From positions 1 to 41,958 of IMG/VR virus record IMGVR_UViG_3300042892_000618: 41,958 nucleotides of DNA. One strand, written 5' to 3'. The translations under genes were made by a program, and so were the position numbers. Origin of the DNA: a virus. The notes beneath the pieces are model-generated. The model saw only the letters and a program-made list of their open reading frames with translations. It ran no database searches and was not told the DNA's origin. This document shows positions 1-41,958 of this stretch, piece after piece; within the stretch, counting starts at the first letter, position 1; every line of letters starts with the position of its first letter.

Positions 1-1
1 C

Positions 2-814
2 ATCACTACTGTAATTAGTGTTGTTTGGAATGTACTAAGAACTGGTCTTGAGCTTGCTTGGAGAGGTATCCAAGTAGTTTGGGACTTACTTGTCGCAGGT
101 GTTCGACTTTATATAGACGGTGTTACAAGAATAATTAGTGTTGTTTGGAATATCTTAACGACTGGTCTTGAACTTGCCTGGGCAGGTATTCAAAGAGTAT
201 GGGGGATAATTAGAACAGGTGTAGAAGGCTTTATAACAAGATTGAGAAATACTTTAGGTAATGTGTGGGGTGCATTAAGAACTGGTCTCAATACTGTTTG
301 GGCAGGTATTCAAACAGTCTGGACTAGAATAATTACTTTTATTACTGGTATTAGAGCAAGAATTGCAAGTGCAGCAGCAGGAGTGTGGAATGGCCTTACA
401 ACAGGTCTTCAGACTGTTATTAACATAATTATTAGCGGAATTAACATTATTATTCGTGCAATTAATAGAATTAAAATTCCATCAATTGGTATTGGAGCAC
501 TAAAGACTCCTGCAGTCGGGTTTAATCTCGCAACAATTCCACCAGTTAAACTTGCTGAAGGCGGTGTAGTACGGCCAACTAGAAACGGAACATTTGCTCA
601 GTTGGCCGAAGCTGGAAAGTCTGAGCGCGTAGAGCCACTTGATGCTGATGGTCTGTCTGTTCGTGACCGCGCAATCATTGCCGAACTATCTGGTGGTGGT
701 AAAGGTACAACAATTAATATGGTAGTCAATCCTTCTGCTGATATGGATGAGCGTGAATTAGCAGCAATTGTCTCTCGTCAGATTGCATTCCAACTTCGTA
801 GAGGAGCCGCATAA
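2..814 (+). CDS. Tape measure protein, C-terminal part (5' partial)
   Basis: The reading frame is open from the left edge of the window, so only the C-terminal 270 residues are present. The first part consists of hydrophobic helical repeats of 40 residues with regularly spaced tryptophans (VVWN, ELAW, GIQ.VW). A very hydrophobic Ile-rich stretch follows (about codons 138-160), then a polar C-terminal domain containing AEGGVVRPTRNGTFAQLAE. That last motif is common at the end of siphovirus tape measure proteins. The tape measure sets tail length and sits inside the tail tube. The stop codon overlaps the start of the next gene (TAATG), and the next genes are tail-tip proteins, which fits the usual siphovirus order. 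Internal ATGs, such as the one near 242, should not be taken as the start because homologous repeats continue upstream of them. Confidence 0.88.
   Translation: MTTVISVVWNVLRTGLELAWRGIQVVWDLLVAGVRLYIDGVTRIISVVWNILTTGLELAWAGIQRVWGIIRTGVEGFITRLRNTLGNVWGALRTGLNTVWAGIQTVWTRIITFITGIRARIASAAAGVWNGLTTGLQTVINIIISGINIIIRAINRIKIPSIGIGALKTPAVGFNLATIPPVKLAEGGVVRPTRNGTFAQLAEAGKSERVEPLDADGLSVRDRAIIAELSGGGKGTTINMVVNPSADMDERELAAIVSRQIAFQLRRGAA
20..430 (+). repeat. 40-residue (120-nt) tandem repeats in the tape measure gene
   Basis: Three full repeats begin at 20, 140 and 260, and a partial fourth begins at 380. Each starts with (V/N/G)VW(N/G) and carries TGL near repeat position 8 and GIQ near position 16. 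DNA conservation is clear between the first two copies (TTAGTGTTGTTTGGAAT occurs in both). Tryptophan-containing repeats of this kind are typical of tape measure proteins, where they probably line the tail lumen. The repeat continues out of the window on the left. Confidence 0.8.
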
Positions 815-1971
815 TGACATATACACAGGGCTATAAGAATAATCAAGTAGATTCATCCTTAACCCCACTTCCGCTCCCACATCTTACGGGAATGAAGTTG
901 GAGGAAGATATCTCCCTCAACGGCTTTGTTTTTAATAAAATTGACGAGTACGGAGTTGTTTGGGTAATTACTGACATCGCTGGCTGGTGGCAGCCTCCTT
1001 CACCTGACATGGTAGACATCAAGCGCGGATGGGGCGATGGTTCTTATGATGTTAAAGGTCGTTGGAATGCGCGAGACATAACTCTTGAAGGTGTAATTCT
1101 TTGTCCAGACCCCTCCCTTGCTGCTGCTGCTAGAAACCGTCTTATTACAGCAACCAATCTTGTCTACTCTGGTGCTTGGCTTAAAACTAATGAATCTCCA
1201 ATTAAAGCTTCTTGGGTACGCCTTAGCGGTGAGGCTCAGTTTGAGTCTGTATCTGCCCGTGGTCGTATTGAGTTTTCTATTGGACTTCGTGCTGCCGATC
1301 CGCTTAAGTATGAGTGGAACGCTTCTGACCCTGACGGATATTTTACTTCACAAATTCTTTGTAAATCTGCATCCCCTTCTCGTACAGGTTTAGGGACTAT
1401 TACAAATAATGGAAACTTCCCTGTTAGCACATACATAACAGTTACAGGTCCTATAGTTGGGCCAGCAGTAATCTCCAACAATACAAATGAAGAATTTATA
1501 ACAATTATTGGAAGTTTGCGTGATGCGGCTACTAGAACTATTAACAATCGTGGTCTAACTGATGGATTAGTTACTATTGGAACTACAGCAGCTCATGGAA
1601 TAGTTCCTGGAGATTCGGTAACTATTTCTGGTCTTGGTACTCCTTATAACGGAGTTCAAGTTGTTACAAGTATTGTAGGAGAGGCTACAACATCTACTCA
1701 ATTTACTTACGAGGCTACGGGAACAAATGTTTCATATGGTTCAGCATCAGGGTCTTTAGCATATGGACCTGACACTCTAGAGATTGATACATACAATAGA
1801 AACGTGTACTTAAACGGCGAGTACTTCGGTGCACGCAGTAAACTAGAGGTGTACAACGACTGGGTTACGTTATCTCCTGGAGCAAATGTAATTTCTTTCT
1901 TTGATGAAGGTGCGGCCTCAGCATCAGCAGCAAAGATTGATGTTGAATACAGGTCTGGCTACCTCGGTTAA
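814..1971 (+). CDS. Distal tail (Dit-like) / minor tail protein
   Basis: The product is 385 residues. The N-terminal half contains the pattern seen in siphovirus Dit-like proteins: a small beta-rich start, WWQPPSPDMVDIKRGWGDGS, then a segment on domain dimensions and baselines (ARDITLEGVIL, ARGRIEFSIGLRAADPLKYEW). Dit proteins form the ring joining tail tube to tail tip. Residues about 247-300 carry an extra 50-residue beta module (AAHGIVPGDSVTISGL, then PYNGVQVV) that also occurs five times in the next protein. The C-terminus (LEIDTYNRNVYLNGEY) resembles the galectin-like part of Dit/minor tail proteins. The start overlaps the tape measure stop by one base, with AGAGGAG upstream as ribosome-binding site. 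Position directly after the tape measure supports the call; the exact tail-tip role is inferred. Confidence 0.75.
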   Translation: MTYTQGYKNNQVDSSLTPLPLPHLTGMKLEEDISLNGFVFNKIDEYGVVWVITDIAGWWQPPSPDMVDIKRGWGDGSYDVKGRWNARDITLEGVILCPDPSLAAAARNRLITATNLVYSGAWLKTNESPIKASWVRLSGEAQFESVSARGRIEFSIGLRAADPLKYEWNASDPDGYFTSQILCKSASPSRTGLGTITNNGNFPVSTYITVTGPIVGPAVISNNTNEEFITIIGSLRDAATRTINNRGLTDGLVTIGTTAAHGIVPGDSVTISGLGTPYNGVQVVTSIVGEATTSTQFTYEATGTNVSYGSASGSLAYGPDTLEIDTYNRNVYLNGEYFGARSKLEVYNDWVTLSPGANVISFFDEGAASASAAKIDVEYRSGYLG

Positions 1972-1998
1972 TACACTTTACGCAAAGGAAATAATGAC

Positions 1999-4410
1999 AT
2001 GGCAAGAAACGAGATAGTACTAGCGGAGTACCGCTATTACGTTGCTGACATCTTGACTAATACTGTCATTACTGAAATTCCTTTTACTGGTGTTAAATAT
2101 CAACGTGCTTTGAGTAAGGCTGGAGCATTTTCTGGAGAAATCCCAGTCATTGAAGCAACTAGTAATCTAGATTTATACGAATCAACTATGCCAGGAAAAA
2201 CAGCACTTTATGTACTTCGTAACGGAGTCTGCGTCTGGGGAGGAATTATCTGGAGCCGCAGCTACTCCCCATCAAATAAAAGCCTAACAGTTGATGCTCA
2301 GGAATGGGTCAGTTATCTGTCTCACCGGGCTGTTTGGCAGACTCTGTATTATGGCTCTGAAAGTATCTACTGCTCAGAGTACGAAGCTGGTTCAGGTACT
2401 GCCACTGTTTACACAGATGTAGAGCATGGATTTATTGCTGGTGATACAGTAAAGATTAGTAATTTAAATCCTGCTCTTAACGGAACTCACGTTATAACTG
2501 GGACACCTTCTTTAGCAAGTTTTACTTTTGCAAGCACCGAAACCCTTACTCCTATCAGTCCATCTAGCACTGGTGTCGCAAGAACTATTGTTGATGCTTA
2601 TGACGTTACCAGAGACATTCTTGGTTGGCTTACCGATGACTTTGGCGAGAATCAATTTAGCAATGACGCCATTAAGCCAGCCTCAGAAAATGAGTATTCA
2701 GTAACTAATAAAACTATGACATCTGGCTTAGCAACTCTTACTCTTTCGCTACCTCACGATTTGATAGAGGGCCAGCTTATAGAAATTGTAGATGTTGATG
2801 CTGCTCTTGATGGGTATCAAACCATCACGGCAATACCTACCTCTACTTCAGTGTCTTTTCAGGTTTCTGGGAGTACTTCAAATATTAGTTCAGTAGCCGT
2901 AACTGGTGTAGCCACCTACAACGTAATAACAAAAACAACTGTAACTAATATCTACACTGTAGGAACTAAATCTGCATCCAACAATATTATAACTTTAACT
3001 ACTACTGTTGCTCATGATTTATCCGTTGGGGACGAGATTGCTATTCAACTAGTAGACACAAACTTTAATGGAAGATATACAGTTGCCTCTGTTCCCACTA
3101 CTACAACTTTTACATATGTAAAATCAGTAGCAGATATGGCATCTACTGCTGTAGAAGCAGGCGAACTTTCCTATAAAACAGCAGTTCTTGTCACCGATGC
3201 AGCGCACGGACTGTCAAAAAATAAAACAGTTGTAGTAGAGATAAACGATGCTGCTTATGATGGAACATTTGTAGTTTCTAAGGTAATAAACACAACAACT
3301 TTTAGATATAGCGTATTTAGCACTCTTAACGCTGCCGCCGAAGCAGTAAGTGGTGGAATTATTAAATGGGGAGGAAGAGCAGTTGCTGGAACATTTGGGT
3401 CTTTCTCTGGAAACTCTGATGCTGATATTGGCGTAACAGATCAGATAAGCAATAAGTATATTGGACTGATTCAGCAAGTATTTAGAGGATCTGATCTACG
3501 ATATTTTGACGAAATTCTTGCTGATTTTGCTAAGGACATTAATGGTTTTGAGTATCGAATTGATTGCGATTTTGAAAACGGACAGTTTACAAGAACCTTT
3601 AGATTCGTACCATTTATTCCGCCTCCTAAAAAAGTAATTGTAACTAACAAGGCTCTTACTTCTAACACTGCTACTTTAACAACACAGGATGCGCATTTGT
3701 TAGTAGTAGGTCAAGAGATTGTTGTAACTGATGTAGGGATTGCTTTTGATGGAACAATTGTTGTTGAGAGTATTCCTACAGCCACTACTTTCACTTATAA
3801 ATCATATAAACTCAATGTTCCTTCTACCCCCTGCTACGGATTTATTGGTTTAGTTCACCCTACAAGTGTTTTAGGCGCAGACCAGTATGTTTTTGAATAC
3901 CCTGGAAATATTATTGAATTTAAAATTGACGAGTCAGCAGAGGAATCTGCTACCCGCATGTGGGTTGGTGGGAATAATGATGGTCTTGACGGTGAAGCAA
4001 GTCAACCTTATGCTGCAGCAAGTTCTTTAGATTTGTTAGGGGCTGGCTGGCCAATACTTGACCAGATTGAATCTAGCTCTAATGACCAAGCAGGAGAGGC
4101 GATGCTCTATGACTATGCTGAAGAGTATCTTTTAGAGGCTAGACCACCTGAGATGACTTTTAGTATTGACGTTAATGGCTCCTTATCTCCTGTAGTTGGA
4201 GACTATCTCCCAGGAGATTGGTGCACCATTATTATTGATGACGACTTTGTTAGAATGCGTATTGGTAGTGATTTAGAGCCACGATCTGATGTAATTGTTC
4301 GTAAGATTGTTGGCTACTCAGTTAGCGTTCCAGATTCTCCAACATTTCCAGAGCAAGTAACATTAGAACTTATTAGTGAGTTTAAGGAGGACAGACGCAA
4401 TGCCAAGTAG
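1999..4410 (+). CDS. Minor tail protein with five inserted beta modules
   Basis: The product is 803 residues, preceded by AAAGGA. The N-terminus (FTGVKYQRALSKAGAFSGEI, then LYVLRNGVCVWGGIIWSRSY) and the C-terminus (GDYLPGDWCTIIIDDDF) match the layout of the second minor tail protein of many actinobacterial siphophages, which lies after Dit and is thought to form the tail-tip hub (Gp37-like). Between these ends, at about residues 130-179, 240-290, 324-374, 391-438 and 551-604, sit five copies of a roughly 50-residue module. Each has an (A/P)H(G/D)L...G..(V/I) core, an NG/DG turn and a TTFTY-type end strand. The modules make the protein longer than a simple hub protein. It overlaps the next gene by 11 bases. 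Assignment is by position and motif only. Confidence 0.7.
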   Translation: MARNEIVLAEYRYYVADILTNTVITEIPFTGVKYQRALSKAGAFSGEIPVIEATSNLDLYESTMPGKTALYVLRNGVCVWGGIIWSRSYSPSNKSLTVDAQEWVSYLSHRAVWQTLYYGSESIYCSEYEAGSGTATVYTDVEHGFIAGDTVKISNLNPALNGTHVITGTPSLASFTFASTETLTPISPSSTGVARTIVDAYDVTRDILGWLTDDFGENQFSNDAIKPASENEYSVTNKTMTSGLATLTLSLPHDLIEGQLIEIVDVDAALDGYQTITAIPTSTSVSFQVSGSTSNISSVAVTGVATYNVITKTTVTNIYTVGTKSASNNIITLTTTVAHDLSVGDEIAIQLVDTNFNGRYTVASVPTTTTFTYVKSVADMASTAVEAGELSYKTAVLVTDAAHGLSKNKTVVVEINDAAYDGTFVVSKVINTTTFRYSVFSTLNAAAEAVSGGIIKWGGRAVAGTFGSFSGNSDADIGVTDQISNKYIGLIQQVFRGSDLRYFDEILADFAKDINGFEYRIDCDFENGQFTRTFRFVPFIPPPKKVIVTNKALTSNTATLTTQDAHLLVVGQEIVVTDVGIAFDGTIVVESIPTATTFTYKSYKLNVPSTPCYGFIGLVHPTSVLGADQYVFEYPGNIIEFKIDESAEESATRMWVGGNNDGLDGEASQPYAAASSLDLLGAGWPILDQIESSSNDQAGEAMLYDYAEEYLLEARPPEMTFSIDVNGSLSPVVGDYLPGDWCTIIIDDDFVRMRIGSDLEPRSDVIVRKIVGYSVSVPDSPTFPEQVTLELISEFKEDRRNAK
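2390..3815 (+). repeat. Five diverged copies of a ~50-residue tail module (sixth copy at 1556-1730)
   Basis: Approximate copy positions are 2390-2540, 2719-2880, 2967-3125, 3172-3320 and 3652-3815, with another in the preceding gene at 1556-1730. The shared protein pattern is: short beta strand ending in T, then AHGL/AHDL, then G(D/Q).(V/I).(I/V), then (F/Y/L)(N/D)G, then a strand ending in TTTFTY. Copies differ widely at DNA level, so they are old. Copies 2 to 4 lie close to one another. Confidence 0.7.
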
Positions 4411-6016
4411 ACGTAGAGCCAGAAGTAAAAACTTAGGCACAAACCTTGCTGATGTTCAGCGCAGAATGCGCTACTTAGAGCGTCGCCCTGTCCGTACAAA
4501 ACTACAGCGAAAGACAGTTACTGCTGCCAATATTAAGCCTGAAACTATTACAGCAGATGAAGTTAATTTTGGTACAGCAATAATAACTACTGAAACAGAT
4601 ACAAACAATGTTGCTGTAGATAACCCTAAAGACGGTTTGTTAATTGTTAGTTCTACAAATGGTTCATCTTCCGTCTACTCTGGAAGTGATGATGCTTTTA
4701 TTTCAATTACTGATATTGCTGCGCAAGATGCTGCTGATGCTGCCCTTGAAGAAGCTGCAGCCGCCGCAGATGCCGCCCTTGCCGCCGAGGCTGCCGCTCA
4801 GGCCGCCGAGGATGAGGCTCTTGCTTCTTCTACCGCTGCTTTTGATGCGTCAGAAGCTGCTGCTGCTGCCGAGGCTGCTGCTCAGATCTCTTCTGATGGT
4901 GCTGCTGCTGCTGCCGATGCTGCTCTGGCTTCTGCTGATGGTGCTGGCGATGCTCTTGCACAGGCTCTAGCTTCCGCTGAGGCTGCTCAGGCTGCTGCTG
5001 ATCAAGCCACCGCATCCGCTGAAGCTGCAGCCGCCGCTGATGACGCAGCAGTTCTCGCCGCTGAAGAAGCCGCCGCAGCAGACGCCGCAGCAGGTATCGC
5101 CGCTGAAGAAGCCGCCGCAGCAGACGCCGCAGCAGCTCTCGCCGCTGAACAGGCTGGATATGCCGCTCTACAAGCCGAAGATGCTGCTGATTCTGCTGGG
5201 CTTGCTGTCGATGAAGCTGCAGCAGCAGCGGCATCCGCACTTGCTGCAACAGAATCTGCTAATAAAAAGAACAGCGTATTTAGAGCACCAGCGTCTGCAT
5301 ACGCACCTGCTACAGCACCAACAGCAAATACTATTGGTGATATTTGGTTTGATACGACCCCGCTTACAAACGATAATGGAGCTGGCGGAGCTAAACCAAA
5401 AAGATGGAATGGAACAATTTGGGAACCATTTGGTCTTAGTTACGCTGCAATTACAAGTATTGATGCTGACACAATCACTACAGGAACTTTAACTGGTAGA
5501 ACTATAAAAACATCAGCATCTGGTAACAGAGTTGAGTTGTCAAATTCAGATGTAATTAGTTTTTATAATAATGATGGCGTTACTGTTGGAACTATTCAAC
5601 CTGGTTTTTCAAATGAAGGATTGATTTTAACTGCAGGTTCAGGTGGCTCTAGCTTACGAATGACTGGAGACGACTGGGCGGCTGATTCTTCTATTTTTTT
5701 AGAAACAAACAATAACGGTGGGTCAATTATTATGTTTGATGATACCTACGATGGAGAAGCTGGAGGCGGTATATTTATTACCGCATCCAACCTTTATATG
5801 CAGGGTAATGGAGGCTGGCAAATAAGTGATCTTGGTTCTGGCTCAGTAATCTACGGTTTCAATGGTGATTTATCTCTAGGTGGTGGCCTAATTACTTTGT
5901 CAGGAGATGTTTATGTATCAGGAGATTTAACTTTAAGTCCTGGAACTTATCAACAAGGAACTGGTCAACCAACAGGAACACCCTCTGAAGGTACTATAGT
6001 ATTTAGATACGTATAA
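4400..6016 (+). CDS. Alanine-rich tail fibre protein
   Basis: The product is 538 residues. I chose the ATG at 4400 because a strong AAGGAGG lies nine bases before it; an in-frame ATG at 4376 would overlap the previous gene further and lacks this site. Domains: a basic N-terminus (MPSRRRARSKN) followed by a short leader containing TAANIKPETITADEVNFGTA; residues about 110-290 almost purely Ala/Glu/Asp, expected to form a long helical coiled-coil shaft; a small motif like those in other phage fibres (TIGDIWFDTTP, RWNGTIWEPFG); then ITSIDADTITTGTLTGRTI and a beta-rich Gly/Ser C-terminal region. This is the usual plan of a trimeric side or central tail fibre. Its position after the minor tail proteins supports that. 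The receptor is unknown. Confidence 0.7.
   Translation: MPSRRRARSKNLGTNLADVQRRMRYLERRPVRTKLQRKTVTAANIKPETITADEVNFGTAIITTETDTNNVAVDNPKDGLLIVSSTNGSSSVYSGSDDAFISITDIAAQDAADAALEEAAAAADAALAAEAAAQAAEDEALASSTAAFDASEAAAAAEAAAQISSDGAAAAADAALASADGAGDALAQALASAEAAQAAADQATASAEAAAAADDAAVLAAEEAAAADAAAGIAAEEAAAADAAAALAAEQAGYAALQAEDAADSAGLAVDEAAAAAASALAATESANKKNSVFRAPASAYAPATAPTANTIGDIWFDTTPLTNDNGAGGAKPKRWNGTIWEPFGLSYAAITSIDADTITTGTLTGRTIKTSASGNRVELSNSDVISFYNNDGVTVGTIQPGFSNEGLILTAGSGGSSLRMTGDDWAADSSIFLETNNNGGSIIMFDDTYDGEAGGGIFITASNLYMQGNGGWQISDLGSGSVIYGFNGDLSLGGGLITLSGDVYVSGDLTLSPGTYQQGTGQPTGTPSEGTIVFRYV
4720..5255 (+). repeat. Alanine-rich, low-complexity coding tract with a 39-bp exact repeat
   Basis: This stretch is dominated by GCN codons with interspersed GAA/GAT. 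A 39-bp sequence at 5055-5093 is repeated exactly at 5097-5135 (42-bp period, 14 residues), encoding AAEEAAAADAAA. The antisense and shifted frames produce long Leu- or Gln-rich open frames that are only shadows of this tract. Confidence 0.8.
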
Positions 6017-6042
6017 GATTGAGATAGGGTAAAAGACGCAAG

Positions 6043-9000
6043 ATGCCAACATACATTAACTCGGGCTCCTGGAAACAGGTTAAGGATATCTATATCCGCG
6101 TCGGGACTGCGTGGAAGACTGTTAATAGCGCCTGGGTCAGAGTTGGTAATCTTTGGAAGCAGGTTCACAGTCCTGTAGAAACACCGTACCCAAGTGGCGA
6201 CATAACAATTCGTGACTACTTAGATGTAAATATTATTGATAACGATGTCTATCTTGCAAATGTTGGTGACACAATTTATGGCCACAGAGGTCCTACTTGG
6301 CTTAATAACCCTACTGCTTTCCAATACAGATGGAGATACGCCACTGAATCTGGTGGTCCGTATCAGGCTTTTTCTCCTGCCGAGACATCAACATCTCATC
6401 CATCCCCTCTAAACACAGCGTCACCGATAGCACGTATTAATGAGTGGGACGGCAGATGGATTGTTTATGAGGTTCGTGCTGAGAACGCATTAGGTTATTC
6501 AGAATGGTTTACAAGTATAAATGAAGCTCACCTAGTTAAATACAAACCGCAAAATTTAACAATATCTATCACTGGAACCCCTGGACCTTCTTCAACTCTT
6601 ACTGCAACAAATACATGGCAAACTACTTTTATAAATTCTGGAGACTGGACGCCCTCTGAGTATTCTTATGTTTGGTATGACAACGACACCGAAGAAATTA
6701 TTCTCGAGACTACTCATCCAACAAATACCTTTACCCCTGCCATTGAAGACTTAGGTAGAAACGTAAGAGTTGAAGTCACTGCAGTAAACTCTGGTGGAAG
6801 TACTACCGCTGTAAGTGCCGCAGTTGGTCCAATTGAGTTTGTTCTTGCTGTAGATATTCCTACTGTTACTCAGTCAAATGACAGCATTGTCCTCGACAAC
6901 AGAGGAGGAATTATTAATGCAGTTATGGCTAAAGTTTCTACAACTATTTATGGTGTAACTGCTTATACATCTTACAGAGTCAGATATAGATATAGAAACG
7001 TACAGACTGGAGTTTATTTACTAGACGGTGCTACTTCAACAGCAACGGCTTCTTGGGAAACATATACTTCTAATTCTTCAGGGGTTGGTGGGATATCAAG
7101 TGTAGTAGTTGATAATGTAAACAATGTTGCTACTTTACATGATTTATTTTTTATAAATGAATATTATTATGACGGATCTACATATACCGCTGGATCAGTC
7201 ACTAATGGCGCAAAATATCAAATTGAGATTCAGGTAAGCGTAGTAAGAACTGACAATTCGACTGTCAGCCAAACTCTTATTTATGGAATAAGTGCAGCCC
7301 CTGTTGCAACAATTACTACTGCTTCTACTACAGTAGGTACTAATAACGATTTAGTTTTTACTGGAACTGTTGGTGGTCTTGCTGGTAAGCCAGCCTACCC
7401 TGTAGAGGTTTTCTTAGATTTTGATGATGGAACTGTTGATACTCAACTATTTTCGGAGGGAGATAGAAATCCTACATACTCCATAACTCATCAGTTCGAG
7501 TCTGCTGGCACCTACGACGTAGAAGTTTCGACAGACCCCATATACACATCTGCAATCAAATCAATAACGGTTATTACAGCTCCAGGTTCTTTTAATATAG
7601 TAAGCGTTGTAAAAGGTCTCTCGAATGGAACTACAAGACCATTAACAGTTACTTGGGGAGAATCTGTTAATGCAACCGCCTATGAAGTACAAATTCAAAA
7701 ACAGGAGTCAGGTTTAACTGGGTGGGTAACTATTCAAACTTTTGCTGATTCTAATTACACTATAGCGCCAACATTAACAGAAGTTTTTAACGTAGCGGTT
7801 GCAAAGTATTATCAAGTATCAGTACGTGCTACTAGATTTACAGATTTAGCTACCGCTGCCTATTCTGGCGGCGGAACTCTTGCAAATCCTAACTATGTAG
7901 AAGCCGATGGAATTCCTGCTGGAGCGCCTACATCTCTTTCTGTATCAGACATTGCTACAACAAGTGCAACTATATCTTTTACTGCTCCTACTTCTTTTGG
8001 AAGCGCTGGTCTATATACATACCAATGGAGCCTAGATAACATTACTTGGGCTAGTTCTTTCTCTAATACATCTCCTGTTTATCCATATGGCTTAACTGCA
8101 GGAACTTCTACAACAGTATATGTAAGAGCGCTAAATCTGGATGATGTTGGCGGTACAGCAGCCTCTATTACATTTACCACCGCCAATCCACCAGGAGCAT
8201 TTAATATAACTTCTGCAGTTAAGGCTGCTTATAGCGCTAGTTTAGCAAGGTCTAATGCCGCAGGGAATAGTTATCCTGGAAACGGTGGCCGAGCAATCAC
8301 TATCAACTGGTCTCAGTCAGCCAATGCTACTCAATACGAAGTACAAGTTGAGGGACGAAATTATCATCCTATTGTAAATCCCTCGGCTTCACTTTCATGG
8401 ACGATGCTTAGAGAGTTAGACTTTGCAGGTTATGTAAATGAACCTACACGCACAGAAGTTTTTAACGCTTTTAATTATTATCAATATAGAGTTACAGCGC
8501 GAGCTCGTGTAGGTGGTAATATTCAATCAGCAGCATATTCTGATGGTGGTTCTGCTGCTTTCCCTGAATATTTTACTGTGACTGGAACAGGCCCTGGAAA
8601 ACCTACAATTGGAACTATTACTCCTTCAACAACAAGTGCATCTGTTGCATTTACTAACCCGACAAGTCCTGGCTCCGCACCTTTTATATTTTCTCAGTGG
8701 TCTCTTGACGAAGCAAACTGGAATACTGTAAATACTTCACCTTTTACCATCTCAGATTTAAATGATAATTTTTCTTATGCGGTCTACATGCGCTCGTTAA
8801 ACTATGACGGCGAATCCTCTGCTACACCTCACGCCTTTAAGTCATTCACAACACTTGTTGCAAAACCCCCTAACACTCCTACATCACCTACAACATCAAG
8901 TGTGACAAGTACCAACATAACATTTAGTTGGACGGCGCCTAATACAGATGCTACCCATGATGCTGCTACAAGTTACTTGGTCTATACCAATTCTACTGGT

Positions 9001-12000
9001 AATACACCTAGTTCTGGTGGTATTTATGTAATAGCTCCTACTACTAGTAGTAGTTTTACCTATACCGCATCGACATCTCCTGTAACTCGATACTTCTGGG
9101 TCAGAGCAGTAAATGATGACGGACAATCTTTATTAACAACTGTAGTAAGTGCAACCCCTACTGCACTGCCTTCAAATACAGTTCTACCAGGAATCTCCAC
9201 AGATACTGGAAACTATTCTGCTGGTTCGATAGTTACTGGAACAACTGGTACTTGGAGTAATGCTGCCTCATACTTAATTCAAATTGTTAGGTCGACTAGC
9301 ACCCCTATTACCTCAGATGTTACTACTTTAGTCTCAAATGTGTACACCATAACTGCTGCTGATGCCGCAGACCCGTCATTTTATTTTGCAGTAAAAGTCA
9401 CGGCATATTCTGGCGCTGGTCAGACTGGTGCTTCGGCTGTTGCATATTCAGCAACATCTCCTATATCTACTCTTGTTGCTACAGTAGGTACTCCAACAGT
9501 TGGTACTGCTACTAATTCTGGGTTTACTGTTACTTGGACATCAGGCCCTACTGGTTATCACATATCCAATATTAAGATATATAACTCATCTCAAACCCTA
9601 CTTACAACTATCTCTGATGTAACTAGTCCATATGTTTGGACAGGCGCCTCTGCAAACACCACTTACTATGTAAAAGTTCAAGTAGTAGCTGGCGATACCA
9701 GTGCTACTTCTGTAACATCTGGATTTAGCGCTTCTATAGCTACACTTCCTAATGCTCCTGTTAATACAGTTGCACCTACAATTACTCCTTCTACAGGTAA
9801 GGCGGGAGTAACAGAGTTTAGTGTTAACAGTAATGGCACGTGGAGTCCTGCTGATGCAGATGGTATTTATGAATACCAATGGCAGTATTACAGCGGTATT
9901 GCTCAAAATCTTTCATTTGCAACCTCTTCTACTTACACACCGCCACCTGACTATGTATCTTCATATGGCACTGATCTACGTTGTCGTGTTAGAGCAACTA
10001 ACGCGGGAGGGTCTACTTATGCATTTTCTAATGTAGTTACTGTAACCCCTTCTGCTAGCAACCTTGCTACATCTGATTCGACATTGACACCAGGAACACC
10101 TTCATCTATTACTGTTGCAAATACAGCAACTACTAATCAAGGACAAGTTTCGTGGACTAATGGTTCAAACGCAACATCTTCGTGGGTCTCATCTGTTACC
10201 CCTGGGTCTTCATTTACTGGTACAGACGGAGGATCGCTACTTACCTCTCAAGTATTTGATCTTACATCTTCAGCTACTGCTGTTGCTACTGTTAATAATA
10301 AAAACAACAACAAAACAGTGACAGTCTCTTGGGATCAGGCCAGCTCTGCTAGCTATAGCGTAAGTATTACAATAACAAACGCAGGTGCTGCAAATGGAAC
10401 TATTACAGCTATAGGTAACTCTACTGCTTCATCTGATAGCGTTTTAGTTACACTTGGAAACGTTTTTGGTACGGTTCGCGCTAATTCTGTGACGCTATAT
10501 TCTGGAGCAAATCAGACAGGCGTGTCTTCAACCTTTACTCCAGCCACAGCGCCCTCTACATCTCCTGTAAACAAAACAAGCAGCAACACAGGCAGCGGTA
10601 CAGTAAATGCTACTCCTGTAAATACAGCTACTCCAACAATTACTCCTAGCTCGGGTAGGGCGGGAACTACAACATACAGCGTCAACAGCAACGGTACATG
10701 GGATTACATCAACCTTAGTACCGTTTTTACATACCAATGGCAGAGTTTTGACCAAGGTTCAGTGTATGTAAACATAGCAGGGGAAACTAGTTCTTCTTAC
10801 TCACCACCATCTAACTTTTTCTCTAGCAAAATTAGTCCAATTCGTTGCCGTGTGACAGCAACTAATACAAATGGTCTTGCTGCTACCGCGACTTCTAATA
10901 CAGCCGCAGTTCTAGTACCAGCTGTCACTCCAACAGGAACTGTATCTGTAAGTGGGTCGTTAACATTAAATAGCGTACTGACATGCTCTGTTGCTGGCAT
11001 AACTAACGGCGTAAGTTATACATATCAGTGGTACTACGGCTATAGTAGTGGCGTTGTGAACTCGGTGCAAAGTGGAGCAACAAGCTCTACTCTTACTCTT
11101 TTATCAGCAGACATTCCTAATCAATATTTTAAGTGCGTAGTTGTAGCAACTAGTTCAACGGGAAATACTGCAACATTTACATCTAATATTGTTGGACCAA
11201 CATATAAGGCACCTGCGCAAGTTACAGGGGTTACCGCAACTGTCACATCTCTAAATAGACCATATAACAATGGAGAAATTGGAGTTTCATGGACTGCTCC
11301 TGCAGATAATGGTTCTGCAATTACTGGATATTTTATTGAATACTCTTCAAACGCAGGGTCTTCATGGAGCACCTTGTCATCAAACTATACGGGTGGTACG
11401 AGTTTTGGTAGCTCTCCTTGGGGAGTTGGGACATACATCTTTAGAGTTTCCGCAATTAACGCTGCAGGCACTGGAACCGCGTCCGCAAACAGCAATAACG
11501 CTGTAGTAACTACAGTTCCTCAGGCGCCTACTATTGGCACTGCAACTGCTGGCAATGGAACTGTGTCTGTGACATTTACTGCTGGCGCAACAGGAGGAAG
11601 TGCGATTACAGGATTTACAGTTACTTCATCTTCTGGTAATACTGGTACAGGAACATCGAGCCCTATATCCGTGAGCGACACTAACGGAACTGCTCGCACA
11701 TACACAGTTACAGCAACTAACGCAAATGGAACATCCGCTGCGTCTTCAGCATCTAATTCTGTAACACCTACTGTCCCTGTTGTTAGTGCCCCTTCAGGCG
11801 GAACGGTTTCAATATCAACAAACACGGGAAACTACACGGTTGGAAGCGTTATAACTTTTTCAACTACTGGTTGGTCTGGCTCACCGACAAGTTACAGTTT
11901 AAGACTTTACAACGGAACTAACCCAGTGCTAACTAGTGATCCTCTTAGAGGCTCTACAACTAGTACCTCTGCTACATACACTATTGCATCTGGAGACGTT

Positions 12001-12387
12001 CCAAACTACTTTAAGGCATTTGCAACTGCTACTAACTCTGGTGGAACTTCTACGGAAGCTGGCTCTACGCAAGTGGGACCTGCGGTTGCAGCAGCAGTCG
12101 CAGCACCAGTTTTAATATCAATAACTGGTAATAACTCCCTTACCCTTGGAGGAACATTTACTTGGAGTTTTACAAACTCTCCTACTGTGTACTCTATTCT
12201 TTGCACTGGTCCATCAGGAAGCGTTTATACGACAAGCAACGCGTTTACATACTCTGGAACAACGTTTAGACCTGGCTATGACGGCACTGGTTGGCAGGGT
12301 TCTGGTACTTACACTATGTACGTCACAGCAAGAAATGCTGCTGGTGGAACCTCCACAACCGCAAGCGTTTCGCAGTTTATGAGCTAG
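6043..12387 (+). CDS. Giant FN3/Ig-like multidomain tail protein (putative adhesin)
   Basis: The product is 2114 residues, the longest in the window. It opens with repeated W-K-x-V / V-R-V-G-x-x-W-K units (GSWKQVKDIYIRVGTAWK, WVRVGNLWKQV), a start found in other phage tail proteins and probably an attachment segment. The rest is a chain of beta-sandwich domains. A PKD-like domain lies near residues 440-510 (FLDFDDGTVD, then HQFESAGTYDVEVS). FN3-like domains recur (for example SWTAPNTDATHDAATSYLVY, VSWTAPADNGSAITGYFIEY). Ig-like repeats contain YQW and RCRV/KCVV strands, and a bacterial FN3-type domain covers about 1824-1907. No enzyme motif was seen. FN3 and Ig domains on phage tails commonly bind carbohydrate weakly at the host surface. 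There is no strong Shine-Dalgarno sequence; the ATG at 6043 is 27 bases after the previous stop. Confidence 0.72.
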   Translation: MPTYINSGSWKQVKDIYIRVGTAWKTVNSAWVRVGNLWKQVHSPVETPYPSGDITIRDYLDVNIIDNDVYLANVGDTIYGHRGPTWLNNPTAFQYRWRYATESGGPYQAFSPAETSTSHPSPLNTASPIARINEWDGRWIVYEVRAENALGYSEWFTSINEAHLVKYKPQNLTISITGTPGPSSTLTATNTWQTTFINSGDWTPSEYSYVWYDNDTEEIILETTHPTNTFTPAIEDLGRNVRVEVTAVNSGGSTTAVSAAVGPIEFVLAVDIPTVTQSNDSIVLDNRGGIINAVMAKVSTTIYGVTAYTSYRVRYRYRNVQTGVYLLDGATSTATASWETYTSNSSGVGGISSVVVDNVNNVATLHDLFFINEYYYDGSTYTAGSVTNGAKYQIEIQVSVVRTDNSTVSQTLIYGISAAPVATITTASTTVGTNNDLVFTGTVGGLAGKPAYPVEVFLDFDDGTVDTQLFSEGDRNPTYSITHQFESAGTYDVEVSTDPIYTSAIKSITVITAPGSFNIVSVVKGLSNGTTRPLTVTWGESVNATAYEVQIQKQESGLTGWVTIQTFADSNYTIAPTLTEVFNVAVAKYYQVSVRATRFTDLATAAYSGGGTLANPNYVEADGIPAGAPTSLSVSDIATTSATISFTAPTSFGSAGLYTYQWSLDNITWASSFSNTSPVYPYGLTAGTSTTVYVRALNLDDVGGTAASITFTTANPPGAFNITSAVKAAYSASLARSNAAGNSYPGNGGRAITINWSQSANATQYEVQVEGRNYHPIVNPSASLSWTMLRELDFAGYVNEPTRTEVFNAFNYYQYRVTARARVGGNIQSAAYSDGGSAAFPEYFTVTGTGPGKPTIGTITPSTTSASVAFTNPTSPGSAPFIFSQWSLDEANWNTVNTSPFTISDLNDNFSYAVYMRSLNYDGESSATPHAFKSFTTLVAKPPNTPTSPTTSSVTSTNITFSWTAPNTDATHDAATSYLVYTNSTGNTPSSGGIYVIAPTTSSSFTYTASTSPVTRYFWVRAVNDDGQSLLTTVVSATPTALPSNTVLPGISTDTGNYSAGSIVTGTTGTWSNAASYLIQIVRSTSTPITSDVTTLVSNVYTITAADAADPSFYFAVKVTAYSGAGQTGASAVAYSATSPISTLVATVGTPTVGTATNSGFTVTWTSGPTGYHISNIKIYNSSQTLLTTISDVTSPYVWTGASANTTYYVKVQVVAGDTSATSVTSGFSASIATLPNAPVNTVAPTITPSTGKAGVTEFSVNSNGTWSPADADGIYEYQWQYYSGIAQNLSFATSSTYTPPPDYVSSYGTDLRCRVRATNAGGSTYAFSNVVTVTPSASNLATSDSTLTPGTPSSITVANTATTNQGQVSWTNGSNATSSWVSSVTPGSSFTGTDGGSLLTSQVFDLTSSATAVATVNNKNNNKTVTVSWDQASSASYSVSITITNAGAANGTITAIGNSTASSDSVLVTLGNVFGTVRANSVTLYSGANQTGVSSTFTPATAPSTSPVNKTSSNTGSGTVNATPVNTATPTITPSSGRAGTTTYSVNSNGTWDYINLSTVFTYQWQSFDQGSVYVNIAGETSSSYSPPSNFFSSKISPIRCRVTATNTNGLAATATSNTAAVLVPAVTPTGTVSVSGSLTLNSVLTCSVAGITNGVSYTYQWYYGYSSGVVNSVQSGATSSTLTLLSADIPNQYFKCVVVATSSTGNTATFTSNIVGPTYKAPAQVTGVTATVTSLNRPYNNGEIGVSWTAPADNGSAITGYFIEYSSNAGSSWSTLSSNYTGGTSFGSSPWGVGTYIFRVSAINAAGTGTASANSNNAVVTTVPQAPTIGTATAGNGTVSVTFTAGATGGSAITGFTVTSSSGNTGTGTSSPISVSDTNGTARTYTVTATNANGTSAASSASNSVTPTVPVVSAPSGGTVSISTNTGNYTVGSVITFSTTGWSGSPTSYSLRLYNGTNPVLTSDPLRGSTTSTSATYTIASGDVPNYFKAFATATNSGGTSTEAGSTQVGPAVAAAVAAPVLISITGNNSLTLGGTFTWSFTNSPTVYSILCTGPSGSVYTTSNAFTYSGTTFRPGYDGTGWQGSGTYTMYVTARNAAGGTSTTASVSQFMS

Positions 12388-12395
12388 GAGAGACA

Positions 12396-12605
12396 ATGCT
12401 AAATAATGAGGAAAAAATAGAAATACTGTCTAAAAAAATTATTTTTTTGCGTCAAGTATTAGCCTCTGAAAATGAGAACTTAATAGAGCTAAAAAGAGTT
12501 GACCATGAGAAGGTCAGTTTAGTCGAATCTGACATCCTCGATAGAGCAGCTTCAATTACTGCCCTAGAGCAAGAATTAGAGAGCCTAGAGGTACCTCTAC
12601 TGTAA
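12396..12605 (+). CDS. Small coiled-coil protein
   Basis: The product is 69 residues, almost entirely charged helix with heptad-like leucines (KIEILSKKIIFLRQVL, ITALEQELESLEVP). I take the ATG at 12396, nine bases after the stop of the giant tail gene, with GGAGAG just upstream; the open frame extends to 12291 but that part overlaps the end of the tail gene. It resembles the next two small proteins in size and plan: a helix, a turn and a second helix ending in LE/LD. Function not recognised. Confidence 0.6.
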   Translation: MLNNEEKIEILSKKIIFLRQVLASENENLIELKRVDHEKVSLVESDILDRAASITALEQELESLEVPLL

Positions 12606-12676
12606 AACATAACATTATTTTAGTGTAGGTAGGCAATACGCTAGAATAAGCATCAAATATCAAAAAACAAGATACA

Positions 12677-12701
12677 ATTTAGCATTACAAGAATGCTAAA
12701 T
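12677..12701 (+). promoter_or_regulatory. Perfect 10-bp inverted repeat in the leader of the next gene
   Basis: ATTTAGCATT at 12677-12686 is the exact reverse complement of AATGCTAAAT at 12692-12701, with a five-base loop. It lies seven bases before the ribosome-binding site AAGGAG (12708-12713). There is no T-run after it, so a terminator is unlikely; an operator or an RNA hairpin affecting translation is possible. A TAGAAT at 12642-12647 could be a -10 element, but no clear -35 is visible. Confidence 0.5.
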
Positions 12702-12721
12702 AGACTCAAGGAGAAAATGAA

Positions 12722-12946
12722 ATGGCAATTGATCTAACTAAAGAAGAGAAGACTCAGATTATCAACTCTCACAAGCGCAACCTTGCTTATAGCAAGTATA
12801 ACTTGGAAGTTGACGTTATTCAAGAAAATGCTAAAACAGAACCTAACTCTACAGGGATTACTAATATAGAGTCTCAAATAGAAGAGATCGACAATCAACT
12901 AGCAGCTCTTGATGCAGAACTTGCAAGAGTAACAGCAGCGGCATAG
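12722..12946 (+). CDS. Small helical-hairpin protein
   Basis: The product is 74 residues. The start is set by AAGGAG eight bases before the ATG at 12722; an earlier ATG at 12717 is out of frame. The sequence is predicted as two helices (KEEKTQIINSHKRNLAYSKY and IESQIEEIDNQLAALDAELA) joined by a Pro/Asn/Gly turn. It has the same plan as its downstream neighbour and is probably an ancient paralogue. Related small genes are familiar to me from actinophage genomes, but I know of no assigned function. Confidence 0.65.
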   Translation: MAIDLTKEEKTQIINSHKRNLAYSKYNLEVDVIQENAKTEPNSTGITNIESQIEEIDNQLAALDAELARVTAAA

Positions 12947-12957
12947 TAGGTCCTAGA

Positions 12958-13176
12958 TTGGTTGAGGATACCAAAGAACTAAAACTATCTGCCATTGCAA
13001 CAAATATAAAAGCAATAAAGGCAGACAGGTATAGAGCCGAGGTTTCGTTAATCTCTGAAAGAGCATTATCTACTGGATATCTAGAGATGGTTTCTTTTTT
13101 AGAAAAGGAAATATCCAGCTACTCCAACCAAATTGCTGGTCTTGAGGCGCAGTACGCTTCCATAGAATCAGAGTAG
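12958..13176 (+). CDS. Small helical-hairpin protein, probable TTG start
   Basis: The product is 72 residues if translation begins at the TTG at 12958, eleven bases after the previous stop. No in-frame ATG or GTG exists before residue 43, so TTG is the best available start. Only a weak GTAGG precedes it, so translation may depend on coupling. Layout is helix (LSAIATNIKAIKADRYRAEV), turn, helix (SFLEKEISSYSNQIAGLEAQ). It resembles the 12722 protein: in both an N-terminal basic helix leads into (V/L)I.E.A and a C-terminal I.(G/A)LEA-type end. No function recognised. Confidence 0.55.
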   Translation: MVEDTKELKLSAIATNIKAIKADRYRAEVSLISERALSTGYLEMVSFLEKEISSYSNQIAGLEAQYASIESE

Positions 13177-13211
13177 AATCTACATACACATACGACGCTA
13201 AGGACTAATAG

Positions 13212-13391
13212 ATGGATACACCTAAGAGTAAGCATGAACTTATGATTATGGCTCTTCAGCAAAGAATTGGCGAGATAGTTTCTCAATATGAAACAACTGT
13301 TGCCTCTCTTCGTGCTGATCTTACTCAGATGATGGAAGTCAATAACATTCTTAGTAAGTCCTCTACTACTGTAGAAAAAGAGGAATCTTAG
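13212..13391 (+). CDS. Small (59-residue) coiled-coil protein
   Basis: This short gene begins with ATG at 13212, seven bases after TAAGGA, and ends with a TAG whose last base is the first base of the GTG start of the next gene (TAGTG). The product starts MDTPKSKHELMIMALQQR and continues as one charged helix (EIVSQYETTVASLRADLTQM) with a Ser/Thr/Glu tail. Good spacing, start-stop overlap and codon use like the neighbours support a real gene. It completes a run of four small helical proteins. Confidence 0.6.
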   Translation: MDTPKSKHELMIMALQQRIGEIVSQYETTVASLRADLTQMMEVNNILSKSSTTVEKEES

Positions 13392-13861
13392 TGTTTGAAG
13401 TTAAGGACGGTTCACGAACTCTTCAATTCAATGGGCGTCTCCTCAGCGAATCTTCTTCTTGGAGAAGAGGCTCTACTCGATGGATTGAGTTTGCCTTATA
13501 TCGAACAGATAACGGCTCCTACATCCTCTCTCGCATTGGCGTATCTCTTGTCTATCATGGTGCCGCATGTCCGCTTGTGAAGAGGTACAGTCTTGTAGAT
13601 GAACTATCTGACGTGTTAGAAAAAGATGCCCTTGCTTGCGAAATATGCAATCCAACAAAGAATCTTCCAGTTGTGTTCCCCGAGAAGTACAGATACTGGG
13701 CTCAGGTAAGCGAAGATGCTAAACCAGTCTTAGATGCACTTTACAAATATGACCAAGGTGGGGCAAGATACCTTACTAACGTCGCGCAAAGGCTTTTAGA
13801 AAAAGCAGCAGAAACAGATGAAAATGTTGACGCTATTTATAGAGTGGAAATGATTCCATAA
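13391..13861 (+). CDS. Conserved-looking phage protein with possible Zn site
   Basis: The product is 156 residues, starting at a GTG overlapping the previous stop. The N-terminal half is beta-rich (LQFNGRLLSESSSWRRGSTR, WIEFALYRTDNGSYILSRIG), the C-terminal half helical. His56, Cys60, Cys83 and Cys86 (YHGAAC and CEIC) could form a metal site. I recall similar proteins just upstream of polymerase genes in actinophages, but no function is known to me. Its place immediately before the polymerase gene suggests membership of the replication operon. Confidence 0.6.
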   Translation: MFEVKDGSRTLQFNGRLLSESSSWRRGSTRWIEFALYRTDNGSYILSRIGVSLVYHGAACPLVKRYSLVDELSDVLEKDALACEICNPTKNLPVVFPEKYRYWAQVSEDAKPVLDALYKYDQGGARYLTNVAQRLLEKAAETDENVDAIYRVEMIP

Positions 13862-13893
13862 AATAGATCTACTACAAATAGACAAAAGGACAA

Positions 13894-15714
13894 ATGACAA
13901 ACGGACTAGAAGGAATTCAAGTAACTCTTGTCGACTCGGTTGAGAAGGCTGGACAATTTATTTCTTGGTTGGGTGAGCGACGCCCTTATGATGCAATTGC
14001 TGTAGATATTGAAACAGGCGAACGTCTTGGTATGCCTAGAGACCATGCGCTCTCTCCTTGGCATGGAGATATACGACTTGTTCAAGTTGGTGATGGAATG
14101 CAAGGTTGGGCTATTCCATGGGCTGAATGGAGTGGTGTTTTCTATGAAGCAATGAGTAAATTTAATGGACCGCTTGTATGTCACAACATTGCATTTGAAG
14201 CACGCTGGTTTGCAGTTAAATCTAATTGGGAAATTCCGTGGGAACGTGCTCACGACACAATGATTATGGCTCACCTTATTGACCCTTTAGGTCCTGGAGG
14301 ATTAAAACCACTCTCTGCACGACTTGTTGATGGTCAAGCAGCGCATCTACAAGACAAACTTGATGTTGATTTAACTAAGAATGGTTGGACTTGGGGAACT
14401 GTTCCAACTAACTTTGAGCCTTACTGGTCTTATGGTGCCCTCGACACAATTCTTACGATGCGTCTTTGGGAAAAGTTTTACGAAAAGTGTGGGCCAGGTC
14501 AGCCTTATCACAAGGCGTATGAACTTGAAATGGCTGCACGAAAAATTGTTACTCGCATGGAAATCAATGGTGCTCGTGTAGACCTTGAATACTCGAAGCG
14601 TAAGTTTGATGAACTTATTCAATACACTGAGTCTGTAAAAGAGTGGGCTAAGAAAACATATTCTGGAACTAGTATTACAAGTAACATCCAGATTGTTCGT
14701 CTTTTTGAAAGTCTTGGAGCAGAGATTACAGATTTTACTCCTTCTGGTCAAAAATCTGCTGGAGCAGATCAACTTAAACTTTTATCTATCAACGGAAATG
14801 ACGAAGTTCGAATGCTTGCAGACACTATTCTCAAGCAGCGTAAGGCAGATAAATTAGCCAATACATACTTTAAAAACTTCCTTGATAAAAATGTTGATGG
14901 CATTTTGCACCCTTCTGTAAAGACTTTAGGTGCTCGCACATCTCGTATGTCTATTACTGACCCAGCCCTACAGACACTACCTAAGGGCGATGATGTTGTT
15001 CGTCGTGCGTTTATTCCTAAAGATAAAAACCATGTAATCATTACCTCTGACCTTGACCAAGTTGAGTTCCGTATGTTTGCATCTTTATCTAAAGACCCTA
15101 ACCTCATCACACTATTTAATCGTTCCGATGTAACTGGCTCTGACCCATTTACCGAAATTGGCCGCGAGGTTTATCAAGAACCTGAAATGACTCGCTCAGA
15201 TAAGCGACGTGGTCTCATCAAGGGGATGGTTTACGGACGACTCTATGGCGCTGGTGTGGCAAAGCAAGCACTTACAGCAGGAGTGTCAGAGGTTCAGATG
15301 AAATCTGTCTCTGATGCATTCGACCAGCGTTATCCTGGAATGATTAAGTTTCAGAAAGAGATTGAGCATATTGGTGCAATGCGTGAGCGTAATGAGGGTC
15401 AGGGCTACATTCATACATGGACTGGTCGCAAGATTCCTTGTGATGAAGGTCGTGTCTACACTCTTATTAATTATTTAATTCAGGGTGGCGCTGCCGAGGT
15501 CTTTAAGAGTAATCTTGTTAAGTTAGATCAAGCAGATTTAACTGAGCACCTAATTGTTCCTGTTCACGATGAAATTGTTCTTCAAGCACCTCGTAAAGAT
15601 GCAGAAGAGATTAAAAAGTTAGTTCAACAATGTATGACTACAACTGAAGGTTGGGATGTTCCACTCACTGCTGGAATTGATGGACCTCTAGAAACTTGGG
15701 GAGATAAGTACTAA
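13894..15714 (+). CDS. DNA polymerase, family A, with 3'-5' exonuclease domain
   Basis: The product is 606 residues. It replicates or repairs phage DNA. The N-terminal DnaQ-like exonuclease has D38-x-E40 (AVDIETGE), a second motif around CHNIAFEARWF (residues 96-106) and D184 in YGALDTILTMRLWE. The polymerase domain has motif A at D386 (SDLDQVEFRMFA), the O-helix motif B from about residue 436 (DKRRGLIKGMVYGRLYG) and motif C with D559-E560 (VPVHDEIVLQ). No 5'-3' flap nuclease domain is present, and the length matches the short phage type of Pol A. AAAGGA precedes the ATG. The stop overlaps the next start (TAATG), so the resolvase is translationally coupled. All key catalytic residues appear intact. 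Confidence 0.95.
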   Translation: MTNGLEGIQVTLVDSVEKAGQFISWLGERRPYDAIAVDIETGERLGMPRDHALSPWHGDIRLVQVGDGMQGWAIPWAEWSGVFYEAMSKFNGPLVCHNIAFEARWFAVKSNWEIPWERAHDTMIMAHLIDPLGPGGLKPLSARLVDGQAAHLQDKLDVDLTKNGWTWGTVPTNFEPYWSYGALDTILTMRLWEKFYEKCGPGQPYHKAYELEMAARKIVTRMEINGARVDLEYSKRKFDELIQYTESVKEWAKKTYSGTSITSNIQIVRLFESLGAEITDFTPSGQKSAGADQLKLLSINGNDEVRMLADTILKQRKADKLANTYFKNFLDKNVDGILHPSVKTLGARTSRMSITDPALQTLPKGDDVVRRAFIPKDKNHVIITSDLDQVEFRMFASLSKDPNLITLFNRSDVTGSDPFTEIGREVYQEPEMTRSDKRRGLIKGMVYGRLYGAGVAKQALTAGVSEVQMKSVSDAFDQRYPGMIKFQKEIEHIGAMRERNEGQGYIHTWTGRKIPCDEGRVYTLINYLIQGGAAEVFKSNLVKLDQADLTEHLIVPVHDEIVLQAPRKDAEEIKKLVQQCMTTTEGWDVPLTAGIDGPLETWGDKY

Positions 15715-16190
15715 TGAAATATGTTATTTCGGTAGACCCTGGAAAAGCCACAGGTGTTTGTCTTGTTAAGTGGTCAGGTGATCAAGATGAGACACCATCA
15801 GTAATGATGTCTGCAGAAGTACAAGCAGATGAGTTTGCTAAGTGGTTTGAAACAGCACTCTCTATCGCCCTATCTCTAGACTCAGTACAGAACATTTCTG
15901 TAGTCTGTGAGAGGTTCACTATTACTGCTCAGACTGTAAGAAACTCTCAAGCGCCATTTTCCTTGGAACAAATTGGAGTTTTAAAGCACTTATGTAGAGT
16001 CAATGAATTTGACCCTGAAAACATTGCTTTTCAGTCTCCAGTAGATGCAAAATCTATGTTTCCTAATCCTCAACTCAAGAAGGTTGGAACTTGGCATGTA
16101 GGGGGAGAAGGTCACGCAAATGATGCAATCCGACACGCCCTCTTAAGATTGGCTAAAACAGGCTGGCAACCAAGAATCCTGCTAAAATAG
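15714..16190 (+). CDS. RuvC-like Holliday junction resolvase
   Basis: The product is 158 residues with the RNase H-like nuclease pattern: VISVDPGKATGV with D8, E66 in VVCERF and H134-x-x-D137 in HANDAIRHALL. These are the acidic positions expected of RuvC-family enzymes, which cut four-way DNA junctions; in phages this resolves replication intermediates before packaging. It overlaps the polymerase stop by one base. Downstream is a strong hairpin and then the helicase gene. Confidence 0.85.
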   Translation: MKYVISVDPGKATGVCLVKWSGDQDETPSVMMSAEVQADEFAKWFETALSIALSLDSVQNISVVCERFTITAQTVRNSQAPFSLEQIGVLKHLCRVNEFDPENIAFQSPVDAKSMFPNPQLKKVGTWHVGGEGHANDAIRHALLRLAKTGWQPRILLK

Positions 16191-16191
16191 T

Positions 16192-16234
16192 TACGGTTCG
16201 GAAAAAGTAAAAAACTATTTTTTCTGATACCGTA
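16192..16234 (+). terminator. Long hairpin between resolvase and helicase genes
   Basis: Starting two bases after the resolvase stop, TACGGT (16192-16197) pairs with ACCGTA (16229-16234). The pairing continues inward through TCGGAAAAAG against the T-rich arm TATTTTTTCTGA, giving about 18 pairs with one bulge and two G-U pairs. The T-run lies inside the stem rather than after it, so it is not a textbook intrinsic terminator. It may cause pausing, RNA processing or partial termination ahead of the helicase gene. Confidence 0.45.
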
Positions 16235-16267
16235 TCTCCTAGACATAATGACAAATGAGGAGCTGAA

Positions 16268-18067
16268 GTGGCTGTATCCGTAGACCTAGACGCACAAGGT
16301 GAGCACATCCTTATCAATGCTGACTGGCGCTTTAAAGAGCTCTGTAAGAGCCTTCCAGGGTCTTCCTGGAGCCCTTCTGAGCAGGTCTGGCGTGCTCCAT
16401 TGAGTTGGACAACCTGTCTTGCTCTACGGTCTACATTCCGCGACAGCCTTGAAATTGGTCCAGGACTAAGTGCTTGGGCAGCCAATGAAATTGCTGTTCG
16501 GATTAATCCAGCGAACGCTCTTAGAGAGTTAGAGACCTTTGATGGTGATGAGATTCTTTTTCCTCACCAGCGAGCAGGCGTAGAGTTTCTAGCAACTGCT
16601 AAGCGAGCACTTCTTGCTGATGAGCCAGGGCTTGGTAAAACTGCTCAGGCTATCCGTGCCCTAAAAAAACTTCATGAAGATGGGGAAGATGTTTTCCCTA
16701 TCCTTATCGTCTGCCCAAACACCTTGAAAAAGAACTGGGCTCGTGAGTTTACAAAGTGGTGGCCAGAACTTCCTACACAAATTATTCGAGGCTCTTCTCT
16801 ACAGCGCAAGCGTCAATTTGAAGAAGAGGCTCATGTTTTTATTATTAACTGGGAGTCTCTCAGAAGTCACTCACGTCTTGCTCCATATGGTTCTGTAGCA
16901 CTTACTCGCTGTAAGGCTTGCGGTGGTCAAGATGAAAAGGTCACAGAGACTCGTTGCGAGGTACATCTTCGTGAACTTAATGGAATTGATTTTAAGGCTG
17001 TAATTGCTGATGAAATTCACCGCTCTAAAGACCCTAAGTCAAAGCAAAGCCGTGCGCTCTGGTCGGCTAGTGGAGATGCAAAGATTCGTTTTGCTCTTAC
17101 TGGTACGCCAATTGCAAACAATGTTGTTGATCTTTGGGCAATCCTTCACTGGTTATCTCCAAAAGATTGGCCATCAAAGACAAAGTGGATTGACCGTATG
17201 GTAGATACGATGCTTAATGCTTTTGGCGGAATGATGGTTATCGGCATTAAACCGCAGATGCAAGATGAGTTTTATAAGAGTGTTAATCCATATATGCGTC
17301 GTATGCTCAAAAAAGTTGTACTTCCTTGGCTTCCACCAGTTATCAATGAACGCCGTGATGTCGAGATGTCAACAAAACAAAAGAAGGCTTACGAGCAGAT
17401 GCGTGACATGATGATTGCAGAACTTGCATCAGGTGACACACTTACCGCTCCTGGAATCCTTACACAGACTATCCGTCTTCTTCAGTTTGCAAGTTCTTAC
17501 GCGACAATGGTTGTTGACGAGAAGACTGGAGAGATGAGAGCAGTACTTGACTCGCCATCCTGCAAGGTTGATGCTTTGATGGATGATATTGAGAACGGCG
17601 ACTTTGGTGATGACTCTGTAGCAGTATCTGCTGTATCTAAGCAACTTATTAATCTTCTCAGTGCAGAACTTACAAAGAAAAGAATTCTTCACGGTCTTAT
17701 CACTGGTGATCAAGATGAAGATGAGCGACAGAAGGCTGTTGATGATTTTCAGTCAGGCAAGATTAAATGGATTCTCTTCACCGCGCAGGCGGGTGGAGTT
17801 GGTATTACCTTGACTGCTGCACGACGATTGATTATGCTTCAACGACCTTGGTCACTAGTTGACCATCGACAAGTTCTTGACCGTGTTCACCGTATCGGCT
17901 CAGAAATCCACGATTCAATTGTGATTACTGATTATGTTACAGAGGGAACAATTGAAGAACGAGTTATTCAAGTATTAGAAACAAAATCAGATAACTTTGA
18001 ACAAATTGTTCGTGACAAGGAACAACTGCTCAAACTTCTAGCAGAAGATAAGGCGGGGAAACTATGA
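16268..18067 (+). CDS. SNF2-family (superfamily 2) DNA helicase/translocase
   Basis: The product is 599 residues from a GTG start, with GAGGAG five bases before it. A short N-terminal module (WSPSEQVWRAPLSW) resembles the HARP-like element of SMARCAL1-type proteins. Motifs in order: Walker A with K124 (DEPGLGKTAQ), DEIH at 248-251, ALTGTPIANN near 277, and motifs V/VI (AQAGGVGITLTAARR, DRVHRIGSEI near 538). Between motifs Ia and II is a probable zinc-binding insert: C215-x2-C218-x11-C230-x2-H233. SNF2-type phage helicases are thought to remodel forks or branched DNA. The last four bases overlap the start of the nuclease gene (ATGA), indicating coupled translation and probable joint action. 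Confidence 0.92.
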   Translation: MAVSVDLDAQGEHILINADWRFKELCKSLPGSSWSPSEQVWRAPLSWTTCLALRSTFRDSLEIGPGLSAWAANEIAVRINPANALRELETFDGDEILFPHQRAGVEFLATAKRALLADEPGLGKTAQAIRALKKLHEDGEDVFPILIVCPNTLKKNWAREFTKWWPELPTQIIRGSSLQRKRQFEEEAHVFIINWESLRSHSRLAPYGSVALTRCKACGGQDEKVTETRCEVHLRELNGIDFKAVIADEIHRSKDPKSKQSRALWSASGDAKIRFALTGTPIANNVVDLWAILHWLSPKDWPSKTKWIDRMVDTMLNAFGGMMVIGIKPQMQDEFYKSVNPYMRRMLKKVVLPWLPPVINERRDVEMSTKQKKAYEQMRDMMIAELASGDTLTAPGILTQTIRLLQFASSYATMVVDEKTGEMRAVLDSPSCKVDALMDDIENGDFGDDSVAVSAVSKQLINLLSAELTKKRILHGLITGDQDEDERQKAVDDFQSGKIKWILFTAQAGGVGITLTAARRLIMLQRPWSLVDHRQVLDRVHRIGSEIHDSIVITDYVTEGTIEERVIQVLETKSDNFEQIVRDKEQLLKLLAEDKAGKL

Positions 18068-18990
18068 GTGGAGTCATAAGACTATCTAACTCTGAACTAC
18101 AAACATTTAAGGACTGTCGTCGTAGGTGGTGGCTAAGTTACTACCGTCGTTTAAAACCACGCAGTCAAGATATGACTGGCGCTCTTGCGTTCGGTACACG
18201 AATTCACGCAGCACTTGATGCTCACTATGCTCATGGTGTCCCTCTTCTTAAAGCACACTCTGACCTTGTTGAAACTGACAAGTCCCTTCTACTGCAAGAC
18301 TTTAGAGATATTGGAACCCTAGAGACCGAAGCAGAAATGGGTCGCATCATGCTTGAAGGTTATGAGCAATGGGTTGCTGAAGAAGGTATTGACGCAGAAC
18401 TAGAAATGATATCTACAGAAGAAACAATCATTGCTCCACTCTTTGGAGGAGAAGTTGAACTTCAAGGTAAGTTAGATATGCGTGTTCGTCGCAAGGCTGA
18501 CGGAGTTCGTATGTTCCGTGACTTTAAAACTGTTGGTGGGTCACTCTCTGAGTTCTCGAGTATGGCTCATATGAATGAGCAGGTTATGACCTACATGCTA
18601 CTTGAATCAACAAAGGTTGACGAGAGTGAGCGAAGTGATGGTGGAATCTTTACTCTTCTTAAAAAAGTTCGTCGTACTGCAGCTGCTAAACCACCTTTTT
18701 ATGAGCATGTAGAAGTTCGACACAATGTTTTTACAATGCGTTCTTTCTGGGAGAGAATTCACGGAACAATTTCTGATTTGATGCGGGTTCGCACTGCGCT
18801 TGATTCTGGACAGAATCCTGCGTACTATGCGTATCCTAAAGCAAGTCGTGATTGCAAATGGAAATGTTCATTTTTTGCTATCTGCCCAATGTTCGATGAC
18901 GGAAGCGCCGTAGAACAAGCAATTAGCGAAATGTATGAGGAGTCAGACCCTTATGCATATTACGAAACCGACAAAAAAGGAAGTGAGTGA
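18064..18990 (+). CDS. PD-(D/E)XK nuclease with Fe-S cysteines (Cas4/RecB-like)
   Basis: The product is 308 residues. The N-terminus has ELQTFKDCRRRWWLSYYRR, typical of RecB/AddB/Cas4-type nucleases. GTRIHAALDAHY carries the conserved His. Catalytic residues are D138 (GKLDMRV) and D153-x-K155 (FRDFKTVGG), followed by a QVMTYML motif. Cysteines C18, C264, C268 and C274 (CKWKCSFFAIC) match the four-Cys iron-sulfur pattern of this group. The enzyme would process DNA ends, probably making 3' single strands for the recombinase encoded next. It overlaps both neighbours by four bases. Confidence 0.9.
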   Translation: MSGVIRLSNSELQTFKDCRRRWWLSYYRRLKPRSQDMTGALAFGTRIHAALDAHYAHGVPLLKAHSDLVETDKSLLLQDFRDIGTLETEAEMGRIMLEGYEQWVAEEGIDAELEMISTEETIIAPLFGGEVELQGKLDMRVRRKADGVRMFRDFKTVGGSLSEFSSMAHMNEQVMTYMLLESTKVDESERSDGGIFTLLKKVRRTAAAKPPFYEHVEVRHNVFTMRSFWERIHGTISDLMRVRTALDSGQNPAYYAYPKASRDCKWKCSFFAICPMFDDGSAVEQAISEMYEESDPYAYYETDKKGSE

Positions 18991-19775
18991 CAATGAGCGA
19001 AATTCAACGCTCCTTAACCGTTATGGTTTACGGTGAGTCAAAAGTTGGTAAGTCAACTTTTGCAGTAACCGCACCATATCCACGTCTAATGCTCGATGTT
19101 GAGGGTGGACACCGCTTCCTCCCAATCGTCGTTAAGTACTGGGACCCTTTGCGAGAAGAACCACCAATCGCAGATGGAACTTGGGATACTTGCGTAGTTA
19201 CAGTTCGTGACTATGACACAGTTATTAAAACATATCAATGGTTACAACTTGGACGCCATCATTTTAAGAGTCTAATCATTGACTCTATTTCAGAACTTCA
19301 AGTTAAGTGTATGGACTCAATTGCTGGTAGCGAACAGATGAAGATGCAACAGTGGGGCGAATTGCTTCGTCACATGGGCGGTCTTCTTCGTGATATTCGT
19401 GACCTCACCATGCACCCCACTAATCCACTAGAAGCAGTAGTGCTTACAGCAATGGCTAGAACAAGCCAAGATGGTCGTAACAAACCTTATCTACAAGGAC
19501 AGTTAGCGATTCAAGCACCATACTTTTATGACATTCTCGGCGCAATAAACGTCGAACAGATGCCAAGCATGGACCCTATGCAATCTCCACATCGAGTACG
19601 ACGTATGTATGTTGAACGTACAGATAAGTACGAAGCAGGAGAACGCGTTCAAGGTCGTCTTGGCGCAATCGTAGAACAAGAGAATTTGTCTATTGACCGA
19701 ATGCTCGACATGATTTTCGGTCCAAGACAAGTAGCAACAGATACAACTACAACAACGAAAGAGGTAACGCAGTGA
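18987..19775 (+). CDS. RecA-fold ATPase, Sak4-like recombinase
   Basis: The product is 262 residues. I use the GTG at 18987, which overlaps the previous stop as GTGA in the style of the neighbouring genes; an in-frame ATG at 18993 is the alternative. Walker A is YGESKVGKST with K22, and a Walker B strand SLIIDSISEL contains D99. The size, single RecA-like core and place between an exonuclease and an ssDNA-binding candidate match Sak4-type single-strand annealing/recombination proteins. Such proteins pair homologous strands during phage recombination. A related AAA-ATPase role in replication cannot be excluded. Confidence 0.8.
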   Translation: MTMSEIQRSLTVMVYGESKVGKSTFAVTAPYPRLMLDVEGGHRFLPIVVKYWDPLREEPPIADGTWDTCVVTVRDYDTVIKTYQWLQLGRHHFKSLIIDSISELQVKCMDSIAGSEQMKMQQWGELLRHMGGLLRDIRDLTMHPTNPLEAVVLTAMARTSQDGRNKPYLQGQLAIQAPYFYDILGAINVEQMPSMDPMQSPHRVRRMYVERTDKYEAGERVQGRLGAIVEQENLSIDRMLDMIFGPRQVATDTTTTTKEVTQ

Positions 19776-20338
19776 GCACACTCAATTGGGGCGATCTCAT
19801 TAAGGATGCGGGAGATGCAGGAAGTTATGACGCACTCCCAGATGGCGACTATGACCTTGTGGTCGTAGAAGCAACCGCAAAGGTTTCACAGAGCGGTAAG
19901 ACAATGTTCGCAGTCAAGGCTCAAGTTGAGGGCGGTGCTCACAATAAGCGTCTTGTTTGGGACAATCTTGTAGTATCACCTGAAAGCCAAGGAGCACTTG
20001 GTATTTTCTTTAGCAAGATGCACGCACTTGGTCTTCCTAAAGAATACTTTATGCAATCTCCACAACCTTCAAATGCTCAGATTGAGCAGATTCTTGTTGG
20101 TCGTCGCTTCCGTGCGCAGGTAGGTTCACGCACATGGCAGGGTCAGAAGAAGAATGAAATTAAGAAGTACTTCCCTGTTCAGGCTCAGACTGCTTCAGCA
20201 CCTGCTGCTCCAGCACCTGCTCCAGCACCTGCTCCAGCACCTGCTCCAGCACCTGCTCCTGCTCCAGTTCAGACTGAAGCAGTTGGTCACAATCCAGCAC
20301 CAGCAGAGGCTACTCAAGCGCCAACAGCACCGTTCTAA
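19772..20338 (+). CDS. DUF669-like putative ssDNA-binding protein
   Basis: The product is 188 residues from a GTG overlapping the previous stop (GTGA). Residues 1-130 fit the DUF669 pattern: start LNWGDLIKDAG, then LPDGDYDLVVVEA and SQSGKTMFAVKAQVEGG. DUF669 proteins usually sit next to phage recombinases and are thought to bind single-stranded DNA. The C-terminal third is a flexible Pro-Ala linker ending in TAPF, which recalls the disordered tail and terminal Pro-Phe of bacterial SSBs, though the acidic residues of that tail are missing. It is the last gene before a strong hairpin, so it probably ends the operon. Confidence 0.72.
   Translation: MSTLNWGDLIKDAGDAGSYDALPDGDYDLVVVEATAKVSQSGKTMFAVKAQVEGGAHNKRLVWDNLVVSPESQGALGIFFSKMHALGLPKEYFMQSPQPSNAQIEQILVGRRFRAQVGSRTWQGQKKNEIKKYFPVQAQTASAPAAPAPAPAPAPAPAPAPAPAPVQTEAVGHNPAPAEATQAPTAPF
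20207..20254 (+). repeat. 12-bp tandem repeat (four perfect copies) coding Ala-Pro
   Basis: The unit GCTCCAGCACCT occurs four times in a row, with degenerate copies on both sides, and encodes the Ala-Pro linker of the DUF669-like protein. Such arrays can change copy number by slippage in steps of four residues without breaking the frame. Confidence 0.85.
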
Positions 20339-20342
20339 TAAT

Positions 20343-20388
20343 AATCCTAGAGACCGCCCAACTTTTTCGTTGGGTGGTTTCTAGGATT
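20343..20388 (+). terminator. Strong 20-bp hairpin at the end of the recombination operon
   Basis: The arms 20343-20362 and 20369-20388 pair over 20 bases with two G-U pairs and no mismatch; the loop is TTTTTC. It starts four bases after the stop of the DUF669-like gene. There is no T-run after the stem on the plus strand, so it could be a terminator of unusual form, an RNA processing site or a 3' stabiliser. The next gene's ribosome-binding site (AGAGGA) follows directly. Confidence 0.7.
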
Positions 20389-20403
20389 TAGAAAAGAGGA
20401 TTG

Positions 20404-21429
20404 ATGAAGGTATTTGTAACTGGATGCACAGCCCCACAGGCATCTAAGAATGCAAATGAAAAGAGCCCATCATTTGCTGGAATAATCAACACCGCACTTA
20501 ACGAACTTGGTTGCGATGTAACGTGGGAAGACCCGTCTGTAAAAATGGACAAAGAGTATTTATCTCAATTTGATTCAATCCTAGTAGGTGTTGCATCCCC
20601 TACAAATGTTATCTCTCATAGAATTTATGGAGCATTATCTGTAATTAATCATGCTTCAGAGTTAGGAACTTTATCTTTATTTATTGACACCCCTGAGCCG
20701 CATAAACTTTTTGCTGGCATTAGGGAGGTTTATCACAGTCCTAAATCTTTAGTTAAAGAGTTTTATTCTAAGAAGCGAGAATACAACCTTGCCTTAGAGC
20801 CAGAACATTTTAATAATATATTTTCTGGACTATCGAAGTTGTACGTAGATGCATGGCCTACAACCATAATTCCTTCGTATCCATGGTCTAACCAAAGTAA
20901 TATCTCTAAATATATACCAAACATAGACAATAGCAAACTATTTTTAATCTCCCCTGATGCTGCTCTTTTAGAGCTACAACACTACAGAAGCGCACCTGTT
21001 TCTGGGGACTATTGGTGTGCGGACAGTCTAAAAACTAACTGGACACAGGCGGCAACTAAATCACTAACTTTGAAGTCAGAGAACTATCGCTCAAGTAAGT
21101 GGGAAAACAATAGTGCTGTCTTAGGGCGACTTCACGATTCTGTAGGGGCACTGATAAGCACATATAAAGATGGGAACCCTTGGTGGCTTCCTAGCCTGTC
21201 TCAGGCGCTGTATGTAGGAGTCCCTGCAGTAACTGATTGGCGCCACACCGCATATATGGGTGAGGAGTGGTCCCATCTTCCATCGACGATTGAGGGAATG
21301 AATCCTAATCAAAGACTAGAACTTGCAAGAAGCCAAAAAGAGATTTATATGGAACATTTACCTTCTTGGCACAGTATTAAAGAGAGTCTAGGAAATATTT
21401 TGCTACAAAAGACATATATAAACAACTAA
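20404..21429 (+). CDS. Glycosyltransferase-like protein (GT-B type suspected)
   Basis: The product is 341 residues from ATG 20404, with AGAGGA upstream; an in-frame TTG lies just before it. The N-terminus (MKVFVTGCTAP) and an early Rossmann-like half with LNELGCDVTWEDPSV suggest a nucleotide-sugar-type fold. The C-terminal half has GRLHDSVGALISTYKDGN, then WWLPSLSQALYVGVPAVTDW, which resembles the donor-binding region of GT-B glycosyltransferases (recycled 'P.....A...G.P.V' pattern). Possible targets are modified DNA bases, virion proteins or a host glycan. No catalytic residue can be assigned with certainty. It follows the operon-ending hairpin, so it may belong to a separate transcript. Confidence 0.5.
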   Translation: MKVFVTGCTAPQASKNANEKSPSFAGIINTALNELGCDVTWEDPSVKMDKEYLSQFDSILVGVASPTNVISHRIYGALSVINHASELGTLSLFIDTPEPHKLFAGIREVYHSPKSLVKEFYSKKREYNLALEPEHFNNIFSGLSKLYVDAWPTTIIPSYPWSNQSNISKYIPNIDNSKLFLISPDAALLELQHYRSAPVSGDYWCADSLKTNWTQAATKSLTLKSENYRSSKWENNSAVLGRLHDSVGALISTYKDGNPWWLPSLSQALYVGVPAVTDWRHTAYMGEEWSHLPSTIEGMNPNQRLELARSQKEIYMEHLPSWHSIKESLGNILLQKTYINN

Positions 21430-21439
21430 GGAGAAAATG

Positions 21440-21874
21440 ATGGCTGATACAAATATGGATTGGGTTAAAGAGCAACTTACCCAAAACAAAACTAAAAAGG
21501 CTGTAGGAGATTCTGTTATAAAACTTCTCGGTACTTGGGATGAGATTAAGCAGAAGAACGCGTCTTTAAAAACTATTAACCCTCAAGAGATTATTGACAT
21601 TTTTAGTAAACTTTCTATGGGCTATGTACTTGTTCAAGACATTAAGAATGAAAGTTGGGTTAAAGCTAAAATTGGTCAAATTAGAGTTGCGGATGTTGTT
21701 CGCGTTCCTTTTGATGCTTTTGATGATTCAACAGGTAAGTCTAATCTCAATGGGCGTCGTGGTCGTATTGTTGCTGTTCGCTCTGGAGACATCATTATAA
21801 AAACAGATGATGGAAGACTTCCAGTTCTAGATGGGATTCACATCCGTCCAGAGTTTTTAGAAAAGTTACTTTAG
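21440..21874 (+). CDS. Hypothetical protein, possible SH3/KOW-like C-terminus
   Basis: The product is 144 residues. Two adjacent ATGs exist (21437, 21440); the second is six bases from AAGGAG and is preferred. The N-terminal half is helical and charged. The C-terminal half (NGRRGRIVAVRSGDIIIKTD, then GRLPVLDGIHIRPEFLEKL) looks like a small beta barrel of SH3/KOW type. No function is recognised. The stop overlaps the GTG start of the next gene by one base. Confidence 0.55.
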   Translation: MADTNMDWVKEQLTQNKTKKAVGDSVIKLLGTWDEIKQKNASLKTINPQEIIDIFSKLSMGYVLVQDIKNESWVKAKIGQIRVADVVRVPFDAFDDSTGKSNLNGRRGRIVAVRSGDIIIKTDDGRLPVLDGIHIRPEFLEKLL

Positions 21875-22083
21875 TGTCGTCCGTAACTTACAAGTTTGAC
21901 TTTCTTGCTAATAGTAAGTTTGAAATTGAAGAAATTGTTAAAAAGAAAATTTCTACTTATGTAGACAACGAGTCAGATAACCCACTACGCTACGTCAGTT
22001 ACGAAACGTTAGTAACAGATTCTAATGATGCAAAACATAGATATCAGATACAAGTCACAGCGAGGATTAGAGATGACAACTAG
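21874..22083 (+). CDS. Small hypothetical protein
   Basis: The product is 69 residues from a GTG that shares one base with the preceding TAG. It begins SSVTYKFDFLANSKFEIEEI and ends with a strand-like HRYQIQVTARIRDDN. It overlaps the following gene by 11 bases. The coupled arrangement argues for a real gene. Beta-alpha-beta character is apparent, but no family is recognised. Confidence 0.55.
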   Translation: MSSVTYKFDFLANSKFEIEEIVKKKISTYVDNESDNPLRYVSYETLVTDSNDAKHRYQIQVTARIRDDN

Positions 22084-22405
22084 TAATGAGAATAGCACTC
22101 CAACAACTCCAGTCCAAGAAGTACCTCTACGAGTAGCGGCTTTACGCGAAGCTGCTGGGATTATCAATGGTGATAGAAATAAACAATACGGTAACCCAGA
22201 AGATAATTTTGAACGCACTGCAAAGATTTGGTCTGTAATTCTTGGTATTGAGATTAGTAATGAAGATGTTGCAATGATGATGGTCGGATTAAAAGTTGCA
22301 AGATACGCATCTAGGTCAGGCTACCAACCTGACACCTGGGTAGATATTGCAGGATACGCTGGTTGTGGATATGAAGTAGGAGCAAAACAAGTAAACCCTA
22401 ACTAA
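22073..22405 (+). CDS. DUF6378-type phage protein
   Basis: The product is 110 residues from ATG 22073, six bases after GAGGA. It has a Thr/Pro-rich N-terminus, then LREAAGIINGDRNKQYGNPE, FERTAKIWSVILG and VAMMMVGLKVARYA, ending in WVDIAGYAGCGYEVG. This succession of motifs is widespread in phages and matches what I know as DUF6378; helical packing resembles MazG-like nucleotide pyrophosphohydrolases, but the metal-binding acidic cluster is not evident. Function unknown. Confidence 0.65.
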   Translation: MTTSNENSTPTTPVQEVPLRVAALREAAGIINGDRNKQYGNPEDNFERTAKIWSVILGIEISNEDVAMMMVGLKVARYASRSGYQPDTWVDIAGYAGCGYEVGAKQVNPN

Positions 22406-22434
22406 CAACCAACATCTTCGGGAAGGCATTTTTT

Positions 22435-22701
22435 GTGTCAAAAAGACCATGGGAATTTGAAGAACCAATATGCGCAGAGATTGGAAGTATCTACTTTTAT
22501 TTAGATGATAAAGATGAGCGGGGGCCTAACTCTATTTCAGATTACAATATTGCAAAATCGTTATGCTTCCAATGCATCCATCAAAGAGATTGTGGTGAGT
22601 GGGGTATATACAATGAGGCTCACGGGGTGTGGGGCGGTATGACACCTAAAGAAAGAGCATATCAAAGACAAAGAAGAGGGCTTCGTTTAGACCTTTCTTA
22701 A
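22435..22701 (+). CDS. WhiB-family Fe-S transcription factor
   Basis: The product is 88 residues from a GTG eight bases after GGAAGG. The four cluster cysteines are C13, C44, C47 and C53 (CFQCIHQRDC), followed by the diagnostic GVWGG turn at 64-68 and a basic DNA-binding tail (ERAYQRQRRGLRLDLS). WhiB proteins bind a 4Fe-4S cluster and act with the host sigma factor to tune promoters; phage copies can take over host regulation. The wide gap between the first two cysteines is at the long end for the family. It indicates an actinobacterial host. Confidence 0.88.
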   Translation: MSKRPWEFEEPICAEIGSIYFYLDDKDERGPNSISDYNIAKSLCFQCIHQRDCGEWGIYNEAHGVWGGMTPKERAYQRQRRGLRLDLS

Positions 22702-22724
22702 CAATCTATGATGAGATTATCCCC

Positions 22725-22730
22725 TAGACT
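22725..22730 (+). promoter_or_regulatory. Possible -10 element for a leaderless transcript
   Basis: TAGACT lies six bases before the ATG at 22737, and no ribosome-binding site is visible between. This is the spacing expected when transcription starts on the A of the start codon, which is common in actinobacteria. No clear -35 element. Confidence 0.35.
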
Positions 22731-22736
22731 TATTTC

Positions 22737-23030
22737 ATGTCAGCTGAACCAGTGCTAATCCCGCTTGCTATCTGTGAGATGTGTTGGCTAGAAGCACACG
22801 CAAAATGGGAACCAGAGAGCATGAATGAGTCTGGAAACATCTTGATGCAACTTGCTGGAGTTGACATGCCAGAAATAATAGAGGTAGGTTCAGTAGACAT
22901 TTGTTGCCAGTGTGGCTCTATAACAATTGCTGGAATCTATAATATGATGAACCCTGCAGAAGTTTATTTTATTGATGGCGATAGGGCTCATGACTTTGAG
23001 TTTAATTTCAGTGAGACTGACGAGGATTAG
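22737..23030 (+). CDS. Small zinc-ribbon-like protein
   Basis: The product is 97 residues. C13-x2-C16 (ICEMCW) and C56-x2-C59 (CCQCGSI) could form a zinc ribbon; the tail is acidic (SETDED). Proteins of this plan are frequent unknowns in actinophages. No Shine-Dalgarno sequence precedes the ATG, and the gene may be read from a leaderless mRNA. Function unknown; zinc binding is inferred. Confidence 0.65.
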   Translation: MSAEPVLIPLAICEMCWLEAHAKWEPESMNESGNILMQLAGVDMPEIIEVGSVDICCQCGSITIAGIYNMMNPAEVYFIDGDRAHDFEFNFSETDED

Positions 23031-23041
23031 ATTGGGCATAA

Positions 23042-23389
23042 GTGGCAAAGGCAAAAGACCTCAGACTGGGACAGGAACTCTGGCTTGAGTGGGAAGGCTC
23101 TTGGTTACCTGAATTAGGTAACTCCATTCTTTACTACACGATTGACCATGTAGATATAGAGAATGATTTAGTAAAACGTGCCTTAGCCTCTGTACTCCAA
23201 AGAGATGGCATCTTTGATGCTCTTGGGGATGCATTTAAAGCTATAGATAACGGTATACCTAACATTGTGTGGGCTGGAACTGTAGAAGATAATACAGAAC
23301 TAGAAATATGCAACTCTCTTGGAGAGACAGATTATGGTGATGTTCTAGAAAATATTCAAGAAATAACCTGCGTAGAGGTTCAAAAATAA
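23042..23389 (+). CDS. Hypothetical acidic protein
   Basis: The product is 115 residues from a GTG at 23042, eleven bases after the preceding stop. The start MAKAKDLRLGQELWLEWEGS, followed by an acidic body, suggests a small mixed alpha/beta domain. No motif or family is recognised. A TAGATT eight bases before the GTG could serve as a -10, but a ribosome-binding site is not obvious. Confidence 0.55.
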   Translation: MAKAKDLRLGQELWLEWEGSWLPELGNSILYYTIDHVDIENDLVKRALASVLQRDGIFDALGDAFKAIDNGIPNIVWAGTVEDNTELEICNSLGETDYGDVLENIQEITCVEVQK

Positions 23390-23437
23390 ATATAGTTGAA
23401 TAGTGTGTTTAGTCGTATATTTAATAGTGTTTTAGTA

Positions 23438-23443
23438 TAAGAT
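23438..23443 (+). promoter_or_regulatory. Possible -10 element for leaderless WhiB-like gene
   Basis: TAAGAT (within TATAAGATAC) ends seven bases before the ATG at 23451. The 61-base gap upstream is AT-rich, has no Shine-Dalgarno sequence near the start and lacks a clear -35. The position fits transcription starting on the start codon. Confidence 0.4.
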
Positions 23444-23450
23444 ACAACAT

Positions 23451-23975
23451 ATGTGGAAACCAGCAAATAGTCTAGAATGGCAAAGAAACGCCTCTTGCGC
23501 TAAGCCAGAGAACAAAAATCATATAGATTGGTTCTTTTCTCAGGACTTTTCTGAAAAATACGCTGCTAAGAATCTATGCTTTTCTTGCCCCGTTCGCAAG
23601 GACTGCCTTCAATGGGGCTTAGAGCATCGTCAAATCTGGGGTATCTGGGGTGGAAAAGATGAAGTTGAGATTCGTAGAACTTTATCTGTTTCATACCTTG
23701 GAGAAGAGACAAGACGTCGCAGGTTCCCAAATTGTCCATACTGCACAGCACGTCCAAATAAACTAGAGACCTCTGTTGCTCAACTAGATACAACTGGTCG
23801 TTGGACAACCGCAAAAATTGTTACATGTAGCGAGTGTGGTTTTGCTTGGCGCAGTCGAACAAGTGCAAATGCTGTAGAGGCATATAAAATAGAGCGTGCC
23901 GATAGAATTGCTAAGCAAGAGAAAGAAAAACTAAAGAAGGCTAAAAAGGCTAAGAAGATACCTAAAGCTAAATAG
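23451..23975 (+). CDS. WhiB-like protein fused to a zinc ribbon and Lys-rich tail
   Basis: The product is 174 residues. The WhiB part has C16, C43, C46, C52 (CFSCPVRKDC) and GIWGG at 64-68. A second module follows with C95-x2-C98 (CPYC) and C126-x2-C129 (CSEC), the spacing of a zinc ribbon. The end is Lys-rich (KLKKAKKAKKIPKAK), probably for DNA binding. Ordinary WhiB proteins stop after the basic tail at about 80-130 residues, so the added ribbon is notable. The role is inferred as transcription control of host or phage promoters. It is the last plus-strand gene; its stop lies two bases from the stop of the convergent FkbM gene. Confidence 0.85.
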   Translation: MWKPANSLEWQRNASCAKPENKNHIDWFFSQDFSEKYAAKNLCFSCPVRKDCLQWGLEHRQIWGIWGGKDEVEIRRTLSVSYLGEETRRRRFPNCPYCTARPNKLETSVAQLDTTGRWTTAKIVTCSECGFAWRSRTSANAVEAYKIERADRIAKQEKEKLKKAKKAKKIPKAK

Positions 23976-23977
23976 TT

Positions 23978-25231
23978 TTAGTTAAAACATTCTGGGTGTC
24001 TGATTACTAGCGCTTTATTAACCCAAACTTGGTCTTCAATGTTCCAGCCCCACTCATAAGAGGTGTCTACAAGAACAAACCCGTTGTCCTCCATGAATTG
24101 AGTAATCTTTTCGGTGGTCACATGATCGTCATGTATAGAAGTTTTTTCTGTCTCTAAATGAAACAACCTAACATCTTTTAACCTGTCTCCAAAACCCTGT
24201 AGAACCTGCCAGCTGTAGCCTTCAGTGTCTACTTTAATGACATCTATCTTCTCATCAAGCCCCAGTCTTGCTAAAAGGGTATCCATACGAGTAGATGGAA
24301 CGGTTACTTTTTTTATTTTATTCTTGTAATACTCTGGAGCAGGGTCAATTGATTTATCTTTATTAAATATAGAAGAAGTACCAGAAGCCTCTTTATTGCC
24401 CCCTCTAACGATATGAAACTCAGTATCCCCATCTTGATGAGTTATAGCGCTGTAGACAACATTCATCCAAGGATATTTAGACTGAGTAATTGCTACAGCA
24501 GAAGCATTAGCATCAATTGCAATCACTTTAGTACTATTTAAATTTTTATATAAGTAGTAAGCATCATCGCCATCTCTGGTACCAATGTCGATAATTACTG
24601 GAGCATCACTATCAAAGTGCTTACGGAAATTAAGAACCACTGGTTCTAGCGGGTCAATATATTCCCTATTCTCATAGAGCTTTAAGTTGCCAATAATTGC
24701 AGTTCTATAGCTGTGCCCTATGTCTTTTTTTAACAGTTCTTGAAATATTTCCCAGGACTCATCTTTACGTCCAACCCACCAACCAGTTACGGCTTTTTCG
24801 AAATCTAAGGCATATTCTCCTGGGTAATCTACCCAGATAGGGAGCGGAGTAACTTTAATTTTTGTATACATCAGTCCTATTTCAGCAAATGTATATGCTT
24901 CTTGCCAACGCTTTGCCTGCTCGCAATAACGAGATAAAAGAAACCAAGCCTCTGGCCTAGTAGGTAGATGGGCAATAGCCTTTAAGAATAAGTTATGTAC
25001 AGTGCTCTCGCGGTTCTTCTGATGCTCAAAGCATTGAGCAGATTTAAGTAAAGATGCGTACACATATTCAGGGTGAGTATAAAACCCGTACTCGGCTGTT
25101 CGTAGATAAAAGGATACAGCAGAGGCTGTTTGACCAGCTTTTTCATACTCGATAGCGATGTTAAAGCTAAGTACAGGGTTAAAAGGATCTTTAGACAGTT
25201 CAATAGTTAAATCATCAATAGCCTTAAACAT
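23978..25231 (-). CDS. TPR-containing FkbM-family methyltransferase
   Basis: The product is 417 residues. I chose the ATG at 25231 because AGGAGG lies six bases before it; a longer TTG start at 25246 would place that site inside the gene. The first 180 residues look like TPR-type helical pairs (FNIAIEYEKAGQTASAVSFY, FLLSRYCEQAKRWQEAYTFA). Then comes a SAM-dependent FkbM domain: VIIDIGTRDGDDAYYLYKNL, VIAIDANASAV and the characteristic VIKVDTEGYSWQVLQGFG. FkbM enzymes O-methylate sugars or small molecules. It overlaps the upstream propeller gene by eight bases, suggesting a shared glycan-related task. Confidence 0.85.
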   Translation of the reverse strand: MFKAIDDLTIELSKDPFNPVLSFNIAIEYEKAGQTASAVSFYLRTAEYGFYTHPEYVYASLLKSAQCFEHQKNRESTVHNLFLKAIAHLPTRPEAWFLLSRYCEQAKRWQEAYTFAEIGLMYTKIKVTPLPIWVDYPGEYALDFEKAVTGWWVGRKDESWEIFQELLKKDIGHSYRTAIIGNLKLYENREYIDPLEPVVLNFRKHFDSDAPVIIDIGTRDGDDAYYLYKNLNSTKVIAIDANASAVAITQSKYPWMNVVYSAITHQDGDTEFHIVRGGNKEASGTSSIFNKDKSIDPAPEYYKNKIKKVTVPSTRMDTLLARLGLDEKIDVIKVDTEGYSWQVLQGFGDRLKDVRLFHLETEKTSIHDDHVTTEKITQFMEDNGFVLVDTSYEWGWNIEDQVWVNKALVIRHPECFN

Positions 25232-26222
25232 TAACTGCCTCCTCAATTAGTTCATCTACTACTGTTTTAGGCACCTGAAGAATAAATGCTGCGTTGTCTT
25301 GGAAACCAAATGTAACCAGTAAATCTCCTTCGTACTCTGCGGCTCCAGAACAAAACTCAATCTGACCGTCTAGGAATGACCAGTTATCAGGAGATATACC
25401 TACCAAAACAAATTCTTCATTCCACACACATAGTCTATGACGATAGGTGGCATTTTTCTGCTTCATATAATTTTTAAATAAAACTACTTCGTGAGTGATG
25501 GCAATGTAGAAATTCCCCCACTTAATTAACTGGGAGCCACCACGCTGGTCAGCGTTAACTACTTTCCCTGGAGTCACTTGAACCTGCTCGCACTTAGGCT
25601 CAGTGGGGTCAGCCTTTACTAACTCGGTTGGAGATGTCCATTTAATGTAATGAAAAGGCTTATCTAGAACTGGCATCCAATTTTTTTCACAATAAGAAGT
25701 CTCATCTACTGGTGCTGGAATACGAATACGAGATATTTCTTTAGCTGTCCAAGCTTCTTTATCTACTTCTAGTTCGGATAATTCCATACGACCTTGACCA
25801 TCGGTAGTGGTATCTCTACGCACACCTGTTCCGTAGTACTTGCCTTCCCACTTCACTAGACGAGCATCTTCTAGCCCAACAAATGTCCAGATAGGCTTTA
25901 CATCTAACTCAGTTGTATCAATAGAGCAATGATTTACAATATTTAAATCTTTACCTAAGCGCAATAAATAGTTATCTGTTACAAGACGCTGGTCTTTTTC
26001 TGGATGTAGATAAGCAAGAGGACCCCAAACGCTAGGGAAGCGTTGGTCATTTTCTGCGTGGTAGAGGGTGTAGTTGATATGGCGCAGAATACAAAGAATG
26101 TCACCATCATCATCAATAAATACTGACGGGTTCATTAACCCTGTACCGCCAGTTATTTCTGATGGAATAATTAAGGGCTTTAATTGCCCGCCTGCCTGTA
26201 CCGATTTTTGTACTAAGTTCAT
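25224..26222 (-). CDS. GH130/GH43-like five-bladed beta-propeller protein
   Basis: The product is 332 residues, preceded by AAGG. NPSVFIDDDGDILCILRHIN (31-50), GLEDARLVKWEGKYYGTG (116-133), the basic pair RR at 135-136 and the late CSGAAEYEGDLLVTFGFQD match the repeated blade pattern of GH130 mannoside phosphorylases and related five-bladed propellers. GH130 enzymes split or form mannosidic bonds using phosphate. Active-site identity cannot be confirmed from reading alone, so a sugar-binding or remodelling role is safer. Coupled with the FkbM gene by overlap. Confidence 0.62.
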   Translation of the reverse strand: MNLVQKSVQAGGQLKPLIIPSEITGGTGLMNPSVFIDDDGDILCILRHINYTLYHAENDQRFPSVWGPLAYLHPEKDQRLVTDNYLLRLGKDLNIVNHCSIDTTELDVKPIWTFVGLEDARLVKWEGKYYGTGVRRDTTTDGQGRMELSELEVDKEAWTAKEISRIRIPAPVDETSYCEKNWMPVLDKPFHYIKWTSPTELVKADPTEPKCEQVQVTPGKVVNADQRGGSQLIKWGNFYIAITHEVVLFKNYMKQKNATYRHRLCVWNEEFVLVGISPDNWSFLDGQIEFCSGAAEYEGDLLVTFGFQDNAAFILQVPKTVVDELIEEAVNV

Positions 26223-26252
26223 TCAACAACCTTATCCGATAGCAAGTATGGT

Positions 26253-26411
26253 TTAAAAGCTTTTTCTATGTTTGTAGTAAAACACCAAGCCAACGCCTGG
26301 GCCATTGAGTACTATATCGGTTAAACCTGAAATTGTTGCTACTGTTGCGCCAGAAGCAATAGATGTTGAGCCTAGTGTTGGTGCTGAGTAACTAGCAACT
26401 GTTCCCCAAGA
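26253..26411 (-). pseudogene. Decayed C-terminal fragment of a tail fibre gene
   Basis: A 53-codon frame, bounded upstream by an in-frame TGA and lacking a start codon, reads SWGTVASYSAPTLGSTSIAS and continues GATVATISGLTDIVLNG before a stop. The middle part closely matches GYTAPTLGSTSIASG of the live fibre encoded at 26665-29079, and SWGT matches the C-terminal SSWGT of the fibre at 34591-36615. The rest of the 26223-26418 gap holds nothing else I can identify. It looks like the end of a former fibre left after deletion or recombination. Confidence 0.65.
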
Positions 26412-26418
26412 TCACTAA

Positions 26419-26655
26419 TTACAAGTTCTCTTCACTGTAAACTACAGCAGGAGGAGTAACAACTGTAGGTGTAGGTGGTGTAGTTGGGTAAACACCATCA
26501 TTGTCTTTTATTAACTGGATAGTCTCTAGCGCCCAGGCTTTTGCTTCTTCCAGTGTCCATCCCACATTATGTTTTGTAACGGTGCCTTTTTGAGTTTCAG
26601 TGCCGTACATAACTGTTGCTGCAGTATGTTCATTTATCTCGTAAGAGTAATTCAT
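26419..26655 (-). CDS. Small fibre-associated protein, Pro-rich tail
   Basis: The product is 78 residues with AAGGAGAG before its ATG. The N-terminal region (MNYSYEINEHTAATVMYGTE) is beta-like, then a helix (LEEAKAWALETIQLIKDN), then a Pro/Thr-rich end. Its place directly after a fibre gene suggests a fibre assembly or accessory protein. The family is not recognised. Confidence 0.55.
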   Translation of the reverse strand: MNYSYEINEHTAATVMYGTETQKGTVTKHNVGWTLEEAKAWALETIQLIKDNDGVYPTTPPTPTVVTPPAVVYSEENL

Positions 26656-26664
26656 TTTCTCTCC

Positions 26665-29079
26665 TTAATCATTCTTTACATAACGAATTATGACGGCACC
26701 CATAGTGCCATATTGTGGAGAATTGGCATTTTTAATGAGAGTTCCACTACCAGGCATGCCGCCACTCCAGTAAGCATGACCACCACCGAAACCGCCCGCC
26801 ATGTAGTAAGTTTGTCCAGGAACTACGGCTAAGGTAATGAATAATTCTTTTCCTGGGTTTCCTCCACCAGTGTTGGCTACATAGGTAGCGATTGGTAAAG
26901 TAAAATTGTCAGTAGAGTCTGTCATCGTCCAAGATATGTCTATTTTTCCAATGTTATCGCAACCGCCAGAACCATAAGGTCTATCGTTTTGTGAAGTAAG
27001 GCTTGTGTTCAGATACTGATTAGTAGAAGCACTGTAAGTATCCACACTGTAGTTACCAGTTCCACTTGGTTCGGTTCCGCTATTTGCCACAGCAGAGTAC
27101 CCTGCAGTTCCACCCGCTGCTTGAGCAAGGTAGGCATCAGCAGTAACGTCGTAAATCGTTGAGAAACCACCAGAGTCAGTAGGCCCATTTGTGTTACTAA
27201 AGTTGCTGCCACCAGTATAAACTGTGGTAGTAACCGCACCAGAGGAACCGCCACCGCCAATAAGGTGAGCATGTATTTGAGTAACTCCCGCTGGACAAAC
27301 CCATGCTGTACTGTTGTAATAATCAAAACCAGCGGCACTTTCGTCAACAGTAAAGATTTCTGTGTAAAGTTTTGTGGTTTTCCAAGTTAGAGCAGAGCCA
27401 CTAGATGAAAGAACTTGTCCTGCAGTACCTGAAGCAGGTGTGCCAAGACCATAGATTACGCCACCCATGGTGCCGCCAGCAGTATTAATAGTCCCATCAG
27501 TCCATGAGATACCATCTACTGATTGCGCCATACGTGAACCCGAAGTAGCAACTACTACGTACTTGTTATTGCCATAAGTAATTAGTTTCCAAGTACTCGA
27601 GCGCGACATTGTAGAGGTAGTCCAGTTAATGCCGTCTGTTGAATATGCTGCAATATCGGTGCCAGTTGCTACAGCAACAAACTTACCATTTCCGAAAGTG
27701 ATACCTTGCCAGTTTGCAGAAGTCGGCAGAGCACCTACTGTCCATGAAGTTCCATTGCTTGAATAAGCGGTTAAATTTGTGGAAGTACCACCAGCGATAA
27801 CAACATATTTACCAGCACCATAAGCGGCTGAAACATAGTTTGGGCCACCAGTTGCAGGAATAGTAGTAGAAGTCCAAGTAATACCGTTGTTAGTTGAGCG
27901 GGAGCCATTTCCTGGGGTTCTAAATGCTATAACGCCATTTGTGCCGTAAACTAATCCACCACCAGTGCCATTTATTGCACCTGCAGTTACAGTTGCGGTA
28001 ACAGTCCAGGTAATGCCATCAGATGACCTAACAGAGTAAGCAGACGCTGCGCTATCAATTGCAACAAATGCGTTGGAAGTAAAAACAATAGATTGCCATG
28101 ATTTAGAGGCAGGTAATGTTGATGTTTTCCAGGTAACTCCATCGGCTGAGTAGTAGCCAGTATTTCCCGAAGTAGGAACAGCCACCCATGTATTGTTGCC
28201 GAAGGCAACTGACGCGAATGAAACTTCTTCAACTGGCATTGTCCAGTTGGTGGAGCCGTTAGCACCAGTGTCAGAGTATGAAATTCCGCCAGTGCCTGCA
28301 GCAACAAATCCAAAAGTATAATTCTGAATATCACCATTAATAAGAGTTAGGTCAGATACTGAGGCAGTTGTAGAGCCAGAGGCAATAGAAGTGCTACCTA
28401 GTGTTGGCGCGGTGTAGCCTGTTAGGCCTGAAACACCTTGGGCACCCTCAGTACCTTGTGTACCCTCAGTACCTTGCGCTCCTACAGTTCCTTGAGCACC
28501 TTCTGTACCTTGAGTTCCAGTATCACCCTTATCACCAGTACGGGCAAAAGTGATTACAGTGTCGGCTAGGTCAGAAAATGAACCATTACCAGAAACGTAT
28601 GAACCGTTTACTGTAAACCAACCTGTTTGGTCTACAAGAGAAGAGATAGTAAAGAGCGCAAAAATACTGTCATCAAACTTTGCAGAGACACGGAAGTGAC
28701 CCTTAATAGTAGATGTTGAGTCATCAATTGTGTTTAAGAAACTGCTCAGGTCTGTTGCGGCATCATTTGTAGAGTCAATGTACATAGCAGTTGCTGATGT
28801 AATTGTTGCGTTATTAAAGCGAATTTTTCCTGCGCCAGGATCAGCGGCTGCGGTGGTTGTACTGTAGGTGTAATCAAATGATGCTCCACCAAAGTTACCG
28901 TTTTGTCCAGTTGTACCTTGTGTTCCAGTTGTACCTTGTGCACCAGTCTCACCAGTTGTGCCTTGAGTACCCGCACCTGTAGTTCCCTGTGTACCAGTAT
29001 TGCCCTGAACACCCTGTGCTCCGACCAAAATTGGTAGCCAAGTAGAGGTACCCGTGTCATAGTACTTAAGTTGAGCCAT
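26665..29079 (-). CDS. Collagen-like tail fibre with propeller-like repeats and Gly-rich tip
   Basis: The product is 804 residues. The N-terminus (MAQLKYYDTGTSTWLPILVG) is a typical short attachment segment. Two collagen-like GXY stretches follow (about 28440-28540 and 28905-29025 in DNA) separated by a globular domain. Next is APTLGSTSIASG, then at least five repeats of about 40-45 residues of the form 'YGNNKYVVVATSG ... YS.DGI.WT', like Asp-box/sialidase-type blades. The C-terminal Gly-rich region ends GAVIIRYVKND, a tip shared with the Gly-rich adhesins upstream. The product probably forms a trimeric receptor-binding fibre. A TATAAT promoter lies just upstream on this strand. Confidence 0.78.
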   Translation of the reverse strand: MAQLKYYDTGTSTWLPILVGAQGVQGNTGTQGTTGAGTQGTTGETGAQGTTGTQGTTGQNGNFGGASFDYTYSTTTAAADPGAGKIRFNNATITSATAMYIDSTNDAATDLSSFLNTIDDSTSTIKGHFRVSAKFDDSIFALFTISSLVDQTGWFTVNGSYVSGNGSFSDLADTVITFARTGDKGDTGTQGTEGAQGTVGAQGTEGTQGTEGAQGVSGLTGYTAPTLGSTSIASGSTTASVSDLTLINGDIQNYTFGFVAAGTGGISYSDTGANGSTNWTMPVEEVSFASVAFGNNTWVAVPTSGNTGYYSADGVTWKTSTLPASKSWQSIVFTSNAFVAIDSAASAYSVRSSDGITWTVTATVTAGAINGTGGGLVYGTNGVIAFRTPGNGSRSTNNGITWTSTTIPATGGPNYVSAAYGAGKYVVIAGGTSTNLTAYSSNGTSWTVGALPTSANWQGITFGNGKFVAVATGTDIAAYSTDGINWTTSTMSRSSTWKLITYGNNKYVVVATSGSRMAQSVDGISWTDGTINTAGGTMGGVIYGLGTPASGTAGQVLSSSGSALTWKTTKLYTEIFTVDESAAGFDYYNSTAWVCPAGVTQIHAHLIGGGGSSGAVTTTVYTGGSNFSNTNGPTDSGGFSTIYDVTADAYLAQAAGGTAGYSAVANSGTEPSGTGNYSVDTYSASTNQYLNTSLTSQNDRPYGSGGCDNIGKIDISWTMTDSTDNFTLPIATYVANTGGGNPGKELFITLAVVPGQTYYMAGGFGGGHAYWSGGMPGSGTLIKNANSPQYGTMGAVIIRYVKND

Positions 29080-29116
29080 AGTCTTGGTTTCCTATACTAG
29101 TCCAGGGGTACGTAAC

Positions 29117-29122
29117 ATTATA
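29117..29122 (-). promoter_or_regulatory. Perfect TATAAT -10 element upstream of fibre gene
   Basis: On the minus strand GGCTATAATG lies 38 bases before the ATG of the 804-residue fibre, in an 85-base AT-rich gap. A matching -35 is weak (TTACAA at about 18 bases). The inverted repeat GTTGTA...TACAAC (29140-29145 and 29154-29159) overlaps the -35 zone and could be an operator. This would give the last fibre gene its own transcript inside the array. Confidence 0.5.
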
Positions 29123-29164
29123 GCCTAATTTTAAAATATGTTGTAATATCTACTACAACTAAAA

Positions 29165-29401
29165 TTAAATCACTAAGGTTGCTGCTTCTTCTTCGGTCAA
29201 AGGTGTGCCTGCCACAAGCTTTGCGCGGGCTGAGGCTTTAAGGGTTGCTAACGCATCTGCTGCTGCTTCGCGTTCTGCTTGGTCTACTACTGCTTGCGCG
29301 GCCATCTGGTCACGCTCTGCAATTTCTGCAGGAGTTAAATCAACATAAGTCTGAGTGCCTTTTTCTATATCAACAACGAGTTTCTTAGGTGTATCAGTCA
29401 T
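29165..29401 (-). CDS. Small helical protein, putative tail/fibre chaperone
   Basis: The product is 78 residues: MTDTPKKLVVDIEKGTQTYV, LTPAEIAERDQMAAQA and a C-terminal ASARAKLVAGTPLTEEEAAT. This order (short beta start, long Ala-rich helix, LTEEEA end) is common in small proteins beside phage tail fibre genes and is often considered chaperone-like. It overlaps the upstream gene by eight bases. Confidence 0.55.
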   Translation of the reverse strand: MTDTPKKLVVDIEKGTQTYVDLTPAEIAERDQMAAQAVVDQAEREAAADALATLKASARAKLVAGTPLTEEEAATLVI

Positions 29402-29735
29402 TTACGATAGCCTTCCAATCTGTAATAGTTTCGTCCCATTCATACATTAAACCGTCTGTTGGATATGGAACTGGCGATTCCCAACGGCAAGTTTCCTCAT
29501 CAAGAATCCATGAGGCAAAAGGTTGTGGTGAAATAAAAGCATCACGCTCTGCGTCATAAGACATACCAATTCCAGCATAGTTCTTTCTAATTCGAGCGTT
29601 ATAGCTTGTTTGAACCCATGTACCGCCCAGGGCTAACTCTTCAGCAAGGAACTCCTGTCCTCGGTGTTCTTGAGCGTCAGGAACAACTAGAACCCTTACA
29701 ACTACGCCGTCTACTATCTCTGCGAAATGTGCCAT
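29394..29735 (-). CDS. Conserved phage structural-region protein
   Basis: The product is 113 residues, AAGGAGATAT before the ATG. Motifs: MAHFAEIVDGVVVRVLVVPD, GTWVQTSYN, NYAGIGMSYDAERDAFISPQ, PFASWILDEETCRWESPVPY. I recognise this succession from small genes near tail fibres of many aquatic phages. The function is unknown to me; a fibre accessory or structural role is inferred from context. Confidence 0.65.
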   Translation of the reverse strand: MAHFAEIVDGVVVRVLVVPDAQEHRGQEFLAEELALGGTWVQTSYNARIRKNYAGIGMSYDAERDAFISPQPFASWILDEETCRWESPVPYPTDGLMYEWDETITDWKAIVND

Positions 29736-29745
29736 TTATATCTCC

Positions 29746-31107
29746 TTAAGCAATCGTGTATCTAATAATAACAAGTCCTGAACCGCCAGCACTACCGCCG
29801 CCGCCGTAACCACCACCACCACCGCCGCTGCCTGTGTTGGCAATTGCGGCACTTGGCTTTGTAGAAGTTTGAGCGCCACCACCAGCAGCACCACCACCTG
29901 AACCGCCAGCAGAAAATGCTGTGTTATATGTACCACCACCGCCACCGCCAGCGATGTAACCGCTAACGCCTAGACCAGTAGTTGATAACCAAGATGACCA
30001 AGTATTATTTCCCGCACCGCCAGCACCAGGCGCAGCATTTGTGCCAGCAACACCAACACTACCAGCACCACCGCCGCCGCCACCGCCATAAGCAGGTCCA
30101 CTAGCACTAGCACCAGCGCCAGCGCCACCTGCGAATCCATAACCAGTTCCACCAGTACCAGTTTGTGTTGACGCGCCAGGGCCATATTGGTATGAACCAC
30201 CACCGCCTGAACCACCGTCACCAGTTCCGCCAGTACCACCAACCCATCCTCTACCGCCACCAACAGCGGCAGTTAATGAACCAAATGTTGAGTTAGTACC
30301 AGCAACACCTAAAGCAATTCCAACAGAACCAGCACCACCTGCGCCAATAGTTGCGGTTTGTGCGCTAGATAACGACTGTGCAGTTGTGTAGAAAATACCA
30401 CCTGCTCCACCACCACCTCCACCACCGTTAGAGTCTGAACCACCACCACCACCTGCGACAACTAACACATCGCAAGTTAGGGCTGTGGCTGGAGTAAAGG
30501 TGCCTGAACTAAGAAATGCGTGGTACCAGTAAGTTCCGTCATTTTGAATAATACTTCCGCCGGTTGCCTTAGGCGTAATAACAGGAGTTGTGTTTAGAGC
30601 CGCTACTCCATAGAGGGAGAAGGTTGAGTGTTGAGCATAACCGCCACTATTTGGAGTAATAGTGATTGAAGTAATTGCTGCTGTATTAGACCAAAAACCA
30701 GAATCAATCCAAATGTTTACATTAGCGCCATTATATTCTGCGGCAGATTCTGTTGAAACAGATTTGTAATTTGCGCTTCTATAATTTGGAATGTAGATAT
30801 CGGTGCTGCTAAATGAACTAGCAGTGTAATCAGAACCGTAAAAAATAGAAGCCCACGCTAGAGATGTCGTTGATCCGCTCGCAGAAGTCGCACTGGAATT
30901 GTTTCCGTAGAGCAATTTCTCTGAATAACCTGTGGTTGTGCCATTAAAAGTTAATTTACCGTTAAATACGCCTGTGCTTGAATTTCTTTCTGAAGTTTTT
31001 ATTACCAAATCTGTGTAGCCAGTTTGAGGAATTGAATTAAAAGTTACAGATGCAGCGCCAGCCGCACCAACAGTTACTTTCTCTAATAAAACATAATTTG
31101 CTGGCAT
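29746..31107 (-). CDS. Gly-rich tail adhesin (paralogue of neighbour)
   Basis: The product is 453 residues. The N-terminal half is a beta-rich domain (SVTFNSIPQTGYTDLVIKTS ... TFSLYGVAAL) shared with the two proteins encoded next upstream. A hinge, PKATGGSIIQNDGTYWYHAF, precedes FTPATALTCDVLVVAGGGGG. The C-terminal half is more than a third glycine, ending SGLVIIRYTIA. Gly-rich tips of this kind are known from phage adhesins such as the polyglycine-helix type; that structure is inferred here. The start overlaps the previous stop as TAATG. Confidence 0.72.
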   Translation of the reverse strand: MPANYVLLEKVTVGAAGAASVTFNSIPQTGYTDLVIKTSERNSSTGVFNGKLTFNGTTTGYSEKLLYGNNSSATSASGSTTSLAWASIFYGSDYTASSFSSTDIYIPNYRSANYKSVSTESAAEYNGANVNIWIDSGFWSNTAAITSITITPNSGGYAQHSTFSLYGVAALNTTPVITPKATGGSIIQNDGTYWYHAFLSSGTFTPATALTCDVLVVAGGGGGSDSNGGGGGGGAGGIFYTTAQSLSSAQTATIGAGGAGSVGIALGVAGTNSTFGSLTAAVGGGRGWVGGTGGTGDGGSGGGGSYQYGPGASTQTGTGGTGYGFAGGAGAGASASGPAYGGGGGGGAGSVGVAGTNAAPGAGGAGNNTWSSWLSTTGLGVSGYIAGGGGGGTYNTAFSAGGSGGGAAGGGAQTSTKPSAAIANTGSGGGGGGYGGGGSAGGSGLVIIRYTIA

Positions 31108-32432
31108 TAGACCGCGTACCTCACTATCACTAGACCGCTACCGCCCGCGCCTGATGGATAAGTGGCATAAATACCACCGCCACCACCGCCAGTATTTGCA
31201 ACACCAGAACCAGCACCACCAGCAGCACCTATTCCGCCGCCACCTGCTCCACCTGCTGCTGTGCCAGGGTCACAACTACCACCACCGCCACCCGCTAAAT
31301 AACCGCTAACTCCAAGTCCAACAACTCCAAGCCAAGATGCGTGAGCATTTGAACCAATACCGCCAACGCCTCCTAATGTGGCGGATTGATAACTGCCACC
31401 TATTCCACCAGCGCCACCACCGCCACCTGCGGCAGATCCACCAGCGGCAGGAGAACCATCTCCACCGCTATTTCCTTGACTAGGTGTGGTAGATGGAGTG
31501 TTACCTGCTTTTCCTAATTGATCAGATCCAGAAGTATAATTTTTTGCGCCACCGCCGCCGCCTGAGCCGCCCGCTAACGCCGCATTAGTTAAATTACCTT
31601 TACCGCCACCTGCTGATGTGATGCTTGAAAATGTACTATCGCCGCCACTTGTTCCATTACCAGCACCACTTTGCGCTGAACCACCAGCACCAACTGTGAC
31701 CGTGTTTGTAGTAGCAGGAATAGATAAACCTGTTGCTGAACGATAACCACCAGCACCACCGCCACCGCCGCCGCCAGCGCCTCCACCTGCAACAACTAAT
31801 GTGTCACAAGACAAAGTGCTAGATGGCGTAAAAGTACCTGACGCTGTAAAAGCGTGATACCAGTAAGAACCATCTGTTGTAATGATGTTTCCGCCAGTTG
31901 CTTTAGGAGTTCCAACAGCGGCAGAAGCAATACCGTAAAGATTAAATGTTGAGCCAGCAAGAAATGATCTACTGACATTTGCTGAGTATAAATCTATTGA
32001 TGTTACAGCAGCAGTTAATTGACACAGAGCAACCGCTGCTTCAGTACCATTTGCGCTGTTGCCTGAGCGACTTAAAACAGTTTTGTTAGTTGTAGAGTTA
32101 GAATAATTCATAAAATTAGCAACACTCATTGAAGTTCCAAGTGTTGTATTTGTAGCAGTATTCCAAGCAATAGTGCCATAAGTTCTACCTGCTCCAGTTG
32201 CTTCTCTATTGCTTCCTGCCGCCGTTCCATTTCCGTAAAGGGCAGTAAAACTATAAATAGCAGTAGCAGTTGAGTTCAAGCGAAATGAGATTTGATTGTT
32301 TGCTGCTGCTGAATCGGCGGCAACAACTATTAAAACTAAATCTGTATAAGTAGCAGGAATACTTGAAAATGTTACAGTTGAAGTGTTGGAAACCAATGTT
32401 TGAGTTGCTAAAGGAACATAAGTAGTAGCCAT
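31107..32432 (-). CDS. Gly-rich tail adhesin
   Basis: The product is 441 residues, AAGGGG before its ATG. It has the same two-part plan as the gene downstream: N-terminal domain with TVTFSSIPATYTDLVLIVVA and STFNLYGIASA, hinge PKATGGNIITTDGSYWYHAF, then FTPSSTLSCDTLVVAGGG and a long Gly-rich part ending SGLVIVRYAV. The two are clear paralogues, diverged mostly in the Gly-rich part, where the receptor contact would lie. Confidence 0.72.
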   Translation of the reverse strand: MATTYVPLATQTLVSNTSTVTFSSIPATYTDLVLIVVAADSAAANNQISFRLNSTATAIYSFTALYGNGTAAGSNREATGAGRTYGTIAWNTATNTTLGTSMSVANFMNYSNSTTNKTVLSRSGNSANGTEAAVALCQLTAAVTSIDLYSANVSRSFLAGSTFNLYGIASAAVGTPKATGGNIITTDGSYWYHAFTASGTFTPSSTLSCDTLVVAGGGAGGGGGGGAGGYRSATGLSIPATTNTVTVGAGGSAQSGAGNGTSGGDSTFSSITSAGGGKGNLTNAALAGGSGGGGGAKNYTSGSDQLGKAGNTPSTTPSQGNSGGDGSPAAGGSAAGGGGGAGGIGGSYQSATLGGVGGIGSNAHASWLGVVGLGVSGYLAGGGGGSCDPGTAAGGAGGGGIGAAGGAGSGVANTGGGGGGIYATYPSGAGGSGLVIVRYAV

Positions 32433-32436
32433 TTAA

Positions 32437-33048
32437 TTACCCCTTAATTCCGTATAGTGCAAAAGAAGTGTATTGTTGAAGATTAGTTCCGCCGTCTAAA
32501 GACTCAAAAGAAATTGATGATATTGCCGTAGTGCTATTTATGAGTTGTGATGAAAAAAATATATTTCCAGAACCGTTTATGTCTGCACCTGTTAATGACC
32601 TGATAGTTTTGTTTTTATTAGTGTTTGCATAATCTAAAACATCAATAATGCCAACGCCAAAAGTATTGCCAGCAGTGCTTCCTGTTGCTGCTAAAGCAAA
32701 CTCACCTATTGCTGGCACATAACTGTTAGCAGCAGTGCCAGAGCCATCACCGTACAGGTTATGGCCTCTTGCACCATAACTGCCATTAAATCTCATAACC
32801 ATTTGACCAGCAAGATTTTGCACTCTACCTGATTTTGCTAAATATCTTACTTGTAAATGAGAATAAGTCTGCGGAATTGAACTAATCGTGATGCTAGATA
32901 GTCCGCCGCTAGGAACAATCACCGCAGTGATAGGTTCATATCCGCTAGCGTCATAAGGGTTCCAAACTGTATTACCTGCAAGCACGCCTACATAGCGAGT
33001 CAGTGATTTAACACCGCCCGCGCTAGATAGTTTTGCTACATAGGCCAT
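32437..33048 (-). CDS. Fibre-array protein sharing the adhesin N-terminal domain
   Basis: The product is 203 residues. After MAYVAKLSSAGGVKSLTRYV and a short leader comes the same beta domain seen in the next two genes: ITISSIPQTYSHLQVRYLAK at the start and TSFALYGIKG at the end. It lacks the Gly-rich half. It may be a stand-alone structural or head-fibre-like subunit. The start overlaps the stop of the upstream 101-residue gene (TAATG). Confidence 0.6.
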   Translation of the reverse strand: MAYVAKLSSAGGVKSLTRYVGVLAGNTVWNPYDASGYEPITAVIVPSGGLSSITISSIPQTYSHLQVRYLAKSGRVQNLAGQMVMRFNGSYGARGHNLYGDGSGTAANSYVPAIGEFALAATGSTAGNTFGVGIIDVLDYANTNKNKTIRSLTGADINGSGNIFFSSQLINSTTAISSISFESLDGGTNLQQYTSFALYGIKG

Positions 33049-33353
33049 TAGGAAATCTCCACCCCTGAGATGTGAAAGTTAATTGTAGTAGCGGACGCGC
33101 CGCCTTTAATTGTTTTGGTTGTTGTTAGTACTTGCTTGAGCGGGATAACAGTTGAGTCATAGGCACCAACAGTCACTGTTGTTGCAATTGAGACATCATC
33201 TAGAGCCATAGTAAAACTTCCAGAAGCTCCTGCAGTATTAACCACCATAATTTCAGTCACGACTGTTGTTGTAGAAGACGGCACTGTATAAAGTGTTGTT
33301 GATGTAGTGGTTGTTGCTGCTCCGCGAAACAGAGCCTTAGTTAGAGTAGCCAT
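33048..33353 (-). CDS. 100-residue beta-bead protein, copy B
   Basis: The product is 101 residues (MATLTKALFRGAATTTTSTT, LYTVPSSTTTVVTEIMVVN, INFHISGVEIS). A paralogue at 34270-34572 shares start, end and about half of the residues. The two also share 33 identical bases across the start codon (33334-33366 and 34553-34585). The all-beta, Thr/Ala-rich content suggests a small structural bead in the virion. Function unknown. Confidence 0.62.
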   Translation of the reverse strand: MATLTKALFRGAATTTTSTTLYTVPSSTTTVVTEIMVVNTAGASGSFTMALDDVSIATTVTVGAYDSTVIPLKQVLTTTKTIKGGASATTINFHISGVEIS

Positions 33354-33359
33354 TAGTTA

Positions 33360-33461
33360 CTACTTTCTATTAGGGTGAGATATTGTTTTTCTCACGGTTG
33401 GGGTTAAATCAGTAGCAGATAGTGCTATTAAAGCATTTGCTAAATCACGGGCTTTAGTCAT
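33360..33461 (-). CDS. 33-residue minigene with fibre-type KARDLAN motif
   Basis: The frame runs from the ATG at 33461 to the TAG at 33362-33360 and encodes MTKARDLANALIALSATDLT plus 13 more residues ending in HPNRK. Its ATG overlaps the stop of the upstream 61-residue gene by four bases (ATGA), so translation is probably coupled. KARDLAN(A/L) is a motif often seen inside aquatic phage tail fibres, so this may be either a tiny accessory gene or a leftover of a fibre. Confidence 0.45.
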   Translation of the reverse strand: MTKARDLANALIALSATDLTPTVRKTISHPNRK

Positions 33462-33643
33462 TCTGTCACCTCTGGTATTGGGAAGTAGACTCCACCATCA
33501 ATGCTTTCTGGATATTCCCAACCATCTGTGTATTCGATAACAGTATGGTTTACAGAAATTACTAATTGAGCATCTTCTAATGTATTAGCCACAATTGTGT
33601 TAATTACTTTATTATTTTCAATTACTGCAAATAGTTTACTCAT
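33458..33643 (-). CDS. Small fibre-array accessory protein
   Basis: The product is 61 residues, AAGGAAAT before its ATG. MSKLFAVIENNKVINTIVAN is similar in pattern to the start of the 113-residue protein (MAHFAEIVDGVVVRVLVV), and it ends with a Gly/Pro turn (GGVYFPIPEVTE). It is probably an accessory to the fibre array; function unknown. Confidence 0.58.
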   Translation of the reverse strand: MSKLFAVIENNKVINTIVANTLEDAQLVISVNHTVIEYTDGWEYPESIDGGVYFPIPEVTE

Positions 33644-33658
33644 TTTTATTTCCTTCTC

Positions 33659-34270
33659 TTAGTAATACAATAGAACACAGCCGCCACCGCCTGCGCCACC
33701 AGAAGCACCAGCAGGCCCAGAAGTTCCATTGCCGCCACCACCGCCGCCGCCAGAACCGCCCGCGCCAGCAACAAGTGTGCTTACTTTATTTCCACCGTTA
33801 GCAAGAAGTCCCGCGCCACCGCCGCCTGAAGTATAAGTTCCGCCAGCAGTACCGCCAGTTCGACCAAAATTACTATCTCCACCAGCAGCAGCCTGACCAT
33901 CGTAATAAGAACCAGCGCCACCATCACCAATAAAACCAGTATTAGTGCTAGTTTGAGGAGACTTTAATTGTCCATAACTACTCAAGCCACCAAGCCCCAC
34001 AGAAGGTGTGCCACCAGCGCCTACAACTACTACGTTTGCTGCAGTAGTCCAACCAGCAATATAACCACCAGCAACACGCCCACTACTTGAATATTGACCG
34101 CTACCAGTATTAGTCCAGCCAGCCTGACCACCACTGACTACGATAGCCCAAACGTGTGTTATACCAGCAGGAATTGTTACTGCTCCAGAACTGGTTAATG
34201 TTTGCTGTAAAGCTAAATCTTTAGGCCCAACAATTCCGCTGCTTGGCGCAGGAAATACTGATATACCCAT
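33659..34270 (-). CDS. Short Gly-rich adhesin
   Basis: The product is 203 residues. The start MGISVFPAPSSGIVGPKDLA is followed by a beta segment (TSSGAVTIPAGITHVWAIVV) like the start of other phage Gly-rich tips. Then come VVVGAGG and long Gly-rich runs, ending GGCVLLYY, equivalent to the IIRY endings of the longer adhesins. It corresponds to a stand-alone Gly-rich tip domain. The start overlaps the stop of the bead protein upstream (TAATG). Confidence 0.65.
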   Translation of the reverse strand: MGISVFPAPSSGIVGPKDLALQQTLTSSGAVTIPAGITHVWAIVVSGGQAGWTNTGSGQYSSSGRVAGGYIAGWTTAANVVVVGAGGTPSVGLGGLSSYGQLKSPQTSTNTGFIGDGGAGSYYDGQAAAGGDSNFGRTGGTAGGTYTSGGGGAGLLANGGNKVSTLVAGAGGSGGGGGGGNGTSGPAGASGGAGGGGCVLLYY

Positions 34271-34572
34271 TAGGAAATCTCCACTCCGCTAATGTGAAAT
34301 GACACTGTCACGGCGCTAGCAAAACCAGCAATAATTTTTGTAGTTGCAAGTACCTGTTTTAAGTCAAACATTGCTGTTGAGTTAGCAGCAAGAGCAACTG
34401 TCTTAAAGAAGTCCACGCCGTCAAGTGTAATTGTAAACGTTGCGGCTGTTGCTGCAGAGTTAGTTACCACAATGTTAGTTATTACCGTAGTTGTAGACGC
34501 AGGCACAGTGTAAAGCGTTGCGGAAGACGTTGCTGCCGCTGTACGAGCCAGCGCCTTAGTTAGAGTAGCCAT
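34270..34572 (-). CDS. 100-residue beta-bead protein, copy A
   Basis: The product is 100 residues (MATLTKALARTAAATSSATL, LYTVPASTTTVITNIVV, SFHISGVEIS). It is a paralogue of the protein at 33048-33353, including the bases around the start and the final GTGGAGATTTCCTAATGG that forms a stop-start overlap with the next gene. Each copy is followed by a different adhesin gene, as expected from cassette duplication. Confidence 0.62.
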   Translation of the reverse strand: MATLTKALARTAAATSSATLYTVPASTTTVITNIVVTNSAATAATFTITLDGVDFFKTVALAANSTAMFDLKQVLATTKIIAGFASAVTVSFHISGVEIS

Positions 34573-34590
34573 TAGTTACTACTTTTCATG

Positions 34591-36615
34591 TTAGTAGGCT
34601 CCCATGATTGTCATGGTTATGTCTGCGTTGTTTGCTGTGTCAATGGTTCCCCAAGATGAAGTACTTCCATCATTTGTAAGGTACTTACCAGTAGTAGGTA
34701 CGCCTGGAGATTGAATTAATGCGTCGGAGGAGAAAGTTACACTTGAGTTTGTTCCAGAAACGTAAGTTAGTTCTTCCCATGTAATAAATCCACCTGCTTG
34801 GTTTACACATGCTTCTGTAACAACGTATTCAGCGTACCTAGGCTCCATGAAATCTGAACTTGCAAAAAATACAGTTGAACCAACAGGATAAGCCGCATTT
34901 ATTGCATCCGCGTCTCCGCTAGTTGAGGAGCCATCGAAGAGGATTTCTACAGCAGCACTAGCACCATTGGTTAAGTAAATTGCATCTAGTGGGACAGACA
35001 ACGAGTTTATTAAAGCAGTATTTGTTACTGGCGGCGCTGTTGAAGTAACAGCAGGCACAGAATTAACTGCGTTCCAATTAGCATCTGTTCCATTATTTGT
35101 AAGGTATCTATTTGTAGTTGGTGGATTTGATGTTCTAATTACGGTACTAGAAATGAAAAAACCATTCATAGTTAATGCTGTTCCAGAAACGTAAGTTAAG
35201 TTTGGCCAATTTAGCAATGGGCCACCATCATATACGCATGCTTCTGTAACAAGTAGCACAACGTAGTCAACAGAAGGGGTTGCCGACTCTGCAAAAACTA
35301 TAGTTGAACCAACAGGATAGGCAGCATTTATTGCGTCGTTATCTCCGCTAGTTGGGCTACTATCAAAATAAAGTTGCGCATATCCTTTAGATTCTCCGTA
35401 TACAGTAACCTCTGTTAATGCGCTAGAGAATGACCCCATTAAAGCAGTGTTTGTTGCAACCACCGCTGTTGAAGAAGGGGCAGGATAGAGAGTTTCCCAA
35501 GAAGAAACAGTTCCATCGTTTGTAAGATACTTACCAGTGGTGAGTTCATACGCTGTTCTAAATCTATTGCCAAGGAAAAATCCGCTATTTTGACCAGAAA
35601 CGTAAGTTAAATTATCCCACAAAACATTGCTACCACTAAGGGTGGCTGCTTCCGTAACTGTTAACTTAACTAAACCTACTTCTATATCTTCGTCGTTTGA
35701 AATAATAAAAGTTGAACCAACAGGATAGGCGGCATTAACTGCTGCATCCGCGCCAGCAGCGTTCTCAACGTTGATTGATAACGCTACGCTACCTGGGTCT
35801 GTACCATTAGATAGGTTTATATAATTTATGGCTAACGCGTTGTTTAAGGCAGTGTTTGTCACTGCTTCTGCAGCAGAAACATCAGGAAGTTGATTAGTTA
35901 CTACGCCTTGTGCTCCTTGAATACCTTGAGCTCCAGTAGTTCCTTGGGTTCCAGTTGTTCCCTGTGTACCAGTTGTACCCTGAGTTCCTGTTTCACCCTG
36001 TGCACCTGTTGTGCCCTGGCTACCTGTTGTACCTTGTGAACCTGTGTTACCAGTGGTTCCCTGTGCGCCAGTCTCACCAGTTGTACCTTGGCTACCTGTG
36101 TTACCAGTTGTACCTTGGCTACCTGTAGAACCTGTGGTTCCCTGTGTACCAGTTGTACCCTGAGTTCCTGTAGTTCCTTGAGGTCCAGTCTCAGCGGTGG
36201 CTGTAGTATCAAGCCATAAAATTCCTTGAGTAGCGGGTGCTGAAGCACCAGAAACTATTCCCTGAGTACCAAGTAATCCTTGAATTCCTTGTACACCTTG
36301 TGTACCTGTAGTTCCCTGTGAGCCAGTAGTACCTTGTAATGAAATATTATTATCAGTAATGTAACTTCCTACACGCTCATTCGTGTAGTAAAGATTTTGT
36401 GCACCCTCTGTTAAATCATCTGTCGAAGCAAGTGCTGAACCAGCAATTGCATCTGAAACATCCTGCGCGGATGTACCAGCATCTGCCCATACAGTTCCCG
36501 TATATATACGGATTTTGTTACTTGTAGTGTTGTAATAGGTCTGACCAGCAGATGTGCCCGCAGGGTCGCTTGATAGAGAAACGAGTCCTATCGGTACGAG
36601 AAACTTACGGGCCAT
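34591..36615 (-). CDS. Collagen-like tail fibre with triplicated domain
   Basis: The product is 674 residues, AGGAG before its ATG. The N-terminus (MARKFLVPIGLVSLSSDPAG) resembles the next upstream fibre. SAQDVSDAIAGSALASTDDL and NLYYTNERVGSYI follow, then collagen-like GXY (DNA 35903-36330). The C-terminal 430 residues hold three copies of a 130-residue domain with VTNTAL, NAAYPVGST and LTYVSG. The first two copies end KYLTNDG/RYLTNNG, the last KYLTNDGSTSSWGTI. Probably a trimeric fibre shaft with three stacked tip or knob domains. Confidence 0.75.
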   Translation of the reverse strand: MARKFLVPIGLVSLSSDPAGTSAGQTYYNTTSNKIRIYTGTVWADAGTSAQDVSDAIAGSALASTDDLTEGAQNLYYTNERVGSYITDNNISLQGTTGSQGTTGTQGVQGIQGLLGTQGIVSGASAPATQGILWLDTTATAETGPQGTTGTQGTTGTQGTTGSTGSQGTTGNTGSQGTTGETGAQGTTGNTGSQGTTGSQGTTGAQGETGTQGTTGTQGTTGTQGTTGAQGIQGAQGVVTNQLPDVSAAEAVTNTALNNALAINYINLSNGTDPGSVALSINVENAAGADAAVNAAYPVGSTFIISNDEDIEVGLVKLTVTEAATLSGSNVLWDNLTYVSGQNSGFFLGNRFRTAYELTTGKYLTNDGTVSSWETLYPAPSSTAVVATNTALMGSFSSALTEVTVYGESKGYAQLYFDSSPTSGDNDAINAAYPVGSTIVFAESATPSVDYVVLLVTEACVYDGGPLLNWPNLTYVSGTALTMNGFFISSTVIRTSNPPTTNRYLTNNGTDANWNAVNSVPAVTSTAPPVTNTALINSLSVPLDAIYLTNGASAAVEILFDGSSTSGDADAINAAYPVGSTVFFASSDFMEPRYAEYVVTEACVNQAGGFITWEELTYVSGTNSSVTFSSDALIQSPGVPTTGKYLTNDGSTSSWGTIDTANNADITMTIMGAY
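35999..36177 (-). repeat. 179-bp tract identical to 37709-37887 in the adjacent fibre gene
   Basis: Reading both stretches base by base (constant offset 1710) gave complete identity over 179 bases; mismatches begin at both edges (35998 and 36178). Both code for the same run of GTTG/GSQG/GAQG collagen triplets. Identity at third codon positions implies recent recombination or gene conversion, not selection on protein. Confidence 0.85.
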
Positions 36616-36642
36616 CTGTGGTCAGCTCCTAATTACTTTTTA

Positions 36643-38754
36643 TTACGCTGTGATTACTACACGTAGGTTGTTACTGTTTGCAGGGGCAACTGCTACTGCG
36701 ATAGTAACTGTAGGTACTGTAGAGACACTTGCTGATGTTACATCAGTCTCTACAACATTCCCTGAAGTATCGTAAACAGTTACGATAACATCATTTGTAC
36801 CTAGACCGTGAGTTACGGCCCAAGAAGTTGTTGAACCGTCTGCAGTTAGAGTAGCAGCGTATCGCTTTACTAATCCTGCTGCTGTTCCGTAAGCATCGAA
36901 TGTATTCGTTGCTACAGCGAGTGTTCCACTTGTTACAGTGAACTCTGCTGAGACTGCAGTGATGTACTGACCTGTATCAGAGAACTGAGTCCAAGTAATA
37001 GTATCTGTGTCTAGTGTACCAGCGGCGGTTACAACAAAGCCCTTACCAGCAGATGTTCCTGCCTCAACGAAGGTGAAAGCACCTTTAGTAAGTTCTGCTG
37101 ATGTATTTGCATCTTCTGCACGAGTTGGTGCACCTGAAACATTAACAACATAAATACCGTTTTCAGAGCCAGTTGCCTGGTTCTTAATAAGGACTCTATC
37201 GTTAGTAGCAAGTGTTACTCCATCTACAACATCGCCATTTTCAAACGATGATGCAAGGGTTCCAGATGTTGCGGTTGCTACACGAACAGATTGCTTAACA
37301 TCAAGACCTTGTGCTGTCGCATCTACATATGCCTTTGTAGCAATAACTGTTGTATCAACAGCAATCTTGCCGACATCTCCACCTGAACCAGAGATTGTAA
37401 GACCAGTACCTGGGTTAGCAACTAGGTTAGAACCTGAAAGGCCAAGACCTGCGCCGTAGTTAAGACCAAGAACTGTGTCAGTTACTGCAAGAGGCCCTGC
37501 TACTGAAAGAATTCCAGCGTTGTTACCTGTTGCACCAGTTGTACCTTGCGCACCGACTGTGCCTTGTGTACCAGTTGTACCCTGAGTACCTGTAGTTCCC
37601 TGTGTACCAGTTGTACCTTGAGTACCAGTTTCACCTTGAGCACCTGTATCGCCTGTTGTGCCCTGGCTACCTGTTGTACCTTGTGAACCAGTTGTACCAA
37701 CAGTTCCTTGTGCACCTGTTGTGCCCTGGCTACCTGTTGTACCTTGTGAACCTGTGTTACCAGTGGTTCCCTGTGCGCCAGTCTCACCAGTTGTACCTTG
37801 GCTACCTGTGTTACCAGTTGTACCTTGGCTACCTGTAGAACCTGTGGTTCCCTGTGTACCAGTTGTACCCTGAGTTCCTGTAGTTCCCTGTGTACCAGTT
37901 GCGCCCTGCGCACCTGTGTCACCAGTTGTGCCTTGTGTACCAGTTGTACCTTGTACACCAGTAGCACCATCGAGGTTGATTGACCATACAGCGTATGTTC
38001 CTGAACCTCTAACGTCATTGACGTTTACAACGAGTGTGTTAGTTCCTGCTGTGTAGCTGACTACAGTTGCAGACATGTTGTTATTTACATCGTAAGCAAC
38101 TACTACGTCTTGACCTACTGAGTAGGAAAGAGCAGCATCAGCAAGTACAAAACTTACGTTGTTTGCTACCGCAATTGCGCGAGAAGTTGTAGAGGTTGTC
38201 TTATAGGTATCAGAGTGACCTTCAGTACCTTGAGCACCTGTGTCACCAGTTGTGCCCTGCGCTCCAGTTGTTCCCTGTGCGCCAGTCTCACCAGTTGTAC
38301 CTTGTGAACCTGTATTACCAGTCGTGCCCTGTGAGCCTGTTGAGCCAGTTGTACCTTGGCTACCTGTAGAACCTGTGGTTCCCTGTGAGCCAGTAGTACC
38401 TGTTGTACCCTGTGAACCTGTGTCACCAGTTGTGCCTTGAGCACCATTTGAACCAGCTTCACCAGTAGTACCTTGAGTTCCTGTTGTACCTTGAGAACCA
38501 GTTGTACCAGTTGTGCCCTGTGAGCCAGTAGTACCTGTTGTACCCTGTGAACCTGTGTCACCAGTTGTGCCTTGAGCACCTTGGGATGTGTTAATCCATG
38601 CTGTGCCGTTCCATGAACGAAGGTATCCAAGTACTGTGTCAAAATAAATTTGACCAACGGTTGGTGTCCCAGGTGCGCTTGATAAGTTTTGAATGACTGC
38701 ATTTTGCAGTTCTAACTTATTTAAATCAATATTGGTAAGAAATTTTCTTGCCAT
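36643..38754 (-). CDS. Collagen-like tail fibre
   Basis: The product is 703 residues, AAGGAGAT before its ATG. It starts MARKFLTNIDLNKLELQNAV, then has a small domain containing GTPTVGQIYFDT and RSWNGTAWINT. Two collagen-like GXY regions (DNA 38230-38590 and 37520-37970) flank a 65-residue beta domain (TSTTSRAIAVANNVSFVLAD). The C-terminal 260 residues hold a domain recognisable from many aquatic phage fibres: ATKAYVDATAQGLDVKQSVR, NDRVLIKNQATGSENGIYVV, GAFTFVEAGT, ending in TSWAVTHGLGTNDVIVTVYD. Likely a trimeric receptor-binding fibre. Confidence 0.78.
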   Translation of the reverse strand: MARKFLTNIDLNKLELQNAVIQNLSSAPGTPTVGQIYFDTVLGYLRSWNGTAWINTSQGAQGTTGDTGSQGTTGTTGSQGTTGTTGSQGTTGTQGTTGEAGSNGAQGTTGDTGSQGTTGTTGSQGTTGSTGSQGTTGSTGSQGTTGNTGSQGTTGETGAQGTTGAQGTTGDTGAQGTEGHSDTYKTTSTTSRAIAVANNVSFVLADAALSYSVGQDVVVAYDVNNNMSATVVSYTAGTNTLVVNVNDVRGSGTYAVWSINLDGATGVQGTTGTQGTTGDTGAQGATGTQGTTGTQGTTGTQGTTGSTGSQGTTGNTGSQGTTGETGAQGTTGNTGSQGTTGSQGTTGAQGTVGTTGSQGTTGSQGTTGDTGAQGETGTQGTTGTQGTTGTQGTTGTQGTVGAQGTTGATGNNAGILSVAGPLAVTDTVLGLNYGAGLGLSGSNLVANPGTGLTISGSGGDVGKIAVDTTVIATKAYVDATAQGLDVKQSVRVATATSGTLASSFENGDVVDGVTLATNDRVLIKNQATGSENGIYVVNVSGAPTRAEDANTSAELTKGAFTFVEAGTSAGKGFVVTAAGTLDTDTITWTQFSDTGQYITAVSAEFTVTSGTLAVATNTFDAYGTAAGLVKRYAATLTADGSTTSWAVTHGLGTNDVIVTVYDTSGNVVETDVTSASVSTVPTVTIAVAVAPANSNNLRVVITA
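37709..37887 (-). repeat. Second copy of the 179-bp shared collagen tract
   Basis: Identical to 35999-36177; see that entry. It lies inside the downstream collagen region of the 703-residue fibre. Confidence 0.85.
38381..38580 (-). repeat. 65-bp exact direct repeat within a fibre gene
   Basis: The 65 bases at 38381-38445 recur exactly at 38516-38580 (offset 135, which is 45 codons or 15 GXY triplets). They code for a stretch of Gly-Ala-Gln/Gly-Thr-Thr triplets. The in-frame spacing would let unequal crossing over lengthen or shorten the shaft without disrupting the triplet pattern. Confidence 0.8.
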
Positions 38755-38766
38755 TTTTCTATCTCC

Positions 38767-39903
38767 TTATGATAAGTAGGCTTTGCCTGATATGGGTGTT
38801 GAGAAGGTAAGCACTAAGGAGTTAACCGTTAGGTAAGAAATTTCTCCTTCGTAAATAGTACCACCTGAGTCTTGCACCACAACGTTCGGGTAAAACCCTA
38901 AGTTGTGTGTTATTTCCCAGGTAGTACCTGGCGTTGTTTTTGTATATTCATAACTCACTCTTTGCTTAGTGAAGTATAAATTAGTAGAGCCTTCTGATAA
39001 ATCATCAGTAGTCCCTAGAGCTGATGCTGCAATTGCATCAGACACTTCTTGGGCGGATACTCCCGCACCTGCTGCTCCCTGTACACCTTGTGTTCCAGTT
39101 GTACCTTGCGCTCCTTGAACACCACCAGCACCCTGAGTACCTGTTGCTCCTTGAACACCTGTGCCAGTTGTACCCTGTGAACCTGTTGAACCTTGGATAC
39201 CAGTTGCGCCTTGCGTACCAGTAGTACCTTGAACACCTGTGCCTGTTGCGCCAGTCGCACCTTGAACACCACCAGCACCCTGAACACCTGTTGCACCCTG
39301 AGTACCTGTTGCTCCTTGAACACCAGCACCTGTTGTACCTTGAGCTCCTGTCGCACCTTGAACACCTGTTGAACCTTGGATACCAGTTGCACCTTGTGTG
39401 CCTGCGCCAGTCGCACCTTGAACACCACCAGCACCCTGAACACCTGTGGTACCTTGAGGACCTTGAACACCTTGCGGACCATTAGCAGGACCTTGTGGAC
39501 CCTGAACACCTTGCGAACCTTGAGGTCCGATATATCCCTTTGTAGTTTGTCCTGCTGCTGCTCTTTGAGCTACCTGATCAATAGAGGTAATGTCTACATC
39601 ACTTAAATTTCCTGTAGGAAGGTAGAAATCAAAACTATAAGATTTTCCACCGCTTATACGAACCCTTGCCGTGTAATACCAACCAAATGGCGATAATCTT
39701 CTATTATCAGTTGTCGGTAAATCAACTGTAAAAGAACCTGTACTATCAAAAGTAAGAAGAATGGGTGCTGAAAGCACAGTTGCATTTTGTTCATCTTGTA
39801 TAGTACTTGATGGAGAAAAAGTGACAGATCCAGACGCTGCGGAACCTGCAGTTAAAAATTGACCAAAGACCGTTCTCACTACTACATCTGATGAATAACT
39901 CAT
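38767..39903 (-). CDS. Collagen-like tail fibre, first of the array
   Basis: The product is 378 residues. The ATG at 39903 is used because TTGGAG lies five bases upstream; a GTG at 39909 is an alternative. The N-terminal 115 residues form a beta domain ([20 protein letters not shown], then [20 protein letters not shown]). The collagen part is unusual in using mainly GVQGATG / GAQGTTG. The C-terminal part has [29 protein letters not shown] and [18 protein letters not shown], a tip frequent in aquatic phage fibres. It may attach the array to the virion or be an independent short fibre. Confidence 0.75.
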
Positions 39904-39909
39904 TGGCAC

Positions 39910-40069
39910 TCCAAGTTATGTGTCTTTAGTGATAAATGAACAGGGTACAATCGACAGGTCTTTGTATATTTTACGGCCTTTTACAAAGTCCTAGTTTTGT
40001 TTTTGAGTAGAAATACCACAAATTAGATAGCCTTATTAACAAAATAGGACTATTTAAAACGCTCTAAAA
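39910..40069 (-). other. 160-base intergenic gap with two inverted repeats
   Basis: Between metallophosphoesterase and fibre array. ATAGCCTTATT (40027-40037) and AATAGGACTAT (40043-40053) can pair with an internal mismatch, in a spot suitable for ending the upstream transcript. CTTTGTA (39960-39966) and TACAAAG (39982-39988) form a second inverted repeat. TAAAAT and TATACA on the minus strand are possible -10 elements for the fibre operon, but no convincing -35 is seen. No coding frame is apparent. Confidence 0.35.
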
Positions 40070-41320
40070 CTACCTTTTAGCTCTCAAAATACTTATATCT
40101 TTTCGTGGGTCGTAGTCTCCGCCAATAACCATAGTCAGGACTCCTGGGTGTGAGTCAAGACCTTTACGTTCTTTAAACCAGCCCGAACCGTTATCTAAAG
40201 TAGGACACTGTGCCCAAAAACGGGTACCAATATCTAAAGAGTTAAAATGGTGATAGTGACCAGAGAGCCATACATCGCAGTTTCCTAGTGGGGTTTGTCC
40301 CATAGCCTGCCCTGATAGGTATGGTACTGCGCCTCTAGTGCCCATTTGATGTCCGTGGAAGAGCCCAAGCATAGTTCCATTAATATCAACAGAAAGTGTT
40401 TGGTTTCCTGGGGAAGGGAATCTAAACTCCACGTGTCCAAAAGCAGGGTTCTCTGCAAGAGCATCTTGTACTGCTGCCGCAATCTCAACATTCCAACCAT
40501 CCGCTGGGTCAACTGCAACCATACGAGTAACCTCGTCGTGGTTACCATTTACTACAGGAACAATTATGCGATCTGCTAGTGGAGCAAATGCTTTGATTTG
40601 TTCCATAAGTATGCGTCTTCCAACTCGTACTTGCTCTGTCATACCAAGGTCAGAAGCGTAATGACTTTGAAGTTTTCCGTTTTGAGAAGTATTTCCTTCA
40701 ACATGGTCGCCTAGAAGTGGAAGAACTACTGTTCCAATATTTCGACCAATTTTACGAAGTTCTTTTAATCTGTCAACACCTTCGTAGGTAACCTGTAAAG
40801 TTCTCTTAACAAAGTCCGCAGTGCCTCCATCGGGAGTCTTTTTGCCAATCTGCTGGTCACTGATGGCAAAAACAAAAGCAAGTTCTCCGCTTGTATTCAC
40901 ACTTGTTTTTGTAGGCTTAAACTTTTTAATATCTTTTATTAAATCTTCTATATCTGCTTTTAAAACTTCTTCTGCGATACCAACTGGTACTACAGATATC
41001 TTTAAAGACTCTAACCACTCTTCATCATATCTTTGCCACTTAGAACGTTTTATGTTAGTAATAACCCAATCCTCTGGGTTCATATCAAACTCTTCTAGAA
41101 CACCTTTTGCATCTGGGAGTTGCCCTAGGAGTTTAGGTTTAGAGGTAACTTCTCCACCGTCTTTATCTATTACAACTCCAGGTCTAAAGTCTTCAGGGAT
41201 ATTGAGGGATTTAATGTCTGAACCATTTGGTCCAGGGCTGACTAAAGCCAAAATTTTGTCAGCAATAGATAGTTCTTTTTTGGGAGTGGGTGTTTGAGTA
41301 TTGTCGTCTTTTTTTGTCAT
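40070..41320 (-). CDS. Metallophosphoesterase (calcineurin-like)
   Basis: The product is 416 residues. Metal-binding motifs in order: ISDQQIG (D155), LLGDHVEGN (D205), VNGNHDE (N260, H261), FHGH (321-324) and SGHYHH (354-358). These are the five classical blocks of the calcineurin-like phosphoesterase fold. A charged, disordered N-terminus (first 20 residues) and an extra 130-residue segment precede the catalytic domain. Substrate unknown; phage members may act on nucleotides, DNA ends or RNA caps. The stop of the upstream HTH-like gene is four bases before its start. Confidence 0.85.
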   Translation of the reverse strand: MTKKDDNTQTPTPKKELSIADKILALVSPGPNGSDIKSLNIPEDFRPGVVIDKDGGEVTSKPKLLGQLPDAKGVLEEFDMNPEDWVITNIKRSKWQRYDEEWLESLKISVVPVGIAEEVLKADIEDLIKDIKKFKPTKTSVNTSGELAFVFAISDQQIGKKTPDGGTADFVKRTLQVTYEGVDRLKELRKIGRNIGTVVLPLLGDHVEGNTSQNGKLQSHYASDLGMTEQVRVGRRILMEQIKAFAPLADRIIVPVVNGNHDEVTRMVAVDPADGWNVEIAAAVQDALAENPAFGHVEFRFPSPGNQTLSVDINGTMLGLFHGHQMGTRGAVPYLSGQAMGQTPLGNCDVWLSGHYHHFNSLDIGTRFWAQCPTLDNGSGWFKERKGLDSHPGVLTMVIGGDYDPRKDISILRAKR

Positions 41321-41324
41321 TAGA

Positions 41325-41621
41325 CTATACTTCTGCCTTTTGACGGATTGCTTTTCTAAGTTCGCTGTCTCTACCTACAAAACATCTACATTGTTTACTT
41401 CTATGAACTCTTACCGAAGCAAATGCAACATCATATCCTTCTGCTAAAAGAATCTCGTGAATCTGTCTATTTGAAACACCACCACGGATTACAGGTGAGT
41501 CCATAATTGCCTCTAAAGCTTTTCTATCTTCGTCATTAAGTACTTTTAATGTTTTATCAACTCCGCAAGGAAGCCCTACGGAAGGAGGAGACAACTCTGT
41601 TAATTTTTTTGCTAGGCTCAT
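41325..41621 (-). CDS. HTH-like DNA-binding protein
   Basis: The product is 98 residues from the ATG at 41621, with AAAGGTGGG upstream; the GTG at 41639 lacks such a site. The likely helix-turn-helix is SNRQIHEILLAEGYDVAFAS followed by VRVHRSKQCRC, a pattern frequent in small actinophage proteins: a recognition helix and then a Cys/Arg-rich end. It could be a regulator or a small terminase-like subunit; the position, far from any visible large terminase, favours regulation. Confidence 0.6.
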   Translation of the reverse strand: MSLAKKLTELSPPSVGLPCGVDKTLKVLNDEDRKALEAIMDSPVIRGGVSNRQIHEILLAEGYDVAFASVRVHRSKQCRCFVGRDSELRKAIRQKAEV

Positions 41622-41639
41622 CTTTGACCCACCTTTCAC

Positions 41640-41737
41640 ACCTTTTAAGCAAGCCCATAAGTAAGCAGTGCTTAGTGACGGTTAGTCTAACACTGATTTG
41701 GGGTATTTATGGGTATATATTACTGGCGTGTCTTTAG
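41640..41737 (-). promoter_or_regulatory. Probable regulatory gap upstream of HTH-like gene
   Basis: This gap holds the short palindrome GTTAGTCTAAC (41680-41690) flanked by CAGTG and CACTG, which together form a nested inverted repeat. A location directly before an HTH-like gene would suit an operator. No strong promoter hexamers can be named. Confidence 0.3.
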
Positions 41738-41958
41738 TTACGCGGAGTTCTTTTTACGATCTTTTTCTGACGAATCTTGATGAGCCTTTATCATAGAGAT
41801 AACTAACTCTTTAATAATTCTAATTTCTGTAGTGTTCTCTTGGCTTACATCTCTAATGAGGTTTACATCATCTTTAAGTGAGCCGCCACCATTTTCCCAA
41901 AGTTGATACTCTACTCTGGTCATTCTTTCGCTAAGAGTTCTGCCCGCGTTGTCTACCC
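41738..41958 (-). CDS. Helical hypothetical protein, probably 5' partial
   Basis: The frame stays open to the right edge of the window (VDNAGRTLSER precedes the internal ATG at 41923), so the gene probably starts outside. The visible part continues MTRVEYQLWENGGGSLKDDV and then a charged helix (NTTEIRIIKELVISMIKAHQ) with a Lys-rich end. This motif (AGRT..ER, VEYQLW.NGG.SL.DDV) is familiar from small coiled-coil proteins of actinophages. If translation begins at 41923 it would be a 61-residue protein. Function unknown. Confidence 0.55.
   Translation of the reverse strand, partial: VDNAGRTLSERMTRVEYQLWENGGGSLKDDVNLIRDVSQENTTEIRIIKELVISMIKAHQDSSEKDRKKNSA

Follow-up and report, generated by a model that had tools for sequence, protein, structure and literature searches.

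An identical tract of 179 bp in two adjacent collagen-like phage genes points to a recent copying event between their shafts

How do two neighbouring phage genes, different over most of their length, come to contain the same 179 bp without a single mismatch? The pair lies in one metagenomic virus record of 41,958 bases (IMGVR_UViG_3300042892_000618), analysed here in full and called the window; the base-for-base identity rests on the assembly of this record. Positions 35999–36177 and 37709–37887 are identical at 179/179 bp and cannot be extended on either side. In an exact-repeat scan of the whole window, they form the longest repeat, the runner-up being 65 bp. An earlier inspection of the letters alone (below, the sequence-only reading) had described this identity and the difference of the surrounding genes. 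Both descriptions are confirmed: the tract is maximal and in frame in both genes, and the DNA around it is only 40–51% identical.

The locus contains three collagen-like genes, all on the minus strand: f1 (38767–39909, 380 aa), f2 (36643–38754, 703 aa), and f3 (34591–36615, 674 aa). All three belong to the phage collagen-like fibre proteins, with PF01391 well over the cut-off (Pfam Collagen, 2.1e-41 for f2 and 2.5e-17 for f3) and a long Gly-X-Y repeat between non-collagen ends. The protein f1 has Pfam and PHROG matches, and its N-terminus is 45% identical to a collagen-like protein of phage DSL-LC01. The protein f2, a putative fibre or decoration protein, matches PHROG families of both tail fibre and head decoration proteins. 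Genes f2 and f3 are in tandem, with a common start (MARKFL). The collagen shaft of f2, delimited by its GXX runs, has a block A (38212–38580) and a block B (37519–37968) that contains the tract; a 65-bp exact repeat (38381–38445 = 38516–38580, minus strand) was also found inside this shaft by the exact-repeat scan. In f3, the tract is within the main shaft block (35899–36186). In the coding orientation, it covers nucleotides 868–1046 of f2 and 439–617 of f3, in frame 0 in each, and its translation gives 59 residues in the collagen-coding portion of both proteins.

Chance does not explain the identity. With the collagen codon usage of f2 and f3 themselves, the probability of the same codons given the same amino acids is about 10^-19. 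The longest shared stretch reaches at most 38 bp when codons are redrawn, at most 39 bp when the GXX (9-nt) units of the shafts are shuffled, and at most 56 bp with 18-nt units (up to 59 bp over repeat runs). Besides the tract, the two genes have other exact matches of 35–43 bp. Just beyond the tract, the ungapped identity falls to 40–47% on the N-terminal side and 43–51% on the C-terminal side, below the median of the collagen background (57%). Since the flanks drop at once to such values, the tract is a discrete block.

Genes f1 and f2 recur, in unchanged order, as orthologues in the nearest relative (L009/L095, IMGVR 3300033571_020317). Between the two f2 genes, the DNA identity is 95% in the head, 95% in the middle, and 91% in the C-terminal domain, and 75% and 77% in the two shaft blocks. 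Where the amino acid is unchanged, fourfold sites diverge by 0.10 outside the collagen part and by 0.50 inside, a comparison that depends on the repeat alignment, as misaligned units inflate divergence. The value of 0.50 is close to the one calculated for glycine codons drawn at random with their measured usage. In the remaining non-identical pairs measured, collagen sites were always more diverged than non-collagen sites. Shafts turn over faster than head and tip, and the excess is in the collagen DNA. Against this background, the f2 tract is 100% identical to its paralogue f3 and 74% identical to the aligned f2 orthologue of L009. All 155 of its 24-mers are common to f2 and f3, and only 7/155 are present in the f2 of L009. 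A closer similarity to the paralogue than to the orthologue (100% vs. 74%), with abrupt borders to flanks of 40–51%, is the pattern by which gene conversion is recognized. Given the 8.1% divergence outside collagen, zero differences in 179 bp have a probability of 2.7e-7; thus, the copy is younger than the greater part of the split from L009, and the divergence since copying is at most 1.7% (95% upper bound).

The place behind f2 is itself variable. The product of f3 is a mosaic with, in order, a head (36511–36615), a module resembling 38950–39057 of f1 (36364–36471, 66% DNA identity), the collagen shaft, and a C-terminal end of three tandem copies of a ~135-aa domain (34630–35868). No relative was found with the whole of f3, in IMG/VR or in phage records (tblastn). 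The C-terminal domain as lone query leads to L130, where a single copy occurs, and the head domain leads to relatives in related loci. The three copies are 37–45% identical among themselves, and the copy of L130 is in a non-collagen protein; there is no match for this domain in the PDB. In L009, the f2 gene is followed by a stand-alone gene of 70 aa, starting MARKFLVPIGLV, and a different collagen gene is also present in the f3 slot. The first 105 nt of that small gene are 89% identical to the head of f3, with a near-identical spacer; beyond them, the identity is 37%. Because the slot in L009 holds a small head gene and a different collagen gene, it has been altered since the split. To judge from these alignments, the f3 slot has clearly changed, with the 179-bp block as the most recent piece that can be seen in it. 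In L034, L064, L067, L011, and L069, the gene in this slot encodes a longer protein fused to an f3-type head. At 8951–9163 of L009, and at the equivalent place behind f2 in several relatives, the head domain is a small stand-alone gene (59–99 aa). These small genes frequently end with a DGG motif and overlap or abut the next gene.

Is such exchange found elsewhere? We surveyed 54 non-redundant loci, each with two or more collagen ORFs, taking the maximum of 100 shuffles as the null. An exact match between genes exceeds that maximum in 10 of the 54, mostly with 32–50 bp, and matches of this size could be of old origin. The only other tract above 50 bp is in L043, with 102 bp between adjacent collagen genes (5758–5859 and 6627–6728); the null maximum there is 39 in the survey and 49 in a separate run. 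The slot-B gene of L043 has a shaft and a C-terminal end like gene A of its own genome (60% identical). In L028, a relative of L043, only the N-terminal part and the shaft of slot B are in common with slot B of L043. On these comparisons, exchange between neighbouring fibre genes seems recurrent, yet rare at the present length. Over longer times, as L043 indicates, ends may be exchanged across the shaft.

We consider that the tract was probably left by a single recent event of non-reciprocal copying between adjacent shafts, most likely from f2 to f3. The sequence-only reading had proposed very recent recombination or ongoing gene conversion between the two genes. Recent exchange is well supported, by an identity far over the null, by the abrupt borders, by the greater similarity to the paralogue than to the orthologue, and by the case of L043; that conversion is still ongoing is conjecture. 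Gene f2 is favoured as donor, as the best match of the tract elsewhere (74%) is in an f2 orthologue, that of L009; the copy in f3 is then the probable recipient. Tract 18-mers are also present in the remainder of f2 (80 in 640 bp) and of f3 (18 in 190 bp), counts about proportional to shaft length and not decisive for the direction. No sister genome with f3 as it was before the exchange was found by an f3 search of IMG/VR or by DNA scans with the f2–f3 junction and the f3 head, these scans returning the L009 contig only.

Two other readings would remove the copying event or change its nature. The record is a contig of an uncultured virus, and its assembly could have collapsed or smoothed two similar shafts onto one path, or misjoined f2 and f3 via a shared repeat. 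A repeat of 179 bp is longer than the usual assembly k-mers, so that its resolution needs paired or long reads. Nevertheless, f2 and f3 are both intact and in frame across the tract, and the layout of f2 on both sides of the tract, as well as the f2–f3 junction, agrees with L009. A crossing at a direct repeat would delete the intervening DNA, not duplicate it. Nor are the contig ends of related loci enriched in collagen (17 seen vs. 14.7 expected), for which reason the idea that assemblies break in collagen and hide longer repeats was also dropped. We regard an assembly effect as unlikely, with a chance large enough to be kept in mind. More improbable still is that an entire fibre gene was recently duplicated and then received another head and tip, the tract being the last part not yet replaced. 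The tandem arrangement with the common MARKFL start would fit this, as would the slot-B gene of L043 with its shaft and C-terminal type of gene A. But the f3 head matches the small L009 gene of the same slot (89% over 105 nt), so the slot already existed before, and beside the tract, the f3 shaft lacks the likeness to f2 that a recent divergence would leave.

The copies might also be held identical by a constraint on the DNA itself (an RNA structure, an overlapping gene, or a regulatory element), and plus-strand ORFs, called mechanically, do overlap the tract. The comparison with L009 contradicts this: the identity of the orthologous shaft is only 74%, half of its fourfold sites are changed, and a constraint fails to explain why the f2 tract is 100% identical to f3 and so different from its own orthologue. 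The Rfam scan gave no match, nor did a tRNA scan. This explanation was rejected and hardly deserves any credence.

For the favoured reading, copying from f2 to f3, the process would be gene conversion or a strand switch during replication or recombination. The near-repetitive collagen DNA would supply short perfect matches in register for pairing, and, with G-X-Y repeats in both shafts, the copied block would keep the frame. The direction, and any benefit, are presumptive. Candidate agents are encoded on the plus strand of the window. A Sak4-like single-strand DNA annealing protein or RecA-like recombinase (18987–19775; phrog_124, 2.5e-30) is 80% identical to the RecA-like recombinase of DSL-LC01 and is adjoined by an exonuclease (18064–18990; phrog_1218, 1e-38). 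A RuvC-like resolvase homologue (15714–16190) is 48% identical to a DSL-LC01 protein annotated as such, and a probable SSB is also encoded. The phage's own Sak4-like protein, with the exonuclease, SSB, and resolvase, could have made the exchange. Rad52-like recombinases of phages act on short and diverged sequences; for Red-beta, the shortest pairing length is ~23–27 bp (PMC3945230). That source does not mention Sak4; if the length is extended to it, the additional matches of 35–43 bp between f2 and f3 would presumably be long enough to start pairing. It is also conceivable, though doubtful, that f2 is a permanent store of shaft DNA from which the phage recombinase makes repeated copies into the variable neighbour slot, thereby fitting new heads and tips with working shafts, as an intragenomic diversification system.

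The helicases of the window and of the Actinomycetia phage DSL-LC01 (OQ999401; 129 kb, Dishui Lake) are 76% identical; the genome of DSL-LC01 is itself a metagenome assembly (PMC10611076). Both have the gene order polymerase, resolvase, helicase, exonuclease, and RecA-like protein, and in both a minus-strand block of collagen genes is beside a calcineurin-like phosphoesterase. From this helicase identity, gene order, and collagen block, the window is most plausibly part of a larger genome of freshwater actinophage type, with a presumptive host. The two differ in that the longest mutual exact match among the collagen genes of DSL-LC01 is just 32 bp. Between the tail and replication genes, the window has a plus-strand ORF of 2114 aa (6043–12387), for which neither PHROG nor a tblastn search of phage records gave a match.

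What the proteins do is a separate question. The C-terminal domain of f2 (36646–37374) matches a solved capsid decoration protein (PDB 9nx3_A) over residues 34–240 of 242, ~207 residues, with E = 2.4e-18; the match comes from a profile of 12 sequences and was missed by a single-sequence search. By this profile evidence, the domain and the capsid decoration protein are homologues. Among the phage proteins that match it, some are annotated as head decoration and others as tail fibre, and the matches to PHROG tail fibre families lie mainly within the collagen part. For these genes, "tail fibre" is an annotation. AlphaFold models of the two C-terminal domains had low confidence (mean pLDDT 57 and 64) and gave no fold match at E < 0.001. 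The sequence-only reading saw in the tract a means of combining different receptor tips with a shared shaft, which predicts contigs where the tract joins the tip of the other gene. Exact scans of IMG/VR showed no such contig and no match to tract pieces of 53 bp and 43 bp. With f2 ending in a decoration protein homologue and other proteins of this type called tail fibre, the idea of receptor-tip exchange is not supported in the form proposed. The converted patch moves shaft, not tips.

Change in collagen DNA is known from other systems. In Streptococcus thermophilus phages (Desiere 1998 and Duplessis and Moineau 2001, cited in PMC7242381 and PMC5601072), collagen-like repeats are suggested recombination hotspots (Desiere 1998, cited in PMC7242381), and they separate the domains of the antireceptors (PMC5601072). 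As here, a repeat in a phage fibre is the suggested site, with variable domains beside it. In those citations, the exchange is between phages, or a deletion within one gene, whereas the window has a block common to two neighbouring genes; and those repeats are in antireceptor genes, whereas host range is no part of the evidence for the present pair, which consists of sequence. The Ca. Planktophila phages E7 and F5 are also freshwater actinophages, with a highly variable island of 5 kb that includes two collagen-like proteins and a portion of the tail fibre gene, but they are different, smaller phages (39 kb), and an identical tract within one genome is not reported in the accessible sections of that paper (PMC10202952). 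In the Guarani virophage, an 81-nt deletion in a collagen-like gene accompanies a host change, likewise a repeat-mediated change in collagen DNA, although within a single gene and in a virophage (PMC7242381). The collagen side-tail-fibre proteins of E. coli prophages share the modular order of head, collagen, and tip, and their collagen parts vary in length by multiples of three; their heads and tips are others, and no identical tract between neighbouring genes is described in the portion of the source at hand (PMC3368898). Within the open-licence literature, the present case adds a well-resolved example, within one genome, to a kind already known. If real, it documents a clear and datable transfer of shaft DNA between two fibre genes of one phage genome, and shafts that turn over much faster than end domains would help to explain the variable fibre clusters of abundant freshwater actinophages. 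Shaft similarity is then an unreliable marker of descent for fibre genes as a whole.

Near f3, a 33-bp exact repeat (33334–33366 and 34553–34585) lies over the starts of two genes of ~100 aa (33048–33353 and 34270–34572), each followed by a gene of ~200 aa, suggesting a tandem duplication of a gene pair.
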